Positions 1-46,644 of a stretch of DNA of 46,644 bases are shown here, in pieces. This stretch comes from Oscillospiraceae bacterium (GTDB lineage: Bacteria; Bacillota; Clostridia; Oscillospirales; Oscillospiraceae), in contig JAAWQM010000019.1 of the NCBI GenBank assembly GCA_022800525.1, positions 1-46,644 on the forward strand, given 5' to 3'. Below the pieces are notes generated by a model, which searched no databases, was not told the DNA's origin, and was given only the letters and a program-made list of their open reading frames with translations. Position 1 is the stretch's first letter. Each line of letters starts with the position of its first letter. The translations under genes were made by a program, and so were the position numbers.

Positions 1-16
1 ATGTCTGCTGTTTCAT
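1..16 (-). CDS. start of an unidentified gene running off the window
   Basis: On the minus strand an ATG at 16-14 is preceded by a good ribosome binding site (GGAGG, 7-8 bases upstream). Only five codons (MKQQT) remain before the window edge, so no product can be named. An extended -10 element (TGGTAAAAT read on the minus strand, 47-55) lies about 30 bases upstream of the start and could drive it. The gene would be divergent to the aldo/keto reductase fragment that begins near 79. This is a start signal only; the reading frame cannot be tested here. Confidence 0.35.
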
Positions 17-78
17 GTTTCCTCCACCCCGCTGTTTCTTCTCTACATTTTACCACGTTTTTCCTGCCTTGACTATAG

Positions 79-771
79 CTAATTAAATCAGAGGCTCCTC
101 AATACGGCGGGGACCTGGACTTTGTCCAGCTGCAAATCAACTATGCCGACTGGGAGCAGCCGAATGTCCAGTCCCGCCGGTGCCTGGAGACGGCCCGGAG
201 GTACGGAAAGCCCGTCTTCGTCATGGAGCCCTGCAAGGGCGGCGCCCTGGTAAAGCTCCCGGAGGAGGCGGAGAGATTGCTGAAGGCCATCGCCCCTCAA
301 GCCTCCAACGCTTCCTGGGCCCTGCGGTTCGCCGCCAGCCAGGAGGGGGTGGCCCGGGTTCTCTCCGGCATGAACAGCATGGAGCAGCTTCTGGACAACT
401 GCAAGGTGTTCCAGAACCTCCAGCCGCTGACGGAGCGGGAGACCGCCGCGCTCAATGAGGCGCGGAAAATCATCGAGGCCAATACCGCCGTCCCATGTAC
501 CGGCTGCGCCTACTGCACCCATGGCTGTCCGAAAAATATTGCCATCCCCCAGTACTTCGCCCTGCTGAACAGCGCGGCCCGCGCCACCGGCGGCTTCTCC
601 AGTCAGAATGTGTACTACAACAACACCGCCCTGACCCACGGCAAGGCCAGCGAGTGCATTGGCTGCAGGCAGTGCGAACAGGCCTGCCCCCAGCACCTGC
701 CCATTGTGGAGTGTCTGCGGTCCGTGGCGGAGAAATTTGAACAAGGAACCGGTTTTCCCATCCGGCGGTAA
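79..771 (+). pseudogene. 5'-truncated aldo/keto reductase with C-terminal 4Fe-4S domain
   Basis: The frame is open from 79 to the TAA at 769-771 but has no start at its left end. The first family-like residues (DFVQLQINYADWE, then KPVFVMEPCKGGAL) correspond to the second half of the aldo/keto reductase barrel. The C-terminal half carries two cysteine clusters, CTGCAYCTHGCP and CIGCRQCEQACP, the signature of ferredoxin-like [4Fe-4S] ligation in the long clostridial aldo/keto reductases. Roughly the first 130-150 residues, including the Asp/Tyr/Lys catalytic region, are missing and replaced by a sequence that looks like the promoter of the divergent gene at position 16. An ATG at 223 could start a 182-residue protein, but it would lack the active site. 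I therefore call it a pseudogene; an assembly or rearrangement junction near 80-90 is the alternative. Confidence 0.75.
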
Positions 772-880
772 GGATACTTTTGATATGGCAATCACAGGAA
801 GCGCCCGGAGATGTCATGAAAGGATGTTCCCCGGCGGTCAAAGCGAATAGACAGGCCAGGTCGGAAGCAATATATGCGGC

Positions 881-909
881 AAGGGCCGGAGGCTGCGCCT
901 CCGGCCCTT
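881..909. terminator. bidirectional hairpin terminator
   Basis: A perfect 13-bp stem (AAGGGCCGGAGGC, 881-893; complement 897-909) closes a 3-base loop. It sits between the convergent ends of the aldo/keto reductase fragment and the acetyltransferase gene, followed on the plus strand by a short pyrimidine run. It probably stops transcription from both sides. Confidence 0.75.
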
Positions 910-943
910 CTTCAAAGCGTCTCTGTATGGCAGGATTCCCAAT

Positions 944-1498
944 TCACGGCAAACAGGCGCGGGAGCCGCCTTGCCCCGCACACCTTGCGTATATGACTAC
1001 GTCGTCATAGCCGGTCCCGTCCTTGCGCCGGAAAAACTCCCGGAGAATCCCCTCCCGGTCCATTCCGGCCTTCTGCATGACCCGCTCCGAAGCCGCGTTG
1101 CGGACAGAGCACTTGGCCTGTACCCGGTGAAAGCCCACCTGCTCAAGGAGGTACGCGGCAGCCGCCCCCAGCGCCTCCGCCGCATATCCTCTGCCCCAAT
1201 ATGCCGTCCCCAGCTTGTAATCCACCTCGCACCAGCCGTTGCGCTCCGAAAAATCATCCACAAAAATTTCACCGATCACGTTTTGCGTATCCCTTTGCTC
1301 AATCGCCCAATAGTAGGTCGCGGGACTGGCGTAGGCGCCGTCCGCCCCGGCCAGAAAATCCTCCGGCTCTCCGGGCGTCATCGGCATTCGGGAGATATGC
1401 TGGTACACCGCCTCGTCCGCGGCCCAATTGCGCAGACAGCTCTCCTGATCTTCCTGCCGGAAGCGGCGGAGCCGGAGACACGCCGTCTCCAGCTCCAC
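944..1498 (-). CDS. GNAT-family N-acetyltransferase (RimJ/RimL-like)
   Basis: 184 residues, the usual length of RimJ/RimL-type GNAT enzymes, which move an acetyl group from acetyl-CoA to an amino group of a protein, antibiotic or small molecule. It opens with the family's LETACLRLRRFRQEDQES strand-helix. The region AYWGRGYAAEALGAAAAYLL is the acetyl-CoA-binding segment (Gx4-GxG/A type), and NAASERVMQKAGM is the typical C-terminal helix. I chose the GTG at 1498 because the homology begins right there; upstream codons overlap the end of typA and do not look like this family. It follows typA by 14 bases, so it is probably co-transcribed with it. The substrate cannot be read from the sequence. 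Confidence 0.82.
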   Translation of the reverse strand: MELETACLRLRRFRQEDQESCLRNWAADEAVYQHISRMPMTPGEPEDFLAGADGAYASPATYYWAIEQRDTQNVIGEIFVDDFSERNGWCEVDYKLGTAYWGRGYAAEALGAAAAYLLEQVGFHRVQAKCSVRNAASERVMQKAGMDREGILREFFRRKDGTGYDDVVIYARCAGQGGSRACLP

Positions 1499-1512
1499 AG
1501 TACCTGAATGGT

Positions 1513-3342
<1,830 letters not shown>

Positions 3343-3391
3343 ATATAAAACCTCTTTCCTCAGAGAGAATGGATTATTTTGCAACCCGCTT

Positions 3392-3420
3392 ATTGTATAC
3401 CATGAATTGACGGATTTCAA
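3392..3420 (-). promoter_or_regulatory. sigma-A promoter of typA
   Basis: Read on the minus strand: TTGAAA (3420-3415), 17-base spacer, TACAAT (3397-3392). It lies about 50 bases upstream of the typA TTG start. Confidence 0.7.
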
Positions 3421-3574
3421 CCCGCGATTCCCACAATGTTTTAACTTTTTCAGGGAGATCTCCAGGCACAAGTGATAAAATACGGCGGAATGGCCCTGCG
3501 CAGTCTCTTTTGCCGCCTGGCCAGTGCGCCGCAGCGTGGATCTCCGCGCTTCGCGCCCCACCCCGGGAGCGCGG

Positions 3575-3605
3575 CAAAAAACCGGGCGCGCTCAGCACAC
3601 CCGGT
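3575..3605 (-). terminator. rho-independent terminator of hemW
   Basis: On the minus strand ACCGGG-TGTGC-TGA-GCGCG-CCCGGT forms an 11-bp stem with G-T pairs, followed by six T residues. The left arm lies within the last codons and stop of hemW, so translation and termination are physically joined. Confidence 0.8.
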
Positions 3606-4797
3606 AATCATGCCTTGCGGCGGCCTCCTCCCGCCGCAGCTTCTCCCCCGCCAGGGCCTCCAGACAAAGGCCGATGATCTGGTTGGATACCAGAAACCCC
3701 TCCGGCGTCAGCCGCCAGCGTCCGCCCCACAGGACCGCATGACCGCTCCCGCTGAATTTCTCCAGCACCGCCTGGACCGGGCCGAAGGGCAGCCGGAACC
3801 GGTACTCGAACTCCTGCCGGGAGATTCCCTTTGTAATCCGGAGACCCAGCATGAGGTATTCGATGTCCCGGTCCCTGTCGGGGATGCGGTCATTTTCCGC
3901 AAGAATATCCCCCTCTGTCTCCACGCCCTGGCAGTAAGCGTTCAAGTCCCTTACATAAGCGTACCGCACGCCCCCCAGGTCCGAGTGCGCCCCGGGCCCG
4001 AAGCCCGCGTACTCCCCCAGGGTCCAGTATTTCAGATTATGCCGGGACATGAACTCCGGTCTGGCAAAGTTGGAAATTTCATACTGCCGGTATCCCAGCT
4101 GCTCCAGACGCTCCACGGTCCACAGGTACATGTCCGCCTGCAGGTCGTCGTCCGGCAGGTCCATATCCCCCTGCATGTCCCACAGGGGCGTGCCCTCCTC
4201 CACCTTCAGCCCGTAGCAGCTCAGGTGCTCCGGCTCCAGGGCGGCGGCTTTCTCCAGCGTCTCCCGCCAGCTCTCCATCGTCTGCCCCGGCAGGCCGTAG
4301 ATCAGATCCAGGGAAATGTTTCTGATTTTCGCCCTCCTGGCGGCGGCGACCGCCGCCTCCGCCTCAGCGAAGGTGTGGGGCCTCCCCAAGGCCTTCAGCT
4401 GCCCGTCGTCAGCGGACTGCACCCCCAGAGAAATGCGGTTGAACCCGGCCCGCCGCAGGGCGCGAAGGGTCTTCCAGCTTCCTGCGCTGTCCGGGTTGGC
4501 CTCCAGAGTGACCTCCGCGTGTTTCGCGACGCGGTAATGCTTCCGGACAGTTTTCATGATCTGCCGCAGCCGCTCCGCGCCCAGGAAGGACGGCGTTCCG
4601 CCGCCAAAATACACAGTGTCCACCTCGTGGGCGCTGGTTCGCTGGGCGATCTCCTTCAGCTGGCGGCACAGGGCGGACACGTAGCGGTCCATCTGCGCCC
4701 CGGAGTCGGGCAGAGAATAGAAGTCGCAGTAAATGCACTTGCTCTTGCAGAATGGGATATGGATATAAAGACCCAAGGGCCTGTACTCCTTTTTCAC
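3592..4797 (-). CDS. hemW: radical SAM heme chaperone HemW
   Basis: 401 residues. HemW is the radical-SAM relative of coproporphyrinogen dehydrogenase HemN; characterised members bind and deliver heme rather than oxidise coproporphyrinogen. The radical SAM cluster motif CxxxCxxC is at C17/C21/C24 (CKSKCIYC) after the typical LYIHIPF start. The VYFGGGTPSFL glycine motif, EANPD and RISLGVQS segments follow, then the C-terminal HemN-type domain (HNLKYWTLGEYAGFGPGAHS). The start is GTG at 4797 with a GAGGTGAC ribosome binding site. It stands alone, between the typA promoter region and a leftward membrane-protein operon. Confidence 0.93.
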   Translation of the reverse strand: MKKEYRPLGLYIHIPFCKSKCIYCDFYSLPDSGAQMDRYVSALCRQLKEIAQRTSAHEVDTVYFGGGTPSFLGAERLRQIMKTVRKHYRVAKHAEVTLEANPDSAGSWKTLRALRRAGFNRISLGVQSADDGQLKALGRPHTFAEAEAAVAAARRAKIRNISLDLIYGLPGQTMESWRETLEKAAALEPEHLSCYGLKVEEGTPLWDMQGDMDLPDDDLQADMYLWTVERLEQLGYRQYEISNFARPEFMSRHNLKYWTLGEYAGFGPGAHSDLGGVRYAYVRDLNAYCQGVETEGDILAENDRIPDRDRDIEYLMLGLRITKGISRQEFEYRFRLPFGPVQAVLEKFSGSGHAVLWGGRWRLTPEGFLVSNQIIGLCLEALAGEKLRREEAAARHDYRVC

Positions 4798-4862
4798 GGC
4801 TTGTCACCTCGGTTGGAAATTCCCTTCCATTGTAACCGAAAGCGCGGGAACCTGCAAGAGTT

Positions 4863-5687
4863 TTAATCTGTCGTTTTCTTCCGTCTCTTCCCATAGAAGA
4901 ATGCCAGCAGTCCGGCGGTGACGGCCACCACCGCCGCCACCAGGATATAGGGCGCGTACCCTGCGGCGGGCAGCGTGGGCGTCCGGGCTGGGGTCAGGCT
5001 GGGCGCGTCAACCTCCCGGACGGGAAAATCCGTGCCGTCCGGCTCGTCCAGGCAGAACCAGCTGTTCAGATGGCCGTACATGTAATTGACATATCCCCAG
5101 GTGCGGCCATCCTCGTCTACGAAGATGCTGCTGATATAGCTGGGGGCCTCCGCCGTTCCGGTCAAGTTGTCCAGGATGCTGCCCCCATGCTTGGACATCT
5201 CTGCGAGATCAAAGCTCTGGCTGACTGCTGGCGCGCCGGGGTACGCATAGAAGTTGACCGCCTCCACGTCCCCGTCGAAATCTGCGAACTCGCCGTTATA
5301 AGGCGCGATCCGGTCCGCGTACTCCTCTTCAAAACAGATGAAGTCATACACCCGCTCCAGGTCCGACATGGGGACCCAGCCGGAGGTTTCCCTGCCATCC
5401 ACCCAGTAGGCTGTCAGCGCCCAGTTGTCTTCATAGATGAAATAAACCCACAGCGTTTCACCGTTTTCAAACTGCGAGCGGACAAGACTGCCATCAGGCG
5501 CGTCCCAGAGAGTGACGAAGCCCTCCCTGCCGTTGGCGTAGTAGCTCCGGTTTTCATACTCGCACTGGTACTGATGCCTGTAATAAAAGCTGTTGTCGTT
5601 CGGTTCCCACATGACGTCCGCGTAAGCAGGCGCAGTCAGGGGCAGCAGCATGGCCAGGGCCAGTGCGCAAGTCAATAAGCGTTTCAT
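4863..5687 (-). CDS. exported protein with C-terminal membrane anchor, unknown function
   Basis: 274 residues. An N-terminal signal peptide (about residues 1-23, ending APAYA) precedes an extracellular region rich in Tyr, Trp and acidic residues. This contains two stretches that resemble SH3-like wall-binding repeats: GFVTLWDAPDGSLV...GWVPMSDL and, near the end, YISSIFVDEDGRTWGYVNYM. A single C-terminal membrane helix (about 243-265) ends in a basic cytoplasmic tail (YGKRRKKTTD). There is no LPxTG, so anchoring is by the helix. It is the last gene of the operon 7291-4863 and begins 10 bases after the small upstream gene ends. I do not recognise a family; the architecture suggests a sensor or wall-contact protein (inference). 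Confidence 0.8.
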   Translation of the reverse strand: MKRLLTCALALAMLLPLTAPAYADVMWEPNDNSFYYRHQYQCEYENRSYYANGREGFVTLWDAPDGSLVRSQFENGETLWVYFIYEDNWALTAYWVDGRETSGWVPMSDLERVYDFICFEEEYADRIAPYNGEFADFDGDVEAVNFYAYPGAPAVSQSFDLAEMSKHGGSILDNLTGTAEAPSYISSIFVDEDGRTWGYVNYMYGHLNSWFCLDEPDGTDFPVREVDAPSLTPARTPTLPAAGYAPYILVAAVVAVTAGLLAFFYGKRRKKTTD

Positions 5688-5697
5688 CGACGGTACC

Positions 5698-5892
5698 TCA
5701 TTTCTTCTTTTTCCAGAATTTCCGCAGCAGGAACACCGTGACGCCCACCACGGCCCCGACCAGAATCCAGGGCAGGAACCGCACGGTGCAGAGTACGGCC
5801 ACCGCCGGTCCGGCGATTACATCCGCCTGCGCCGCCCCCATCAGGGCAGGGACCGACAGAAAAACCAGCGCCAGGGTCAAATGCCTTTTCAT
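5698..5892 (-). CDS. small exported/membrane protein (64 aa)
   Basis: 64 residues: a signal-like hydrophobic N terminus (MKRHLTLALVFLSVPALMG), a short loop (AQADVIAGPAV), a second hydrophobic segment (FLPWILVGAVVGVTVFLL) and a very basic end (RKFWKKKK). The ATG overlaps the upstream stop codon by four bases (ATGA) and has its own GGAGGG ribosome binding site. The layout, signal peptide then membrane helix then lysine tail, is a miniature of the downstream 274-residue protein. That suggests the two descend from a common pattern or act as partners (inference). No family recognised. Confidence 0.75.
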   Translation of the reverse strand: MKRHLTLALVFLSVPALMGAAQADVIAGPAVAVLCTVRFLPWILVGAVVGVTVFLLRKFWKKKK

Positions 5893-6281
5893 TTGAAAGC
5901 CCTCCAATTGATAATTGTCTGGCCACGCAGCCAGCGCCATAAGAAAATGCAGGATAAATTGATCATGCATCCCGCGCCATAGGAAAACAGATTCGCAAGC
6001 AGGGCGAATACAAAGGGCTTCTTCACCTGCTCCGAGCAGGCGCGGTAGCACCGCCACTCCACGATTACCGCCGCAGCCTCCAGGACCAGCGTCACCGGGA
6101 TGTCGTTCCACTGCCACAGCGTAACCGCCGTATAGTGCAGCAGCACCACGGCTGGATTGGTCAGGCAGTTCACCAGCGCCACCAGCCCCAGCTCCCGCTT
6201 TCCCCGGAGGCCCCACGCCAGCGCGAAGCCCTCCTCAAAAACCAGTGTCAGCAACAGCGACACTGCCAGCGCCGTCAGCAC
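5889..6281 (-). CDS. small polytopic membrane protein (130 aa), unknown function
   Basis: 130 residues with about four hydrophobic helices (LTALAVSLLLTLVFEEGFAL; GLVALVNCLTNPAVVLL; VTLVLEAAAVIVEW; FALLANLFSYGAGCMINL). The likely GTG start (6281-6279) overlaps the stop codon of the MFS gene (GAGTGCTGA) and follows a GGAGGTGG ribosome binding site, a clear case of translational coupling. It in turn overlaps the next start by four bases. The E/R-containing helices (LEAAAVIVEWRCYR) and conserved-looking NCLTNPAV motif suggest a functional membrane protein rather than a filler. No family recognised with confidence. Confidence 0.75.
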   Translation of the reverse strand: MLTALAVSLLLTLVFEEGFALAWGLRGKRELGLVALVNCLTNPAVVLLHYTAVTLWQWNDIPVTLVLEAAAVIVEWRCYRACSEQVKKPFVFALLANLFSYGAGCMINLSCIFLWRWLRGQTIINWRAFK

Positions 6282-7291
6282 TCGGCCACCTCCTTCCGCA
6301 GCGGAATCCACAGCAGGACCAGACTGAGCACCGCCATCGCCGCATAGCTCCCCGGCCCCGCCAGCAGGCTGGGCCATCCCAGGAAGGACGGCAGAGCCCC
6401 CAGGAACAGCGCGAAGGTCAGCAGCCCGAAGGAAAAGCCCTTGGCCCCCGGCACGGCCCGCGCCGCCGCCCACAGCGTCACCGGCATGGTCATGTTGAAC
6501 AGGAACACCGCCAGCGTCCCCGGTAGGGGCAGGGCCGAGACCAGATACAGCGCCGCCGCCAGCCCCAGGCTCCCGGCGGACGCCTTCCGCGCCCCCAGGC
6601 GGTCCACGGCGAAGCCGCCCGCCGCCTTGCCCAGGACCAGGGCCAGCGTCAGGAAGGATGCCCACCAGCCCTCTCCCTTCCAGGCGAAGGATTGGTTCAT
6701 GCCCATATAGGACCGCAGCGCCACCACCAGGAACAGCGGCGGCAGTATCCCATACTCGTAAGGCGCGGCCAGCTCCGCCGGCGCGTTCCCTGAGCGCAGG
6801 GAGCCGAAGATCCGGCGGCACAGCCGCAAAATCCCCGCGCCCAGTGCCAGCAGGATTACCGGCGCCGCCCAGGTCCCCGGCGCGTCCCCCTTGCCCCACA
6901 GGGTCCCCAGGTACAGTCCCAGCGCCCCCGGCGAGACGAACACGCCCAGCGCCCAGGCCCGGTTCCGGCTTTTGTTCAGCACGTCGATACCGCCGCCCAG
7001 GTGGAAGAGAGCGTTTCCCACCCCTGCTGTGACAGCTACCGGGACGGCTGCCGGGACCAGGCAGGCCGCCGCCGTCAGGCCGCAGCCAAGGGCGGCCACG
7101 GCCCCGTTCCGGTCCAGCCGGTCCGCCAGCACGCCGAAAGGCATTTGCAGGGCGAAGGCGCAGAAGTTGTACAGCAGCAGGCACAGTGCGAAATCCGTCC
7201 CGCCGGAGAGACTGCGGAATACCAGCAGCGCACAGCTCAGGTCCACCCAAAAATGGGCAAAGCTGTAAAGAGACAGTAGCTTCTTATCCAT
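6275..7291 (-). CDS. MFS-type transporter
   Basis: 338 residues with about ten to twelve hydrophobic segments. The first half contains the major facilitator loop signature, here FGVLADRLDRNGAVAALG (between helices 2 and 3), and a GNALFHLGGG segment reminiscent of the fosmidomycin-resistance branch. The second half repeats it as GGFAVDRLGARKASAGSLG. Length is short for an MFS carrier (usually 380-430). I chose ATG 7291 (MDKKLL) because AAGGGGGAG lies just upstream; an ATG six codons earlier has no ribosome binding site. First gene of a four-gene coupled operon with three small or exported membrane proteins. The substrate is unknown, and drug export or small-molecule uptake are both possible. 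Confidence 0.82.
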   Translation of the reverse strand: MDKKLLSLYSFAHFWVDLSCALLVFRSLSGGTDFALCLLLYNFCAFALQMPFGVLADRLDRNGAVAALGCGLTAAACLVPAAVPVAVTAGVGNALFHLGGGIDVLNKSRNRAWALGVFVSPGALGLYLGTLWGKGDAPGTWAAPVILLALGAGILRLCRRIFGSLRSGNAPAELAAPYEYGILPPLFLVVALRSYMGMNQSFAWKGEGWWASFLTLALVLGKAAGGFAVDRLGARKASAGSLGLAAALYLVSALPLPGTLAVFLFNMTMPVTLWAAARAVPGAKGFSFGLLTFALFLGALPSFLGWPSLLAGPGSYAAMAVLSLVLLWIPLRKEVAEC

Positions 7292-7472
7292 AGGCGCTCC
7301 CCCTTTCATCCTCTTAGACGAAAAGGGGACTGGAATGTGCCATAAGAAAACAGGTTTTTTTATTGTGCCGCGGCAGACGGAGTTTCATTTCGGATATGTC
7401 AAGGCAAATTTGTTATATGTTATATAATGAGGCAAGGGACAGTAAAAACCGAAATTCCCCAAAATCGAAGCA

Positions 7473-7522
7473 AAGAAATCCCACAAACGGCTTTCTGAAC
7501 GAGACCTTCTGTGGGATTTCTT
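7473..7522. other. long-loop inverted repeat in intergenic DNA
   Basis: A perfect 13-bp inverted repeat (AAGAAATCCCACA at 7473-7485 and its complement at 7510-7522) encloses 24 bases. It lies in the 318-base gap between the MFS operon start and the XRE gene. A TATAAT-like box near 7424-7430 on the plus strand could serve a short transcript ending here, but no -35 of quality is visible. Apart from this and the terminator at 7565, I see nothing else in the gap. Confidence 0.45.
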
Positions 7523-7564
7523 GAACTTTAAGCGAGTAGGGAAAGGGCGTTTTTACACCTCAAC

Positions 7565-7601
7565 AAAAAGCGCCGCCCTGGAAAATTTTCAGGACAGCGC
7601 C
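7565..7601 (-). terminator. rho-independent terminator of the XRE regulator gene
   Basis: On the minus strand GCGCTGTCCTG pairs (one mismatch region) with CAGGGCGGCGC around an AAAATTTTC loop and is followed by TTTTTG. It starts nine bases beyond the stop codon of the regulator. Confidence 0.75.
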
Positions 7602-7609
7602 GGGATCGC

Positions 7610-7834
7610 TCACCTCGGGTAGGGACCTCTCCTGCTGGTCAGGCCGACAAGGTAATCGACGCTGGTGTTGTAATACAGCGCGAGTTTGACGGCCAGATCC
7701 AGCGGCAGGGCGCGTTCCCCCCGTTCATACTTGGAATACAGCGATTGATCGCACAGAAGATGGTCCGCGATTTCCTTTTGCGTCAGGTCAGAATCCTCAC
7801 GCAGGTCGCGTATTCTTAACTGCATCCTTATCAC
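7610..7834 (-). CDS. XRE-family HTH transcriptional regulator
   Basis: 74 residues, almost entirely one Cro/C1-type helix-turn-helix: IRDLREDSDLTQKEIADHLL (helices 1-2), CDQSLYSKYERGERAL (recognition region), LAVKLALYYNTSVDYLVG (helices 4-5). It is the minimal DNA-binding type with no sensor domain, common as a phage or antitoxin-like repressor. The start is GTG 7834 or ATG 7825; neither has an ideal ribosome binding site. It faces a divergent promoter region carrying two copies of GGACAAATAGTCC, the likely operators, so it probably represses both itself and the rightward transcript. Confidence 0.88.
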   Translation of the reverse strand: MIRMQLRIRDLREDSDLTQKEIADHLLCDQSLYSKYERGERALPLDLAVKLALYYNTSVDYLVGLTSRRGPYPR

Positions 7835-7841
7835 CCGAAAT

Positions 7842-7896
7842 AGTATATCTCAGGACAAATAGTCCTATTGACAAATAGGACTATTTGTCCTATACT
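7842..7896. promoter_or_regulatory. divergent promoter region with two XRE operators
   Basis: The 13-base inverted repeat GGACAAATAGTCC occurs at 7853-7865 and inverted (GGACTATTTGTCC) at 7878-7890; with flanks the pair forms an 18-bp perfect palindrome around four bases. On the plus strand TTGACA (7868-7873), a 17-base spacer and TATACT (7891-7896) form a near-consensus promoter whose spacer contains the second operator. On the minus strand TATACT (7847-7842) is a -10 for the XRE gene, with the first operator just upstream. Binding would block the rightward promoter directly. Confidence 0.8.
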
Positions 7897-7901
7897 TGGA
7901 G

Positions 7902-8177
7902 ATGAGCAAAACGCCGCACAAGATCAGGAAGGAACGAGGAAATAAGCGGAAGAGGGCGTATAAGGGCATGAACAACAGGCGCAGCCAGAAACTGCACCTT
8001 AATATGAGCGAAAGGTTTATGCGAAGCGGCGGAGCAGTTTGGCGGAGCGATAGGAGTGAGAGCCGGACAAAACAGCGGCCAGAGCAACAGCCGGTGCGGA
8101 GATATGAGCAAGGGCGTTTAAACCGGCAGCGCTGTTGGCGTTGCGAACCCAAAGGCGCTCCTGACCGGAGGCGTTGA
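7902..8177 (+). CDS. doubtful Arg-rich small ORF (91 aa) on the operator-controlled transcript
   Basis: The ATG at 7902 lies at the expected transcription start of the strong promoter at 7868-7896, so translation would be leaderless or nearly so. The product is extremely basic (runs such as RKERGNKRKRAYKG, ending DRRR), has no recognisable domain and no hydrophobic core. This composition often marks non-coding or out-of-frame DNA. It is listed because the promoter is real-looking and nothing else explains what it drives; a non-coding RNA or the small gene at 8224 are the alternatives. Confidence 0.25.
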   Translation: MSKTPHKIRKERGNKRKRAYKGMNNRRSQKLHLNMSERFMRSGGAVWRSDRSESRTKQRPEQQPVRRYEQGRLNRQRCWRCEPKGAPDRRR

Positions 8178-8223
8178 AGCGGGATTATATCTTTCCACAC
8201 TTGTTTGTAATCGAGGTGATGAA

Positions 8224-8403
8224 ATGCAGGAGGAAAAAAGAGGATATCCCCACGGGACTCAGGAGGCCGGACGGCCTGACAGCGACGCGGTCCAGGGAGC
8301 CCGGCGGGAGAGTTTGAACATGCACGCCGCGCCGCAGAAGCCGGAGAACGCGCCGCCTCCGGCGGAGGAAGGAGGTATTTTCCTGGACGACACCGCCCTT
8401 TGA
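8224..8403 (+). CDS. small hypothetical protein (59 aa)
   Basis: ATG at 8224 with an AGGTGA ribosome binding site six bases upstream, 60 codons to TGA at 8401-8403. The product begins MQEEKRGYPHGTQEAGRPDS and ends EEGGIFLDDTAL: hydrophilic, with no membrane or signal segment. It could be the real product of the XRE-controlled transcript that starts near 7903. No family recognised; the ribosome binding site and position are the only support. Confidence 0.4.
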   Translation: MQEEKRGYPHGTQEAGRPDSDAVQGARRESLNMHAAPQKPENAPPPAEEGGIFLDDTAL

Positions 8404-8954
8404 CCGGTCCGGCGGCTGCATGCGGTTACATGACGGCGGGCTGGAAAAATTTTTGACCCTTGGGGGGTGCCTTGTAACCGGCTTCGCCGTCCTGCGCACC
8501 CTGGATATTGTGGCCGCCTTTCCATTGTACTACAAGCCTTTGCGGCGTATCCCCATTTGCGGGGCAAAAAAATTTCGGAGGGCGGTTACATCTTCTGGAA
8601 AAGTTCGTTAAATCTGAGACAATTTCGAAAAATAGGTATTGACAACCATCTGGAGATGTATTAGATTATAAGTGGAACAGCAGGAGGCGCGGCGCGGCGG
8701 CCTCTTCTGACGGTATATTTTCCGCGCCGGCGGCATAAAGAATTTCAGCCGCCTCCCGCAAAGACCGGATTGCGGGATTCTTGGTGAATTTTCCCCCGGA
8801 GGCCTTGCAATGACAGGAATTGAGTGATATGATAATACATAAGTGACTGCGGGCAGGCGGAAGGCCTGTCCGTAAGGGCGTCCTGTGCTGAAGACGGACG
8901 CAAACCTGGGGCTCTGTGCACCGGGACACTTCCTGAGACAAGGGGGAGTTGACT
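8404..8954 (+). promoter_or_regulatory. gene-poor stretch with two candidate promoters for the surface locus
   Basis: No convincing gene lies here. Two plus-strand promoters can be drawn: TTGACA (8639-8644)/17 bases/TAGATT (8662-8667), and TTGCAA (8805-8810)/17 bases/TATGAT (8828-8833). The second is about 120 bases upstream of the coiled-coil gene and is the better candidate for the surface-fibre operon. The leader contains GCGTCC/GGACGC inverted repeats (about 8878-8901), too short to name as a riboswitch. Confidence 0.55.
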
Positions 8955-9644
8955 GTGACGGATAAGGAGCTGCAGAAGCTGGGCCGCCGGGATCTGCTCC
9001 AGCTTCTGCTGGACCAGGCCAAGGAGACCGAACAGCTGCGCGCCGGACTGGCTGCGGCCGGGGAGCGGGCGCAGGAAATGGAGGACACCTTCGAGCGGCT
9101 GCGGGAGCGGCTCAATGAGAAGGACGCCCAGATCCGCGACCTGCAGGAGACCTATGACCGGCTGCGGGACCGGCTGAACGAGAAGGACGCCCGCATCCAG
9201 GAGCTGACCGATACCCTTCAGGCGGAGCGTGAAGGGCAGATGACCGGCCTGGGCGAGGTGGGGTCCATTGCGGAGGCCGCTCTGCGGCTCAACGGGATCT
9301 TTGAGGCTGCGCAGAGGGCCGCAGACCTGTACCTGCAAAAGGTTCATGAGAGCAGTCCCCTGCCCCGCGGCGAGGTGCTGACGGACGTCGTGATCGATCC
9401 GGTCTGGCCGGGGAGCGCCGGACCGTCTGTGCCACCGCCCAGCGGGCCTGTGATGGATGTGGAGCCAAAGACGGATTATACGGTCCAGCCCGCGCCGCCA
9501 CCCGCCCAGCCGGTCCAGCCGGCGGCGGCCTCCCCCGCGCCCCCTGCGGCGGAGGAGCCCCAGAAGCGGGGCCTTTTCCAGAAAAAGAAGCGGGGAGACA
9601 ACAAGGGGAAGTTTGTCCTCTCCTTCGGCTGGGAACAGGATTGA
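8955..9644 (+). CDS. coiled-coil protein at the head of the surface-fibre locus
   Basis: 229 residues. Residues about 1-95 are a charged coiled coil containing two near-identical heptad blocks, ERLRERLNEKDAQIRDLQE and DRLRDRLNEKDARIQELTD. A helical middle (about 100-125, IAEAALRLNGIFEAAQRAADLYL), a Pro/Ala-rich linker (about 155-200) and a basic end (KRGLFQKKKRGDNKGK) follow. There is no signal peptide or membrane helix, so it is cytoplasmic. I prefer GTG 8955, seven bases after GGGGGAG; a TTG two codons earlier abuts the ribosome binding site. It precedes signal peptidase I and the adhesin/pilin genes, which suggests an inner-face scaffold for fibre secretion (inference). No family recognised. 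Confidence 0.8.
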   Translation: MTDKELQKLGRRDLLQLLLDQAKETEQLRAGLAAAGERAQEMEDTFERLRERLNEKDAQIRDLQETYDRLRDRLNEKDARIQELTDTLQAEREGQMTGLGEVGSIAEAALRLNGIFEAAQRAADLYLQKVHESSPLPRGEVLTDVVIDPVWPGSAGPSVPPPSGPVMDVEPKTDYTVQPAPPPAQPVQPAAASPAPPAAEEPQKRGLFQKKKRGDNKGKFVLSFGWEQD

Positions 9645-9763
9645 CCGGACATCCGGCGGAGCCGGGCCCCCTGCGGCCGTCTGGGGAAGGACGGAGCTCT
9701 TTTTGTTCCTTTATCTTTCAGGAAAAAGGATAACGAACACGCCTTGAGGAACTGGCATATATT

Positions 9764-10357
9764 ATGAAGAAGAAGAAACCCGACAAGCCGCTGGAAATAC
9801 CAAGCATCGCCCAGCTGGAGGTAGAGCTGGGGCGGGAGAAGTACCGTCACCGCTTTCGCCGGGTGCTGCGCAGCACGGTATATGCGCTGATTACCGTGGC
9901 CGCCGCCGCCGTGCTGGTGGCGACGCTGTGGATGCCTGTGCTCCAGATCAGCGGCAACTCCATGTCTCCCACGCTGACCGAGGGGGAGATCGTGATCTCC
10001 CTGAACGGCTCCAGCTTTCAGACGGGGGACATTGTGGCGTTTTATTTTGATAACAAGGTCCTGATCAAGCGGGTCATCGCCGGCCCGGGGGATTGGGTGG
10101 ATATCGACGAGCAGGGAAACGTGTTCGTCAACGACCAGGAGATCGACGAGCCGTATCTGGTGGAGAAGGCGCTGGGCGACTGCAACATCCAGCTCCCCTA
10201 TCAGGTGCCGGAATCAAGAATTTTTGTCATGGGGGACCACAGGAGCGTCTCCGTGGACTCCCGCAGCACGGCCCTGGGGTGCGTTCCCTATGACAAGATT
10301 GTGGGCCGGCTGGTCCTGCGTATCTGGCCATATGACGCGGCGGGGTTCATCCAGTAG
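9764..10357 (+). CDS. lepB: signal peptidase I (pilus-locus type)
   Basis: 197 residues. Type I signal peptidases cut signal peptides from exported preproteins at the outer face of the membrane. One N-terminal membrane helix (about 38-58), then the catalytic Ser66 in SGNSMSPTL and the general base Lys102 in IKRVIAGPGD; box D/E region FVMGDHRSVSVDSR follows. A 35-residue, highly charged N-terminal cytoplasmic extension (PDKPLEIPSIAQLEVELGRE) is unusual for the family and may contact other locus components. Placed directly ahead of the adhesin and pilins, as in many sortase-assembled pilus clusters, where a dedicated signal peptidase is used. ATG start; the ribosome binding site (GAGGA) is rather far upstream. 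Confidence 0.93.
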   Translation: MKKKKPDKPLEIPSIAQLEVELGREKYRHRFRRVLRSTVYALITVAAAAVLVATLWMPVLQISGNSMSPTLTEGEIVISLNGSSFQTGDIVAFYFDNKVLIKRVIAGPGDWVDIDEQGNVFVNDQEIDEPYLVEKALGDCNIQLPYQVPESRIFVMGDHRSVSVDSRSTALGCVPYDKIVGRLVLRIWPYDAAGFIQ

Positions 10358-10419
10358 GGCCCTGCGGAAATACATCAGAACTAACTCTGGGAATGATTTG
10401 GAAAGGAGGGCTGAGTTGA

Positions 10420-13400
10420 ATGGGACGCAATCTCATGGCGCAGATTGCCAAATATCTGTCTTCTTACAAGCGCAGAAGGATTGGCTATTGGGTACTGTGC
10501 AGTTTGGGCGCCGTTGTTGTGTTCTGCACGACTTACGCTCTGATTCTGCCCGCAATCACCATGTCGAACGACCCGATCTGCGGGCTGGAGGCTCATGTCC
10601 ATGACGAGAGCTGCTGGACTCTGGAGTCCGTGGCGCCGGAGACGGAGCTGGTCTGCGAGGAGTGGAGGGACGCCGCAGTGGTGTTCCACACCCACGACGC
10701 GCTGTGCTATGACAGCGGGGGCCGGCTGATCTGCCCGCTGGAGGAGCAGGAGCGGCATGTCCACAGCGACAGCTGCTTTGTGGAGCAGGTGGAGCTGATC
10801 TGCCAGCAGGCCGTCGGCGAACCCGCGGAGCCCGCCGCCGCTGCGCCCATTGCTCAGCCCCATACCCATACGGAAGCCTGCTACAGCTTCCAGCGCGGCG
10901 CGCTGACCTGCGGTCAGGAGGAGAGCCAGGGCCACCAGCATACCGAGGCGTGCTATGTCACGGAGCCTACCGGTTCGTCCATTGCGATCTGTCCCTACGA
11001 GGAGGGGCAGGTCATCGACACCATCTACGGCGAGGAGGGCGTCATCCTTGATGAAATCCGCCACTACCACGACGTCAATACCTGCTATCAGCCTGAGATG
11101 GCGCATATTCTGGCTTGCGGCCTGGAGGAGGCCGAGGGCCATCTTCATACCGACGAGTGCTACGCCTGGGAGAGCGTGCTGACCTGCCCGGAGACGGAGA
11201 CCCCGGCGGTCGGGACCTGGGAAACGCCTGGTCCTGTGGAGGTACATGTCCATAGTGAGGAGTGCTATGAGATTACCCGGATTCAGGTCTGCGGCGAGGA
11301 GGAGTATGAGCTCCACACCCACCTCCCGGAGTGCTATGAGCAGCTCCAGGTGGATGACGGCATGGGCGGCTTTGAGATACGGGAGGTCCTGACCTGCCAG
11401 CTTCCGGTGGTCATGGAGCACCAGCATTCGGAGGAGTGCCTGTACCGGATGGAGGGCGAGGACCGGGAGGTCATGGTCCGTACCTGCGGCATGACAGTCC
11501 ACGTCCATGACGATTCCTGCTACCTTGATCTTGGGCCGGAGCCGGACCCCTACTTCTGCGGTCTGGTGGAGCATTTCCATACCGCCGACTGCTATTTCGC
11601 CAGCGGCGAGCTGCGCTGCACGATGCCGGAACACACCCATACGGAGGAATGTCTGGACTCCGGCAACTTTCCTGACTCTGAGTACCCGCTGCTTCCCGAT
11701 GAGGAGGGCCAGCCGGGTGAGGACGACGGGGAGCTCCCGCCCGGTGAGGACGGGGAGTGGGCCGTCGATGAAAACGGAAACTGGCTTCTGGATGAAAACG
11801 GGGAGCGCATTCCCCTCAATCCCGGGTATCCCGATCAGGATGAGCCCGGACAGGATTCCCCCAGCCTGGAGCCTGTTCAGATCGACGATACCTTTGAGGT
11901 CCCCGCTGATGAGTTCGTGATGACCTTCCATATTGAGGGAATCGCGATGCCGGTGCAGGAGGACGGCGCGAACCCGGATGTCACGACAGACTGGAGCGAT
12001 ATGGACGGGAATATGCGCCCGCCCTTCCAGGACACAATCTCAGGGGCCGTTTCTCCGCCGGAGACAGAGACCGCCACGCCTCCCGTCCGCGACCCGGAAG
12101 TCAACGCTCCGGCCGCTGGGCCAGCGGACAGCGGCCCGGCTGACGGTGTTCCTGTGACGGATGACACGGCGGCGGATTCCCCGGATTCGGAGGAGCCGGA
12201 GAACGCGCTGGACGCGCAGCCCGCCGGGACGGAGGATGAGATTGGCTATCAGGAGCCGGATACGTCCTCCCGCCGGGACGGACGCGTCCTGTCCATGAAC
12301 CCGGAGAGCCTTGATGAGCCTCTGGATACGCCGTCGGAGGAAATTGCTGCAGAGCCGGAGGAGGTTCTGCCCCAGCCCCTCCCTGATGAGGAGACCGCCG
12401 GTCCTGCCCCCAGCCCCTGGACCTCCGAGCCCGGCGCGGACGCCGGACAGCCGGACGGCCAGATTCAGTTTGAGCTGAGGGAGGTGCTTGACGGCGAGGA
12501 ATACGAGGCTGTCAGAGCCAAGATCGATGAAGCTGTGGCCGAGGACGAGGACGCCCTGATCGGCGAACCCCAGATCATGGAGATCGTGGCGACCCTCAAC
12601 GGCCAGAAGCTGGACCTGACAGGCTGCCGGATCACCGTGGAGCTGAAGCCTTCCGAGGAGCTGGCCGAGGCGCTGGAGAGCGCCGCCGCCATCAGCACCA
12701 TGGAACTGCTGGATGATGAAATTGTGGATGGCGACGTTGCCGCCGGGCAGGATAATCCCACTATTTCCGTCAGCTTCTTCACACAGAATGAGGAGACCCA
12801 GAGCAAGCTGATTGATGCGGAGGAGGTCCGCGCCGGAGACGCTGTGGTCAGCTTCACCTTTACCTCCGCCCAGCGGGCCGTGTACGGCCGCTCCGCGAGC
12901 TTTACACCTAACCCGAAATTCGATGTGCAGTTCTATGTGAACATCGATGTGCCGCTGAACAACAGCGTGGGAGACGTACGGTATTCGCTCCCCTTTATTG
13001 ATACCAGCAGCGCGGGCAACGGAACGGAGGGGCCTGTCCTTCCCAAAAACAAAGCGACCATCGAGCAGAAGTACCTGCACCTGAATACGGACGGCTCCGT
13101 GCAGTTCAACAGGGAGCTGCGGGAGCTTTACGAGCCGGAGCGGCGGGAGTTCAATCCCAAGCTGGAGAAGGATTTCAACGTCTCCTATCTGAACAGCCTG
13201 CGGGATGATGTCCGCGGCGACAGCCACTACAATCTGGCGGCGGTGTGGGTCCTGAAGGAGGGGAGAGATTCTTCCAGCACGAACGAAGAGGACTGGATCA
13301 TAAAGCGGGGAACAGCGGCGGAGCTGAACAAGCTGCTCACCTTTACCAACAACGCGGATGCCGCCGCAGCGGATGAGGAGGGCAATACCATCCTCATCAA

Positions 13401-14982
13401 CCAGACCCAGACCACCGTCATCCGGCTGGTATATGAGGCAAGCGATAATGCGGAGGCGTTTACCGGAGACGCCACGTTCTTCGACTACGATATCTCGGAT
13501 GGACTCCATTCCACCATTGATGGAGTCGAGTACATTGATACGCACTCTGCGGGCATCAACAGCAAGGCGAACTGCGGCAGCGATACAAAGCTGGCCTTCG
13601 GCAACAGCAACGCCGGTACGGATTACGGCGGGCAAACCGGGAATCAGAACAACAAAGAGAACACCAGCGGCTGTACCTTTGGGCTGGCAGAGCCGCGGCT
13701 CGTGGGCCACGAGATCGCCTTTACCGTTTCCGCGCCTGACCTGTTCGGCAATACGCCGCAAACGGGCAAAACCAGAATTGAGACGATCAATTCTTTGCAG
13801 TTCAAGCGTCAGGGCGACACCTATACGTTGACCTCCGTTCCGAATACGGGCGCCTCCGGGCTGGATAACTTCGGCTATCAGCGCGACAACTGGAACAAGA
13901 CGAAGAAAATCTGGAGCAACAACTTCTGGCCCATGGACAGCGCTCCCACCTGGGGCGCGGAGGGGCACGATATCAAGTTCGGCGACACGGCAAAGGAGTC
14001 CCAGAGGAAATTCATAAAGACTCTGAATGATGATGGCACCTTCAACACTGACAATACCGGAACGCTCCCGGTGTCCGACTTCGGCAATACCGTCGGCGGC
14101 GCGTCCGCAGACCACAACTCCTACTTCGGCATGAAGTTCGCGGTTGAATTCCAGCTGATTCCCGGATACATCGGACCGCTGGAGTACTACTTCTACGGCG
14201 ACGACGACATGTGGGTGTACCTGGATGGACAGCTGATCTGCGACATTGGCGGCGTTCACAGCTCCGTGGGCGAGTATGTGGACCTGTGGGACTACATCTC
14301 CAAGGACCGCACCAGCACGGAGACCCACCGCCTGGACTTCTTCTACACCGAGCGCGGCGCGTCCGGCTCCACCTGCTGGATGCAGTTCACCCTGCCGAAT
14401 ATCAGTCCGGTCAGGGACCCGGATGACCCCTACAATCCCGAAAAAGCCGGTTTGACGGTGAAGAAGCTGGTGACGGGCGAGCCGCCCTTGGGAATCGAAA
14501 ATCAGGAGTACCGCTTTGAGGTGTCGCTGAGTGGGCTGACCAACACCTACAATATGCTCTTCTTCAACGAGGACGGAACGGAGATCGAAGAGAAGCGGCA
14601 GACGATCACGGATGAGAAGTACGTTGCCCGGCAGGAGTTCACCCTGAAGCACGGCGAGTATATGCAGATCATTGAGCTGCCGGTAGGAACGGAGTATATG
14701 ATCGAAGAGAAGTACGATCCGGACAATGACGGCTTCCTCACCATAATCGACACGGGCGGAGAGCGTACCACCAGTCTCCTGGCAAAGGGAACGATTGGCG
14801 AAAACGGAGAAGACTACGTCACCGTCACCTACAACAACATTTACACCTATGTCCTGCCCTCCACGGGCGGGCCTACAGCCCTTGCGTATATTTCAGGCGG
14901 AGCGCTGCTGCTTGTTGCGGCGGCGGGGAGCTTGGCATATAAGAAGAAATCCACAAGAAGGGGGGCTGCTGATAAGTCTTGA
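10420..14982 (+). CDS. giant LPxTG surface adhesin: HxHxxxC repeats, fibro-slime domain
   Basis: 1520 residues. A basic start and hydrophobic segment (about 20-46, IGYWVLCSLGAVVVFCTTYA) form an atypical long signal. Residues about 50-415 hold 13 copies of HxH-x3/4-C, most followed by Tyr/Phe/Trp, alternating with single C-G/C-P cysteines (for example HTHTEACYS, HLHTDECYA). This is a Cys/His array well suited to metal binding or disulfides (inference). An acidic Pro/Glu linker (about 415-680) and a mixed region follow. A fibro-slime-like beta domain sits near 1250-1300 (FYGDDDMWVYLDGQL, DIGGVHSS) and a Cna-B-like repeat at about 1345-1475. LPSTG at 1479-1483, a membrane helix and a basic tail end the protein. 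Start ATG has AAAGGAGGGC upstream. It is the probable tip or accessory fibre protein exported via the neighbouring signal peptidase and sortases. Confidence 0.92.
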   Translation: MGRNLMAQIAKYLSSYKRRRIGYWVLCSLGAVVVFCTTYALILPAITMSNDPICGLEAHVHDESCWTLESVAPETELVCEEWRDAAVVFHTHDALCYDSGGRLICPLEEQERHVHSDSCFVEQVELICQQAVGEPAEPAAAAPIAQPHTHTEACYSFQRGALTCGQEESQGHQHTEACYVTEPTGSSIAICPYEEGQVIDTIYGEEGVILDEIRHYHDVNTCYQPEMAHILACGLEEAEGHLHTDECYAWESVLTCPETETPAVGTWETPGPVEVHVHSEECYEITRIQVCGEEEYELHTHLPECYEQLQVDDGMGGFEIREVLTCQLPVVMEHQHSEECLYRMEGEDREVMVRTCGMTVHVHDDSCYLDLGPEPDPYFCGLVEHFHTADCYFASGELRCTMPEHTHTEECLDSGNFPDSEYPLLPDEEGQPGEDDGELPPGEDGEWAVDENGNWLLDENGERIPLNPGYPDQDEPGQDSPSLEPVQIDDTFEVPADEFVMTFHIEGIAMPVQEDGANPDVTTDWSDMDGNMRPPFQDTISGAVSPPETETATPPVRDPEVNAPAAGPADSGPADGVPVTDDTAADSPDSEEPENALDAQPAGTEDEIGYQEPDTSSRRDGRVLSMNPESLDEPLDTPSEEIAAEPEEVLPQPLPDEETAGPAPSPWTSEPGADAGQPDGQIQFELREVLDGEEYEAVRAKIDEAVAEDEDALIGEPQIMEIVATLNGQKLDLTGCRITVELKPSEELAEALESAAAISTMELLDDEIVDGDVAAGQDNPTISVSFFTQNEETQSKLIDAEEVRAGDAVVSFTFTSAQRAVYGRSASFTPNPKFDVQFYVNIDVPLNNSVGDVRYSLPFIDTSSAGNGTEGPVLPKNKATIEQKYLHLNTDGSVQFNRELRELYEPERREFNPKLEKDFNVSYLNSLRDDVRGDSHYNLAAVWVLKEGRDSSSTNEEDWIIKRGTAAELNKLLTFTNNADAAAADEEGNTILINQTQTTVIRLVYEASDNAEAFTGDATFFDYDISDGLHSTIDGVEYIDTHSAGINSKANCGSDTKLAFGNSNAGTDYGGQTGNQNNKENTSGCTFGLAEPRLVGHEIAFTVSAPDLFGNTPQTGKTRIETINSLQFKRQGDTYTLTSVPNTGASGLDNFGYQRDNWNKTKKIWSNNFWPMDSAPTWGAEGHDIKFGDTAKESQRKFIKTLNDDGTFNTDNTGTLPVSDFGNTVGGASADHNSYFGMKFAVEFQLIPGYIGPLEYYFYGDDDMWVYLDGQLICDIGGVHSSVGEYVDLWDYISKDRTSTETHRLDFFYTERGASGSTCWMQFTLPNISPVRDPDDPYNPEKAGLTVKKLVTGEPPLGIENQEYRFEVSLSGLTNTYNMLFFNEDGTEIEEKRQTITDEKYVARQEFTLKHGEYMQIIELPVGTEYMIEEKYDPDNDGFLTIIDTGGERTTSLLAKGTIGENGEDYVTVTYNNIYTYVLPSTGGPTALAYISGGALLLVAAAGSLAYKKKSTRRGAADKS

Positions 14983-15043
14983 CAGCTCTGTCCCCCAGCA
15001 TTCCCCCATACTTGGGATTTATCTTGAAAGGAGAACAGAAAGA

Positions 15044-16789
15044 ATGAACAAAGCGAAGAAATTTGTCAGCGTACTGCTGGCGCTGGTCATGGCTTTGGCT
15101 ATGACAACCACCGCGTTTGCGACCCCTGGCGAGGGCGAAGGCGGGAGCGAGGGGACTCCTCCAATGGAAGGGACAGATACCACAGATACCGAAAAGAATC
15201 TTGGTACAAATAATCAATTCCAGCCCTCTACTTCCACGAACACAGACGTCTCTTGCAGCATTACCATTGAAAATGAAGAGACAGGCCACGAGTATATCGC
15301 GTATCAGATTTTTAAAGGCGATCTGCATGTGACCGAAGAGAATGGCATAACTTCAAAGACCCTTTCGAATATTGAATGGGGCGATAGCATAAATGCAGAT
15401 GCGGTTGCCTCTGCGCTGGCGAGTTTGGTTGATGGTGATGTTGACGCTTCTAACGCCGCAGATGTTGCCAACTGGCTGAGTGAAAAGAACAGCGAAGTGG
15501 CCGCTCAGTTCGCAAGGGCAATTGATTCCTGCCTGACTGGCAACCACAAAACTTTGACCGGCAGTAACGGTAAGTATGTTGCTGACAACCTTGCTCCTGG
15601 TTACTACTTGATTAAAGATACCAATATCAATAATACAGATTTGGAAGATGACGTATACTCTGCCAATATGCTCCAGGTTTTGGGCAATGAGACTATGAAG
15701 CCCAAGGCGGAGAAGCCTACCTTGGATAAAAAAATTACTGGCATAGATGAGGATACTCAAAAGGAATTGGATGCTGTTTCTGCGGAGATTGGCAAGAAGG
15801 TCAACTTTGAACTGACCTCCAAGGTTCCCAGTATGCAAGGCTATACGAAGTATACCTACAAAATTACTGATACAATGACCTCTGGCCTTGATTTTGATGA
15901 GACCAGCGTTGTAGTCAAAATTGGTGACTCTGCAATCGACAGCACCCAATACTCTGTCGAAAAGAATGCAGATGGGCACGGATTTACACTCAACTTTACT
16001 GGGCTCTACGAGCTCGTTGGTGGCAGCCCTGACAAAGCCAATACGAAGATTAATGCAGGAACCTCCATCACCATTACCTACTCTGCTACGCTGAATAGTA
16101 ATGCGTTGCAGACCAACGTTGAGACCAATACCGCGAAGCTGACGTACTCCAACAACCCGAATGAGGATACTGAAACAGATACCCCCGACGAAACGGTTTA
16201 CGTCTACGACTTCACTATTGAGATCGAGAAGGTTGATGCAAATGACACTTCTAAAAAGCTGGGCGGCGCAGAATTTGTTTTGAAGAACGCTGCTGGGGAG
16301 TTTTATTATCAAGATCCGACCACTAAAGAGGTCAAGTGGGTTAATAGCTTGACTGATGCAACAACTCTTATCACAGATACAGAAACTGGTAAAGCGACTC
16401 CTGGCTTCCAGGGCCTTGCAGAAGGAACCTATTATTTGGAAGAGACTAAGGCTCCCGCAGGTTACAACAAGCTGGCTGACCCGATCAAGGTTGTGATTGC
16501 GGAAAGTGAGTACGATTCCAATGGCGTGGTTACAAAGTATACGATTACTTTTGGTGATGGCGAGAATGCGCAGACCAATACACTTGACGCAAGCCGTGAA
16601 CAGACTGGTGATGCTACAGTATCTGCACAGCTGAGTGCAACTGACACAATCGGCAACAACTCCGGCGCTCTCCTTCCTGAGACCGGCGGTATCGGTACCA
16701 CGATTTTCTACATTGTGGGCGGCGTGCTGGCTGCGGGCGCAGTGGTCCTGCTGATTACCAAGCGCCGCATGAACATCGACAAGGATTGA
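15044..16789 (+). CDS. LPETG backbone pilin with isopeptide-type domains
   Basis: 581 residues. A signal peptide (1-about 26, ending TTAFA) is followed by an N-terminal pilin domain (SITIENEETGHEYIAYQIF; LAPGYYLIKDT). The D2-type isopeptide fimbrial domain begins at PTLDKKITG, which has the look of a pilin-motif lysine, and a SpaA/Cna-B domain has YDFTIEIEKVDANDTSKKLGG and the E-box ETKAPAGYN. LPETG lies at 544-548, then a helix and KRRMNIDKD. Architecture and length match Gram-positive shaft pilins polymerised by class C sortases. ATG 15044 has AAGGAG nine bases upstream. Codon use is clearly more AT-rich at third positions than in its neighbours, suggesting high expression or separate ancestry. 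A hairpin at 16825-16853 separates it from the sortase. Confidence 0.94.
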   Translation: MNKAKKFVSVLLALVMALAMTTTAFATPGEGEGGSEGTPPMEGTDTTDTEKNLGTNNQFQPSTSTNTDVSCSITIENEETGHEYIAYQIFKGDLHVTEENGITSKTLSNIEWGDSINADAVASALASLVDGDVDASNAADVANWLSEKNSEVAAQFARAIDSCLTGNHKTLTGSNGKYVADNLAPGYYLIKDTNINNTDLEDDVYSANMLQVLGNETMKPKAEKPTLDKKITGIDEDTQKELDAVSAEIGKKVNFELTSKVPSMQGYTKYTYKITDTMTSGLDFDETSVVVKIGDSAIDSTQYSVEKNADGHGFTLNFTGLYELVGGSPDKANTKINAGTSITITYSATLNSNALQTNVETNTAKLTYSNNPNEDTETDTPDETVYVYDFTIEIEKVDANDTSKKLGGAEFVLKNAAGEFYYQDPTTKEVKWVNSLTDATTLITDTETGKATPGFQGLAEGTYYLEETKAPAGYNKLADPIKVVIAESEYDSNGVVTKYTITFGDGENAQTNTLDASREQTGDATVSAQLSATDTIGNNSGALLPETGGIGTTIFYIVGGVLAAGAVVLLITKRRMNIDKD

Positions 16790-16824
16790 TCTCTGTTATC
16801 GGAATATCCTGAAAAAACCGTTTC

Positions 16825-16853
16825 CCCGGCGGCTGGGGCTGCCAGCCGCCGGG
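16825..16853 (+). terminator. intercistronic hairpin between pilin and sortase
   Basis: A perfect 12-bp GC stem (CCCGGCGGCTGG, 16825-16836, complement 16842-16853) with a 5-base loop and no T tract. It probably stabilises the pilin message or partly terminates, giving much pilin and little sortase. Confidence 0.6.
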
Positions 16854-16869
16854 CCCATGAGCCTGACAT

Positions 16870-17940
16870 ATGAAAAAACATCTGTCTACCATCCTCCTGG
16901 TCCTGATTCTGGTGGCGGGCGTGGCCATCATGCTCTACCCCACCGCCAGCGACTACTGGAATTCGTTCCACCAGTCCCGGGCCATTGCCAGCTACGCCGA
17001 GAGCGTGTCCCACCTGACTGCGGCGGACTACGAGCGGATGTGGCTGGACGCCAGCGCGTACAATCAAACACTGCTGGGGAAGGCCAACCCCTTCGCGGTC
17101 TCGGAGGACGACTGGGATGAGTACGCGGCCCTGCTGAACGTGGCGGGGGACGGTATCATGGGCTACATCGAGATCCCCAAGATCAGCTGCTCCCTGCCCA
17201 TCTACCACGGCACCGACGAGGCCGTGCTCCAGATCGCGGTGGGGCACATCCAGGGCAGCTCCCTGCCGGTGGGGGGCGCGTCCACCCACTGCGTCCTCTC
17301 CGGCCACCGGGGCCTGCCCAGCGCGAAGCTGTTCACCGACCTGGACCAGCTTGACGAGGGGGACACCTTCATGCTGCGGGTCCTCAACGAAACCTTGACC
17401 TATCAGGTGGACCAGATCCGCCGGGTCCTGCCCCACGAGCTGGACGACCTCGCCATCGCCGGGGGCCGCGACCACTGCACCCTGGTGACCTGCACCCCCT
17501 ACGGGGTGAACACCCACCGCCTCCTGGTCCGCGGCAAGCGGATTGAGAACACGGAGGAGGCGGCGGCGGTGAACATCACGGCGGACGCCCTGCGCATCGA
17601 CCCCATCCTGGTGGCTCCCGTAGCGGCGGCGCCCATGTTCATTATCGTCCTGGTTTTCCTGCTGAGCGCACCGGGCAGGAAGCGGAAAAAGACGAAGCCA
17701 AAGGAAAAGGGAGCGACGCCTCCCTCCCCTGTTCCGGAGCCTGTTCCGGCTCCGGCGAGTACATCATCCGGCGGGGACGCCGCCGGAGAAAGGCAGGAGA
17801 ACGATGAGAAAACGGAAAACACGGCTGCTGCCTCTGGCGCTGGGGCTGCTGCTGGCGGTGATCTGCCTGCCTCAGACGGCGCTGGCCTACGATCCGATCC
17901 CGGATCTGGACAGGACGTGCAGCCTGACCCTGACGTGTAA
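16870..17940 (+). CDS. class C (pilin-polymerising) sortase with long C-terminal tail
   Basis: 356 residues. N-terminal membrane helix (about 6-24), then the sortase fold: GYIEIPKISCSLPIYHGTDE, catalytic His146 in SGHRGLP, Cys208 in TLVTCTPYGVNTHR and Arg217. A second membrane helix (about 240-262) is typical of class C enzymes that join pilin subunits. The last about 90 residues are a low-complexity cytoplasmic tail (Lys-rich, then Pro/Ala/Gly) whose final 45 codons lie inside the next gene in another frame. Either the original stop was lost or the overlap is functional. The ribosome binding site is poor, behind a GC hairpin. It sits between the backbone pilin and the minor pilin, its likely substrates. 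Confidence 0.94.
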   Translation: MKKHLSTILLVLILVAGVAIMLYPTASDYWNSFHQSRAIASYAESVSHLTAADYERMWLDASAYNQTLLGKANPFAVSEDDWDEYAALLNVAGDGIMGYIEIPKISCSLPIYHGTDEAVLQIAVGHIQGSSLPVGGASTHCVLSGHRGLPSAKLFTDLDQLDEGDTFMLRVLNETLTYQVDQIRRVLPHELDDLAIAGGRDHCTLVTCTPYGVNTHRLLVRGKRIENTEEAAAVNITADALRIDPILVAPVAAAPMFIIVLVFLLSAPGRKRKKTKPKEKGATPPSPVPEPVPAPASTSSGGDAAGERQENDEKTENTAAASGAGAAAGGDLPASDGAGLRSDPGSGQDVQPDPDV

Positions 17941-19027
17941 GTACGAGGGGGTGGAGTACGCGCTGTACCGGGTCTGCGATGTGGACGCGGCAGCCAATTT
18001 CACACCCGCCCGGGATTTTGAGAGGCTGGAGTCCGTCATCCAGCGCAAAATCGCGGAAAGGGACTGGCCGGGACTGACCAGCACACTGACCGCCAGCCTG
18101 CATGGCTGGGAGGCCGACGGCGAAGCGCCGGCTCCCTGCGCCTGGACGGAAAGCGGCAGGGATGGCAGGGCGGTCTTTTCCGAGCTGCCCACGGGCCTTT
18201 ATCTGGTGGTTGGGAAGCAGAAGGAGGTGGAACCCGGGAGGTACTACATCCCGACGGACTTCATGGTCTGCCTGCCCAACTGGGAAAAGCCGGATACCGG
18301 CGGCGCGGCCTCCGGCGGCCAGTGGCAGTACGACGTTACCGTGGTGAACAAGGGCTCCGAAAAGGAGGGCGAAACCATCACCCTTGCCGCGCTGAAGGTC
18401 TGGAGGGGCGACGGCGGCATCAGCCGGCCGGTCTCGGTAACGGTGGAGCTGCTGCGCCGGGAGCGCGGAACGAACAAGCCGTTTGAGTTGTTCCAGACGG
18501 TCGTGCTGGACCATCGGAACAACTTCAGCACCATCTGGCCGGAGCTGGACAACCTGAACTATGAATGGACCATACGCGAAGCAGACGTCCCCAGGGATTA
18601 CGAAGTGAGCTATACCCAGCAGGGGGCCAGCTTCGTCATCACCAACACCTATGACCCCGACATCCCCAAGAGCGATCCCGACCCCGAGCCGCCGGACAGG
18701 CCCGATAAGCCTGACGAGCCCGGTAATCCTGGCAGCCCTGGCAATCCCGGCGGCCCCAACGATCCCAGCGATCCCCCGGACGGCCCTCCGAACATCCCCG
18801 GAGAGGACATTGACGACCCGGAGACTCCCCTGTCCAAGCCGCCCGAAGAGGAGGCGCTTGATGACCCGAAGCCGTTGGAGGAGGAGGACATCGACGATCC
18901 GGACACGCCGCTGGCGCGGCTACCCCAGACGGGGGTGCTCTGGTGGCCGGTGCCGTTCCTGGCGATGGGCGGACTGATCCTGTTCGTATCGGGCTGGGCT
19001 TTGAACCGGAGGGAATATGAGGAATAA
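17804..19027 (+). CDS. LPQTG minor pilin / Cna-B surface protein
   Basis: 407 residues. Signal peptide 1-28 (RKRKTRLLPLALGLLLAVI, cut after TALA). An N-terminal domain follows (CSLTLTCKYEGVEYALYRVC to SELPTGLYLVVG, a SpaA-like layout), then a Cna-B domain starting TLAALKVWRGDGGISRPVSV and ending YTQQGASFVITNTYD. A Pro/Asp/Gly-rich stalk contains two copies of EDIDDP(E/D)TPL; then LPQTG, a helix and a short RREYEE tail. Its signal-peptide coding region overlaps the end of the sortase gene by 137 bases in another frame, and its end overlaps the next sortase gene by 11 bases. It is a likely base or anchor pilin attached to peptidoglycan by the second sortase (inference). Confidence 0.92.
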   Translation: MRKRKTRLLPLALGLLLAVICLPQTALAYDPIPDLDRTCSLTLTCKYEGVEYALYRVCDVDAAANFTPARDFERLESVIQRKIAERDWPGLTSTLTASLHGWEADGEAPAPCAWTESGRDGRAVFSELPTGLYLVVGKQKEVEPGRYYIPTDFMVCLPNWEKPDTGGAASGGQWQYDVTVVNKGSEKEGETITLAALKVWRGDGGISRPVSVTVELLRRERGTNKPFELFQTVVLDHRNNFSTIWPELDNLNYEWTIREADVPRDYEVSYTQQGASFVITNTYDPDIPKSDPDPEPPDRPDKPDEPGNPGSPGNPGGPNDPSDPPDGPPNIPGEDIDDPETPLSKPPEEEALDDPKPLEEEDIDDPDTPLARLPQTGVLWWPVPFLAMGGLILFVSGWALNRREYEE

Positions 19028-19640
19028 AGCGGGCGGAATCTGCATGGCGCTGGGACTGCTGCTGCTGACCGGCGCAATCGCGCTCACAGGCTACAACCTG
19101 TGGGACGAGAAGCGGGCGGACGAGGTGGTGCTGGAGACCGTACAGGCGCTGCGGGCCGAGACGCCGGACCTGGAGGTCCTGGACCCGGAGGGGGAGCTGA
19201 TTCCCAACTATATCCTGGATCCGGACCGTGAGATGCCCGTTATTGAGATTGACGGCCGCGACTATGTGGGCTATGTGGAGATCCCTCAGCTGGAGCTGAG
19301 CCTGCCGGTGATGGAGAGCTGGAGCTACCCCAACCTGAAAATTGCCCCCTGCCGGTATGAGGGGTCAGTGTACCACAACGACATGGTCATTGCGGCGCAT
19401 AATTACACCAAGCATTTTGGCGGCCTGCGGAACCTGATGATAGGAGACGAGGTCCGCTTTACGGATGGAGACGGCAACGTCTTCACCTATGAGGTATCCA
19501 GCCTGGAGCAGCTCCAGCCCACCCAGGTGAAGGAGATGTGCGAGAGCGGCTGGGACCTGACCCTCTTTACCTGCACCCTCAGCGGCCGGCAGAGAATGAC
19601 GGTGCGCTGCACGCTGGTATCAGAGGAGATCGCTTCCTGA
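19017..19640 (+). CDS. sortase (housekeeping/class B- or D-like)
   Basis: 207 residues. A single N-terminal membrane helix (about 8-25), a spacer of about 45 residues, then DYVGYVEIPQLELSLPVM, catalytic His128 in VIAAHNYTKHFG, Cys186 in DLTLFTCTLSGRQR and a downstream Arg (R193 is the likely catalytic one). There is no C-terminal helix, unlike the class C enzyme upstream, so this one probably attaches the finished fibre or the LPQTG protein to the wall. It overlaps the minor pilin gene by 11 bases, so the two are translationally coupled. Confidence 0.92.
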   Translation: MRNKAGGICMALGLLLLTGAIALTGYNLWDEKRADEVVLETVQALRAETPDLEVLDPEGELIPNYILDPDREMPVIEIDGRDYVGYVEIPQLELSLPVMESWSYPNLKIAPCRYEGSVYHNDMVIAAHNYTKHFGGLRNLMIGDEVRFTDGDGNVFTYEVSSLEQLQPTQVKEMCESGWDLTLFTCTLSGRQRMTVRCTLVSEEIAS

Positions 19641-19683
19641 GAGGAAGCGGCGAAAAGGATATGAACGGAGGGAGCGGCCTGCT

Positions 19684-20082
19684 ATGAGGAAAATGGTATT
19701 ATCATTGATCACGGCGCTGGCGCTGACGGCGTTGTGCGGCTGCGGCGCGGCTGGCGGCGAGATGCCTGGGATCTTCTATACCCGCGCAGCCACGGATGAG
19801 GAGGCGTTCAGCCAGATTCTGGATCTGCAGGACGGTGAGGAGATCGCCCTGGATGACGGCGAGGTGCCTCTTTCCGGCCAGCCCGCCATGTCGGAGTCGC
19901 CGGAAGAGGGGTGGCTGCTGGTGCGCTATGCCAAGGATGAGAACGGCGCAGCGGAGCCTCTGTGGTACCGCGTGTGGTCTGAGGAAAGCGGCTGGAGCCA
20001 GGAGAATCTGCCTTATGAGGGCGATGGCTGGCATCCGGTCCTCCCCGCGCCGTCGGAAACAGCCGTCCGACCCCTGGGATAA
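19684..20082 (+). CDS. putative small lipoprotein, unknown function
   Basis: 132 residues. Hydrophobic start ending LTALCGCGAAGG; LCGC is the best lipobox, giving lipidation at the second Cys. The mature part is acidic (ATDEEAFSQILDLQDGEEI) with aromatic residues near the end (WYRVWSEESGWSQENLPYEG). GGAGGGAGCGG precedes the ATG. It lies between the second sortase and the CAP protein, 26 bases ahead of the latter. No family recognised; a chaperone or wall-linked accessory of the fibre is possible but unsupported. Confidence 0.75.
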   Translation: MRKMVLSLITALALTALCGCGAAGGEMPGIFYTRAATDEEAFSQILDLQDGEEIALDDGEVPLSGQPAMSESPEEGWLLVRYAKDENGAAEPLWYRVWSEESGWSQENLPYEGDGWHPVLPAPSETAVRPLG

Positions 20083-20108
20083 TCGCGGAAGATGGAGAAG
20101 ATGTCAAA

Positions 20109-20900
20109 ATGGGAAAGTGGATACGGTTTGCTTCCGGCGTGATTGCCGGAGCGGCGCTTTACGCCGGGCTCACGGCTACAGCGCGGGCTGTCAGCGGCGT
20201 CTGTGCGGAGCAGGTCCGGCAGGAGGTCTTTGTGGATGGCCAGATGATGGAGCTGGACGCCTATGAGATTGAGGGCAGCAACTATGTCAGGCTGCGGGAT
20301 GTGGGCAGGCTTCTGGACTTCAACGTCTATTGGGACGACGGGATTTTTATTGACAGCAGCTCCCCCTATACCGGCGAGCCGCCGGAGGAGGTTCTCCAGA
20401 ACCCGCAGACGCCGAAGGCCGGCGCCCCCGGGGAGGAGGCCGACCTGGAGGCCATCCGGCAGGAGATGGTGGAGCTGACCAACGCCCTGCGGATGGCGGA
20501 GGGACTTCCCGCCCTGCCCCAGGACGGGAAGCTGATGGAGGCCGCCCAGGTGCGGGCGGAGGAAATGGCCGCTACCGGCGAGTACTCCCACACCCGGCCT
20601 GACGGCAGCAGCCGCTCCACGGTGACGGACTGTATCTACACGGCGGAGAATATCCACTGCATCAGCGCCCGGCGGCTGACGAACGTGAACCAGGAGCTGG
20701 CCGGACTGGCGGTAGAGGACTGGGCCGCTTCCCAGATCCATCTGGAGGCGATGCTGGATAACAGGCGCTCTGCTATTGGCGTGGGCGTGGCCAGAGGCGT
20801 GGACCCGGAGACCGGCAAGGAGTGCTGGTACTGCGTCCAGTGGTTCCTGCGGAAGGGCTACAGCATCTCGTGGGTGGATGAACCGATTCTGAGTAAATAA
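20109..20900 (+). CDS. CAP/SCP-domain exported protein with stalk domain
   Basis: 263 residues. Signal or anchor helix (about 5-27). A copper-amine-oxidase-N-like stalk unit at about 35-85 (VFVDGQMMELDAYEIEGSNY, VRLRDVGRLLDFNVYWDDGI) and a CAP (cysteine-rich secretory/PR-1) domain at about 115-255 with LTNALRMAEGLPALPQDGKL, GEYSHTRPDGSS, TAENIHC, and a Trp-rich WCVQWF-type end. Bacterial CAP proteins are extracellular and some are linked to wall biology or sporulation; the biochemical role is not settled. Last gene of the surface locus; a hairpin terminator follows at 20933. Confidence 0.88.
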   Translation: MGKWIRFASGVIAGAALYAGLTATARAVSGVCAEQVRQEVFVDGQMMELDAYEIEGSNYVRLRDVGRLLDFNVYWDDGIFIDSSSPYTGEPPEEVLQNPQTPKAGAPGEEADLEAIRQEMVELTNALRMAEGLPALPQDGKLMEAAQVRAEEMAATGEYSHTRPDGSSRSTVTDCIYTAENIHCISARRLTNVNQELAGLAVEDWAASQIHLEAMLDNRRSAIGVGVARGVDPETGKECWYCVQWFLRKGYSISWVDEPILSK

Positions 20901-20932
20901 GCGCAGGCAGGGGTGGAGCCCTGCGAACGAGG

Positions 20933-20982
20933 AGCGCTCCCCATAGGGCGGCAGGATGGAATGCCGTCTTATGGGGAGCGCT
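20933..20982 (+). terminator. terminator-like hairpin after the surface locus
   Basis: A 13-bp perfect stem (AGCGCTCCCCATA at 20933-20945, complement 20970-20982) holds an inner GGCGGCA/TGCCGTC hairpin. Only GGTTTT follows, so termination may be partial. Confidence 0.6.
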
Positions 20983-21106
20983 TGCGGTTTTGCGGCCGCC
21001 AGTCCGGCCGGGGGTATTATTTGGGGATATAAAATTCGGAAATAATACGTTTGATTTGAGCCGCTTTGTTCGCCGCCGCAAGGGGCGGCAACCGCAAAGC
21101 ATGGCA
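20983..21106. other. hairpin-rich intergenic island
   Basis: Two more inverted repeats stand side by side: GTATTATTT (21014-21022) with its complement (21040-21048), and a GCTTTG...GCCGCC/GGCGGC...CAAAGC structure (about 21063-21100). With the neighbours at 20933 and 21107, four hairpins occupy about 210 bases between two convergent genes. No ORF is supported. Confidence 0.55.
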
Positions 21107-21143
21107 AATATTACTGCCGAACCGAAAGGTCGGAAGTAATATT
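21107..21143. repeat. dispersed palindromic element, copy A
   Basis: A 14-bp stem with one mismatch (AATATTACTGCCGA / TCGGAAGTAATATT) around the 9-base loop ACCGAAAGG. Its core, CCGA-ACCGAAAG-G/A-TCGG, recurs at 46372-46388 with entirely different but self-complementary outer arms. Confidence 0.75.
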
Positions 21144-21169
21144 CCCAGCGCTTCCTTTCGGACATGCGG

Positions 21170-22567
21170 CTACTCCTCCTCAGCCAGCCGCCGCCCCATG
21201 AGCACGCCCATAACGGAGGCCATCATCAGCCCCCGGGTCCAGCCGCTGGAGTCGCCCAGGCAGTGGAGGCCCTTCACATTGGTGTTCAGGTCCTCGTCCA
21301 TCTTGACCCGGTTGGAGTAGAACTTCAGTTCCGGGGAGTACAGCAGGGTCTCCATCGATGCGAACCCAGGCACAACCTGATCCATGGCCTGGATGAAATT
21401 GATAATGTTAATCATGGCCCGGTAGGGCATGGCGGCGGTGATGTCCCCCGCCACCGCGTCAGGCAGGGTGGGCCGCACGTTGGAAAACGCCAGCTCCTTC
21501 TGCCACGTCCGCTTGCCGTCCAGGATATCCCCGAACCGCTGGACCATGATGTGACCTGCGCCCAGCATATTGGTCAGCTCCCCCACCTTCTGGGCGTAGG
21601 CAATGGGCTGGTTGAAGGGCTGGGAAAAATTGTGGCTGCACAGGATGGCGAGGTTGGTGTTGTCGCTTTTCAGTTCCTTGTAGCTGTGGCCGTTGACCAC
21701 CGCCAGATCGTTGTCGTAATTCTCCTGGCTGACGAAGCCGCCGGGATTCTGGCAGAAGGTCCGGACCTTGTTCTTGAAGGGCTTGGGCCAGCCCACCAGC
21801 TTCGACTCGTACAACACCCGGTTGACGGTCTCCATGACCTCGTTGCGCACCTCCACCCGCACACCGATGTCCACAGTGCCGGGCTGGTGGGCGATGTTAT
21901 GCTCAGCGCACAGGCTCTCCAGCCAGTCCGCCCCCCGGCGGCCGGTGGCGATGATGGTGTGCTCCGCGCGGACTTCCAGCTCCTGCCTGCCATCGCTGAT
22001 GAGCACCCCCTTGCAGGCGTCGCCGCTCAGAATCAGGTCCGTACATTCGTAGCCGAACAGAATCTCCACGCCGTTGTTCAGCAGGTATTGCTCAATGGCG
22101 TAGTACAGCTCCTGGGCCTTCTCGGTTCCCAGGTGGCGGATGGGGCAGTCCACCAGCTTCAGCCCCGCCTGGATCGCCCGCTTGCGGATGGCCTTGACCT
22201 CCTCCGTATTGCCAAGGCCCTCCACATGGCTGTCCGCGCCGAACTCCAGGTAGATTTTGTCGGTATAGTCAATAGTCTCCTGGGCCTTCGCCGCGCCGAT
22301 GAGGTTGGGCAGGTCGCCTCCTACCTCATAGCTGAGGGACAGCTTGCCGTCGGAGAACGCACCGGCTCCGGAGAAGCCGGTGGTGATATGGCAGTAGGGC
22401 TTGCAGCTGACGCACCTGCCCGCCTTGTCCTTGGGACAGCGGCGGTTCTCCACCGCAGCTCCCTTTTCCGCAATGAGGATTTTCTGCCTGCTGCCCCTTT
22501 TCAGCATTTCCAGAGCGGTGAAGATTCCCGCCGGGCCCGCGCCGATGATTACTACGTCCTTTTGCAT
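21170..22567 (-). CDS. NAD(P)/FAD-dependent dehydrogenase (COG2509-type)
   Basis: 465 residues. It begins with a dinucleotide-binding motif for FAD (VVIIGAGPAGIFTALEM). A Cys-containing segment (RRCPKDKAGRCVSCKPYCHI) precedes TTGFSGAGAFSDGKLSLS, both typical of this uncharacterised FAD-dependent dehydrogenase family. ATGRRGADWL is the ATG motif of FAD enzymes, and LHCLGDSSGWTRGLMMASVMG is the C-terminal FAD-contacting GD motif. The four clustered cysteines could bind a metal or be redox active (inference). It stands alone, with a strong promoter (22606-22634) and an AAGGAGGT ribosome binding site. The substrate is unknown. Confidence 0.9.
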   Translation of the reverse strand: MQKDVVIIGAGPAGIFTALEMLKRGSRQKILIAEKGAAVENRRCPKDKAGRCVSCKPYCHITTGFSGAGAFSDGKLSLSYEVGGDLPNLIGAAKAQETIDYTDKIYLEFGADSHVEGLGNTEEVKAIRKRAIQAGLKLVDCPIRHLGTEKAQELYYAIEQYLLNNGVEILFGYECTDLILSGDACKGVLISDGRQELEVRAEHTIIATGRRGADWLESLCAEHNIAHQPGTVDIGVRVEVRNEVMETVNRVLYESKLVGWPKPFKNKVRTFCQNPGGFVSQENYDNDLAVVNGHSYKELKSDNTNLAILCSHNFSQPFNQPIAYAQKVGELTNMLGAGHIMVQRFGDILDGKRTWQKELAFSNVRPTLPDAVAGDITAAMPYRAMINIINFIQAMDQVVPGFASMETLLYSPELKFYSNRVKMDEDLNTNVKGLHCLGDSSGWTRGLMMASVMGVLMGRRLAEEE

Positions 22568-22605
22568 GGGGGACCTCCTTGAATTAGTGGTTTTTCTCCA
22601 GTACC

Positions 22606-22634
22606 ATGATACCGGAGGGGCGGGGAATTGTCAA
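22606..22634 (-). promoter_or_regulatory. sigma-A promoter of the FAD dehydrogenase gene
   Basis: Minus strand TTGACA (22634-22629), 17-base spacer, TATCAT (22611-22606), about 40 bases upstream of the ATG. The remaining DNA to 22853 holds only a 27-codon frame at 22701 that I do not accept as a gene. Confidence 0.75.
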
Positions 22635-22853
22635 GGGAGGAGTCCTTATGGTACACGGTAATTGAATGAGTGAACAAATTATGAACCGAGCGTGGAAGCA
22701 ATGAATTTATCAAAGGAAAGCATCATCCAACAGGTTGATATCATGTGTATTGGCTCCGGAAAGAGCAACTGCCAGAGGAAGTAATGTCATTAAGTGAGAG
22801 CTCCGGCAAAAAAATGTAAGAAAAGATAAAAAAGTTGACAAACGAGAAGAAAT

Positions 22854-22901
22854 GTGCGCTCCCTCTTGAAAAGTAAGCTTACTCTTCAGGAGGGAGCGCA
22901 C
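22854..22901. repeat. 48-base near-perfect palindrome ahead of IS4-type remnant
   Basis: GTGCGCTCCCTC (22854-22865) pairs with 22890-22901, and the inside (centre AAGCTT) is self-complementary apart from two positions, so the whole 48 bases fold into one long hairpin. It ends directly on the ATG of the transposase remnant, like the structures that limit transposase translation or mark an element end. Confidence 0.7.
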
Positions 22902-23171
22902 ATGAGACAAACGCCGAAGCTTTTGCGGGGGATGCTGCATTCTATGATCCGGAAAATGGGGAAACACCCCGAGAAATATGTCCGGCAGCCGGACCGGGAT
23001 TTCGCCCGTCCCCGGACGCTGACCTTTGACTTTTTTGAACCGGGATGCCCTGATTTTTATGAACTTTCCTTCCGCATTGCCCGCCTGCAGACCGACAGAG
23101 GCAATACGGAAACCCTCATCACCAACCCGGACACGGACCATTTACCCCGCTCCGCCTCAAGGCTCATTTGA
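22902..23171 (+). pseudogene. internally deleted IS4-family transposase
   Basis: 89 codons. The N-terminal part (KLLRGMLHSMIRKMGKHPEK, then DRDFARPRTLTF) matches the start of IS4-type transposases. It is fused in frame to a segment that normally lies about 200-300 residues later (DFYELSFRIARLQTD, TETLITN) and stops soon after. The catalytic DDE residues are gone. This is a deletion derivative that could only move, if at all, using a transposase supplied elsewhere. It borders the 3' end of the tetrose-type operon. Confidence 0.7.
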
Positions 23172-23236
23172 GTCTTGCCCTTACACTTTTCATGATGAAT
23201 ACGCTGATTTTTGCCGCCGGCACAGAGCTGGCGGCA

Positions 23237-24019
23237 TCAAAGTGCAAGGATATCCTGAATAATGGCCGAGAACTCCTCCGCAGCCCAGGCGCTCCGGCCA
23301 ATAAACAAACCGTCAATATTGGGCGTCTGGATCAGCTCCACCGCATTCGTCCGGTTGACGCTGCCGCCATACAGCAGCGGGATATCCGCCGCGCAGCTCT
23401 CCCCATACAGCTCCGCCAGAGTCCTGCGAATGACCGCATGCTTTTCTTCAGCATACTCCCTCGCTGCCGGGACGCCGCTGGTCCCAATTGCCCAGACCGG
23501 CTCATAGGCAATGCGCAATGCCCCGGCCTGCTCCGCCGGGACACCGCCAAGGGCAGTCTTGAGCTGAATCCGGAGCACCTCGTCCGCGATGCCCAGAGCC
23601 TTCTCCCCACCTGTCTCGCCGATGCAGAGCAGAGGCGTCAGGCCGTGCCGCAGTGCGCAGCGGACCTTACGGCCTTCCATTTCATCTGTTTCCATCAGGA
23701 TGTGCCGGCGTTCCGAATGACCGATCATCACCAGCTCCACTCCCACCTCTTTCAGCATCAGCGGGGAGATTTCTCCGCTGAACTGTCCTTCGTCCTCCCA
23801 TGCCATATTCTGCGCCCCAAGACGGATTTTGTCCCTCCGGACGCACCGCCCAGCCGCATCCAACGCTGTAAAAGATGGGATCACAAAGAGCTCCATCCGC
23901 TCACGGCTGATCTCTTCCGTCAAAGCCTGGAGCTTATTCAGGAAGCTCAGGGTTTGTCCGATCCCTTTATACATTTTGGTATTCGTTCCAAAATACAGCT
24001 TGTTTCCTTCTGTTACCAT
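23237..24019 (-). CDS. triosephosphate isomerase paralogue, probably tetrulose-phosphate isomerase
   Basis: 260 residues. The TIM-barrel isomerase active site is complete: Asn13/Lys15 (GTNTKMY), His101 (IGHSERR), Glu173 (AYEPVWAIGTSG) and the phosphate-binding GGSVN. The TNTKM start and numerous substitutions separate it from housekeeping TpiA. Family members of this kind work beside RpiB-type isomerases and Dha-type kinases in erythritol/erythrulose pathways (Brucella EryH, mycobacterial LerI), interconverting L-erythrulose-1-phosphate and D-erythrulose-4-phosphate. The gene order here (regulator, dhaL, dhaK, rpiB-like, tpi-like) supports that role. A terminator-like hairpin between it and the rpiB-like gene suggests reduced or regulated expression. 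A true glycolytic TpiA is the alternative. Confidence 0.85.
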   Translation of the reverse strand: MVTEGNKLYFGTNTKMYKGIGQTLSFLNKLQALTEEISRERMELFVIPSFTALDAAGRCVRRDKIRLGAQNMAWEDEGQFSGEISPLMLKEVGVELVMIGHSERRHILMETDEMEGRKVRCALRHGLTPLLCIGETGGEKALGIADEVLRIQLKTALGGVPAEQAGALRIAYEPVWAIGTSGVPAAREYAEEKHAVIRRTLAELYGESCAADIPLLYGGSVNRTNAVELIQTPNIDGLFIGRSAWAAEEFSAIIQDILAL

Positions 24020-24060
24020 GCCGCTTTCCCCTTTCCCATATTGTCTGGATTTCCCAACTG

Positions 24061-24100
24061 ATAAAAAATCCCCGGCCAGAGGCAGAAAAGCTCTGGCCGG
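24061..24100 (-). terminator. internal terminator/attenuator between rpiB-like and tpi-like genes
   Basis: Minus strand: CCGGCCAGAG-9 bases-CTCTGGCCGG, a 10-bp stem (24100-24072), followed by GGGATTTTTTAT. It has the form of a functional rho-independent terminator inside the operon, so tpi-like expression must come from readthrough or an unseen promoter. Confidence 0.75.
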
Positions 24101-24118
24101 AGAAAAGCGCGGTCCGGT

Positions 24119-24577
24119 TCAATTGCACTCCGGCCGGTGCGACTCCGCCTCATAGCGTTTGATCCGCGCCACCTTCGGCGCAGAGGCGCTGGCAGGATCG
24201 AACTCCAGCCCCAGCCATGTCTCCAGCAGCGTCACCGCCAGCTTCGGCCCCAGGGTAAACGCTCCGAAGCAGGCAATATTGGTGTCATTGCTCAACGCCG
24301 CGCGCTGAGCCGAATAGACATCCGAAATCAAGGCCGCATACGCCCCCCGCACCTTATTGGCAGAAATACTGACGCCAATGCCTGTCCCACAGACCAGCAC
24401 GCCCTTGTCCGCTCTGCCGGACGCCACAAATTCCGCCACCTGGATGGCCGTGCTGGCGTAAATGGGGTCCGGACTGCCAAAATCAACCGTCTCATATCCC
24501 ATCTGCCGGCACCGCTCAATCATAAGCTGCTTGAGTTCTTCCGCATTGGGATCGCAGCCAAACGCTATCTTCTTCAT
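24119..24577 (-). CDS. RpiB/LacAB-family sugar-phosphate isomerase, probably tetrose-phosphate specific
   Basis: 152 residues, as in RpiB. The catalytic Cys63 is in GVLVCGTGIGVSISANK and the C-terminal LSNDTNIACFGAFTLGPKLA is typical. The first phosphate/ring-opening loop, SDHAG in classical RpiB, is here CDPNA, which loses the usual His; this points to a substrate other than ribose-5-phosphate. In erythritol catabolism an RpiB homologue (EryI, DerI) converts D-erythrulose-4-phosphate to D-erythrose-4-phosphate, which fits this operon. The ATG overlaps the dhaK stop by four bases, so the two are coupled. Confidence 0.85.
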   Translation of the reverse strand: MKKIAFGCDPNAEELKQLMIERCRQMGYETVDFGSPDPIYASTAIQVAEFVASGRADKGVLVCGTGIGVSISANKVRGAYAALISDVYSAQRAALSNDTNIACFGAFTLGPKLAVTLLETWLGLEFDPASASAPKVARIKRYEAESHRPECN

Positions 24578-25608
24578 GACGGCATGCTCCTCTGCCCGGC
24601 GTCAGCCTGGAGCCGCTTCTTGGTATAGTAAGGACAAGAGCAGGGCTGGTCATAGTACCTTTTCAGCTCATCATCCACCCGCATAAGCGTGATGGACGCA
24701 CCGGCCATCTCCTGCGTCGTGACCAGGGAATTGACCTCCATATCATGGATACGGATTCCGTCCCGGTCGAGCAGCTGTTTCAGTCTCCGGTTCATGATAC
24801 ACAGCTCCATCAGGGTCGTAGACCCCAGGCCATTGATATAACTGCATACCTCGTCGCCGGCTTTGAGTGCGGAGTCCTCCAGGAGCTGCCGGTACAGCTC
24901 ATCCACCAGATCGTCAGCGGGCATCAGTTTCACACGCTTGACGCCAGGCTCCCCATGGATTCCCAGTCCAAATTCCATCTCGTCCTCCGGCAGTGTGAAA
25001 ATGGGCTCCCTTTCGCCGGGGATCGTTGCGCCGGACAGGCCCACTCCGATGGTATATGTATTTTCATTCGCCTTTTCGGTCACACGGTACGCCTCCTCCA
25101 GGGAAAGGCCCGCGCCGGTAGCCGCGCCTGAGATGCGGATGACAAAGAAATCTCCCGCAATCCCACGGCGGTCATACAGCCTATCCCTTGGAGCGGACGC
25201 GATGTCGTCCCGTACCCGGACGGTCCTGCTCTCAACGCCCGCATCCGCCATAAGCTCAGCCGCCATATCAAAGTTCATGCTGTCCCCTGTATAGTTTCCA
25301 TAGACGAACAGGACGCCTTTTCCCCGCTCCACAGACATTGCCGTCTGATAAATGGTCCCAGGATCAGGGGAGGTGAAGATATTGCCGCAGGCCGCCGCGT
25401 CGCCCAGATTTTCCCCCAGGAAAAATTCAAACATCGGCTCATGCCCGCTGCCTCCGCCAATCACCAGGGCCGTCTTGTCCTTTACATCCCTGACCCTGAT
25501 GCCTGCCGCCTCCTTCAGCAGCTCGTACTGTCCGCCGTAAGCCGCGGCAAAGCCCTCCGCACATTCCCGCACGACGTCGCCGGGCATGTTGATTATTTTT
25601 TTCATCAT
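24574..25608 (-). CDS. dhaK: DhaK-type kinase subunit (K domain)
   Basis: 344 residues. DhaK binds a short ketose covalently through a histidine for phosphorylation by its partner L domain. GGGSGHEPMFEFFLG is the N-terminal substrate loop; the hemiaminal-forming His218 is in GLGIHGEPGVKR, the same number as in E. coli DhaK. YGNYTGDSMNFDMAAE and NGLGSTTLMEL are family hallmarks. I chose ATG 25608 (MMKKIINMP), matching other DhaK N termini; earlier codons overlap the dhaL end. The neighbour is a separate DhaL. No DhaM phosphodonor gene is present in the window, so ATP use, as in LerK-type kinases, is more likely than PTS use (inference). Confidence 0.93.
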   Translation of the reverse strand: MMKKIINMPGDVVRECAEGFAAAYGGQYELLKEAAGIRVRDVKDKTALVIGGGSGHEPMFEFFLGENLGDAAACGNIFTSPDPGTIYQTAMSVERGKGVLFVYGNYTGDSMNFDMAAELMADAGVESRTVRVRDDIASAPRDRLYDRRGIAGDFFVIRISGAATGAGLSLEEAYRVTEKANENTYTIGVGLSGATIPGEREPIFTLPEDEMEFGLGIHGEPGVKRVKLMPADDLVDELYRQLLEDSALKAGDEVCSYINGLGSTTLMELCIMNRRLKQLLDRDGIRIHDMEVNSLVTTQEMAGASITLMRVDDELKRYYDQPCSCPYYTKKRLQADAGQRSMPS

Positions 25609-25622
25609 CTGCTCACTTTCTC

Positions 25623-26261
25623 TCAAGACATGGCCGCAAGGTATGCTCTCATTGCACCGAATATGATCCACACGGAAGTCGCCCCGGCGTCCTGAAAGCC
25701 CAGCGCACGCTCCATCAAGGACTTGGCGCGGCCAAACTTGGCAATCAAATTCTTTGTGGCCTCCACGCCCTCCGCGGCTGCAGCCTCCGCCAGGGACAGC
25801 ATTTCCACAAAATCATCCCCCCCGTAAGTCTCCATCGCCCTGACAGCCGGCTCCAGCGCGTCCACCATCGTCTTGTCGCCGGCAGAAGCCTTGCCCCGGA
25901 TCCTGACAGCCTCCAGGCTGTCAGCCATCAATCCGGCAAAGTCCCGGCAGCCAAGCGCCGGCAGCGGCTCCTTCCCCTTGGTGCCGCCCAGAAACATTGT
26001 ACCGAAGATCACACCGGAAGCGCCCCCCATGCTCATCAGCATAGTCTTCCCCATCTCCTGGAACAGCTCATATACATTGGAGCATGCCTCCATCTTCTCC
26101 AGACGGTCCTTTGCCTTCTGCATCCCAACCGCCATGCCGATCCCATGGTCGCCGTCGCCAATCCTGCTGTCGATCTCCGTCAAAAGGGGCTTGCTCTCAA
26201 TGATTTTTTCCGCACAGGCCAGAAGCATTCCTCTTGCCGCAGCACAGTCCAAAGTAGTCAT
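25623..26261 (-). CDS. dhaL: DhaL-type kinase subunit (L domain)
   Basis: 212 residues, the length of free-standing DhaL. The nucleotide/Mg site is in EIDSRIGDGDHGIGMAVGM, with the aspartates that hold two Mg ions; GGASGVIFGTMFLGG and GKASAGDKTMVDALEPA are the nucleotide loops. It begins two bases after the regulator stop codon and ends 14 bases before dhaK. It supplies the phosphoryl group to the ketose held by DhaK. Whether it uses ATP directly or retains ADP and is recharged by a DhaM is not visible; no dhaM is nearby. Confidence 0.93.
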   Translation of the reverse strand: MTTLDCAAARGMLLACAEKIIESKPLLTEIDSRIGDGDHGIGMAVGMQKAKDRLEKMEACSNVYELFQEMGKTMLMSMGGASGVIFGTMFLGGTKGKEPLPALGCRDFAGLMADSLEAVRIRGKASAGDKTMVDALEPAVRAMETYGGDDFVEMLSLAEAAAAEGVEATKNLIAKFGRAKSLMERALGFQDAGATSVWIIFGAMRAYLAAMS

Positions 26262-26263
26262 TC

Positions 26264-27970
26264 TTATACTCGTTTCCTTTCTTGCTTCCGCTCATTCAGG
26301 CTATATTTGTCAATCCATCTGTAAAGAGTCGCCCGGCTGATTCCCAACGCCTTCGCGATCTCCTGCTTGCTCCCCCCGGACTCCAGCAGCCCCCTCAGCT
26401 CCTGGAGCTGCGCCTCCTGCTCCTCTGCGCCCAGGGAGACATCCACAGCGCATGCAAGGCACCTTCCGCTCTTTCCGGAACGGGCCGGCCTGCCCCGGTG
26501 CTGCATCACCCACACCTCCGCCAGCCTTTGCAGGGAGAGATAGTCCACAGAGAAATTTTTCCGGTACAGCTCCGCCCAGGCAGGATTGCCCAATTCGTTC
26601 GGGCTGCAATGGTATGCCTCCGCAAATTTTTCCACGAAGCAACTCAAATAGTAGTTCACATTGGCCGTATTGTCTCCGATATCGGGGATCAGGATGTAAT
26701 TTTGGGATATCTGACGCAGCAGCTGTTGGGAAAACCGGCTGCGCCTGACCAGATTTTCCAGACTCTCATCCGAGGCCGCAATGATCCGCGCCATCGAGCC
26801 CTGCATCCCGGACAGCTGCTGCTCCGAAATATAAGCCGCCAGGCGTTTCTGGATGTACATGGGCATATGATTGATCATCCAGAGGCAAAGCACGCTGTTT
26901 TTGGAGAGCCTCAGCATCCCTGGGACCTCTCCGCCCACTCCGAACAGCAGCTTCTCCAGCTCCTGCATCTCCCGCCTGCAATCCACCTTGAAAAATGGAG
27001 CATCCCCGGCAGAGGAGGACTTGTGGAGCATCCGGATCAGCCGTTCCGCCTGCGCCTGGTCATGCCCCTCAATGAGCACCGGGAGATTGTTTTTTACAGC
27101 GGTCTTCGCGCGGCGTTTCGCCTCCTGCATATCCTCGCCGGGTCCCCAGAAGCGCTCCATTTCCTCATCGGCAGGATCGCCCGCCCCAAGCTTGAGCGCC
27201 TCCCGGCAGCCGACCCGTTCAAACGCATAGACATACAGCTTCGCGCCATCCTGCGTATCGAGCTTCATGTCCTTGATTGCCGTCAGACGGATCAGTCCGC
27301 AGGCTTCCCCAAAAAACAGACTGTCCTCCCGGAGGATATCCTTCGTCTGTCCGGCCTGCTGGCGCAGCAGGAGCCGGTCCAGATCGCCGCCCACAGCGTC
27401 GTCGATTCCAAAGAAGCCGCAAAACGCTTCATTGCAAAAAACGATCCGCATCTTCTCGTCGGTAACGGCAACCGGGTCCGGGACCGCCCCGAACGCGCGC
27501 ACCGCCCTCTCCCGGAGATCGTTCAGGTACGTTCCCCGCGCATCGCTTTCAATCGCCTTTGCGATCCAAAACGCGATCTGCTCCATCAGCGGCACAATTT
27601 CTTCCGACTTGTTCCCCAGCAGCTCCGGTTGGCTGGGGGGGATCAGCATTGCGATTGCTCCGATGCACTCCGCCTCCGTCAGGATGGGAACGCCGATGAT
27701 GCTGTCAATTGAACAGGAATGAAAGTCTGCGCACGACTGGCACTCGCTGCTCTGTCTCCTGTCCTTGACGATGACAGGCTTGCCTGTGACGATCACGCTG
27801 CCGACGACTGAGTTGACCTGGATATCAATTGGCTGGCGCTCATAATGGAACGTATTGATCAGCTGGTTGAGCCACTTGTCCACAACGATCACACCAACAT
27901 CCATCAGGGCTGTACACGCAGAGGCCAATTGCACCAGCCTGTCCTTATAAGGCAATAATTCAATCTTCAT
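26264..27970 (-). CDS. GAF-PAS-(degenerate AAA+)-Fis regulator of the Dha operon
   Basis: 568 residues. N-terminal GAF-like sensor (about 1-145) with the cluster SSECQSCADFHSCS (CxxC-x5-C), which could bind a metal or Fe-S centre. A PAS domain follows (about 160-270, VPDPVAVTDEKMRIVFCNEA), then an enhancer-binding-protein-like AAA+ domain (about 285-470) that has lost its motifs: LIEGHDQAQAERLIRMLH stands where GESGTGKE is expected, and no GAFTGA loop is seen. A Fis-type helix-turn-helix ends the protein (KQEIAKALGISRATLYRWID). It resembles DhaR/AcoR activators but should not hydrolyse ATP or remodel sigma-54. The operon promoter is sigma-A type, so it probably acts on that form. It is the first gene of its own operon, so autoregulation is likely. 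Confidence 0.9.
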   Translation of the reverse strand: MKIELLPYKDRLVQLASACTALMDVGVIVVDKWLNQLINTFHYERQPIDIQVNSVVGSVIVTGKPVIVKDRRQSSECQSCADFHSCSIDSIIGVPILTEAECIGAIAMLIPPSQPELLGNKSEEIVPLMEQIAFWIAKAIESDARGTYLNDLRERAVRAFGAVPDPVAVTDEKMRIVFCNEAFCGFFGIDDAVGGDLDRLLLRQQAGQTKDILREDSLFFGEACGLIRLTAIKDMKLDTQDGAKLYVYAFERVGCREALKLGAGDPADEEMERFWGPGEDMQEAKRRAKTAVKNNLPVLIEGHDQAQAERLIRMLHKSSSAGDAPFFKVDCRREMQELEKLLFGVGGEVPGMLRLSKNSVLCLWMINHMPMYIQKRLAAYISEQQLSGMQGSMARIIAASDESLENLVRRSRFSQQLLRQISQNYILIPDIGDNTANVNYYLSCFVEKFAEAYHCSPNELGNPAWAELYRKNFSVDYLSLQRLAEVWVMQHRGRPARSGKSGRCLACAVDVSLGAEEQEAQLQELRGLLESGGSKQEIAKALGISRATLYRWIDKYSLNERKQERKRV

Positions 27971-28006
27971 AAATCCCCCTCGATTTCGTCATTTCATTCA
28001 TGATTT

Positions 28007-28062
28007 TGAAATTTCATCCATTTCCTTATTTCAATAGTATCCACAATGAAATGATTTGTCAA
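28007..28062 (-). promoter_or_regulatory. promoter and likely operator of the regulator-dhaLK operon
   Basis: Minus strand TTGACA (28062-28057), 17-base spacer, TACTAT (28039-28034): a strong sigma-A promoter. Repeated TGAAAT/ATTTCA words surround it, including the perfect palindrome TGAAATTTCA (28007-28016) just downstream of the -10 and ATTTCATT within the spacer. These are candidate sites for the operon's regulator. Confidence 0.75.
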
Positions 28063-28125
28063 GCCGAATCCTCACAGGCAAAGCCCATCCATTCGCTGTT
28101 GATACAGGTATTGTGTCCGTACAAT

Positions 28126-29106
28126 TTATTGCAGCTGATCTGCCATCTTACGGATCTGGTCCAGATCCTCCTTCTCCAGGACAAGGTCTGCGGCAAGGGC
28201 TGTCTCTGCGATCTGAGACACCCGTCTTGCGCCGCAGATCACATTGATATCGCCGCCCTGCCCCCGCAGGTAGGCCAGAGCCAGCTGGGACAGCTGGCAG
28301 TTGTACTTTCCGGCAATGCCCTTCAGCTCCTCCACAAATTCCAGCGCCCTGGGGAATTTCTCCGCCGACCACCACGGATCGCCGTCCCGCGCATCTCCTT
28401 CCGGCACCACGTAGTCCTTTGTGACCTTGCCGGTCAGGAGACCGCGCTCCAGCGGCATGTACGCATGGAAGGACATGCCCTTTTCCCGGCACAGCTGGAG
28501 GATGCCGTCCTCCGGTCCGCGGGTCAGCATGCTGTACCGGCCCTGGATAATGTCGATCTCTCCGCAGGCGGTGTAATCCAGGATCTCCTGGGGCGTCATG
28601 TTGGAGGCTCCGATTGCCCGGATCTTCCCCTCCTTCTTGAAGTCCATCAGCAGCCCCACGGTCTCTTCAACGGGCGTCATGAAGGGCGGGCAGCAGGGAT
28701 TATGGGTATAGTAAATGTCGATATAGTCCGTTCCCAGACGGCGCAGGCTGTTCTCCAGCTCAATGCGGATGGTCCGGGCAGACAGGTTGCGGCTGACCCT
28801 GTGACCGTCCTTCACCCAGCGGAAGCTTCCTTCGCCGTCGCCCCACCAAAGTCCGCACTTGGTGGAAATAATCACATCCGAGCGGCGTCCCTTCACCGCT
28901 CTGCCCAGGACCTCCTCGCTGTGGCCAAAGCCGTACACCGGCGCGGTGTCCACCGTATTGATGCCCATTTCAAACGCCTTGTGCAGCGTCCGGATGGACT
29001 CCTCGTCGTCGGAGTTCCTCCACCAGGTGCCGCCGCCGATTCCCATAGCGCCGAAGGTGATCACAGACGAACGAATCCCGGACCTTCCAATTTCCATGTA
29101 CTTCAT
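28126..29106 (-). CDS. aldo/keto reductase
   Basis: 326 residues, full length for the family. The catalytic tetrad is readable: Asp and Tyr in NTVDTAPVYGFGHSEE, Lys in VIISTKCGLW and His in DIYYTHNPCCPP. The nucleotide-binding end (INVICGARRVSQIAETALAA) is typical of NADPH enzymes of the YajO/Tas kind. An AAGGAGG site precedes the ATG. Last gene of the long operon that starts at 37966, 16 bases after the M20 gene, and next to the tetrose-type operon. It could reduce an aldehyde or ketone released from the imported substrate, or interconvert a tetrose and tetritol (inference). Confidence 0.9.
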   Translation of the reverse strand: MKYMEIGRSGIRSSVITFGAMGIGGGTWWRNSDDEESIRTLHKAFEMGINTVDTAPVYGFGHSEEVLGRAVKGRRSDVIISTKCGLWWGDGEGSFRWVKDGHRVSRNLSARTIRIELENSLRRLGTDYIDIYYTHNPCCPPFMTPVEETVGLLMDFKKEGKIRAIGASNMTPQEILDYTACGEIDIIQGRYSMLTRGPEDGILQLCREKGMSFHAYMPLERGLLTGKVTKDYVVPEGDARDGDPWWSAEKFPRALEFVEELKGIAGKYNCQLSQLALAYLRGQGGDINVICGARRVSQIAETALAADLVLEKEDLDQIRKMADQLQ

Positions 29107-29122
29107 GATGTTCCTCCTTTTT

Positions 29123-30298
29123 TCAATGCAATCTGTCGTTGATCCCAGTCAAAACAGCCAGCCAGGCTTCTACGCCGTACCGCAGTCCCGCTTCATTCAG
29201 GAAAAAGCGGCAATGGTGGTGGGGATACTCCACGCCGTCCCGAAGCCCCCGGGTTCCGATCTTAAAGTAGCAGCCTCTTGTCCTTGTCAGATAGCAGCTG
29301 AAGTCCTCTCCCCCCAGTACCGGTTCGTCGGCGGATACCTTCTCCTGGCCGAATTCCTCCTGGAGGATTGACCGCACCGCCTCTGCCGCCGCGCCGTCGT
29401 TGTACACCACGCCATAGCCCTTCTCCAGCCGCACCTCGCATGCCGCTCCGTAAGCCTGCGCAATCCCAGCGGCGATCTGACGGATCCGTGTGGTCACTGT
29501 CTCCTCAAGCTCCTCGTTCAGAATCCGTGCCGTTCCACCCAGAACCACCTCTTCCGGAATGATATTCTTTGCCTGGGATGCCTGGAACGAGGTAATCGTC
29601 ATGACGGCGCTTTTGCATGGGTCAACATTTTTCGCCACAATGCTGTTGAGCGCACAGACGATCTCCGCACCGACCATCACCGTATCAACACACTGATGCG
29701 GGAATCCGCCGTGGCCGCCCTTTCCGCGAATGACGATCTCTATCTCGTAAACCGCCGAGTGGGTCGCTCCGTTTCGCAGCAGGAAGCAGCCGGGTTCGCA
29801 TTCCGCCGCCACATGCGCGCCGAGGATCAGGTCCACGCCGTCCACGACTCCCGCTTCCACCATCTCAGACGCGCCGCCGCCGGAAGCCTCCTCGCAGGGC
29901 TGGAAGATGAACCTGATCTGGCCGGAGACCTCCTCCGGACGCTCCGCCAGAATCTTTGCCGCAGTCAGCAGCATCGCCGTATTGCCGTCATGTCCGCAGG
30001 CGTGCATGACGCCCGGGTTCCGGGATCTGTAGGGCGAATCGTCCGCTTCCTCCACCGGCAGCGCGTCGATATCGCACCGGGCGGCGCAGACCCTGCCCGG
30101 CTTCCCTCCCCGCAGTACAGCCACCACCCCCGTGGGGCAGGGCCGTGATACGGTCAGGTTTGCGCACGCAGACAATTCCTTGTAAATGTAGTCCGATGTA
30201 TGGACCTCCTGGCCGGACACCTCCGGGTACATATGCAGGCGCCGGCGCGCCTCAATGGTCCGGCCCTCCCACTCCAATGCCAATTCCGCACAATTCAC
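29123..30298 (-). CDS. M20D-family amidohydrolase (N-acyl-amino-acid deacylase type)
   Basis: 391 residues. Metal-binding motifs of the hippurate hydrolase/aminoacylase branch are intact: MHACGHDGNTAMLL, FIFQPCEEASGGGASEM and PHHH near the end, with the lid-domain motif IVIRGKGGHGGFPHQCVDTV. Such enzymes remove acyl groups from N-acyl amino acids, including N-acylcysteines in some bacteria. In this operon, with a cysteine desulfidase and an ATC hydrolase-like gene, deacylation or decarbamoylation of a cysteine conjugate is a reasonable guess. The start is GTG 30298 with GGAGGG upstream. Confidence 0.9.
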   Translation of the reverse strand: MNCAELALEWEGRTIEARRRLHMYPEVSGQEVHTSDYIYKELSACANLTVSRPCPTGVVAVLRGGKPGRVCAARCDIDALPVEEADDSPYRSRNPGVMHACGHDGNTAMLLTAAKILAERPEEVSGQIRFIFQPCEEASGGGASEMVEAGVVDGVDLILGAHVAAECEPGCFLLRNGATHSAVYEIEIVIRGKGGHGGFPHQCVDTVMVGAEIVCALNSIVAKNVDPCKSAVMTITSFQASQAKNIIPEEVVLGGTARILNEELEETVTTRIRQIAAGIAQAYGAACEVRLEKGYGVVYNDGAAAEAVRSILQEEFGQEKVSADEPVLGGEDFSCYLTRTRGCYFKIGTRGLRDGVEYPHHHCRFFLNEAGLRYGVEAWLAVLTGINDRLH

Positions 30299-30320
30299 GG
30301 CTTGTCCCTCCGGCAGGCGC

Positions 30321-30698
30321 TCAGGTTGCCTGCTTCTTGGCGTCCAGGCGGAGAACGCCGTCTACTCCCACATTGTTGTCCGCATGCTCCTTGATGATGA
30401 CGATGACCTTGCCCTTCCCCTGATAGCCGGTCACCGCTACGGTGGCCTCGTTCACATTTTTGACCAGCTGCCGCTTCTGGCTGTCCGGCTTCCCAGGCGC
30501 TGTATAGATGAAATAGGTGATCTGATCCGCCGCGCTGGGGCCGTGGCACTCCTCCGCCAGAGAGGGCAGCAGCATCATTGAGCTTACGTTGATATCCAGA
30601 TGAAATGCGTCGCACACGCCCTTCGCCACACCGGCGCACAGCGCCTCCTGCTGTTCCCTGGTCAATTCCAAAGCGGTCACGCCAATAATTGTTGCCAT
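30321..30698 (-). CDS. tautomerase-like protein lacking Pro-1 (paralogue 2)
   Basis: 125 residues made of two beta-alpha-beta units of the 4-oxalocrotonate tautomerase kind: VTALELTREQQEALCAGVAK and, in the second half, YTAPGKPDSQKRQLVKNVN followed by VIVIIKEHADNNVGVDGV. In the family the catalytic base is Pro-1, exposed after Met removal; here residue 2 is Ala. About half the positions match the adjacent 120-residue protein, so the two arose by tandem duplication. It lies between the ABC importer and the M20 gene. It may form a heteromer with its neighbour and act as a binding protein or use another base (inference). Confidence 0.75.
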   Translation of the reverse strand: MATIIGVTALELTREQQEALCAGVAKGVCDAFHLDINVSSMMLLPSLAEECHGPSAADQITYFIYTAPGKPDSQKRQLVKNVNEATVAVTGYQGKGKVIVIIKEHADNNVGVDGVLRLDAKKQAT

Positions 30699-30732
30699 AG
30701 TTGTCTGCTCCTTTCGACCGTCAGTCCCGTCT

Positions 30733-31095
30733 TTACATGTCGCACTTCAAAACGCCGTCCACGCCGACGTTATTGTTTGCGTGTTCCTTGATGATAACGA
30801 TTACCTTGTTTTTCTCCAGAGGGCCTGTCACCTTGACCGTCTCATCATAGATGCTTTTCACCAGCCGGCGCTTCTGATCGTCGGTCTTGTTGGGCGCTGT
30901 GTAGACAAAATAGGTGATCTGCCCTGTCACACTTGCGCCGTGGCACTCAGGCGGAATGACCGGCATAATCATCAGTTCGGTGATTTTGATATCAATATTG
31001 AACGCATCACTGACACCCTTCTCGACGCCTGCACACAGCGCCGTCTTCTGCTCCGCAGTCAAATCAATCGCCGTATACGCTACCATTGTTGCCAT
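30733..31095 (-). CDS. tautomerase-like protein lacking Pro-1 (paralogue 1)
   Basis: 120 residues, same layout as the next gene: unit one YTAIDLTAEQKTALCAGVEK, unit two YTAPNKTDDQKRRLVKSIYD with VIVIIKEHANNNVGVDGV at the end. Ala follows the initiator Met instead of the catalytic Pro. An AAGGAG site precedes the ATG. The conserved PECHG and ITYF(V/I)YTAP segments between the units are shared by both copies and are not part of classical 4-OT enzymes. It is encoded 45 bases after the last permease gene. The fold call rests on the repeated helix pattern; family assignment below that level is open. Confidence 0.75.
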   Translation of the reverse strand: MATMVAYTAIDLTAEQKTALCAGVEKGVSDAFNIDIKITELMIMPVIPPECHGASVTGQITYFVYTAPNKTDDQKRRLVKSIYDETVKVTGPLEKNKVIVIIKEHANNNVGVDGVLKCDM

Positions 31096-31140
31096 TGTTC
31101 TGCACTCCTTGTTATTTATTTTGGTTAAGCATGTTCCGCG

Positions 31141-32124
31141 TCAGGCCGCGGACGGACCGGATTTGCTTCCGGCCTTTGCCGCGCCTGCAGCATAGTGTTT
31201 CGCACTCTTGATCCGGCGTTCTTTCCTTGCAAAGGAGGCCATCGCCACCACCAGAACGCCCACCGTAATGATATAGGGCAGCATGAGCACGAACTGGCTG
31301 GGGATGCCCACAAGCTGCACCCGGGAACCCAGCGCGTCGCACGCGCCGAATATCAGGCAAGCCAGCGACGCCACCACAGGGTTTGCCGCTCCAAAGTGCA
31401 TCGCCGCCATACCCATAAAGCCGCGCCCCTGTACCATGTTCTCCGCGAACATGGTCACGTATCCCAGGGACATGTGCGCGCCGGCCAGACCGCCCAGCGC
31501 TCCCGCAATCAGCAGGGCCTGCACCTTGTAGCCGTCCGCGGTGATGCCGGCCGTCTGGGCGCACATCTCATTGAGCCCTACCGTGCGTAGGCGCAGCCCC
31601 CACACCGTTTTATACAGCATGAACCACAGTACAAATATGAACACCGGGCACAGCAGCTCAAACAGGTTGTAACCATTGAACAGGCTGGTGAAGACCGGAT
31701 TGTCCTGGAAAATGGGAAGGGTCACCGTCGGGATGGGTACCATATCCTTGGAGGTAAAACTCCCGCTGCATCCGAAGACCCGCGGCATCAGGAAGCGGGT
31801 CGCCGCAGTCGCCAGCATGTTGATTGCAATGGCCAGGACGACGATGTTTGCCTTCAGTTTGATGGAGCCGAAGGCCAGGAGCCCGGATACCAGGATGCCA
31901 AACAGGACGCTGACGAGCACCGCCAGGACCCAGCTGCCTGTCAGATAGCTGACGGAGGAGGCGATAAAGCAGCTGAAGAGCATAACGCCCTCCACCGACA
32001 TGTTGAACACATTTGCCTGCTTGCAGACCGAACAGGCCAGACAGGCGTAGATGATCGGGACCGAGCAGCGGATCGCAGCGTGTACCAGCTGGTAGGTAAA
32101 TACTGTCGAGAGCACGTTACCCAT
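31141..32124 (-). CDS. BMP-type ABC transporter permease (YufQ-like)
   Basis: 327 residues with about eight to ten membrane helices. It starts VFTYQLVHAAIRCSVPIIYA, typical of the second permease of nucleoside/simple-sugar importers. The coupling region LRLRTVGLNEMCAQTAGI and GALGGLAGAHMSLGYV are conserved for the family. The start overlaps the upstream permease gene by eight bases. It forms a heterodimeric channel with that permease, powered by the ATPase at 33222. The 3' neighbour is the tautomerase-like pair. Confidence 0.92.
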   Translation of the reverse strand: MGNVLSTVFTYQLVHAAIRCSVPIIYACLACSVCKQANVFNMSVEGVMLFSCFIASSVSYLTGSWVLAVLVSVLFGILVSGLLAFGSIKLKANIVVLAIAINMLATAATRFLMPRVFGCSGSFTSKDMVPIPTVTLPIFQDNPVFTSLFNGYNLFELLCPVFIFVLWFMLYKTVWGLRLRTVGLNEMCAQTAGITADGYKVQALLIAGALGGLAGAHMSLGYVTMFAENMVQGRGFMGMAAMHFGAANPVVASLACLIFGACDALGSRVQLVGIPSQFVLMLPYIITVGVLVVAMASFARKERRIKSAKHYAAGAAKAGSKSGPSAA

Positions 32125-33229
32125 TTGCAGATTCCTCCTTCCTCTGACGCATGGATGTCCGTCCGATGATCTTGAATATGCCCTTGCGGAAGGAATCGTA
32201 GAGGCCGTCCATCGTGACCATCATGATGATTACCGCCGTGAAACAGTCGATGAAGGCCCGGGATATCCCGCAGGCACGCTCTACGCCGTAGGCCCCCGCC
32301 TGGAGCATGGCCAGCGCAAACGAGGAGACCGGCAGCAAAAGCAGGTTGTTGGCGACCAGCCGGGAAGCCAGGAGTCCGTTGAAGGTAGCGCCGGTGGCGA
32401 ATTCATCCACAAAGCGGCCGTAGAGTCCCGCCACCTCCATACCGCCGGCCAGGCCGGCCACCATGCCGCTGGCCAGTACGGTCAGGATCATGGTGCGCTT
32501 CTGATCAATGCCGATATACTCCGCAAAGCGGGGATTCTGGCCAATCGCTTTCGTCCGGTATCCAATGGGCGTGCGGTAAATGATAAACACGATCAGCAAA
32601 AAGACCGCTGCCGCAATGAAAAGTCCCACATTGGCCCGAGACGGCATGAGGATCTTGGGAAGCTGTACCTGTTCGCACAGCTGCGGCGTTTGGGGGATCG
32701 AGGTCTTTGCGGACCAGACATAGTAAATCGCGTAGGTGCAGAAATAGGTCGCCACATAGTTCAGCAGCAGCGTGACGCAGATCTCATTGACGTTCCACTT
32801 TGCCTTCAAAACAGCGGGCAGTACGCCCCACAAGCCGCCAACCAGCATGGCGCTCACCACGCAGAGCGGGATATAGATATATCCCGGAAGATTGGGAAAT
32901 TGATAGCCGATGACCGCATAGGTCAGCGCTCCCAGATAGAGGGAGCCCTCCAGTCCGAGGTTGAAGAAGCCCACCTTCGCACCCAGGTTGAACGCGGTCC
33001 CCAGCAGAAGGATCGTCGTGAACTTTTCCAGCGTCGTACCGAAATTGAGCTTGCCAACCAGGGAGCCTCTGAACAGGTTCAGGAGCATTTCAAATGGGTT
33101 ATAGCCAAAAAGCGCCGCTATCACCCCCGCAATGACAAAGGCGCAGGCCAGCGCGAAGAGAAACCGTATCACATAGCTGTTATCCCCCGCCTTTGTCTTT
33201 CTCCGCCGCAGCACAGCCGGACTACTCAT
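32117..33229 (-). CDS. BMP-type ABC transporter permease (YufP-like)
   Basis: 370 residues with about ten membrane helices after a short basic N terminus. KVGFFNLGLEGSLYLGALTY and the coupling loop IGYRTKAIGQNPRFAEYIGI are typical of the first permease in BMP systems; AGGMEVAGLYGRF follows. It overlaps the ATPase gene by eight bases and the second permease by eight, so stoichiometry is kept by translational coupling. Confidence 0.92.
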   Translation of the reverse strand: MSSPAVLRRRKTKAGDNSYVIRFLFALACAFVIAGVIAALFGYNPFEMLLNLFRGSLVGKLNFGTTLEKFTTILLLGTAFNLGAKVGFFNLGLEGSLYLGALTYAVIGYQFPNLPGYIYIPLCVVSAMLVGGLWGVLPAVLKAKWNVNEICVTLLLNYVATYFCTYAIYYVWSAKTSIPQTPQLCEQVQLPKILMPSRANVGLFIAAAVFLLIVFIIYRTPIGYRTKAIGQNPRFAEYIGIDQKRTMILTVLASGMVAGLAGGMEVAGLYGRFVDEFATGATFNGLLASRLVANNLLLLPVSSFALAMLQAGAYGVERACGISRAFIDCFTAVIIMMVTMDGLYDSFRKGIFKIIGRTSMRQRKEESANG

Positions 33230-34745
33230 CAGCCTTCCCTCCTGTCATCAGAAGTCCAAGTTCCATCTCATCCACATTGCCGTCATTGATGATCTCTCCT
33301 GTGATCCTGCCCTCATAGAGAACAATGATGCGGTCCGCCAGAGAGAGGATCTCATCCAGATCCGCCGAGATCAGCAGGACGCCCGCGCCGGAGTCCGTCG
33401 CGCTGCTGATCAGGCTGCGGATGGACTCCACAGACCCGATATCCACGCCCCGCGTCGGCTGGTTCGCCAGGAGGACCTTCCCGTTCAGATCCAGCTCCCG
33501 CGCCACAATGACCTTCTGCGCGTTGCCGCCGGACAGGGACGCAACCATGACGTCGCCGTTTGCCGGCCGGATGTCAAACTTTTTGATCCGGCGGTTGGCA
33601 TTTTCAATCACAGCGGACTCCCGGATCATGCCGCCTGTGGTGTAGGGCTTGTCCCCGATCTCATAAGCGGCAAGATTGTACTTGATGTCCAGCGCCTTGT
33701 TCAGGCCGTGGATATTCCGGTCTTCCGGGATATGGGTCAGCCCGGCAGCCCGGACCTGGCCCGGCCGGCGGTTGGTGATATCCGTCCCGCATATGGTGAT
33801 CTGTCCGCCGTCAGCCTTCGTGAAGCCTGCCAGCACGCTGGCCAGCTCGGACTGCCCGTTCCCGTCCACTCCGGCAACGCCCAGAATCTCTCCTCCATGT
33901 ACCTCAAAGGAAATGCCCTTCAGCTTGGACAGCTCCCGCTCAGAGGGCGCGGCCAGGTCCGTCACCTTCAGGACCACCTCGCTGGTAATGGCGGATTGAT
34001 GCTTGATGTCACAAAACACCTCCCGACCAACCATCATTTTGGCCAGCTCAGGGATCGAAGCATCGTTCTTGCTGACCGTCCCTATATACCTGCCTGCGCG
34101 CATGACCGTAACGCGGTCGCTGATCTGCATGACCTCCTTCAGCTTGTGGGAGATGAAGACAATGGACCTGCCGTCCTTTTTCATCATGCTGAGAATCTCG
34201 AAGAGCTTCTCGCTCTCCTGAGGCGTCAGGACCGCCGTCGGCTCATCCAGGATCAGGATGCGCGCCCCTCTGTAAAGAGCCTTGATGATCTCCACGCGCT
34301 GCGCCTCGCCGACAGAAACACTGGAGACTTTCTTGTCCAGCTGGACGTTCATGTGGTATGTTTCGATATAGTGTCTGATCTTCTCTGCCGCGGCATCCCT
34401 GTCAATGAGGAACCGGCGCTTTCTGGGTTCACTTCCTATAATGATGTTCTCCAGCACCGTCATTTCCTTGGTGAGCATAAACTCCTGATGCACCATGCCG
34501 ATCTCAAGATCAATCGCATCATAGGTGTTATAGCCTTCCGGCACGTCCCGGCCGTTCACCCGGATCTGTCCCGCGTCCCGTTCATAGAGGCCATAAAGCA
34601 TTTTCATCATGGTAGACTTTCCAGCGCCGTTTTCACCGATCAAGGAGTGGATTTCCCCCTCGTTCAGGTCAAACTGTCCATTATCTACAGCCTGTACATA
34701 TTGAAAGCGCTTCATGATGCCCTGCATTTCAACAATTTTAGCCAT
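33222..34745 (-). CDS. BMP-type ABC transporter ATPase, two nucleotide-binding domains
   Basis: 507 residues with two fused ABC domains. Domain 1: Walker A GENGAGKST, signature-like VSVGEAQRVEI, Walker B ILILDEPTAVL, H-loop FISHKLKE. Domain 2 has a modified Walker A (GVDGNGQSE), LSGGNAQKV signature and VLLANQPTRGVDIGS, the usual asymmetry of this family. The ATG at 34745 (MAKIVEMQGI) is where family similarity begins; the preceding 14 codons would fall in the hairpin region. A hairpin at 34772-34807 separates it from the binding-protein gene. Confidence 0.94.
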   Translation of the reverse strand: MAKIVEMQGIMKRFQYVQAVDNGQFDLNEGEIHSLIGENGAGKSTMMKMLYGLYERDAGQIRVNGRDVPEGYNTYDAIDLEIGMVHQEFMLTKEMTVLENIIIGSEPRKRRFLIDRDAAAEKIRHYIETYHMNVQLDKKVSSVSVGEAQRVEIIKALYRGARILILDEPTAVLTPQESEKLFEILSMMKKDGRSIVFISHKLKEVMQISDRVTVMRAGRYIGTVSKNDASIPELAKMMVGREVFCDIKHQSAITSEVVLKVTDLAAPSERELSKLKGISFEVHGGEILGVAGVDGNGQSELASVLAGFTKADGGQITICGTDITNRRPGQVRAAGLTHIPEDRNIHGLNKALDIKYNLAAYEIGDKPYTTGGMIRESAVIENANRRIKKFDIRPANGDVMVASLSGGNAQKVIVARELDLNGKVLLANQPTRGVDIGSVESIRSLISSATDSGAGVLLISADLDEILSLADRIIVLYEGRITGEIINDGNVDEMELGLLMTGGKADE

Positions 34746-34771
34746 ACTACCAGCCTTTCTGCCTCTGGTTT

Positions 34772-34807
34772 GATTTGGGAAGGGCACCTAAACGCCCTTC
34801 CCAAATC
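34772..34807 (-). terminator. intercistronic hairpin between binding protein and ATPase genes
   Basis: A perfect 14-bp stem (GATTTGGGAAGGGC, 34772-34785, complement 34794-34807) with an 8-base loop and no T tract. Such hairpins after a binding-protein gene usually protect its message, so it is made in excess over the membrane subunits. Confidence 0.7.
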
Positions 34808-34825
34808 GCTTCCCGCGCCGGCAAA

Positions 34826-36016
34826 TCATGTGTGGATACTGTAGGTGCTGCGGTCATAAGGTCTGAAATCAGGATATTCGTCAACAATAATGGTCCCATC
34901 GGAAACTTCCCGCATATAGTCCTTCAGTGCGTCCATGATGTCCGTGGGATAGCGGTCCTCGCCGATGGCCTCCTTCCATTCATTTCCATTGGTAAGGCCC
35001 ATACCGCCATTGGTAAAGGTGCACAGGTAGACTGAATCACCGTCCCAGGCACCTGTACGGAAGTCGTAGATAACCTGCAATACGGGGGCGGAGAGGTCGC
35101 GGACAAAGGAAGTGCAGACCACGCCGTCTCCAGCCGCGTCATAGTTGCCGTCATGGCCGAACAGATAGGCCTGTCCCTCCTGGCAGGCTTCAATCGCGCC
35201 GTAGACGCCGTTGCCCGCCATCGCGTACATCACATCGCAGCCGTTTTCAATCACGCTCAGGCACCACTCCTTCATTCCCATCGGGTCCGTAAAGCTGTCG
35301 CCGTATACGGTGATCACTTCAATCTCGGGGTCAACAGCGGCCACGCCCTGCACAAAGCCCAGGTATCCGTCAAGGCCGAAGGGCGTGTCCTTCCCGCACA
35401 CATAGCCCACCTTTTTGTCCGCGTTGATGTTGGGGATCTCCGTCCTGGTCGTCAGCATGGCGCAGAATACGCCGGCGATGAAGCAGCCCTCATTGCAGTT
35501 GCCTGCGGCGCTGACGACGTTATCCATACCGACAATGGAATTGTCAATGGAGACGAACTTCTGGTCAGGGTACTGCTCGGCCACCTTAATCATCGTGTCC
35601 TTCATCTGTGCGGTGAAGCCCAGGATCAGGTCGTATCCGCCATTGGCCGCGGCGATCAGGTTCGGCTCCCAGTCGGAGGTGGTCTGCGCCTCCAGCAGGT
35701 CGATGGTTACCCCGGGATCGTCCTTGAATTTCGCCTGAAAAGCTTCCACAACATTGTCGTGGGCTGGATTGCTGCCCAGCGTGGCGGCCAGGCAAACGCA
35801 GATCTTGCAATCGGCCAGGTCCGCCGTATCATCCTGACTGAAGTTGGTGCTGGCGCCGTCCACGGTGATCTCCGCAGAGCTGTCGATATCTGTGATCTTC
35901 TGCTGGCCGTTGTTCGTGTTATCCTGGTTGTTTCCGCCGCACGCGGCCAGAACAAGGATCATTGCAAGTATCAACAAGGCCGAAAGAAATTTCTTCGCTG
36001 TCTTCGCTTTGTTCAT
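34826..36016 (-). CDS. BMP-family substrate-binding lipoprotein
   Basis: 396 residues. Lipoprotein signal with lipobox LVLAACGG, an Asn/Gln-rich tether, then the BMP fold: KICVCLAATLGSNPAHDNVV, GGYDLILGFTAQMKDTMIKV, PDQKFVSIDNSIVGMDNVVS, VGYVCGKDTPFGLDGYLGF. BMP proteins (PnrA, YufN) mostly bind nucleosides, but family members have other ligands. I chose ATG 36016 (MNKAKTAKK) with GGAGG upstream rather than the ATG ten codons earlier. Three cysteines in the mature part are unusual for a binding protein. Context with an ATC hydrolase-like gene and a cysteine desulfidase suggests a cysteine-containing or heterocyclic ligand (inference). Confidence 0.93.
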   Translation of the reverse strand: MNKAKTAKKFLSALLILAMILVLAACGGNNQDNTNNGQQKITDIDSSAEITVDGASTNFSQDDTADLADCKICVCLAATLGSNPAHDNVVEAFQAKFKDDPGVTIDLLEAQTTSDWEPNLIAAANGGYDLILGFTAQMKDTMIKVAEQYPDQKFVSIDNSIVGMDNVVSAAGNCNEGCFIAGVFCAMLTTRTEIPNINADKKVGYVCGKDTPFGLDGYLGFVQGVAAVDPEIEVITVYGDSFTDPMGMKEWCLSVIENGCDVMYAMAGNGVYGAIEACQEGQAYLFGHDGNYDAAGDGVVCTSFVRDLSAPVLQVIYDFRTGAWDGDSVYLCTFTNGGMGLTNGNEWKEAIGEDRYPTDIMDALKDYMREVSDGTIIVDEYPDFRPYDRSTYSIHT

Positions 36017-36106
36017 GTTGAATCCTCCATTTGTATTTATTTGCATGGCGTTTCCGCCATTGCATACGGAGCGGCGCCTGTAAAGGCCCTTTGCGTGAAT
36101 GCAGGC

Positions 36107-36634
36107 TCAGGCGTTATCCTTCTCCACCAGGAATTTGCAGTATGTACAGCCGGGCTCTGTGCTCGTACACAGCCACTTGCCCTTCAGGCCCAGGCTGCTG
36201 CAGTGACCAAAGTCTCCGTAGCTGGCAATCTCGCAAAGATAGGCTACCTCCTGCTGGGAGAGTCCCATCTGCTCCCAGCCCTGGACCAGCGCGCACTTGC
36301 CGTCCATGAGCAGCAGCGCGTGATCGCCGTCCTGCTCCAGACAGGAAATGCCGATTGCCGGTGTCGCGCTGACGCCGTTGGTCGATACCAGGAAATCCGC
36401 CATCACCTTCGGACTGCCCATCTGACAGCCCTCGAACATGGGATTTTTTGCCTTGAATTCGCCATAGGCGAACAGTGCCTTCTTTCCATACTCGTCAAAG
36501 AGCTCCCTTGGCATCACCTTGTAAAAAAATCCAAGGTAGCGGGCGCGGTCCATCATGGCGTCCTCAATCATTCTGCGGACCTCGTCATAGGTATATGTGT
36601 CCTTCTTGTTGAATTTCATCTCTTGCTCAGTCAT
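36107..36634 (-). CDS. L-2-aminothiazoline-4-carboxylate hydrolase-like protein
   Basis: 175 residues. The C-terminal pattern WEQMGLSQQEVAYLCEIASY, then GLKGKWLCTSTEPGCTYCKF, matches the ATC hydrolase family (Trp-x2-Gly, Leu-Cys-Glu, and a Gly-x-x-x-Cys-x-Phe end). The N-terminal RYLGFFYKVMPRELFDEYGK helix is also typical. Known ATC hydrolases open the thiazoline ring to N-carbamoyl-L-cysteine; most relatives are uncharacterised, so the activity is not certain. An excellent GGAGG site precedes ATG 36634. It lies directly after the cysteine desulfidase gene and before the importer, which supports a role in releasing cysteine from a conjugate. It has nine cysteines, several in the conserved end. 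Confidence 0.68.
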   Translation of the reverse strand: MTEQEMKFNKKDTYTYDEVRRMIEDAMMDRARYLGFFYKVMPRELFDEYGKKALFAYGEFKAKNPMFEGCQMGSPKVMADFLVSTNGVSATPAIGISCLEQDGDHALLLMDGKCALVQGWEQMGLSQQEVAYLCEIASYGDFGHCSSLGLKGKWLCTSTEPGCTYCKFLVEKDNA

Positions 36635-36688
36635 CTTTCTTCCTCCTTCGTTTTGAAGCAACTGCTTGTTTCGCATGCTGCAGCGCAT

Positions 36689-37966
36689 TTACTTGCCGAT
36701 CATTATGTTCAGAATCTCATTGTCCGCCTGACGCATCCCCTTGGACGCCAGTCTCCCAATACTGCTGATCGTTTCCTCGACATTTTCCTTGACGATTCCC
36801 TCTCCATCGCGAAAGCCTCTGTTCCTCTGTGCCAGATCATAGCTCAGCAGCGCGCAGTTCAAGGCGGTCGCAATCTTGCAGGCGCAGCTTGATTTCGCTC
36901 CATCACAGACCATGCCGCCTACCGAAGCAATGCAATTGACAACGGTCTGGGAAATCACATCAAGGTCCCCGCCGTCCATGTAGGCAATGCCGCAGGCGGC
37001 CCCGGCTGCTGCGCTGACCGCGCCGCAGAAGGCAGACAGCTTCCCGATTCCTGTTTTCTGGTGGATCGCCGTCAGATTTGCCGCGCACAGACCCCTCAAA
37101 AGCGTTTCGCGGCTGTATCCCTTTTCCTGGGCGTATAAAGCCACAGGGACTGCAATCGTCATTCCCTGGTTGCCGCTGCCGCTGTTGATGACCACCGGCA
37201 TCGCACAGCCATTCATCCGGGCATCGCTGCCCGCAGCCGCAGCTGCGCACAGTCTTGTATAGAGATCGCCGCCCCGCTCCATCAGGGACGGCCCTACCGC
37301 CGCGCCCCAGGGGGCAGCCAGCCCCTCGCGGGATATGGCCAGATTGTACCTGATCTGCCGCTCCAGAAGCTCCTCCACCTCTGACAGGTCCACGGTGTCC
37401 GCATATTCCAGGATTGCCTTCAGGTTCAGCGCCTGCCGCTTTCTCTGATCGTCTTCATGCACGGCCTCCTCCAGCTCGTGGAGGACCCGTCCGTTTTTTA
37501 TGACGGTGCCCAGCCTGGTATGGCTGTCAATGATTTCGACAGAGACACGGTCTGTATCCGTCTCCGCGTCTATGACGATATGCAAAGCATGGGAGGTATC
37601 CAAGAGGTTGATCTCTACGATTTTCTGTTTCAGCAGCCGGTTCAGCTCCGCCTTATGGGCCTGCGTCACCCGGGAAAGGACCTCCATGCCCAGACTGGCG
37701 TCGCCACCGGCCGCTCCGATCAGGACGGCCGCCTCGATTCCTGTCCGTCCATCCGTCTGTGGGACAGTAACGGCCTTCGCATTTTTGATGATGTTGCCGG
37801 AACAGCTGATGGAAAAATGATCCGCTCTCCGCCCCAGCAGCTTTGTGGTCTGCGCCGCACAGTATGCAATCGCTATCGGCTCTGTACATCCGGTAGCCAT
37901 CTGCAATTCCTCCCGAAGGATCTCTGTAAACACCTCCCCCCGCTGTTTTGCGCTTAATTGAGACAT
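36689..37966 (-). CDS. L-cysteine desulfidase family protein (CyuA/UPF0597)
   Basis: 425 residues. The family uses a [4Fe-4S] cluster to split L-cysteine into pyruvate, ammonia and sulfide; related members may act on serine. Cys27 in MATGCTEPIAIAY corresponds to the substrate-binding cysteine region, SGNIIKNAKAV and INSGSGNQGMTIAVPV are strongly conserved, and MVCDGAKSSCACKIA carries cluster ligands. I prefer ATG 37966 (MSQLSAKQ), seven bases after GGGGTG; the ATG five codons earlier has its ribosome binding site too close. First gene of the ten-gene leftward operon; promoter at 38084-38112. Confidence 0.9.
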   Translation of the reverse strand: MSQLSAKQRGEVFTEILREELQMATGCTEPIAIAYCAAQTTKLLGRRADHFSISCSGNIIKNAKAVTVPQTDGRTGIEAAVLIGAAGGDASLGMEVLSRVTQAHKAELNRLLKQKIVEINLLDTSHALHIVIDAETDTDRVSVEIIDSHTRLGTVIKNGRVLHELEEAVHEDDQRKRQALNLKAILEYADTVDLSEVEELLERQIRYNLAISREGLAAPWGAAVGPSLMERGGDLYTRLCAAAAAGSDARMNGCAMPVVINSGSGNQGMTIAVPVALYAQEKGYSRETLLRGLCAANLTAIHQKTGIGKLSAFCGAVSAAAGAACGIAYMDGGDLDVISQTVVNCIASVGGMVCDGAKSSCACKIATALNCALLSYDLAQRNRGFRDGEGIVKENVEETISSIGRLASKGMRQADNEILNIMIGK

Positions 37967-38083
37967 GATAAAGCACCCCATATTCCTTGTTATTTGCCTC
38001 TCGATGACACAAAAAGCAGCCTTAGTTTCTCATTCTGATTCGCCTTTCAATTTCATTGAGACATAACTTGTGGCCACGCTCAA

Positions 38084-38112
38084 AGAATACCACAAGATGT
38101 CACATTGTTCAA
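38084..38112 (-). promoter_or_regulatory. sigma-A promoter of the cysteine-derivative operon
   Basis: Minus strand TTGAAC (38112-38107), 17-base spacer, TATTCT (38089-38084). It gives a leader of about 110 bases before ATG 37966. Confidence 0.7.
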
Positions 38113-38268
38113 GACATTTTTCTCGTGCCGCTTGCTTTTTGGTGAATCATACAGTTTGATATGTCTCATTTATTTGAATTTGACCAACTCACTTCGTCTC
38201 ATAACTTCGTGTTTGAAGTCTTGTATGATTGGATTGTATTTATTTTTGCGACATTTTTGCGTTTTCTC

Positions 38269-38297
38269 TTGACTTCACCGCCTGGCTGACGTATGAT
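38269..38297 (+). promoter_or_regulatory. sigma-A promoter of the fused dihydroxyacetone-type kinase gene
   Basis: TTGACT (38269-38274), 17-base spacer, TATGAT (38292-38297). The message would start near 38304, with AAGGAG at 38379-38384 ahead of ATG 38396. Confidence 0.78.
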
Positions 38298-38395
38298 GAA
38301 TAGGCAAGCCGCTGTTTTTTGTTCCATAAGCCCCGATTTCTCCTCATTGACTTTACTTGTTGCCGCAAATTTGTTGATAAGGAGACGCATCCTGC

Positions 38396-40162
38396 ATGAA
38401 AAAAATCATCAATCATCCCGAGACTGTCGTATCAGAACTGTGTCATGGACTGACTCTTGCTCACCCCGAGCTCTCCTGGAATCCAAAATACAATATTATC
38501 TCGCGCAGCCAGCCGAAATCCCATGTCGTAAGTCTCATCAGCGGCGGCGGAAGCGGCCACGAACCCGCCCATGCCGGCTTTGTCGGGACAGGGATGCTGG
38601 ACGCAGCCGTCTGCGGGGACATATTTGCCTCTCCCTCTCAATTTCAGATTTACAAGGCAATCCAGCAGACAGATGCCGGTCAGGGCGTCCTGCTGATTAT
38701 CAAAAACTACAGCGGCGATGTCATGAACTTTCAGAACGCGGCTTATCTTGCGCAGGAAGACGGCATCCGAGTGGACTACGTCAAGGTAGACGATGATATC
38801 GCGGTGCAGGACAGCCAGTATACCGTTGGCCGCCGGGGCGTTGCGGGGACGATTTTCGTCCACAAGATTGCCGGCGCTGCCGCTGAGCGCGGTTACAGCC
38901 TTCCGCAGGTCAAGGCTATCGCCGTGCAGACGGCAGCCTCTGTAAAAACCATCGGCTTTGCCCTGACCTCGTGTACGGTTCCCGCTAAAGGGACCCCCAC
39001 CTTCTCCATCGCAGACGGTGAGATGGAGTATGGAGCCGGCATTCACGGTGAGCCCGGCATCCGCCGTGAGCCTGCGGCATCCGCCGATGAGCTGGCGGCC
39101 CGCATGGTTCCCGCTCTGCTGAAGGAGCTTGCGCTGCTGGACAAGCCTGACGCAGAGATCGCTGTCCTGGTCAATGGCCTGGGCGGTACGCCTGTGCAGG
39201 AGCTGTATGTGCTCAACCGCTCTGTCCAGCGGGAGCTGCGCAAATACCGGATGAAGGTCCATCGTACTCTGGTAGGAAACTACATGACCAGCCTGGATAT
39301 GGCTGGAGCCTCGCTCTCTATCCTGGCGTTGAATGATGAATTGCGGGAACTGCTGGACGCCCCTTGTGATACCGCAGCATTAAAAATCAGCGGCCCCAGC
39401 ATCTCTGTCCCCTATGAGGAAACGCCCTCCTCCGCAAAGGCTTCTCCCATTGCGGTCCCTGTAAAAACGAATGTGTCCGCGCGTATCTGTGCGGACGGCA
39501 GCTTGTCCATGGGCAATATCATTTACCTCGTGGACGCCATGAGCGGCTGCATCATCCGTAACGAGAAGCCCTTTTGTGAGTTGGACGCTCATGCGGGCGA
39601 CGGCGATTTCGGAATGAGTGTAGCCAAAGGCTTCCGCCGCCTCAAGAGCGAGTGGCAGTCCATTCTGGCAGAAAGCCGGGATATTGGCGGTTTTCTCTCA
39701 GCCTGCGCGCTTGTCATCATGGAGCATTGCGGCGGCGCGTCCGGTCCCGTCTGGGGAGCCGCCTTCCGCGCGGCAGGCAGGTATGCCGTCGGGAAGACGA
39801 GCCTGACAAAGGCCGAATTTGCTCAAATGCTTCAGAGCGCCGTGACCGGCATCCAGCGGATGGGGGAGCGGTCCTTCGGCCGGGGCGCGGGGATCGGCGA
39901 CAAGACCTTAATGGACGCCCTGATTCCGTGCGCTGATACCTGGCTGCAATTGGCGGAGTCAGATGAGTCCGCAGCTTCCATCATGAAGAAGGCCGCCGCC
40001 GCTGCGGTTTCCGGTGCAAAAGAAACGGAAAAAATGGTGGCCCGAATGGGCCGCGCCGGAACCGTTGGGAAACGGAGCCTGGGCCATCCCGACGCTGGCG
40101 CATACGCTCTGGGCGTTATTTTTACAGAACTCGCTGAAAAAATACAGTCGGATGACCAGTAA
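38396..40162 (+). CDS. one-piece DhaK-DhaL kinase (dihydroxyacetone/ketotetrose kinase)
   Basis: 588 residues: K domain (about 1-335), linker (about 336-365), L domain (about 370-588). K domain: LISGGGSGHEPAHAGFVG, covalent-binding His217 in GAGIHGEPGIRR, NGLGGTPVQELYVLNRS. L domain: LDAHAGDGDFGMSVAKG with the Mg-binding aspartates, GGASGPVWGAAFRAAG and GAGIGDKTLMDALIP. The fused layout is that of ATP-dependent dihydroxyacetone kinases, including LerK-type erythrulose kinases. It is divergent from the cysteine operon and ends in a strong terminator. A second, split DhaK/DhaL pair 13 kb away makes this one of two kinases of the family here, so substrates probably differ (dihydroxyacetone against a C4 ketose; inference). 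Confidence 0.94.
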   Translation: MKKIINHPETVVSELCHGLTLAHPELSWNPKYNIISRSQPKSHVVSLISGGGSGHEPAHAGFVGTGMLDAAVCGDIFASPSQFQIYKAIQQTDAGQGVLLIIKNYSGDVMNFQNAAYLAQEDGIRVDYVKVDDDIAVQDSQYTVGRRGVAGTIFVHKIAGAAAERGYSLPQVKAIAVQTAASVKTIGFALTSCTVPAKGTPTFSIADGEMEYGAGIHGEPGIRREPAASADELAARMVPALLKELALLDKPDAEIAVLVNGLGGTPVQELYVLNRSVQRELRKYRMKVHRTLVGNYMTSLDMAGASLSILALNDELRELLDAPCDTAALKISGPSISVPYEETPSSAKASPIAVPVKTNVSARICADGSLSMGNIIYLVDAMSGCIIRNEKPFCELDAHAGDGDFGMSVAKGFRRLKSEWQSILAESRDIGGFLSACALVIMEHCGGASGPVWGAAFRAAGRYAVGKTSLTKAEFAQMLQSAVTGIQRMGERSFGRGAGIGDKTLMDALIPCADTWLQLAESDESAASIMKKAAAAAVSGAKETEKMVARMGRAGTVGKRSLGHPDAGAYALGVIFTELAEKIQSDDQ

Positions 40163-40196
40163 CTCCTATATTCACTTTTCATGAATGAAAGGGAAA

Positions 40197-40233
40197 AAGC
40201 TGACAGACCGCCGCCCTGGCGGTCTGTCAGCTT
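40197..40233 (+). terminator. terminator of the fused kinase gene
   Basis: A perfect 16-bp stem (AAGCTGACAGACCGCC, 40197-40212, complement 40218-40233) with a 5-base loop. The tail TCTCTTG is only modestly T-rich. Confidence 0.8.
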
Positions 40234-40413
40234 CTCTTGAACAGCTTTTAGCCTTATAGAACCACCGGCTCTGCCGGTGAGGATCAAAGAGCTTCAGCTT
40301 CAAGTCAAGCATTGAGCGAAGCGAGATACAAAACCAGTTCTACAATTATCGAAATGTTGACGTAAAAGCGTCGGCCGCCCGTTCAGGGGCTGTAGGACAG
40401 ATGATGCGGCTGG

Positions 40414-40669
40414 AATAATTTTCAGCGCGTCTTGAGATGCTTGCCAGTCCCTTCCTGGAGCGGGCTCGGAACCTGGGGGAAGAAGGCTGGGATATCCCTG
40501 ATACTGGTGGTGGGCGGCTGCTGGCGCGGACGGTCTGCCTGCCATTCTGGCAGCCGATGATCTATTCCCCAGCGAGACAGCGCAGTTGGACAAGCGCAAG
40601 CTGCTGGGCTTCATCACCTGCCACGGTTCCAGCAACAGCCATACGGCAATCTTGGTCCGCACCATTTAA
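40414..40669 (+). pseudogene. ptsI (PEP-protein phosphotransferase, enzyme I) remnant
   Basis: In one frame 40526-40669 reads ADGLPAILAADDLFPSETAQ, then LDKRKLLGFITCHGSS and NSHTAILVRTI, then stop. SHTAIL carries the phosphorylated histidine of enzyme I. Upstream, in another frame near 40414-40440, FQRVLRCL resembles the segment that normally precedes it. No start, no C-terminal barrel and at least one frameshift: a clear decayed fragment. Its presence beside a Dha kinase hints that a PTS-linked locus once stood here. The stretch 40234-40413 holds no readable gene. Confidence 0.7.
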
Positions 40670-40725
40670 CAGCGCTTCCACATATTGCACCAATATAGAG
40701 ACAGTAAAAGGGAGTGTGCTTCCTC

Positions 40726-40754
40726 TTGATCTATCTTTGTTTCTTTGCTATAAT
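40726..40754 (+). promoter_or_regulatory. strong sigma-A promoter of the broken lipoprotein gene
   Basis: TTGATC (40726-40731), 17-base spacer, TATAAT (40749-40754), followed by AAGGAG at about 40772-40777 and ATG 40788. The control signals are intact although the gene is not. Confidence 0.8.
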
Positions 40755-40787
40755 ATCTATTAATTCAAGATAAGGAGATTGATAACT

Positions 40788-42525
40788 ATGAAAAAATATC
40801 ATTTTTCATACTTCTTTTATTTTTCCTATCTTTATCGTCTGCCTGCCAAACACGAGTAGATACTACACCTGCAGAAACACTTCTTCCGGTTAAAGACATT
40901 GCGCAAGCAATATCATCCTTAAATGCAGATGAACCGGAAGGCATCGCTGAAATACCGGACGAACAGCTTTCGGATTACATCGAAGCCGTCTATGGCCTAA
41001 CATCCGACATGTGGGAAGATGGGTCTATTTTACAAGCAGGCGGTATGCGTGCATATGAAATTTCAGTACTGCGCTTTACTGATGAAAACCACGCAAAATC
41101 AGGGGAAGCTGCACTGGAAGAGTACCGCAACGCCCGCGAAGGCGCATTTGGTGGCTACGCGCCAGAACAGGCGGCACTTGTATCCGGCTCAACAATCTGC
41201 CGTGTAGGACAATATGTAGGTCTGTTTATTTGTGAAAATCCCGAAAGTGCAGAAGAAGTTTTTATATCCCTACTGGAAACCGGCAAGGTTCCGTCCTCCA
41301 TTAATAAATCGGAGCCTACGCAATATCCACAACCCGATCCAGAAACGATAACAGGTATGGATGCCATAAAAGACGCGCTTCTTGATTTTTGCAACACGGA
41401 TCTTGCGGCTCTGGGCAACTATAACGTAACCTCATTTACCTCAGACAAAGCGTTCCCCGAGATGGTAGAAGACACCTACGTATCATCCCTGCTCACCTGG
41501 CAGATGGTTTTGTGGTGAACGATCTAAATGATGATCCTTTCGAGTTGATTGTACTGCGCATGATAGACAAGGACACTGCCGATTATAATCTGAACGCACT
41601 TAGAACCTATAAAAAAGAAGAGAAGGAGCGTTACATTGAGTGGGACAGCGAAGGAATCGGATATATCACAGCAGACAACAAAGAATCATATAACCTTCTA
41701 AGTAAGGCTTATCTCATACAATCTAACGAATTCCTAGCCTTACTAATCTGCCAAGACTCAGAGGGTGCAAATGCGTGTTTCAAAACTGCTCTCGATTCCA
41801 TACGATCAGAAGAAACAGGAATACCCACCCCTACTCCCGTAGAAATTACAGATGGCGTATTTTTTGTTGAAGTTTCTTGGAATGAGGTAGATGGAGAACC
41901 TGATCCAAACCACCCTGATCGTACTTTATATGTCCAGCCCAACAAGGAAGACATGAGTATCTACGACACCACCGCTATCATTGACGCATGGTCAATGATG
42001 GATGACAGCCAATTGTCTCCATACGAGAAGTCCATTTATGACAGTGCAAAATCTGTCTTGGAACTTATAATATTGGACGGAATGAGTGAGTTTGAAAAAG
42101 AGGTCGCCATCTATGAGTGGATACTTCAGAATGTTACATATGACTGGAGCTACACCAATCCGCTGCAAGAAACAACCAGAGACTCCTACACACCATATGG
42201 CGGACTAATCAACCATTCTGCGGTGTGCCTGGGCTATGCCACAACATTCCAATTATTAACGGAGTTAGCTGGAATAGAATCTCTTACTGTAGTAGGCACT
42301 GGACGTGGGAAGGATCACGGTTGGAATATGATTCAGCTAAATGGAGAATGGTTCTGTGTAGATATTACATGGGACGTACCATACTACAATCCCAAAACAG
42401 GAAACCTAGAACTTCGATTCTTCAACACGACTAGCGACTATATGTCAAAAACAAGCCACCAATGGGACTATAATAGTATTCCTGAAGCTACAGCAGAGAA
42501 TCATGGATTCATTACGCAGTCATAA
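40788..42525 (+). pseudogene. lipoprotein with two DUF4358-like domains and a transglutaminase domain, two frameshifts
   Basis: The ATG at 40788 is followed by only six A; with seven the frame would read MKKISFFILLLFFLSLSSAC, a perfect lipoprotein signal with lipobox LSSAC. As it stands translation stops after 23 codons. The body (frame of 40802-41518) holds one DUF4358-like domain (AYEISVLRFTDENHAKSGEA, VGQYVGLFICENPESAEE). A second shift near 41497-41503 (LLTW/DGFVVNDLNDD) joins a second copy (FELIVLRMIDKDTADYNL, EFLALLICQDSEGANA). The C-terminal transglutaminase-like domain has Cys in SAVCLGYATTF, His in KDHGWNMIQL and Asp in FCVDITWD. AT-rich, unlike its neighbours, which suggests transfer. 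Alternatives are phase variation at the A tract or sequencing errors. Confidence 0.8.
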
Positions 42526-42546
42526 CCACCGGCAGATCCGGTGGTT
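42524..42546 (+). terminator. short hairpin terminator after the transglutaminase domain
   Basis: AACCACCGG-CAGAT-CCGGTGGTT, a 9-bp perfect stem overlapping the TAA stop. A related half (ACCACCGGCTCTGCCGGTG) lies at about 40261-40279, so the broken gene is bracketed by similar short hairpins. Confidence 0.55.
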
Positions 42547-42767
42547 TCCGCTACCAATAAATACACTCATATTTCAATCCTTGAACCTTGTAAAAACTTG
42601 CCCAATAACAAATTTCACTATAAAATAGTCCTATCTTACTAAAAGGAGTGACGCCTCATGCGTAAATTTAACCGGTTAATCACTAGTGGTGCATCCTGGC
42701 AGGAATAAGACTATACGGCAACGTGCAAATTTGCTATACTCTATCAAAAAAGTATCGGAGGATACAG

Positions 42768-43141
42768 ATGCGCTACGTTACATTGTTACCTTGACAGAAT
42801 ATACACCATAGCATGCTCGAACTCGCCCGAAGGTGCCTCACTGTGGACCATGCAGGCAATTGCGGATGAGCTGATCCGTCTGAAAGTGGTAGATTACATC
42901 ACGGACAGCGCCATCTGTGAGGTTATGAAAAAACAAAATCAAGCCGTGGCTTGAAAAAGAATGGTGTATTCCGAAAGCTGATGCTGATTTTGTGGCGAAA
43001 ACGGAGGATCTGCTAGAGGTTTACCAGCGTCCTTATGATCCGTTGTGCCCAGTTGTCTGTATAGACGAAACAAACAGCTGATAGAGGAAACCCGTATTCC
43101 TTGTGAACCGGGACATCCCAAAAAGGTGGATTCGGTATATG
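42768..43141 (+). pseudogene. IS630-family transposase remnant
   Basis: An ATG at 42768 with CGGAGGAT upstream begins MRYVTLLP, the usual IS630 start, and stops at once. From about 42803 the frame reads SPEGASLWTMQAIADELIRL, then shifts at an A6 tract (42924-42930) into KPWLEKEWCIPKADADFVAK and EVYQRPYDPLCPVVCIDET. This is the DDE-domain region of IS630 transposases, including the first catalytic Asp in CIDET. The N-terminal DNA-binding part and the C-terminal catalytic residues are missing. The 240 bases before it contain only a 16-codon frame at 42658 (MRKFNRLITSGASWQE) with a good ribosome binding site, probably another gene start cut off by the insertion. Confidence 0.78.
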
Positions 43142-43189
43142 TCCGCGTTGCCGACAACCTCGTGAACAAATGCAAGGAAGACAATCTGG

Positions 43190-43335
43190 ACGGCATCTTC
43201 ATTGCGGCGGCGGACTGACCGGGTGCGAGCTGGCGTATGATCTGGCCAGGAAAAACAAGAAGGTGACGCTTGCGGAGACCTGCCTGAATATCTGGCGCGT
43301 CCGGCGCGGAAGCCGCTGGAACAATCTCTCTTGGG
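43190..43335 (+). pseudogene. FAD/NAD(P)-dependent oxidoreductase fragment
   Basis: About 45 codons read GGGLTGCELAYDLARKNKKV, then TLAETCLNIWRV: the second dinucleotide-binding motif (GxGxxG) of old-yellow-enzyme/dienoyl-reductase type flavoproteins. There is no start, the preceding frame differs (DNLDGIFIAAAD then stop), and it ends against the terminator at 43360. A decayed scrap. Confidence 0.6.
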
Positions 43336-43359
43336 GCGGGTATGACCGGCCCGCAGGCC

Positions 43360-43401
43360 AAAGGGCAGATGTGTGTCCATCCGGACGCACATCTGCCCTT
43401 T
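43360..43401 (-). terminator. terminator of the VanW-protein gene
   Basis: A 19-bp stem with one G-T pair (43360-43378 with 43383-43401) and a 4-base ATCC loop, ten bases beyond the VanW-protein stop. The T tract is short, so it may serve both directions. Confidence 0.75.
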
Positions 43402-43411
43402 GAAACTGTAT

Positions 43412-45145
43412 TCACCCGAAAATCGAGATTCCCGGCGACCCGTCGCTGGGCAAGGAGGGCTCGCCCCCGTCCTCCGGCGGCAGGACCGGCTCCCCGCCGG
43501 GGTCTTCGCCAAACTCCGGAAGCGTGGTTCCGCTGACCGGCTTCCCCCGGGTGCCCACCAGGATGATCTCATTCCGGCTCTTATAGACGCTCTTTGCCTC
43601 CTGGGCGCGGGAGAGCAGCGTCCCATCTCCGCTGTAGACATTCCTGTAGGATATCACGGTGTGGCCCGTGTACGGGCTCTGCTTCCGCTTCTGGGTACCC
43701 CAGTCCAGCTCGTCCGTCTCGACGTACTCCGTCTCATAGCTGCTGCTGGAAATTTCCTCATAGGTCATCTTCACATAAGTATCATCCGTTTTCGTGCCCA
43801 CAAAGGTGACCTTGATCTGGTTGTTGTCACAGGTCACGTCCATGCGGATGGGATAGCCCGTGTTGTTCCTGAACCGGAATTCCGGTCCGCCCCAGCTGAC
43901 AGTGGCGTCCATGCCCCACATGATGTAGCTGGGCGTATAGCCGTGGGCGTACCGCTCCACAATCTCCAGATTGGACAGCAGGGCGGCGTAATAGATGGTA
44001 CTGGACACCTGACAGATGCCGCCGCCGATGGTCTCCACCGTCTCGCCGCTGACGTAGGCCGGGGCCGCGCCGAAGCCGCGCTCCACCGTGCGCCTGCCCA
44101 CCACCTGATTGTAGTCGAAAATGTCCCCGTCGTTGAGAATCAGGCCGTCGCAGCAGTCCCCGGCCAGCTTCACGTTGGTGCGGCGGGCCTTGGTGCCGCT
44201 GAGCTTCGTGCTGGTGGAGCCCAGCTCATCCCGGAACAGCACCGCCTCCAGCTCCTGGGCCGTCATCTCCGGATAGACCACCTGGGCGGGCAGCTGAATC
44301 CTCTCGCCGGGAGCCGCCGCGTCCATGGCGAACCGCGCCGCCTCGGGGTCCAGACTCACGCCCACCGTGCCGTCCACCACTCTGCCCTGCTCGATGTCAT
44401 AGCGGGCGCTGCTGGGCTCCGCGTTCAGCTCCTGCGCTACTGTTTCCAGGTCCAGTCCCCGGCCGGGCACCGTCTCCCAGGATGCCTCCACCGTGCCGGG
44501 TCTGCCCTTCAGCGCCTCGACAGCCTGAACCAGCGCCTCCTGGTCCAGGGTCTGCCCGTCAACGGGCGTGGTGGCGTAGAGTCCATCCCGGGTCAGCTCA
44601 TAGCTGCTGTCCACCGGTTCCCGATCGAAGGCGGCGGCCATCTCCGCCGCCGCCGCGCGGAGGACGTTTTCGTTATATAAGACCTCGATATCCGTCTTCG
44701 CCTTGCCGCCCAGAAGCCCCTTCAGCATGGTCCAGCCATTTTTGAACCAGCCCAGCGCACCCTCCTCGTGACCAATGGACCATGCGGCGTCCTCCAGCTT
44801 GTCCGTGTTGATGTACGCGCCCAGCTCCCTCTGAGTGTACTGGCCCAGGCTCTCCCCGTCCGCTGTGACGGAGACCTCGCCGGACAGGAGCCCGTCGGAG
44901 GTCAGGTAAGCCGTCAGCTCCTCCCTCGAATATCCCGCCAGGGATTGGTCCCCCACCGTGACGCCGGGGAACACCTGGTCGCAGCTGTTGGCGTACACGC
45001 CCAGCGCGGCCGCGCCGCCCACCAGCAGCGCGGCGGTCACGCCCAGCGCAATCCATCCGGCCCTGCCCTTCTTTTTGGGAATCATCTCCCTCGGATCATA
45101 TCCCAGCATGTCAATCGTAGCCTGCGAGACACGTTTCCCAGCCAT
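43412..45145 (-). CDS. VanW-family protein with peptidoglycan-binding domains
   Basis: 577 residues. A short cytoplasmic start (KRVSQATIDMLGYDPREMIP), one membrane helix (about 33-52), then two repeats of the PG_binding_4 type (about 60-270; FPGVTVGDQSLAGYSREELT is the first). A VanW domain follows (about 320-440; GLILNDGDIFDYNQVVGRRT, GGGICQVSSTIYYAALLSNL, FRNNTGYPIRM), then a beta-rich G5-like region and an acidic Pro tail. Such proteins face the wall; despite the name they do not by themselves confer vancomycin resistance. I use ATG 45145, seven bases after AAGGAGG; the ATG just before it is equally possible. Promoter at 45202-45230. Confidence 0.92.
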   Translation of the reverse strand: MAGKRVSQATIDMLGYDPREMIPKKKGRAGWIALGVTAALLVGGAAALGVYANSCDQVFPGVTVGDQSLAGYSREELTAYLTSDGLLSGEVSVTADGESLGQYTQRELGAYINTDKLEDAAWSIGHEEGALGWFKNGWTMLKGLLGGKAKTDIEVLYNENVLRAAAAEMAAAFDREPVDSSYELTRDGLYATTPVDGQTLDQEALVQAVEALKGRPGTVEASWETVPGRGLDLETVAQELNAEPSSARYDIEQGRVVDGTVGVSLDPEAARFAMDAAAPGERIQLPAQVVYPEMTAQELEAVLFRDELGSTSTKLSGTKARRTNVKLAGDCCDGLILNDGDIFDYNQVVGRRTVERGFGAAPAYVSGETVETIGGGICQVSSTIYYAALLSNLEIVERYAHGYTPSYIMWGMDATVSWGGPEFRFRNNTGYPIRMDVTCDNNQIKVTFVGTKTDDTYVKMTYEEISSSSYETEYVETDELDWGTQKRKQSPYTGHTVISYRNVYSGDGTLLSRAQEAKSVYKSRNEIILVGTRGKPVSGTTLPEFGEDPGGEPVLPPEDGGEPSLPSDGSPGISIFG

Positions 45146-45201
45146 CATTCCGCCTCCTTCTTCCTCCTGGCGGGAGGAAGCTCTCAATGATTTCTTAGTG
45201 T

Positions 45202-45230
45202 ATCATACCCGGAGGGAAAAAGAATTACAA
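45202..45230 (-). promoter_or_regulatory. sigma-A promoter of the VanW-protein gene
   Basis: Minus strand TTGTAA (45230-45225), 17-base spacer, TATGAT (45207-45202). The leader contains a CTTCCTC/GAGGAAG hairpin (45160-45180) just before the ribosome binding site that could mask it. Confidence 0.75.
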
Positions 45231-45245
45231 TTGTGTAACAACAGG

Positions 45246-45286
45246 GGAAAAATAAAAAGAAACGGACGTCCGGGCCGCCGGCCCCG
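45246..45286 (-). terminator. terminator of the NusG-II/Gx transporter operon
   Basis: Minus strand: GC-rich GGGCCGGCGGCCC and CGGACGTCCG inverted repeats followed by TTTCTTTTTATTTTT, immediately after the Gx transporter stop. Confidence 0.75.
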
Positions 45287-45769
45287 CTAGACCTTCACCC
45301 GCCGGACAATCAGTCCGCCGGCCAGACCGATTCCTGCTCCCGTGAGGGTTCCGCTGACTGCCAGCGCGGGCAGATACCACCCCAGCCGCGCGGTTCCCAG
45401 TACGGAGATGGCCACCAGCAGCTGTCCCAGGTTGTGGCACACGCCCCCCGCAGCGCTGACGCCCAGAATAGAAAACCAGCCGCTGCGCCTGAGCCCTGCC
45501 ATCACCGCCAGACTCAGCGCCGCTCCCGCCAGAGAGTACGCGAAGCTGTAGGCGTTGCCGAAGGAAGCCGCCGTCAGCAGCACCCGCGCCAGAGAGATGC
45601 CCGCGGCATCCCGCAGGGACATGCGGTACAGGGCGAACAGCGTCACGATATTCGCCAGCCCCAGCTTCATGCCCGGGACCATGCCGAAGGCGGGCAGCAT
45701 ACTCTCCAGCCAGGACAGCGCCATCGCCGCCGCCGTCAGCAGCCCCCATCGGGCAATTTTCTTTGCCAT
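45287..45769 (-). CDS. Gx transporter family membrane protein
   Basis: 160 residues, about five membrane helices. LTAAAMALSWLESMLPAFGM, GMKLGLANIVTLFALYRMSL and ISVLGTARLGWYLPALAVSG are typical of the family often named heptaprenyl diphosphate synthase component I or Gx transporter, related to ECF-type S components. It usually sits beside a NusG-domain-II protein, as here, and near electron-transfer or flavin genes. The ATG at 45769 has GGAGG seven bases upstream, inside the gap after the upstream gene. It probably imports a small metabolite or isoprenoid/quinone precursor (inference). Confidence 0.88.
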   Translation of the reverse strand: MAKKIARWGLLTAAAMALSWLESMLPAFGMVPGMKLGLANIVTLFALYRMSLRDAAGISLARVLLTAASFGNAYSFAYSLAGAALSLAVMAGLRRSGWFSILGVSAAGGVCHNLGQLLVAISVLGTARLGWYLPALAVSGTLTGAGIGLAGGLIVRRVKV

Positions 45770-45783
45770 TTCCGCTTCCTCCA

Positions 45784-46143
45784 CTAACCCACGCTGGCGT
45801 CAAAGCCGGAGGCTACGCTGCCCTCGATGCGGACCACCAGCCGGTGGGGCAGGCAAACGATTGTCTCCCCCTCACGTGAAACGGCCCCGGTGCGCACACA
45901 GGTGTGGTCGCCGCAGTTGGCCTCTATGACAGAGGCTCTGCCGCCGGAAATCCGCAGGACGTTGTACGCCTCCCCGCCAATCGTGACAGTCCGGTCTGCA
46001 TCCAGCGGATAGCGGGCGGTTTCCGTTCCGTCCTGGATTATGACGGCCCAGCCGCCCGCCCCGCCAGGGCGCGCCAGAACCCATAACAGCGCAGCCGCCG
46101 CCAGCAGTCCGGCAATCAGCAGCAGATCATTTCGTTTCTTCAT
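45784..46143 (-). CDS. NusG domain II-containing membrane-anchored protein
   Basis: 119 residues. N-terminal membrane helix (about 7-24), then a small beta domain: GWAVIIQDGTETARYPLDAD, EANCGDHTCVRTGAVSREGE and IVCLPHRLVVRI. Two conserved Cys in NCGDHTC and one in CLPHR suggest a redox or metal site. The domain resembles NusG domain II, but the protein faces outside and is not a transcription factor. First gene of a two-gene operon with the Gx transporter. A GGAGG site precedes the ATG, and a TATACT box (minus strand, near 46163) is the probable -10. Confidence 0.88.
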   Translation of the reverse strand: MKKRNDLLLIAGLLAAAALLWVLARPGGAGGWAVIIQDGTETARYPLDADRTVTIGGEAYNVLRISGGRASVIEANCGDHTCVRTGAVSREGETIVCLPHRLVVRIEGSVASGFDASVG

Positions 46144-46358
46144 CAGATGCCTCCATCGCGGAATGTTAGTTCAGTATAACACATGGCGGGGCAAAAGTCG
46201 AGAGGGGACGCGGCATGTACATGGAATTCGATTTTGCAGGGGCTTGCTATTGTGCCGGAATTATCGTATGATTTTGAGGGGAGATGATCGTACCGGATTA
46301 TCAGCTGCAATGCGTCCAGAGATTTCATGGGCGGCGCAGGTCAATGGATTTGCCATAT

Positions 46359-46401
46359 AAAGATATTCCTTCCGAACCGAAAGATCGGAAGGAATATCTT
46401 T
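46359..46401. repeat. dispersed palindromic element, copy B
   Basis: A perfect 17-bp stem (AAAGATATTCCTTCCGA, 46359-46375) around the loop ACCGAAAGA (46376-46384). The inner CCGA-loop-TCGG matches the copy at 21107-21143, while the outer arms differ. It sits within or at the end of the IS630 remnant reading frame. Confidence 0.78.
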
Positions 46402-46644
46402 CAAATACAAAACAAAACGTTCTCCGGTCGTTCCGCCCTGGTAAGTTGTAAATGCTTTCTCCCCATCCAGGCGAACGGAAGAAGGAACGGTCGTTGTCTG
46501 CGGCGTATTCAAGGGGCATGATCCACTGCTCTTTGGGATGAGGGCGCCCGTCCATAAAGACGGGTCAAATTGGTATTCACTCCGCTTTCGTCCAGAAATA
46601 CCAAGTGTTCCGCCATCTCAGGTTTTATGGTTTCCTTCCATTCT
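46402..46644 (-). pseudogene. IS630-family transposase remnant, cut by the window edge
   Basis: Minus strand from the window edge: MAEHLVFLDESGVNTNLTRL, then YGRAPSSQRAVDHAP and stop, with FLDESG holding the first catalytic Asp. After a one-base loss the protein continues in another frame: LNTPQTTTVPSSVRLDGEKA, FTTYQGGTTGERFVLYLKD. The match then ends exactly at the palindrome 46359-46401. It is not the same copy or subtype as the remnant at 42768. The sequence 46144-46358 shows no recognisable gene. Confidence 0.75.

Follow-up and report, generated by a model that had tools for sequence, protein, structure and literature searches.

A run of ten leftward genes in an Oscillospiraceae bacterium raises the question of which compound its products import and degrade. 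The earlier note on the window (i.e., the whole 46,644-nucleotide stretch analysed) had proposed that a thiazoline, thiazolidine or N-acylated cysteine is taken up, opened, deacylated and desulfurised. All ten genes proved to be open and closely packed, with gaps of -8 to +60 bp from the desulfidase gene to the aldo/keto reductase (AKR) gene, and the family calls (CyuA/SDH_alpha, BMP, ABC parts, tautomerases, M20 and AKR) were matched by profile. Of the limits given for the operon, the end at 37966 is indeed an ATG of the desulfidase gene, but it is the second one and the reading frame opens at 37981. At the other end a third of the locus had been missed, including the ketose-kinase and isomerase genes: the run resumes 155 bp beyond the AKR gene with a GAF/PAS regulator, DhaL, DhaK, an RpiB-type and a TIM-type gene (23237-27970), and the whole cluster comprises fifteen genes, 23237-37981 (Table 1). 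We tentatively suggest, as a reading that falls somewhat short of probable, that these genes form two arms of one system, which takes up and degrades a conjugate between a short ketose and cysteine or a cysteine-like amino acid.

Table 1. Features of the cluster, in the order of the leftward run (x/y: score/cut-off).
Feature	Position	Strand	Evidence
CyuA-type [4Fe-4S] L-cysteine desulfidase; start 37981 or 37966	36689..37981	-	PF03313 202 bits; MmCyuA 9he0 2e-24
Divergent ATC_hydrolase-family protein; probable start ~36634 (judged from relatives)	36107..36688 (ORF)	-	hhalign 98.7%
BMP-family substrate-binding lipoprotein	34826..36046	-	PF02608 117.7 bits; nearest solved TmpC 2fqw 3e-19
ABC ATPase, two nucleotide-binding domains	33222..34787	-	PF00005 in two stretches; B6-transporter ATPase model 437 bits, cut-off 670
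ABC permease 1	32117..33229	-	PF02653; 75% ortholog in L020 (G256)
ABC permease 2	31141..32124	-	PF02653; 80% ortholog in L020 (G256)
Fused-4-OT-like tautomerase-fold protein a; Ala after Met1	30733..31095	-	PF01361 41.7 bits; alignment
Fused-4-OT-like tautomerase-fold protein b; Ala after Met1	30321..30698	-	PF01361 38 bits; model matches fused 4-OT structures
M20 amidohydrolase	29123..30298	-	TIGR01891 336.8 bits, cut-off 153.75
Aldo/keto reductase; nearest curated model YdjG methylglyoxal reductase	28126..29106	-	PF00248; NF049922 327/550 bits, below cut-off
Sigma-70-like promoter match, AKR-regulator gap (155 bp)	28034..28062	-	Consensus match only
GAF-PAS-sigma54-type-HTH regulator	26264..27970	-	Pfam
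DhaL-type kinase subunit	25623..26261	-	TIGR02365 166.8/138.3 bits, passes
DhaK-type kinase subunit, divergent subfamily	24574..25671	-	PF02733; TIGR02363 326.7/406 bits, below cut-off
RpiB-type sugar-phosphate isomerase	24119..24577	-	PF02502; PRK05571 132.9/135; D-erythrulose-4-P isomerase 121/240
TIM-type isomerase like L-erythrulose-1-phosphate isomerase	23237..24019	-	11ef 199.5 bits; TIM 1b9b 201.1 bits

The desulfidase call stood up to closer inspection. Residues C319, C360 and C367 align with the cluster-binding Cys287/329/336 of MmCyuA, and C32 and E34 with its catalytic Cys23/Glu25 dyad; all five that the CyuA structure paper singles out are kept. The Cys/Glu dyad was reported to be unique to CyuA as compared with serine dehydratases (M. 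maripaludis CyuA paper), and the window enzyme is predicted to release sulfide from L-cysteine. It is homologous to the desulfidases of E. coli cyuPA and M. maripaludis, sharing the five named residues, and it likewise has an importer adjoining. In E. coli, however, cysteine is imported via CyuP (PMC9040844), whereas the window gene is surrounded by an ABC importer, hydrolases and ketose kinases.

The neighboring protein, labelled ATC hydrolase-like in the earlier note, gave no match to Pfam ATC_hydrolase (PF14196) up to E 10. Profile-profile comparison with ten relatives (hhalign 98.7%, E 1.8e-16) nevertheless supports remote membership in the family, and all five relatives scanned score above the Pfam cut-off. 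Residues C132, W138, C152, A155, D159, G180 and C184 are invariant across twelve sequences, and the window protein reads KCAL in place of the relatives' HCPL-type motif; ATC hydrolase activity would be a prediction from the family name only. Orthologs occur in G256 (82% identity) and G165 (58%), both of which came from other searches; among 197 genomes of the order, a protein of the window type was found in its own genome only. The PDB held no credible relative and the structure model was unusable (pLDDT 38.8).

In Pseudomonas, 2-aminothiazoline-4-carboxylate is converted to cysteine and then to pyruvate, sulfide and ammonia, a route that shares with the window an ATC-family hydrolase, an amide hydrolase and cysteine breakdown (PMC10821248). 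However, the window M20 protein reached 19 bits against the carbamoylase model TIGR01879 (cut-off 204). Since it is not of the carbamoylase type, the Pseudomonas route is not reproduced by family and a passage through N-carbamoylcysteine was rejected; the importer and the sugar arm are additional in the window.

The importer has the same component families, including a double ATPase, as BMP-type (PnrA/TmpC) nucleoside importers and the NCBIfam B6 ABC transporter. BMP proteins contact nucleosides through an Asp-x-Gly-Phe/Trp-Asn motif. Two other aligned BMP proteins keep this motif, whereas the region reads GSNPAHDN in the window and GSNPPHDN in the G256 ortholog (74% identity). Since the BMP motif differs and no nucleoside gene was seen in the run, nucleoside import was set aside as the first reading. 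Import of B6 was also rejected, all four importer parts lying far below the NCBIfam equivalog cut-offs (57/400, 437/670, 140/400 and 115/465 bits).

The tautomerase, M20 and AKR genes also travel apart from the sulfur genes: two Leucobacter species have them grouped next to an importer of the Met type, with neither a desulfidase nor an ATC gene. The AKR relatives there are 50-52% identical; the M20 proteins share 34-38% identity, no higher than paralogs in G078, and their link to the window is therefore by family only. The tautomerase-fold assignment rests on PF01361 scores above the cut-off and on a moderate model (pLDDT 66.7) that matched fused 4-OT 6vvr in Foldseek (1.7e-6). The N-terminal catalytic proline of the 4-OT superfamily is absent: six sequences have Ala after Met1 and two have Val. 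Searches for the tautomerase gave the window's own genome plus one weak match among 391 class genomes, the centre genome only among 246 genomes of the Leucobacter class, and three loci in a genome-contig scan with two short exact patterns. The gene is patchy (4/300 family genomes, own included) and, with few matches in the wider sets, was rejected as a widespread marker. This patchiness, together with the partial set in Leucobacter, might suggest a mosaic of catabolic genes assembled by transfer in a genome patch and sharing no pathway; we consider this improbable, since a thirteen-gene order is kept in a second genus and the ATC-desulfidase linkage recurs (see below). A search for plasmid-borne relatives returned just 47-base nucleotide matches to 12 Sinorhizobium records, and protein searches with two tautomerase proteins found no plasmid relatives.

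The second arm resembles tetrulose catabolism. In the erythritol/erythrulose pathway, an L-erythrulose kinase is followed by an L-erythrulose-1-P isomerase and a D-erythrulose-4-P isomerase, and the window likewise has DhaK/DhaL, TIM-type and RpiB-type genes. The TIM-type protein scores about equally against L-erythrulose-1-phosphate isomerase (PDB 11ef, 199.5 bits) and a TIM (201.1 bits), but it has the GRSAW loop of the former and its extra residue after the YEPVWAIG segment; a separate TIM is encoded elsewhere in the genome. The window DhaK reads GIHGEPG where 3ct4, the best solved DhaK, reads GIHSEPG. The locus differs from the known pathway in that its DhaK and RpiB models fall below cut-off and sulfur genes are added; no polyol dehydrogenase was recognised in the run by Pfam scan. 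Homologs of the regulator are 43% identical in G256 (L020) and 22-25% in operons with a LIV importer and DhaK.

A second genus (G256, L020) keeps ATC-BMP-ATPase-permeases-tautomerase-M20-AKR-regulator-DhaL-DhaK-RpiB-TIM at 43-83% identity, an arrangement of thirteen genes in which there is a single tautomerase and no desulfidase alongside; the one desulfidase found in that genome at E <= 1e-100 (5/10 candidates scored) sits in another operon. Operons of a different type, with desulfidase, LIV importer, DhaK, DhaL, regulator and ATC genes in this order, occur in G071, G256 and G269, and probably in G183, where the operon is split over two contigs. Desulfidase, ATC, regulator and DhaKL genes form one run in G071 and G269; in G256 the run was broken by the clustering rule at a 0.5-kb gap, and its DhaK (L089) passes the TIGR cut-off (486/406). 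In G165, a cluster of AKR, FGGY kinase, desulfidase and L-ribulose-5-P 3-epimerase genes is accompanied, in the same genome, by LIV-FGGY-ASRT-L-rhamnose isomerase-AKR-window-type ATC. The desulfidase and ATC genes are thus linked to ketose or pentulose kinases.

These loci bear on the possibility that the desulfurisation pathway stands alone, with the kinase and isomerase genes belonging to a separate tetrulose operon next door that is driven by a promoter and regulator of its own. The sigma-70-like site at 28062-28034, in the 155-bp gap, allows two transcripts, although it is weak evidence, since the scan gave 11 such sites in the real sequence and 6.9 +/- 3.2 in shuffled sequence. In addition, G045 carries, in a 9.6-kb contig, a LIV importer, ATC, an unrecognised domain joined to a second ATC, desulfidase and M20, and the genes seen there include no sugar kinase. 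In G090 a similar kinase/RpiB/TIM module adjoins an importer of the dipeptide type, and the 20 kb read contain no desulfidase. (A P5CR-like identity for the G045 domain, suspected by eye, was discarded, Pfam and PDB giving no match.) Yet both halves adjoin in G256, and the desulfidase-ATC-regulator-DhaKL run of G071 and G269 has its gene order repeated in G256 and, across two contigs, in G183. We regard separate operons as a minority prospect, to be taken seriously but doubtful. The pathway first proposed is partly supported: the CyuA residues, the ATC-desulfidase linkage and the close gene set of G045 speak for it, and the overlooked ketose-kinase genes, the G256 operon lacking an adjacent desulfidase, the M20 family and the Leucobacter loci speak against it or show it to be incomplete.

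DhaK/DhaL genes beside a LIV importer also occur without a desulfidase, so importer and kinase alone are no pointer to cysteine. In one such operon (G122), serine hydroxymethyltransferase (SHMT) occupies the desulfidase's place, indicating that an amino-acid-splitting enzyme stays with the kinase. This substitution, and a G122 binding protein of the branched-chain amino-acid family (76.8/477 bits, below the curated cut-off), would fit a desulfidase homolog and neighbors that act on another amino acid; the imported molecule would then be an amino acid bearing a C- or O-linked triose or tetrose unit, which a lyase or aldolase would split to yield a small amino acid or pyruvate plus the ketose. 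Since the window desulfidase keeps the CyuA-unique dyad and the ATC family name suggests a sulfur ring, we think such a reaction unlikely.

A gene-neighborhood search across Oscillospiraceae, proposed in the earlier note, bore out the co-occurrence of ATC and desulfidase genes. Among 200 genomes there were 15 ATC-family genes, of which 6 lay within 10 kb of a desulfidase gene against ~0.05 expected (Poisson 1.6e-11), a limit set, like the 12-kb limit below, after the positions were known; without the window the count was 5/14 (Poisson 1.3e-9). The expectation takes genome size as 2.3 Mb and uses at least 73 desulfidase genes, a lower bound since five candidates were scored in many genomes; these were counted twice by eye in genomes up to G199, on the assumption that the 200-genome ATC set equals the first 200 genomes of the desulfidase listing. 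The remaining nine ATC genes had no desulfidase gene nearby, and seven of those nine genomes lacked one at the threshold used. Three of the 15 ATC genes lay within 12 kb of DhaK (10.4, 2.3 and 2.4 kb; expected 0.02), 12 kb having been chosen so that the window counts; without it, 2/14 lay within 2.5 kb. When loci were picked by desulfidase similarity alone, only 6/38 had an ATC gene or sugar kinase in the same cluster. The linkage of desulfidase and ATC genes beyond chance, in several operon types with different importers, is well supported by gene positions.

In the cysteine-ketose reading that we prefer, the BMP-type importer would take up the conjugate, which the ATC-family protein would then open to cysteine and sugar, possibly helped by the M20 enzyme. 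The CyuA-type enzyme would convert cysteine to sulfide, ammonia and pyruvate, while the ketose, once phosphorylated by DhaK/DhaL, would be led to D-erythrose-4-phosphate by the TIM-like and RpiB-like isomerases; the tautomerase-fold proteins and the AKR may work on carbonyl intermediates. What the sequences show is the gene set, the CyuA catalytic residues, the ATC-family homology, the conserved gene order and the kinase linkage in other operons; which compound is imported, in what order the steps run and what M20, tautomerase and AKR contribute are our inferences. Several observations weigh against this reading: the KCAL sequence of the ATC-family protein, the promoter-like site between the arms, the G256 operon with no desulfidase beside it, the small share of ATC- or kinase-linked loci among those picked by desulfidase similarity, the lack of significant clustering of kinase-linked rows on the desulfidase tree (see below), the Leucobacter loci with neither arm, the LIV-DhaK/DhaL loci without a desulfidase and the nine ATC genes with none nearby. 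Cysteine reacts with reducing sugars to form a 2-(polyhydroxyalkyl)-thiazolidine-4-carboxylate ring, which would be the likeliest substrate class, and sugar-cysteine thiazolidines now look the best of the candidates first listed. Such compounds arise when food is cooked and when ascorbate degrades. Alternatively, the AKR, tautomerase, kinase and isomerases might remove reactive ketoses or dicarbonyls, with ATC and desulfidase recycling cysteine adducts and the importer scavenging. The AKR's nearest curated model, a methylglyoxal reductase, would suit such carbonyl defence, which is nonetheless very unlikely, since a dedicated ABC importer in the run and three importer types in related loci fit nutrition better.

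Import of a small molecule and its breakdown into a sulfur amino acid and a three- or four-carbon sugar would be a route to hydrogen sulfide not described before. If both arms serve one substrate, sulfur-sugar conjugates, possibly dietary, would yield sulfide and central sugar phosphates in relatives of gut Firmicutes, a sulfide source apart from sulfate, taurine and free cysteine, and the ATC-family proteins of Oscillospiraceae (15/200 genomes) would gain a function. More speculatively, and with considerable doubt, the loci might represent a modular Oscillospiraceae operon family for amino-acid/sugar conjugates, above all cysteine-sugar thiazolidines, in which an ATC and CyuA core is combined with swappable importers (BMP, LIV or dipeptide type) and sugar arms (erythrulose, dihydroxyacetone, rhamnulose or pentulose kinases) and which would be an undescribed gut sulfide source. 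The recurrent neighborhood provides a rule for locating further such operons.

A desulfidase tree was built with long N-termini trimmed to the last 440 residues, leaving out L055 (a duplicate of L088) and L094 and L122, whose desulfidase genes were uncalled by the gene caller; the ATC genes in L051 and L134 likewise went uncalled. Kinase-linked rows, among which L095 (G183) is labelled on an inferred contig join only, did not cluster significantly (3 changes, shuffled mean 4.4, 65/500 shuffles as low). By rough eye counts, with L105 left out, importer type differed between tree clades (10/19 vs 2/24, Fisher p 0.002).

The window is an entire contig of 46,644 bases from a genome of 2.87 Mb in 112 contigs. 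The ten leftward genes claimed in the earlier note, running from a CyuA-type desulfidase to an aldo/keto reductase (AKR), were confirmed by open frames, close packing (intergenic distances of -8 to +60 bp) and family matches. The claimed end of the locus did not hold, however, since five more genes follow the AKR in the same run past a 155-bp gap and make the true locus half as long again. A fused DhaK-DhaL kinase that lies divergent from the desulfidase matched PRK14479 above the curated cut-off (714/492 bits).

Coordinates of genes in the window and of features in related loci
Feature	Sequence	Position	Strand
Fused DhaK-DhaL kinase, divergent from desulfidase	window	38396-40162	+
CyuA-type desulfidase, rightmost gene of run	window	36689-37981	-
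ATC-family protein	window	36107-36688	-
BMP lipoprotein	window	34826-36046	-
Double ATPase of ABC importer	window	33222-34787	-
ABC permease	window	32117-33229	-
ABC permease	window	31141-32124	-
Tautomerase-fold protein	window	30733-31095	-
Tautomerase-fold protein	window	30321-30698	-
M20 amidohydrolase	window	29123-30298	-
AKR	window	28126-29106	-
GAF-PAS-HTH regulator	window	26264-27970	-
DhaL	window	25623-26261	-
DhaK	window	24574-25671	-
RpiB-type isomerase	window	24119-24577	-
TIM-type isomerase	window	23237-24019	-
Fused ATC_hydrolase protein between ATC gene and desulfidase; N-terminal domain unrecognised, Rossmann-like start (by eye)	L051	5329-7164	
ROK regulator, LIV importer, SHMT, DhaK, DhaL in one run (genome of the window's genus)	L142	213-9512	
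Leucobacter locus; tautomerase-fold protein without N-terminal proline	L022	688-5958	
Leucobacter locus; tautomerase-fold protein without N-terminal proline	L023	7236-12485	

Among solved structures, the desulfidase matched only two CyuA sequences, both from M. maripaludis (E 2e-24 and 8e-24). The MmCyuA paper names Cys287, Cys329 and Cys336 as cluster ligands, and Cys23 and Glu25 as essential residues unique to CyuA compared with serine dehydratases (PMC12647591). All five are present in the aligned window protein (C319, C360, C367, C32 and E34) when positions are corrected for two additional residues in the crystal construct. The ATC-family protein was recognised by neither Pfam nor NCBIfam models, so its naming as "ATC hydrolase-like" in the earlier note must have come from pattern; a relative (58%) in genome G165 likewise lacked an ATC_hydrolase match. 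The name proved sound: a profile of these two proteins matched a profile built from ten relatives with 98.7% probability (E 1.8e-16), and all five relatives scanned passed the ATC_hydrolase cut-off. C132, W138, C152, A155, D159, G180 and C184 were invariant in twelve aligned sequences, and the window protein carries KCAL where typical members have an HCPL-type motif. The PDB yielded no credible relative, only four weak matches, three of them to designed proteins.

ATC-family and desulfidase genes are linked more often than chance predicts. The ATC profile, whose seeds were chosen by similarity and not by neighbourhood, matched 15 of 200 family genomes at one gene per genome, only weakly in G070 and G147. 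At a threshold of E <= 1e-100, desulfidase genes were found in 115 of 300 family genomes (at least 73 genes for handles up to G199, counted by eye), and DhaK-type genes numbered 26 in 23 of 200 genomes. With distance limits fixed after the positions had been seen, six of the 15 ATC genes lay within 10 kb of a desulfidase gene (G045, G071, G133, G150, G180 and the window's own genome, G000; ~0.05 expected) and three within 12 kb of DhaK (10.4 kb in G000, 2.3-2.4 kb in G071 and G183; 0.02 expected). Seven of the nine remaining ATC genomes (G014, G070, G130, G147, G148, G191 and G193) had no desulfidase match at E <= 1e-100. The other two are G165, whose loci are described below, and G183, where DhaK is 2.4 kb from the ATC gene and a desulfidase gene sits at the end of a separate contig. 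From the desulfidase side, an ATC gene or sugar kinase was in the cluster in only 6 of 38 loci fetched by similarity (L088, L089, L092, L097, L098 and L102), some of the other 32 stopping at contig edges.

The genes around this pair fell into several arrangements. The first is that of the window, i.e., desulfidase-ATC-BMP importer-tautomerases-M20-AKR followed by regulator-DhaL-DhaK-RpiB-TIM. From ATC to TIM, this order recurs in G256 over two contigs (L156 and L020, both broken inside the ATPase gene), with a single tautomerase gene and identities of 43% (regulator) to 83% (RpiB); the 8.8 kb preceding the ATC gene contain no desulfidase. The second, desulfidase-LIV importer (five genes)-DhaK-DhaL-regulator-ATC, where LIV denotes a branched-chain amino-acid-type importer, occurs in G071, G256 and G269; G183 probably has it too, its desulfidase lying on a different contig. 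In G256 the ~0.5 kb between binding protein and first permease exceeds the 400-bp run rule, which stopped the run there. The third (G045, L051) reads LIV-ATC-(unrecognised domain plus second ATC domain)-desulfidase-M20, and the fourth (G230 and G269; names by eye) Fe-dependent alcohol dehydrogenase-ATC-permease-M20 dipeptidase-M24 peptidase-desulfidase. In G150 the order is ATC-LIV-SDR-desulfidase; in G133 and G180 the ATC gene and the desulfidase gene lie near dipeptide-type importers (importer type by eye). G165 holds a pentulose-type operon, AKR-FGGY kinase-desulfidase-L-ribulose-5-phosphate 3-epimerase (L102), and on a different contig (L132) LIV-FGGY kinase-ASRT protein-L-rhamnose isomerase-AKR-window-type ATC. 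In G122, of the window's genus, a serine hydroxymethyltransferase (SHMT; 399.8/335 bits) lies inside a LIV-DhaK-DhaL run on a 10-kb contig with no desulfidase match. In a further sulfur-compound operon, L099 (4398-19073), the desulfidase likewise has a BMP importer beside it, together with an M24 peptidase and a PatB-type C-S lyase (446.5/340 bits).

A desulfidase tree was built from 44 proteins: the window's, 38 drawn from 40 loci fetched via desulfidase similarity, four reached through ATC genes (L051, L052, L130 and L131), and a second desulfidase of the window's genome (L057). A supported branch unites the window desulfidase with four others, among them those from two LIV-DhaKL-ATC operons. 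The six rows labelled ketose- or pentulose-kinase-linked, including L095, whose label rests on an inferred contig join, all fell in one supported set of 20. L057 belonged to a different supported set of 24, where an ATC gene was close by in two rows and the kinase label was absent. The supported branches alone require this label to have changed at least twice, and three changes are needed in all. Since shuffled labels gave a mean of 4.4 changes and 65 of 500 shuffles were as low as the observed 3, kinase linkage is neither clearly clustered on the tree nor proven to have been gained repeatedly.

The sugar arm can be read as a putative tetrulose route to erythrose-4-phosphate, given the matches of its TIM-type, RpiB-type and DhaL/DhaK proteins, with the two isomerases presumably in the roles of L-erythrulose-1-phosphate- and D-erythrulose-4-phosphate-type enzymes. 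The TIM-type gene of the window is additional to another TIM on contig C86 of the genome. The best solved match of its protein was a TIM (201.1 bits) and the second-best L-erythrulose-1-phosphate isomerase (11ef; 199.5 bits), with which it shares a GRSAW loop, compared with GGAAL or GGASL in two housekeeping-type copies, and one additional residue past the YEPVWAIG segment; the loop also occurs in TIM-type proteins of G256 and G090. The RpiB-type protein scored 132.9/135 bits with the ribose-5-phosphate isomerase B model and 121/240 with that for D-erythrulose-4-phosphate isomerase. The window DhaL was above its curated cut-off and the window DhaK below, while DhaK of the LIV operon of G256 was above. 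In G090 two kinases lie close together, like DhaK/DhaL and the fused kinase of the window. Next to a dipeptide-type importer, L128 (5533-14721) carries consecutive genes for kinases, RpiB, fructose-6-phosphate aldolase, a TIM that resembles erythrulose-phosphate isomerase, and a transketolase-like protein.

The tautomerase, AKR and M20 genes also occur as a group elsewhere. In two Leucobacter genomes a Met-type ABC importer, a tautomerase-fold protein, an AKR (50-52%) and an M20 amidohydrolase are consecutive, and nothing in either locus matched the ATC, desulfidase or kinase proteins of the window. In G206 (by Pfam) and G078 (by eye), tautomerase genes lie downstream of a family-5 solute-binding protein gene. 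The N-terminal proline, the catalytic group of 4-oxalocrotonate tautomerase (PMC6389900), was missing in all eight aligned tautomerase-fold sequences.

The earlier note had proposed uptake and desulfurisation of a cysteine derivative, which the ATC-desulfidase linkage supports in part; the kinase and isomerase genes of the locus had been missed. In the simplest account, a conjugate of cysteine, or a cysteine-like amino acid, with a short ketose would be imported, the ATC-family protein, alone or together with M20, would open a ring or bond, CyuA would carry out desulfidation, and the C3-C4 ketose would be phosphorylated and then isomerised; the tautomerases and AKR might be placed only on carbonyl intermediates. 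We infer the substrate from the gene set, a cysteine-sugar adduct being the leading candidate because the sugar arm varies beside a recurring ATC-desulfidase core, and SHMT in place of the desulfidase in G122 would fit a wider notion of amino-acid/ketose conjugates. Of the open-licence PubMed Central papers among the matches listed, none described this combination in its title or the opening of its abstract, so that its absence from the literature is only weakly indicated. What stands out is that an enzyme expected to release sulfide is repeatedly joined to ketose kinases, which poses a question and does not yet amount to an established pathway.

Elsewhere in the window, ORFs on the plus strand at 9764-19640 resemble, by eye, a Gram-positive pilus/surface-protein locus, with a signal peptidase, pilin-like proteins with LPxTG-type ends, two sortase-like proteins, and a 1520-aa protein that is rich in Cys/His repeats and whose end is LPxTG-like.
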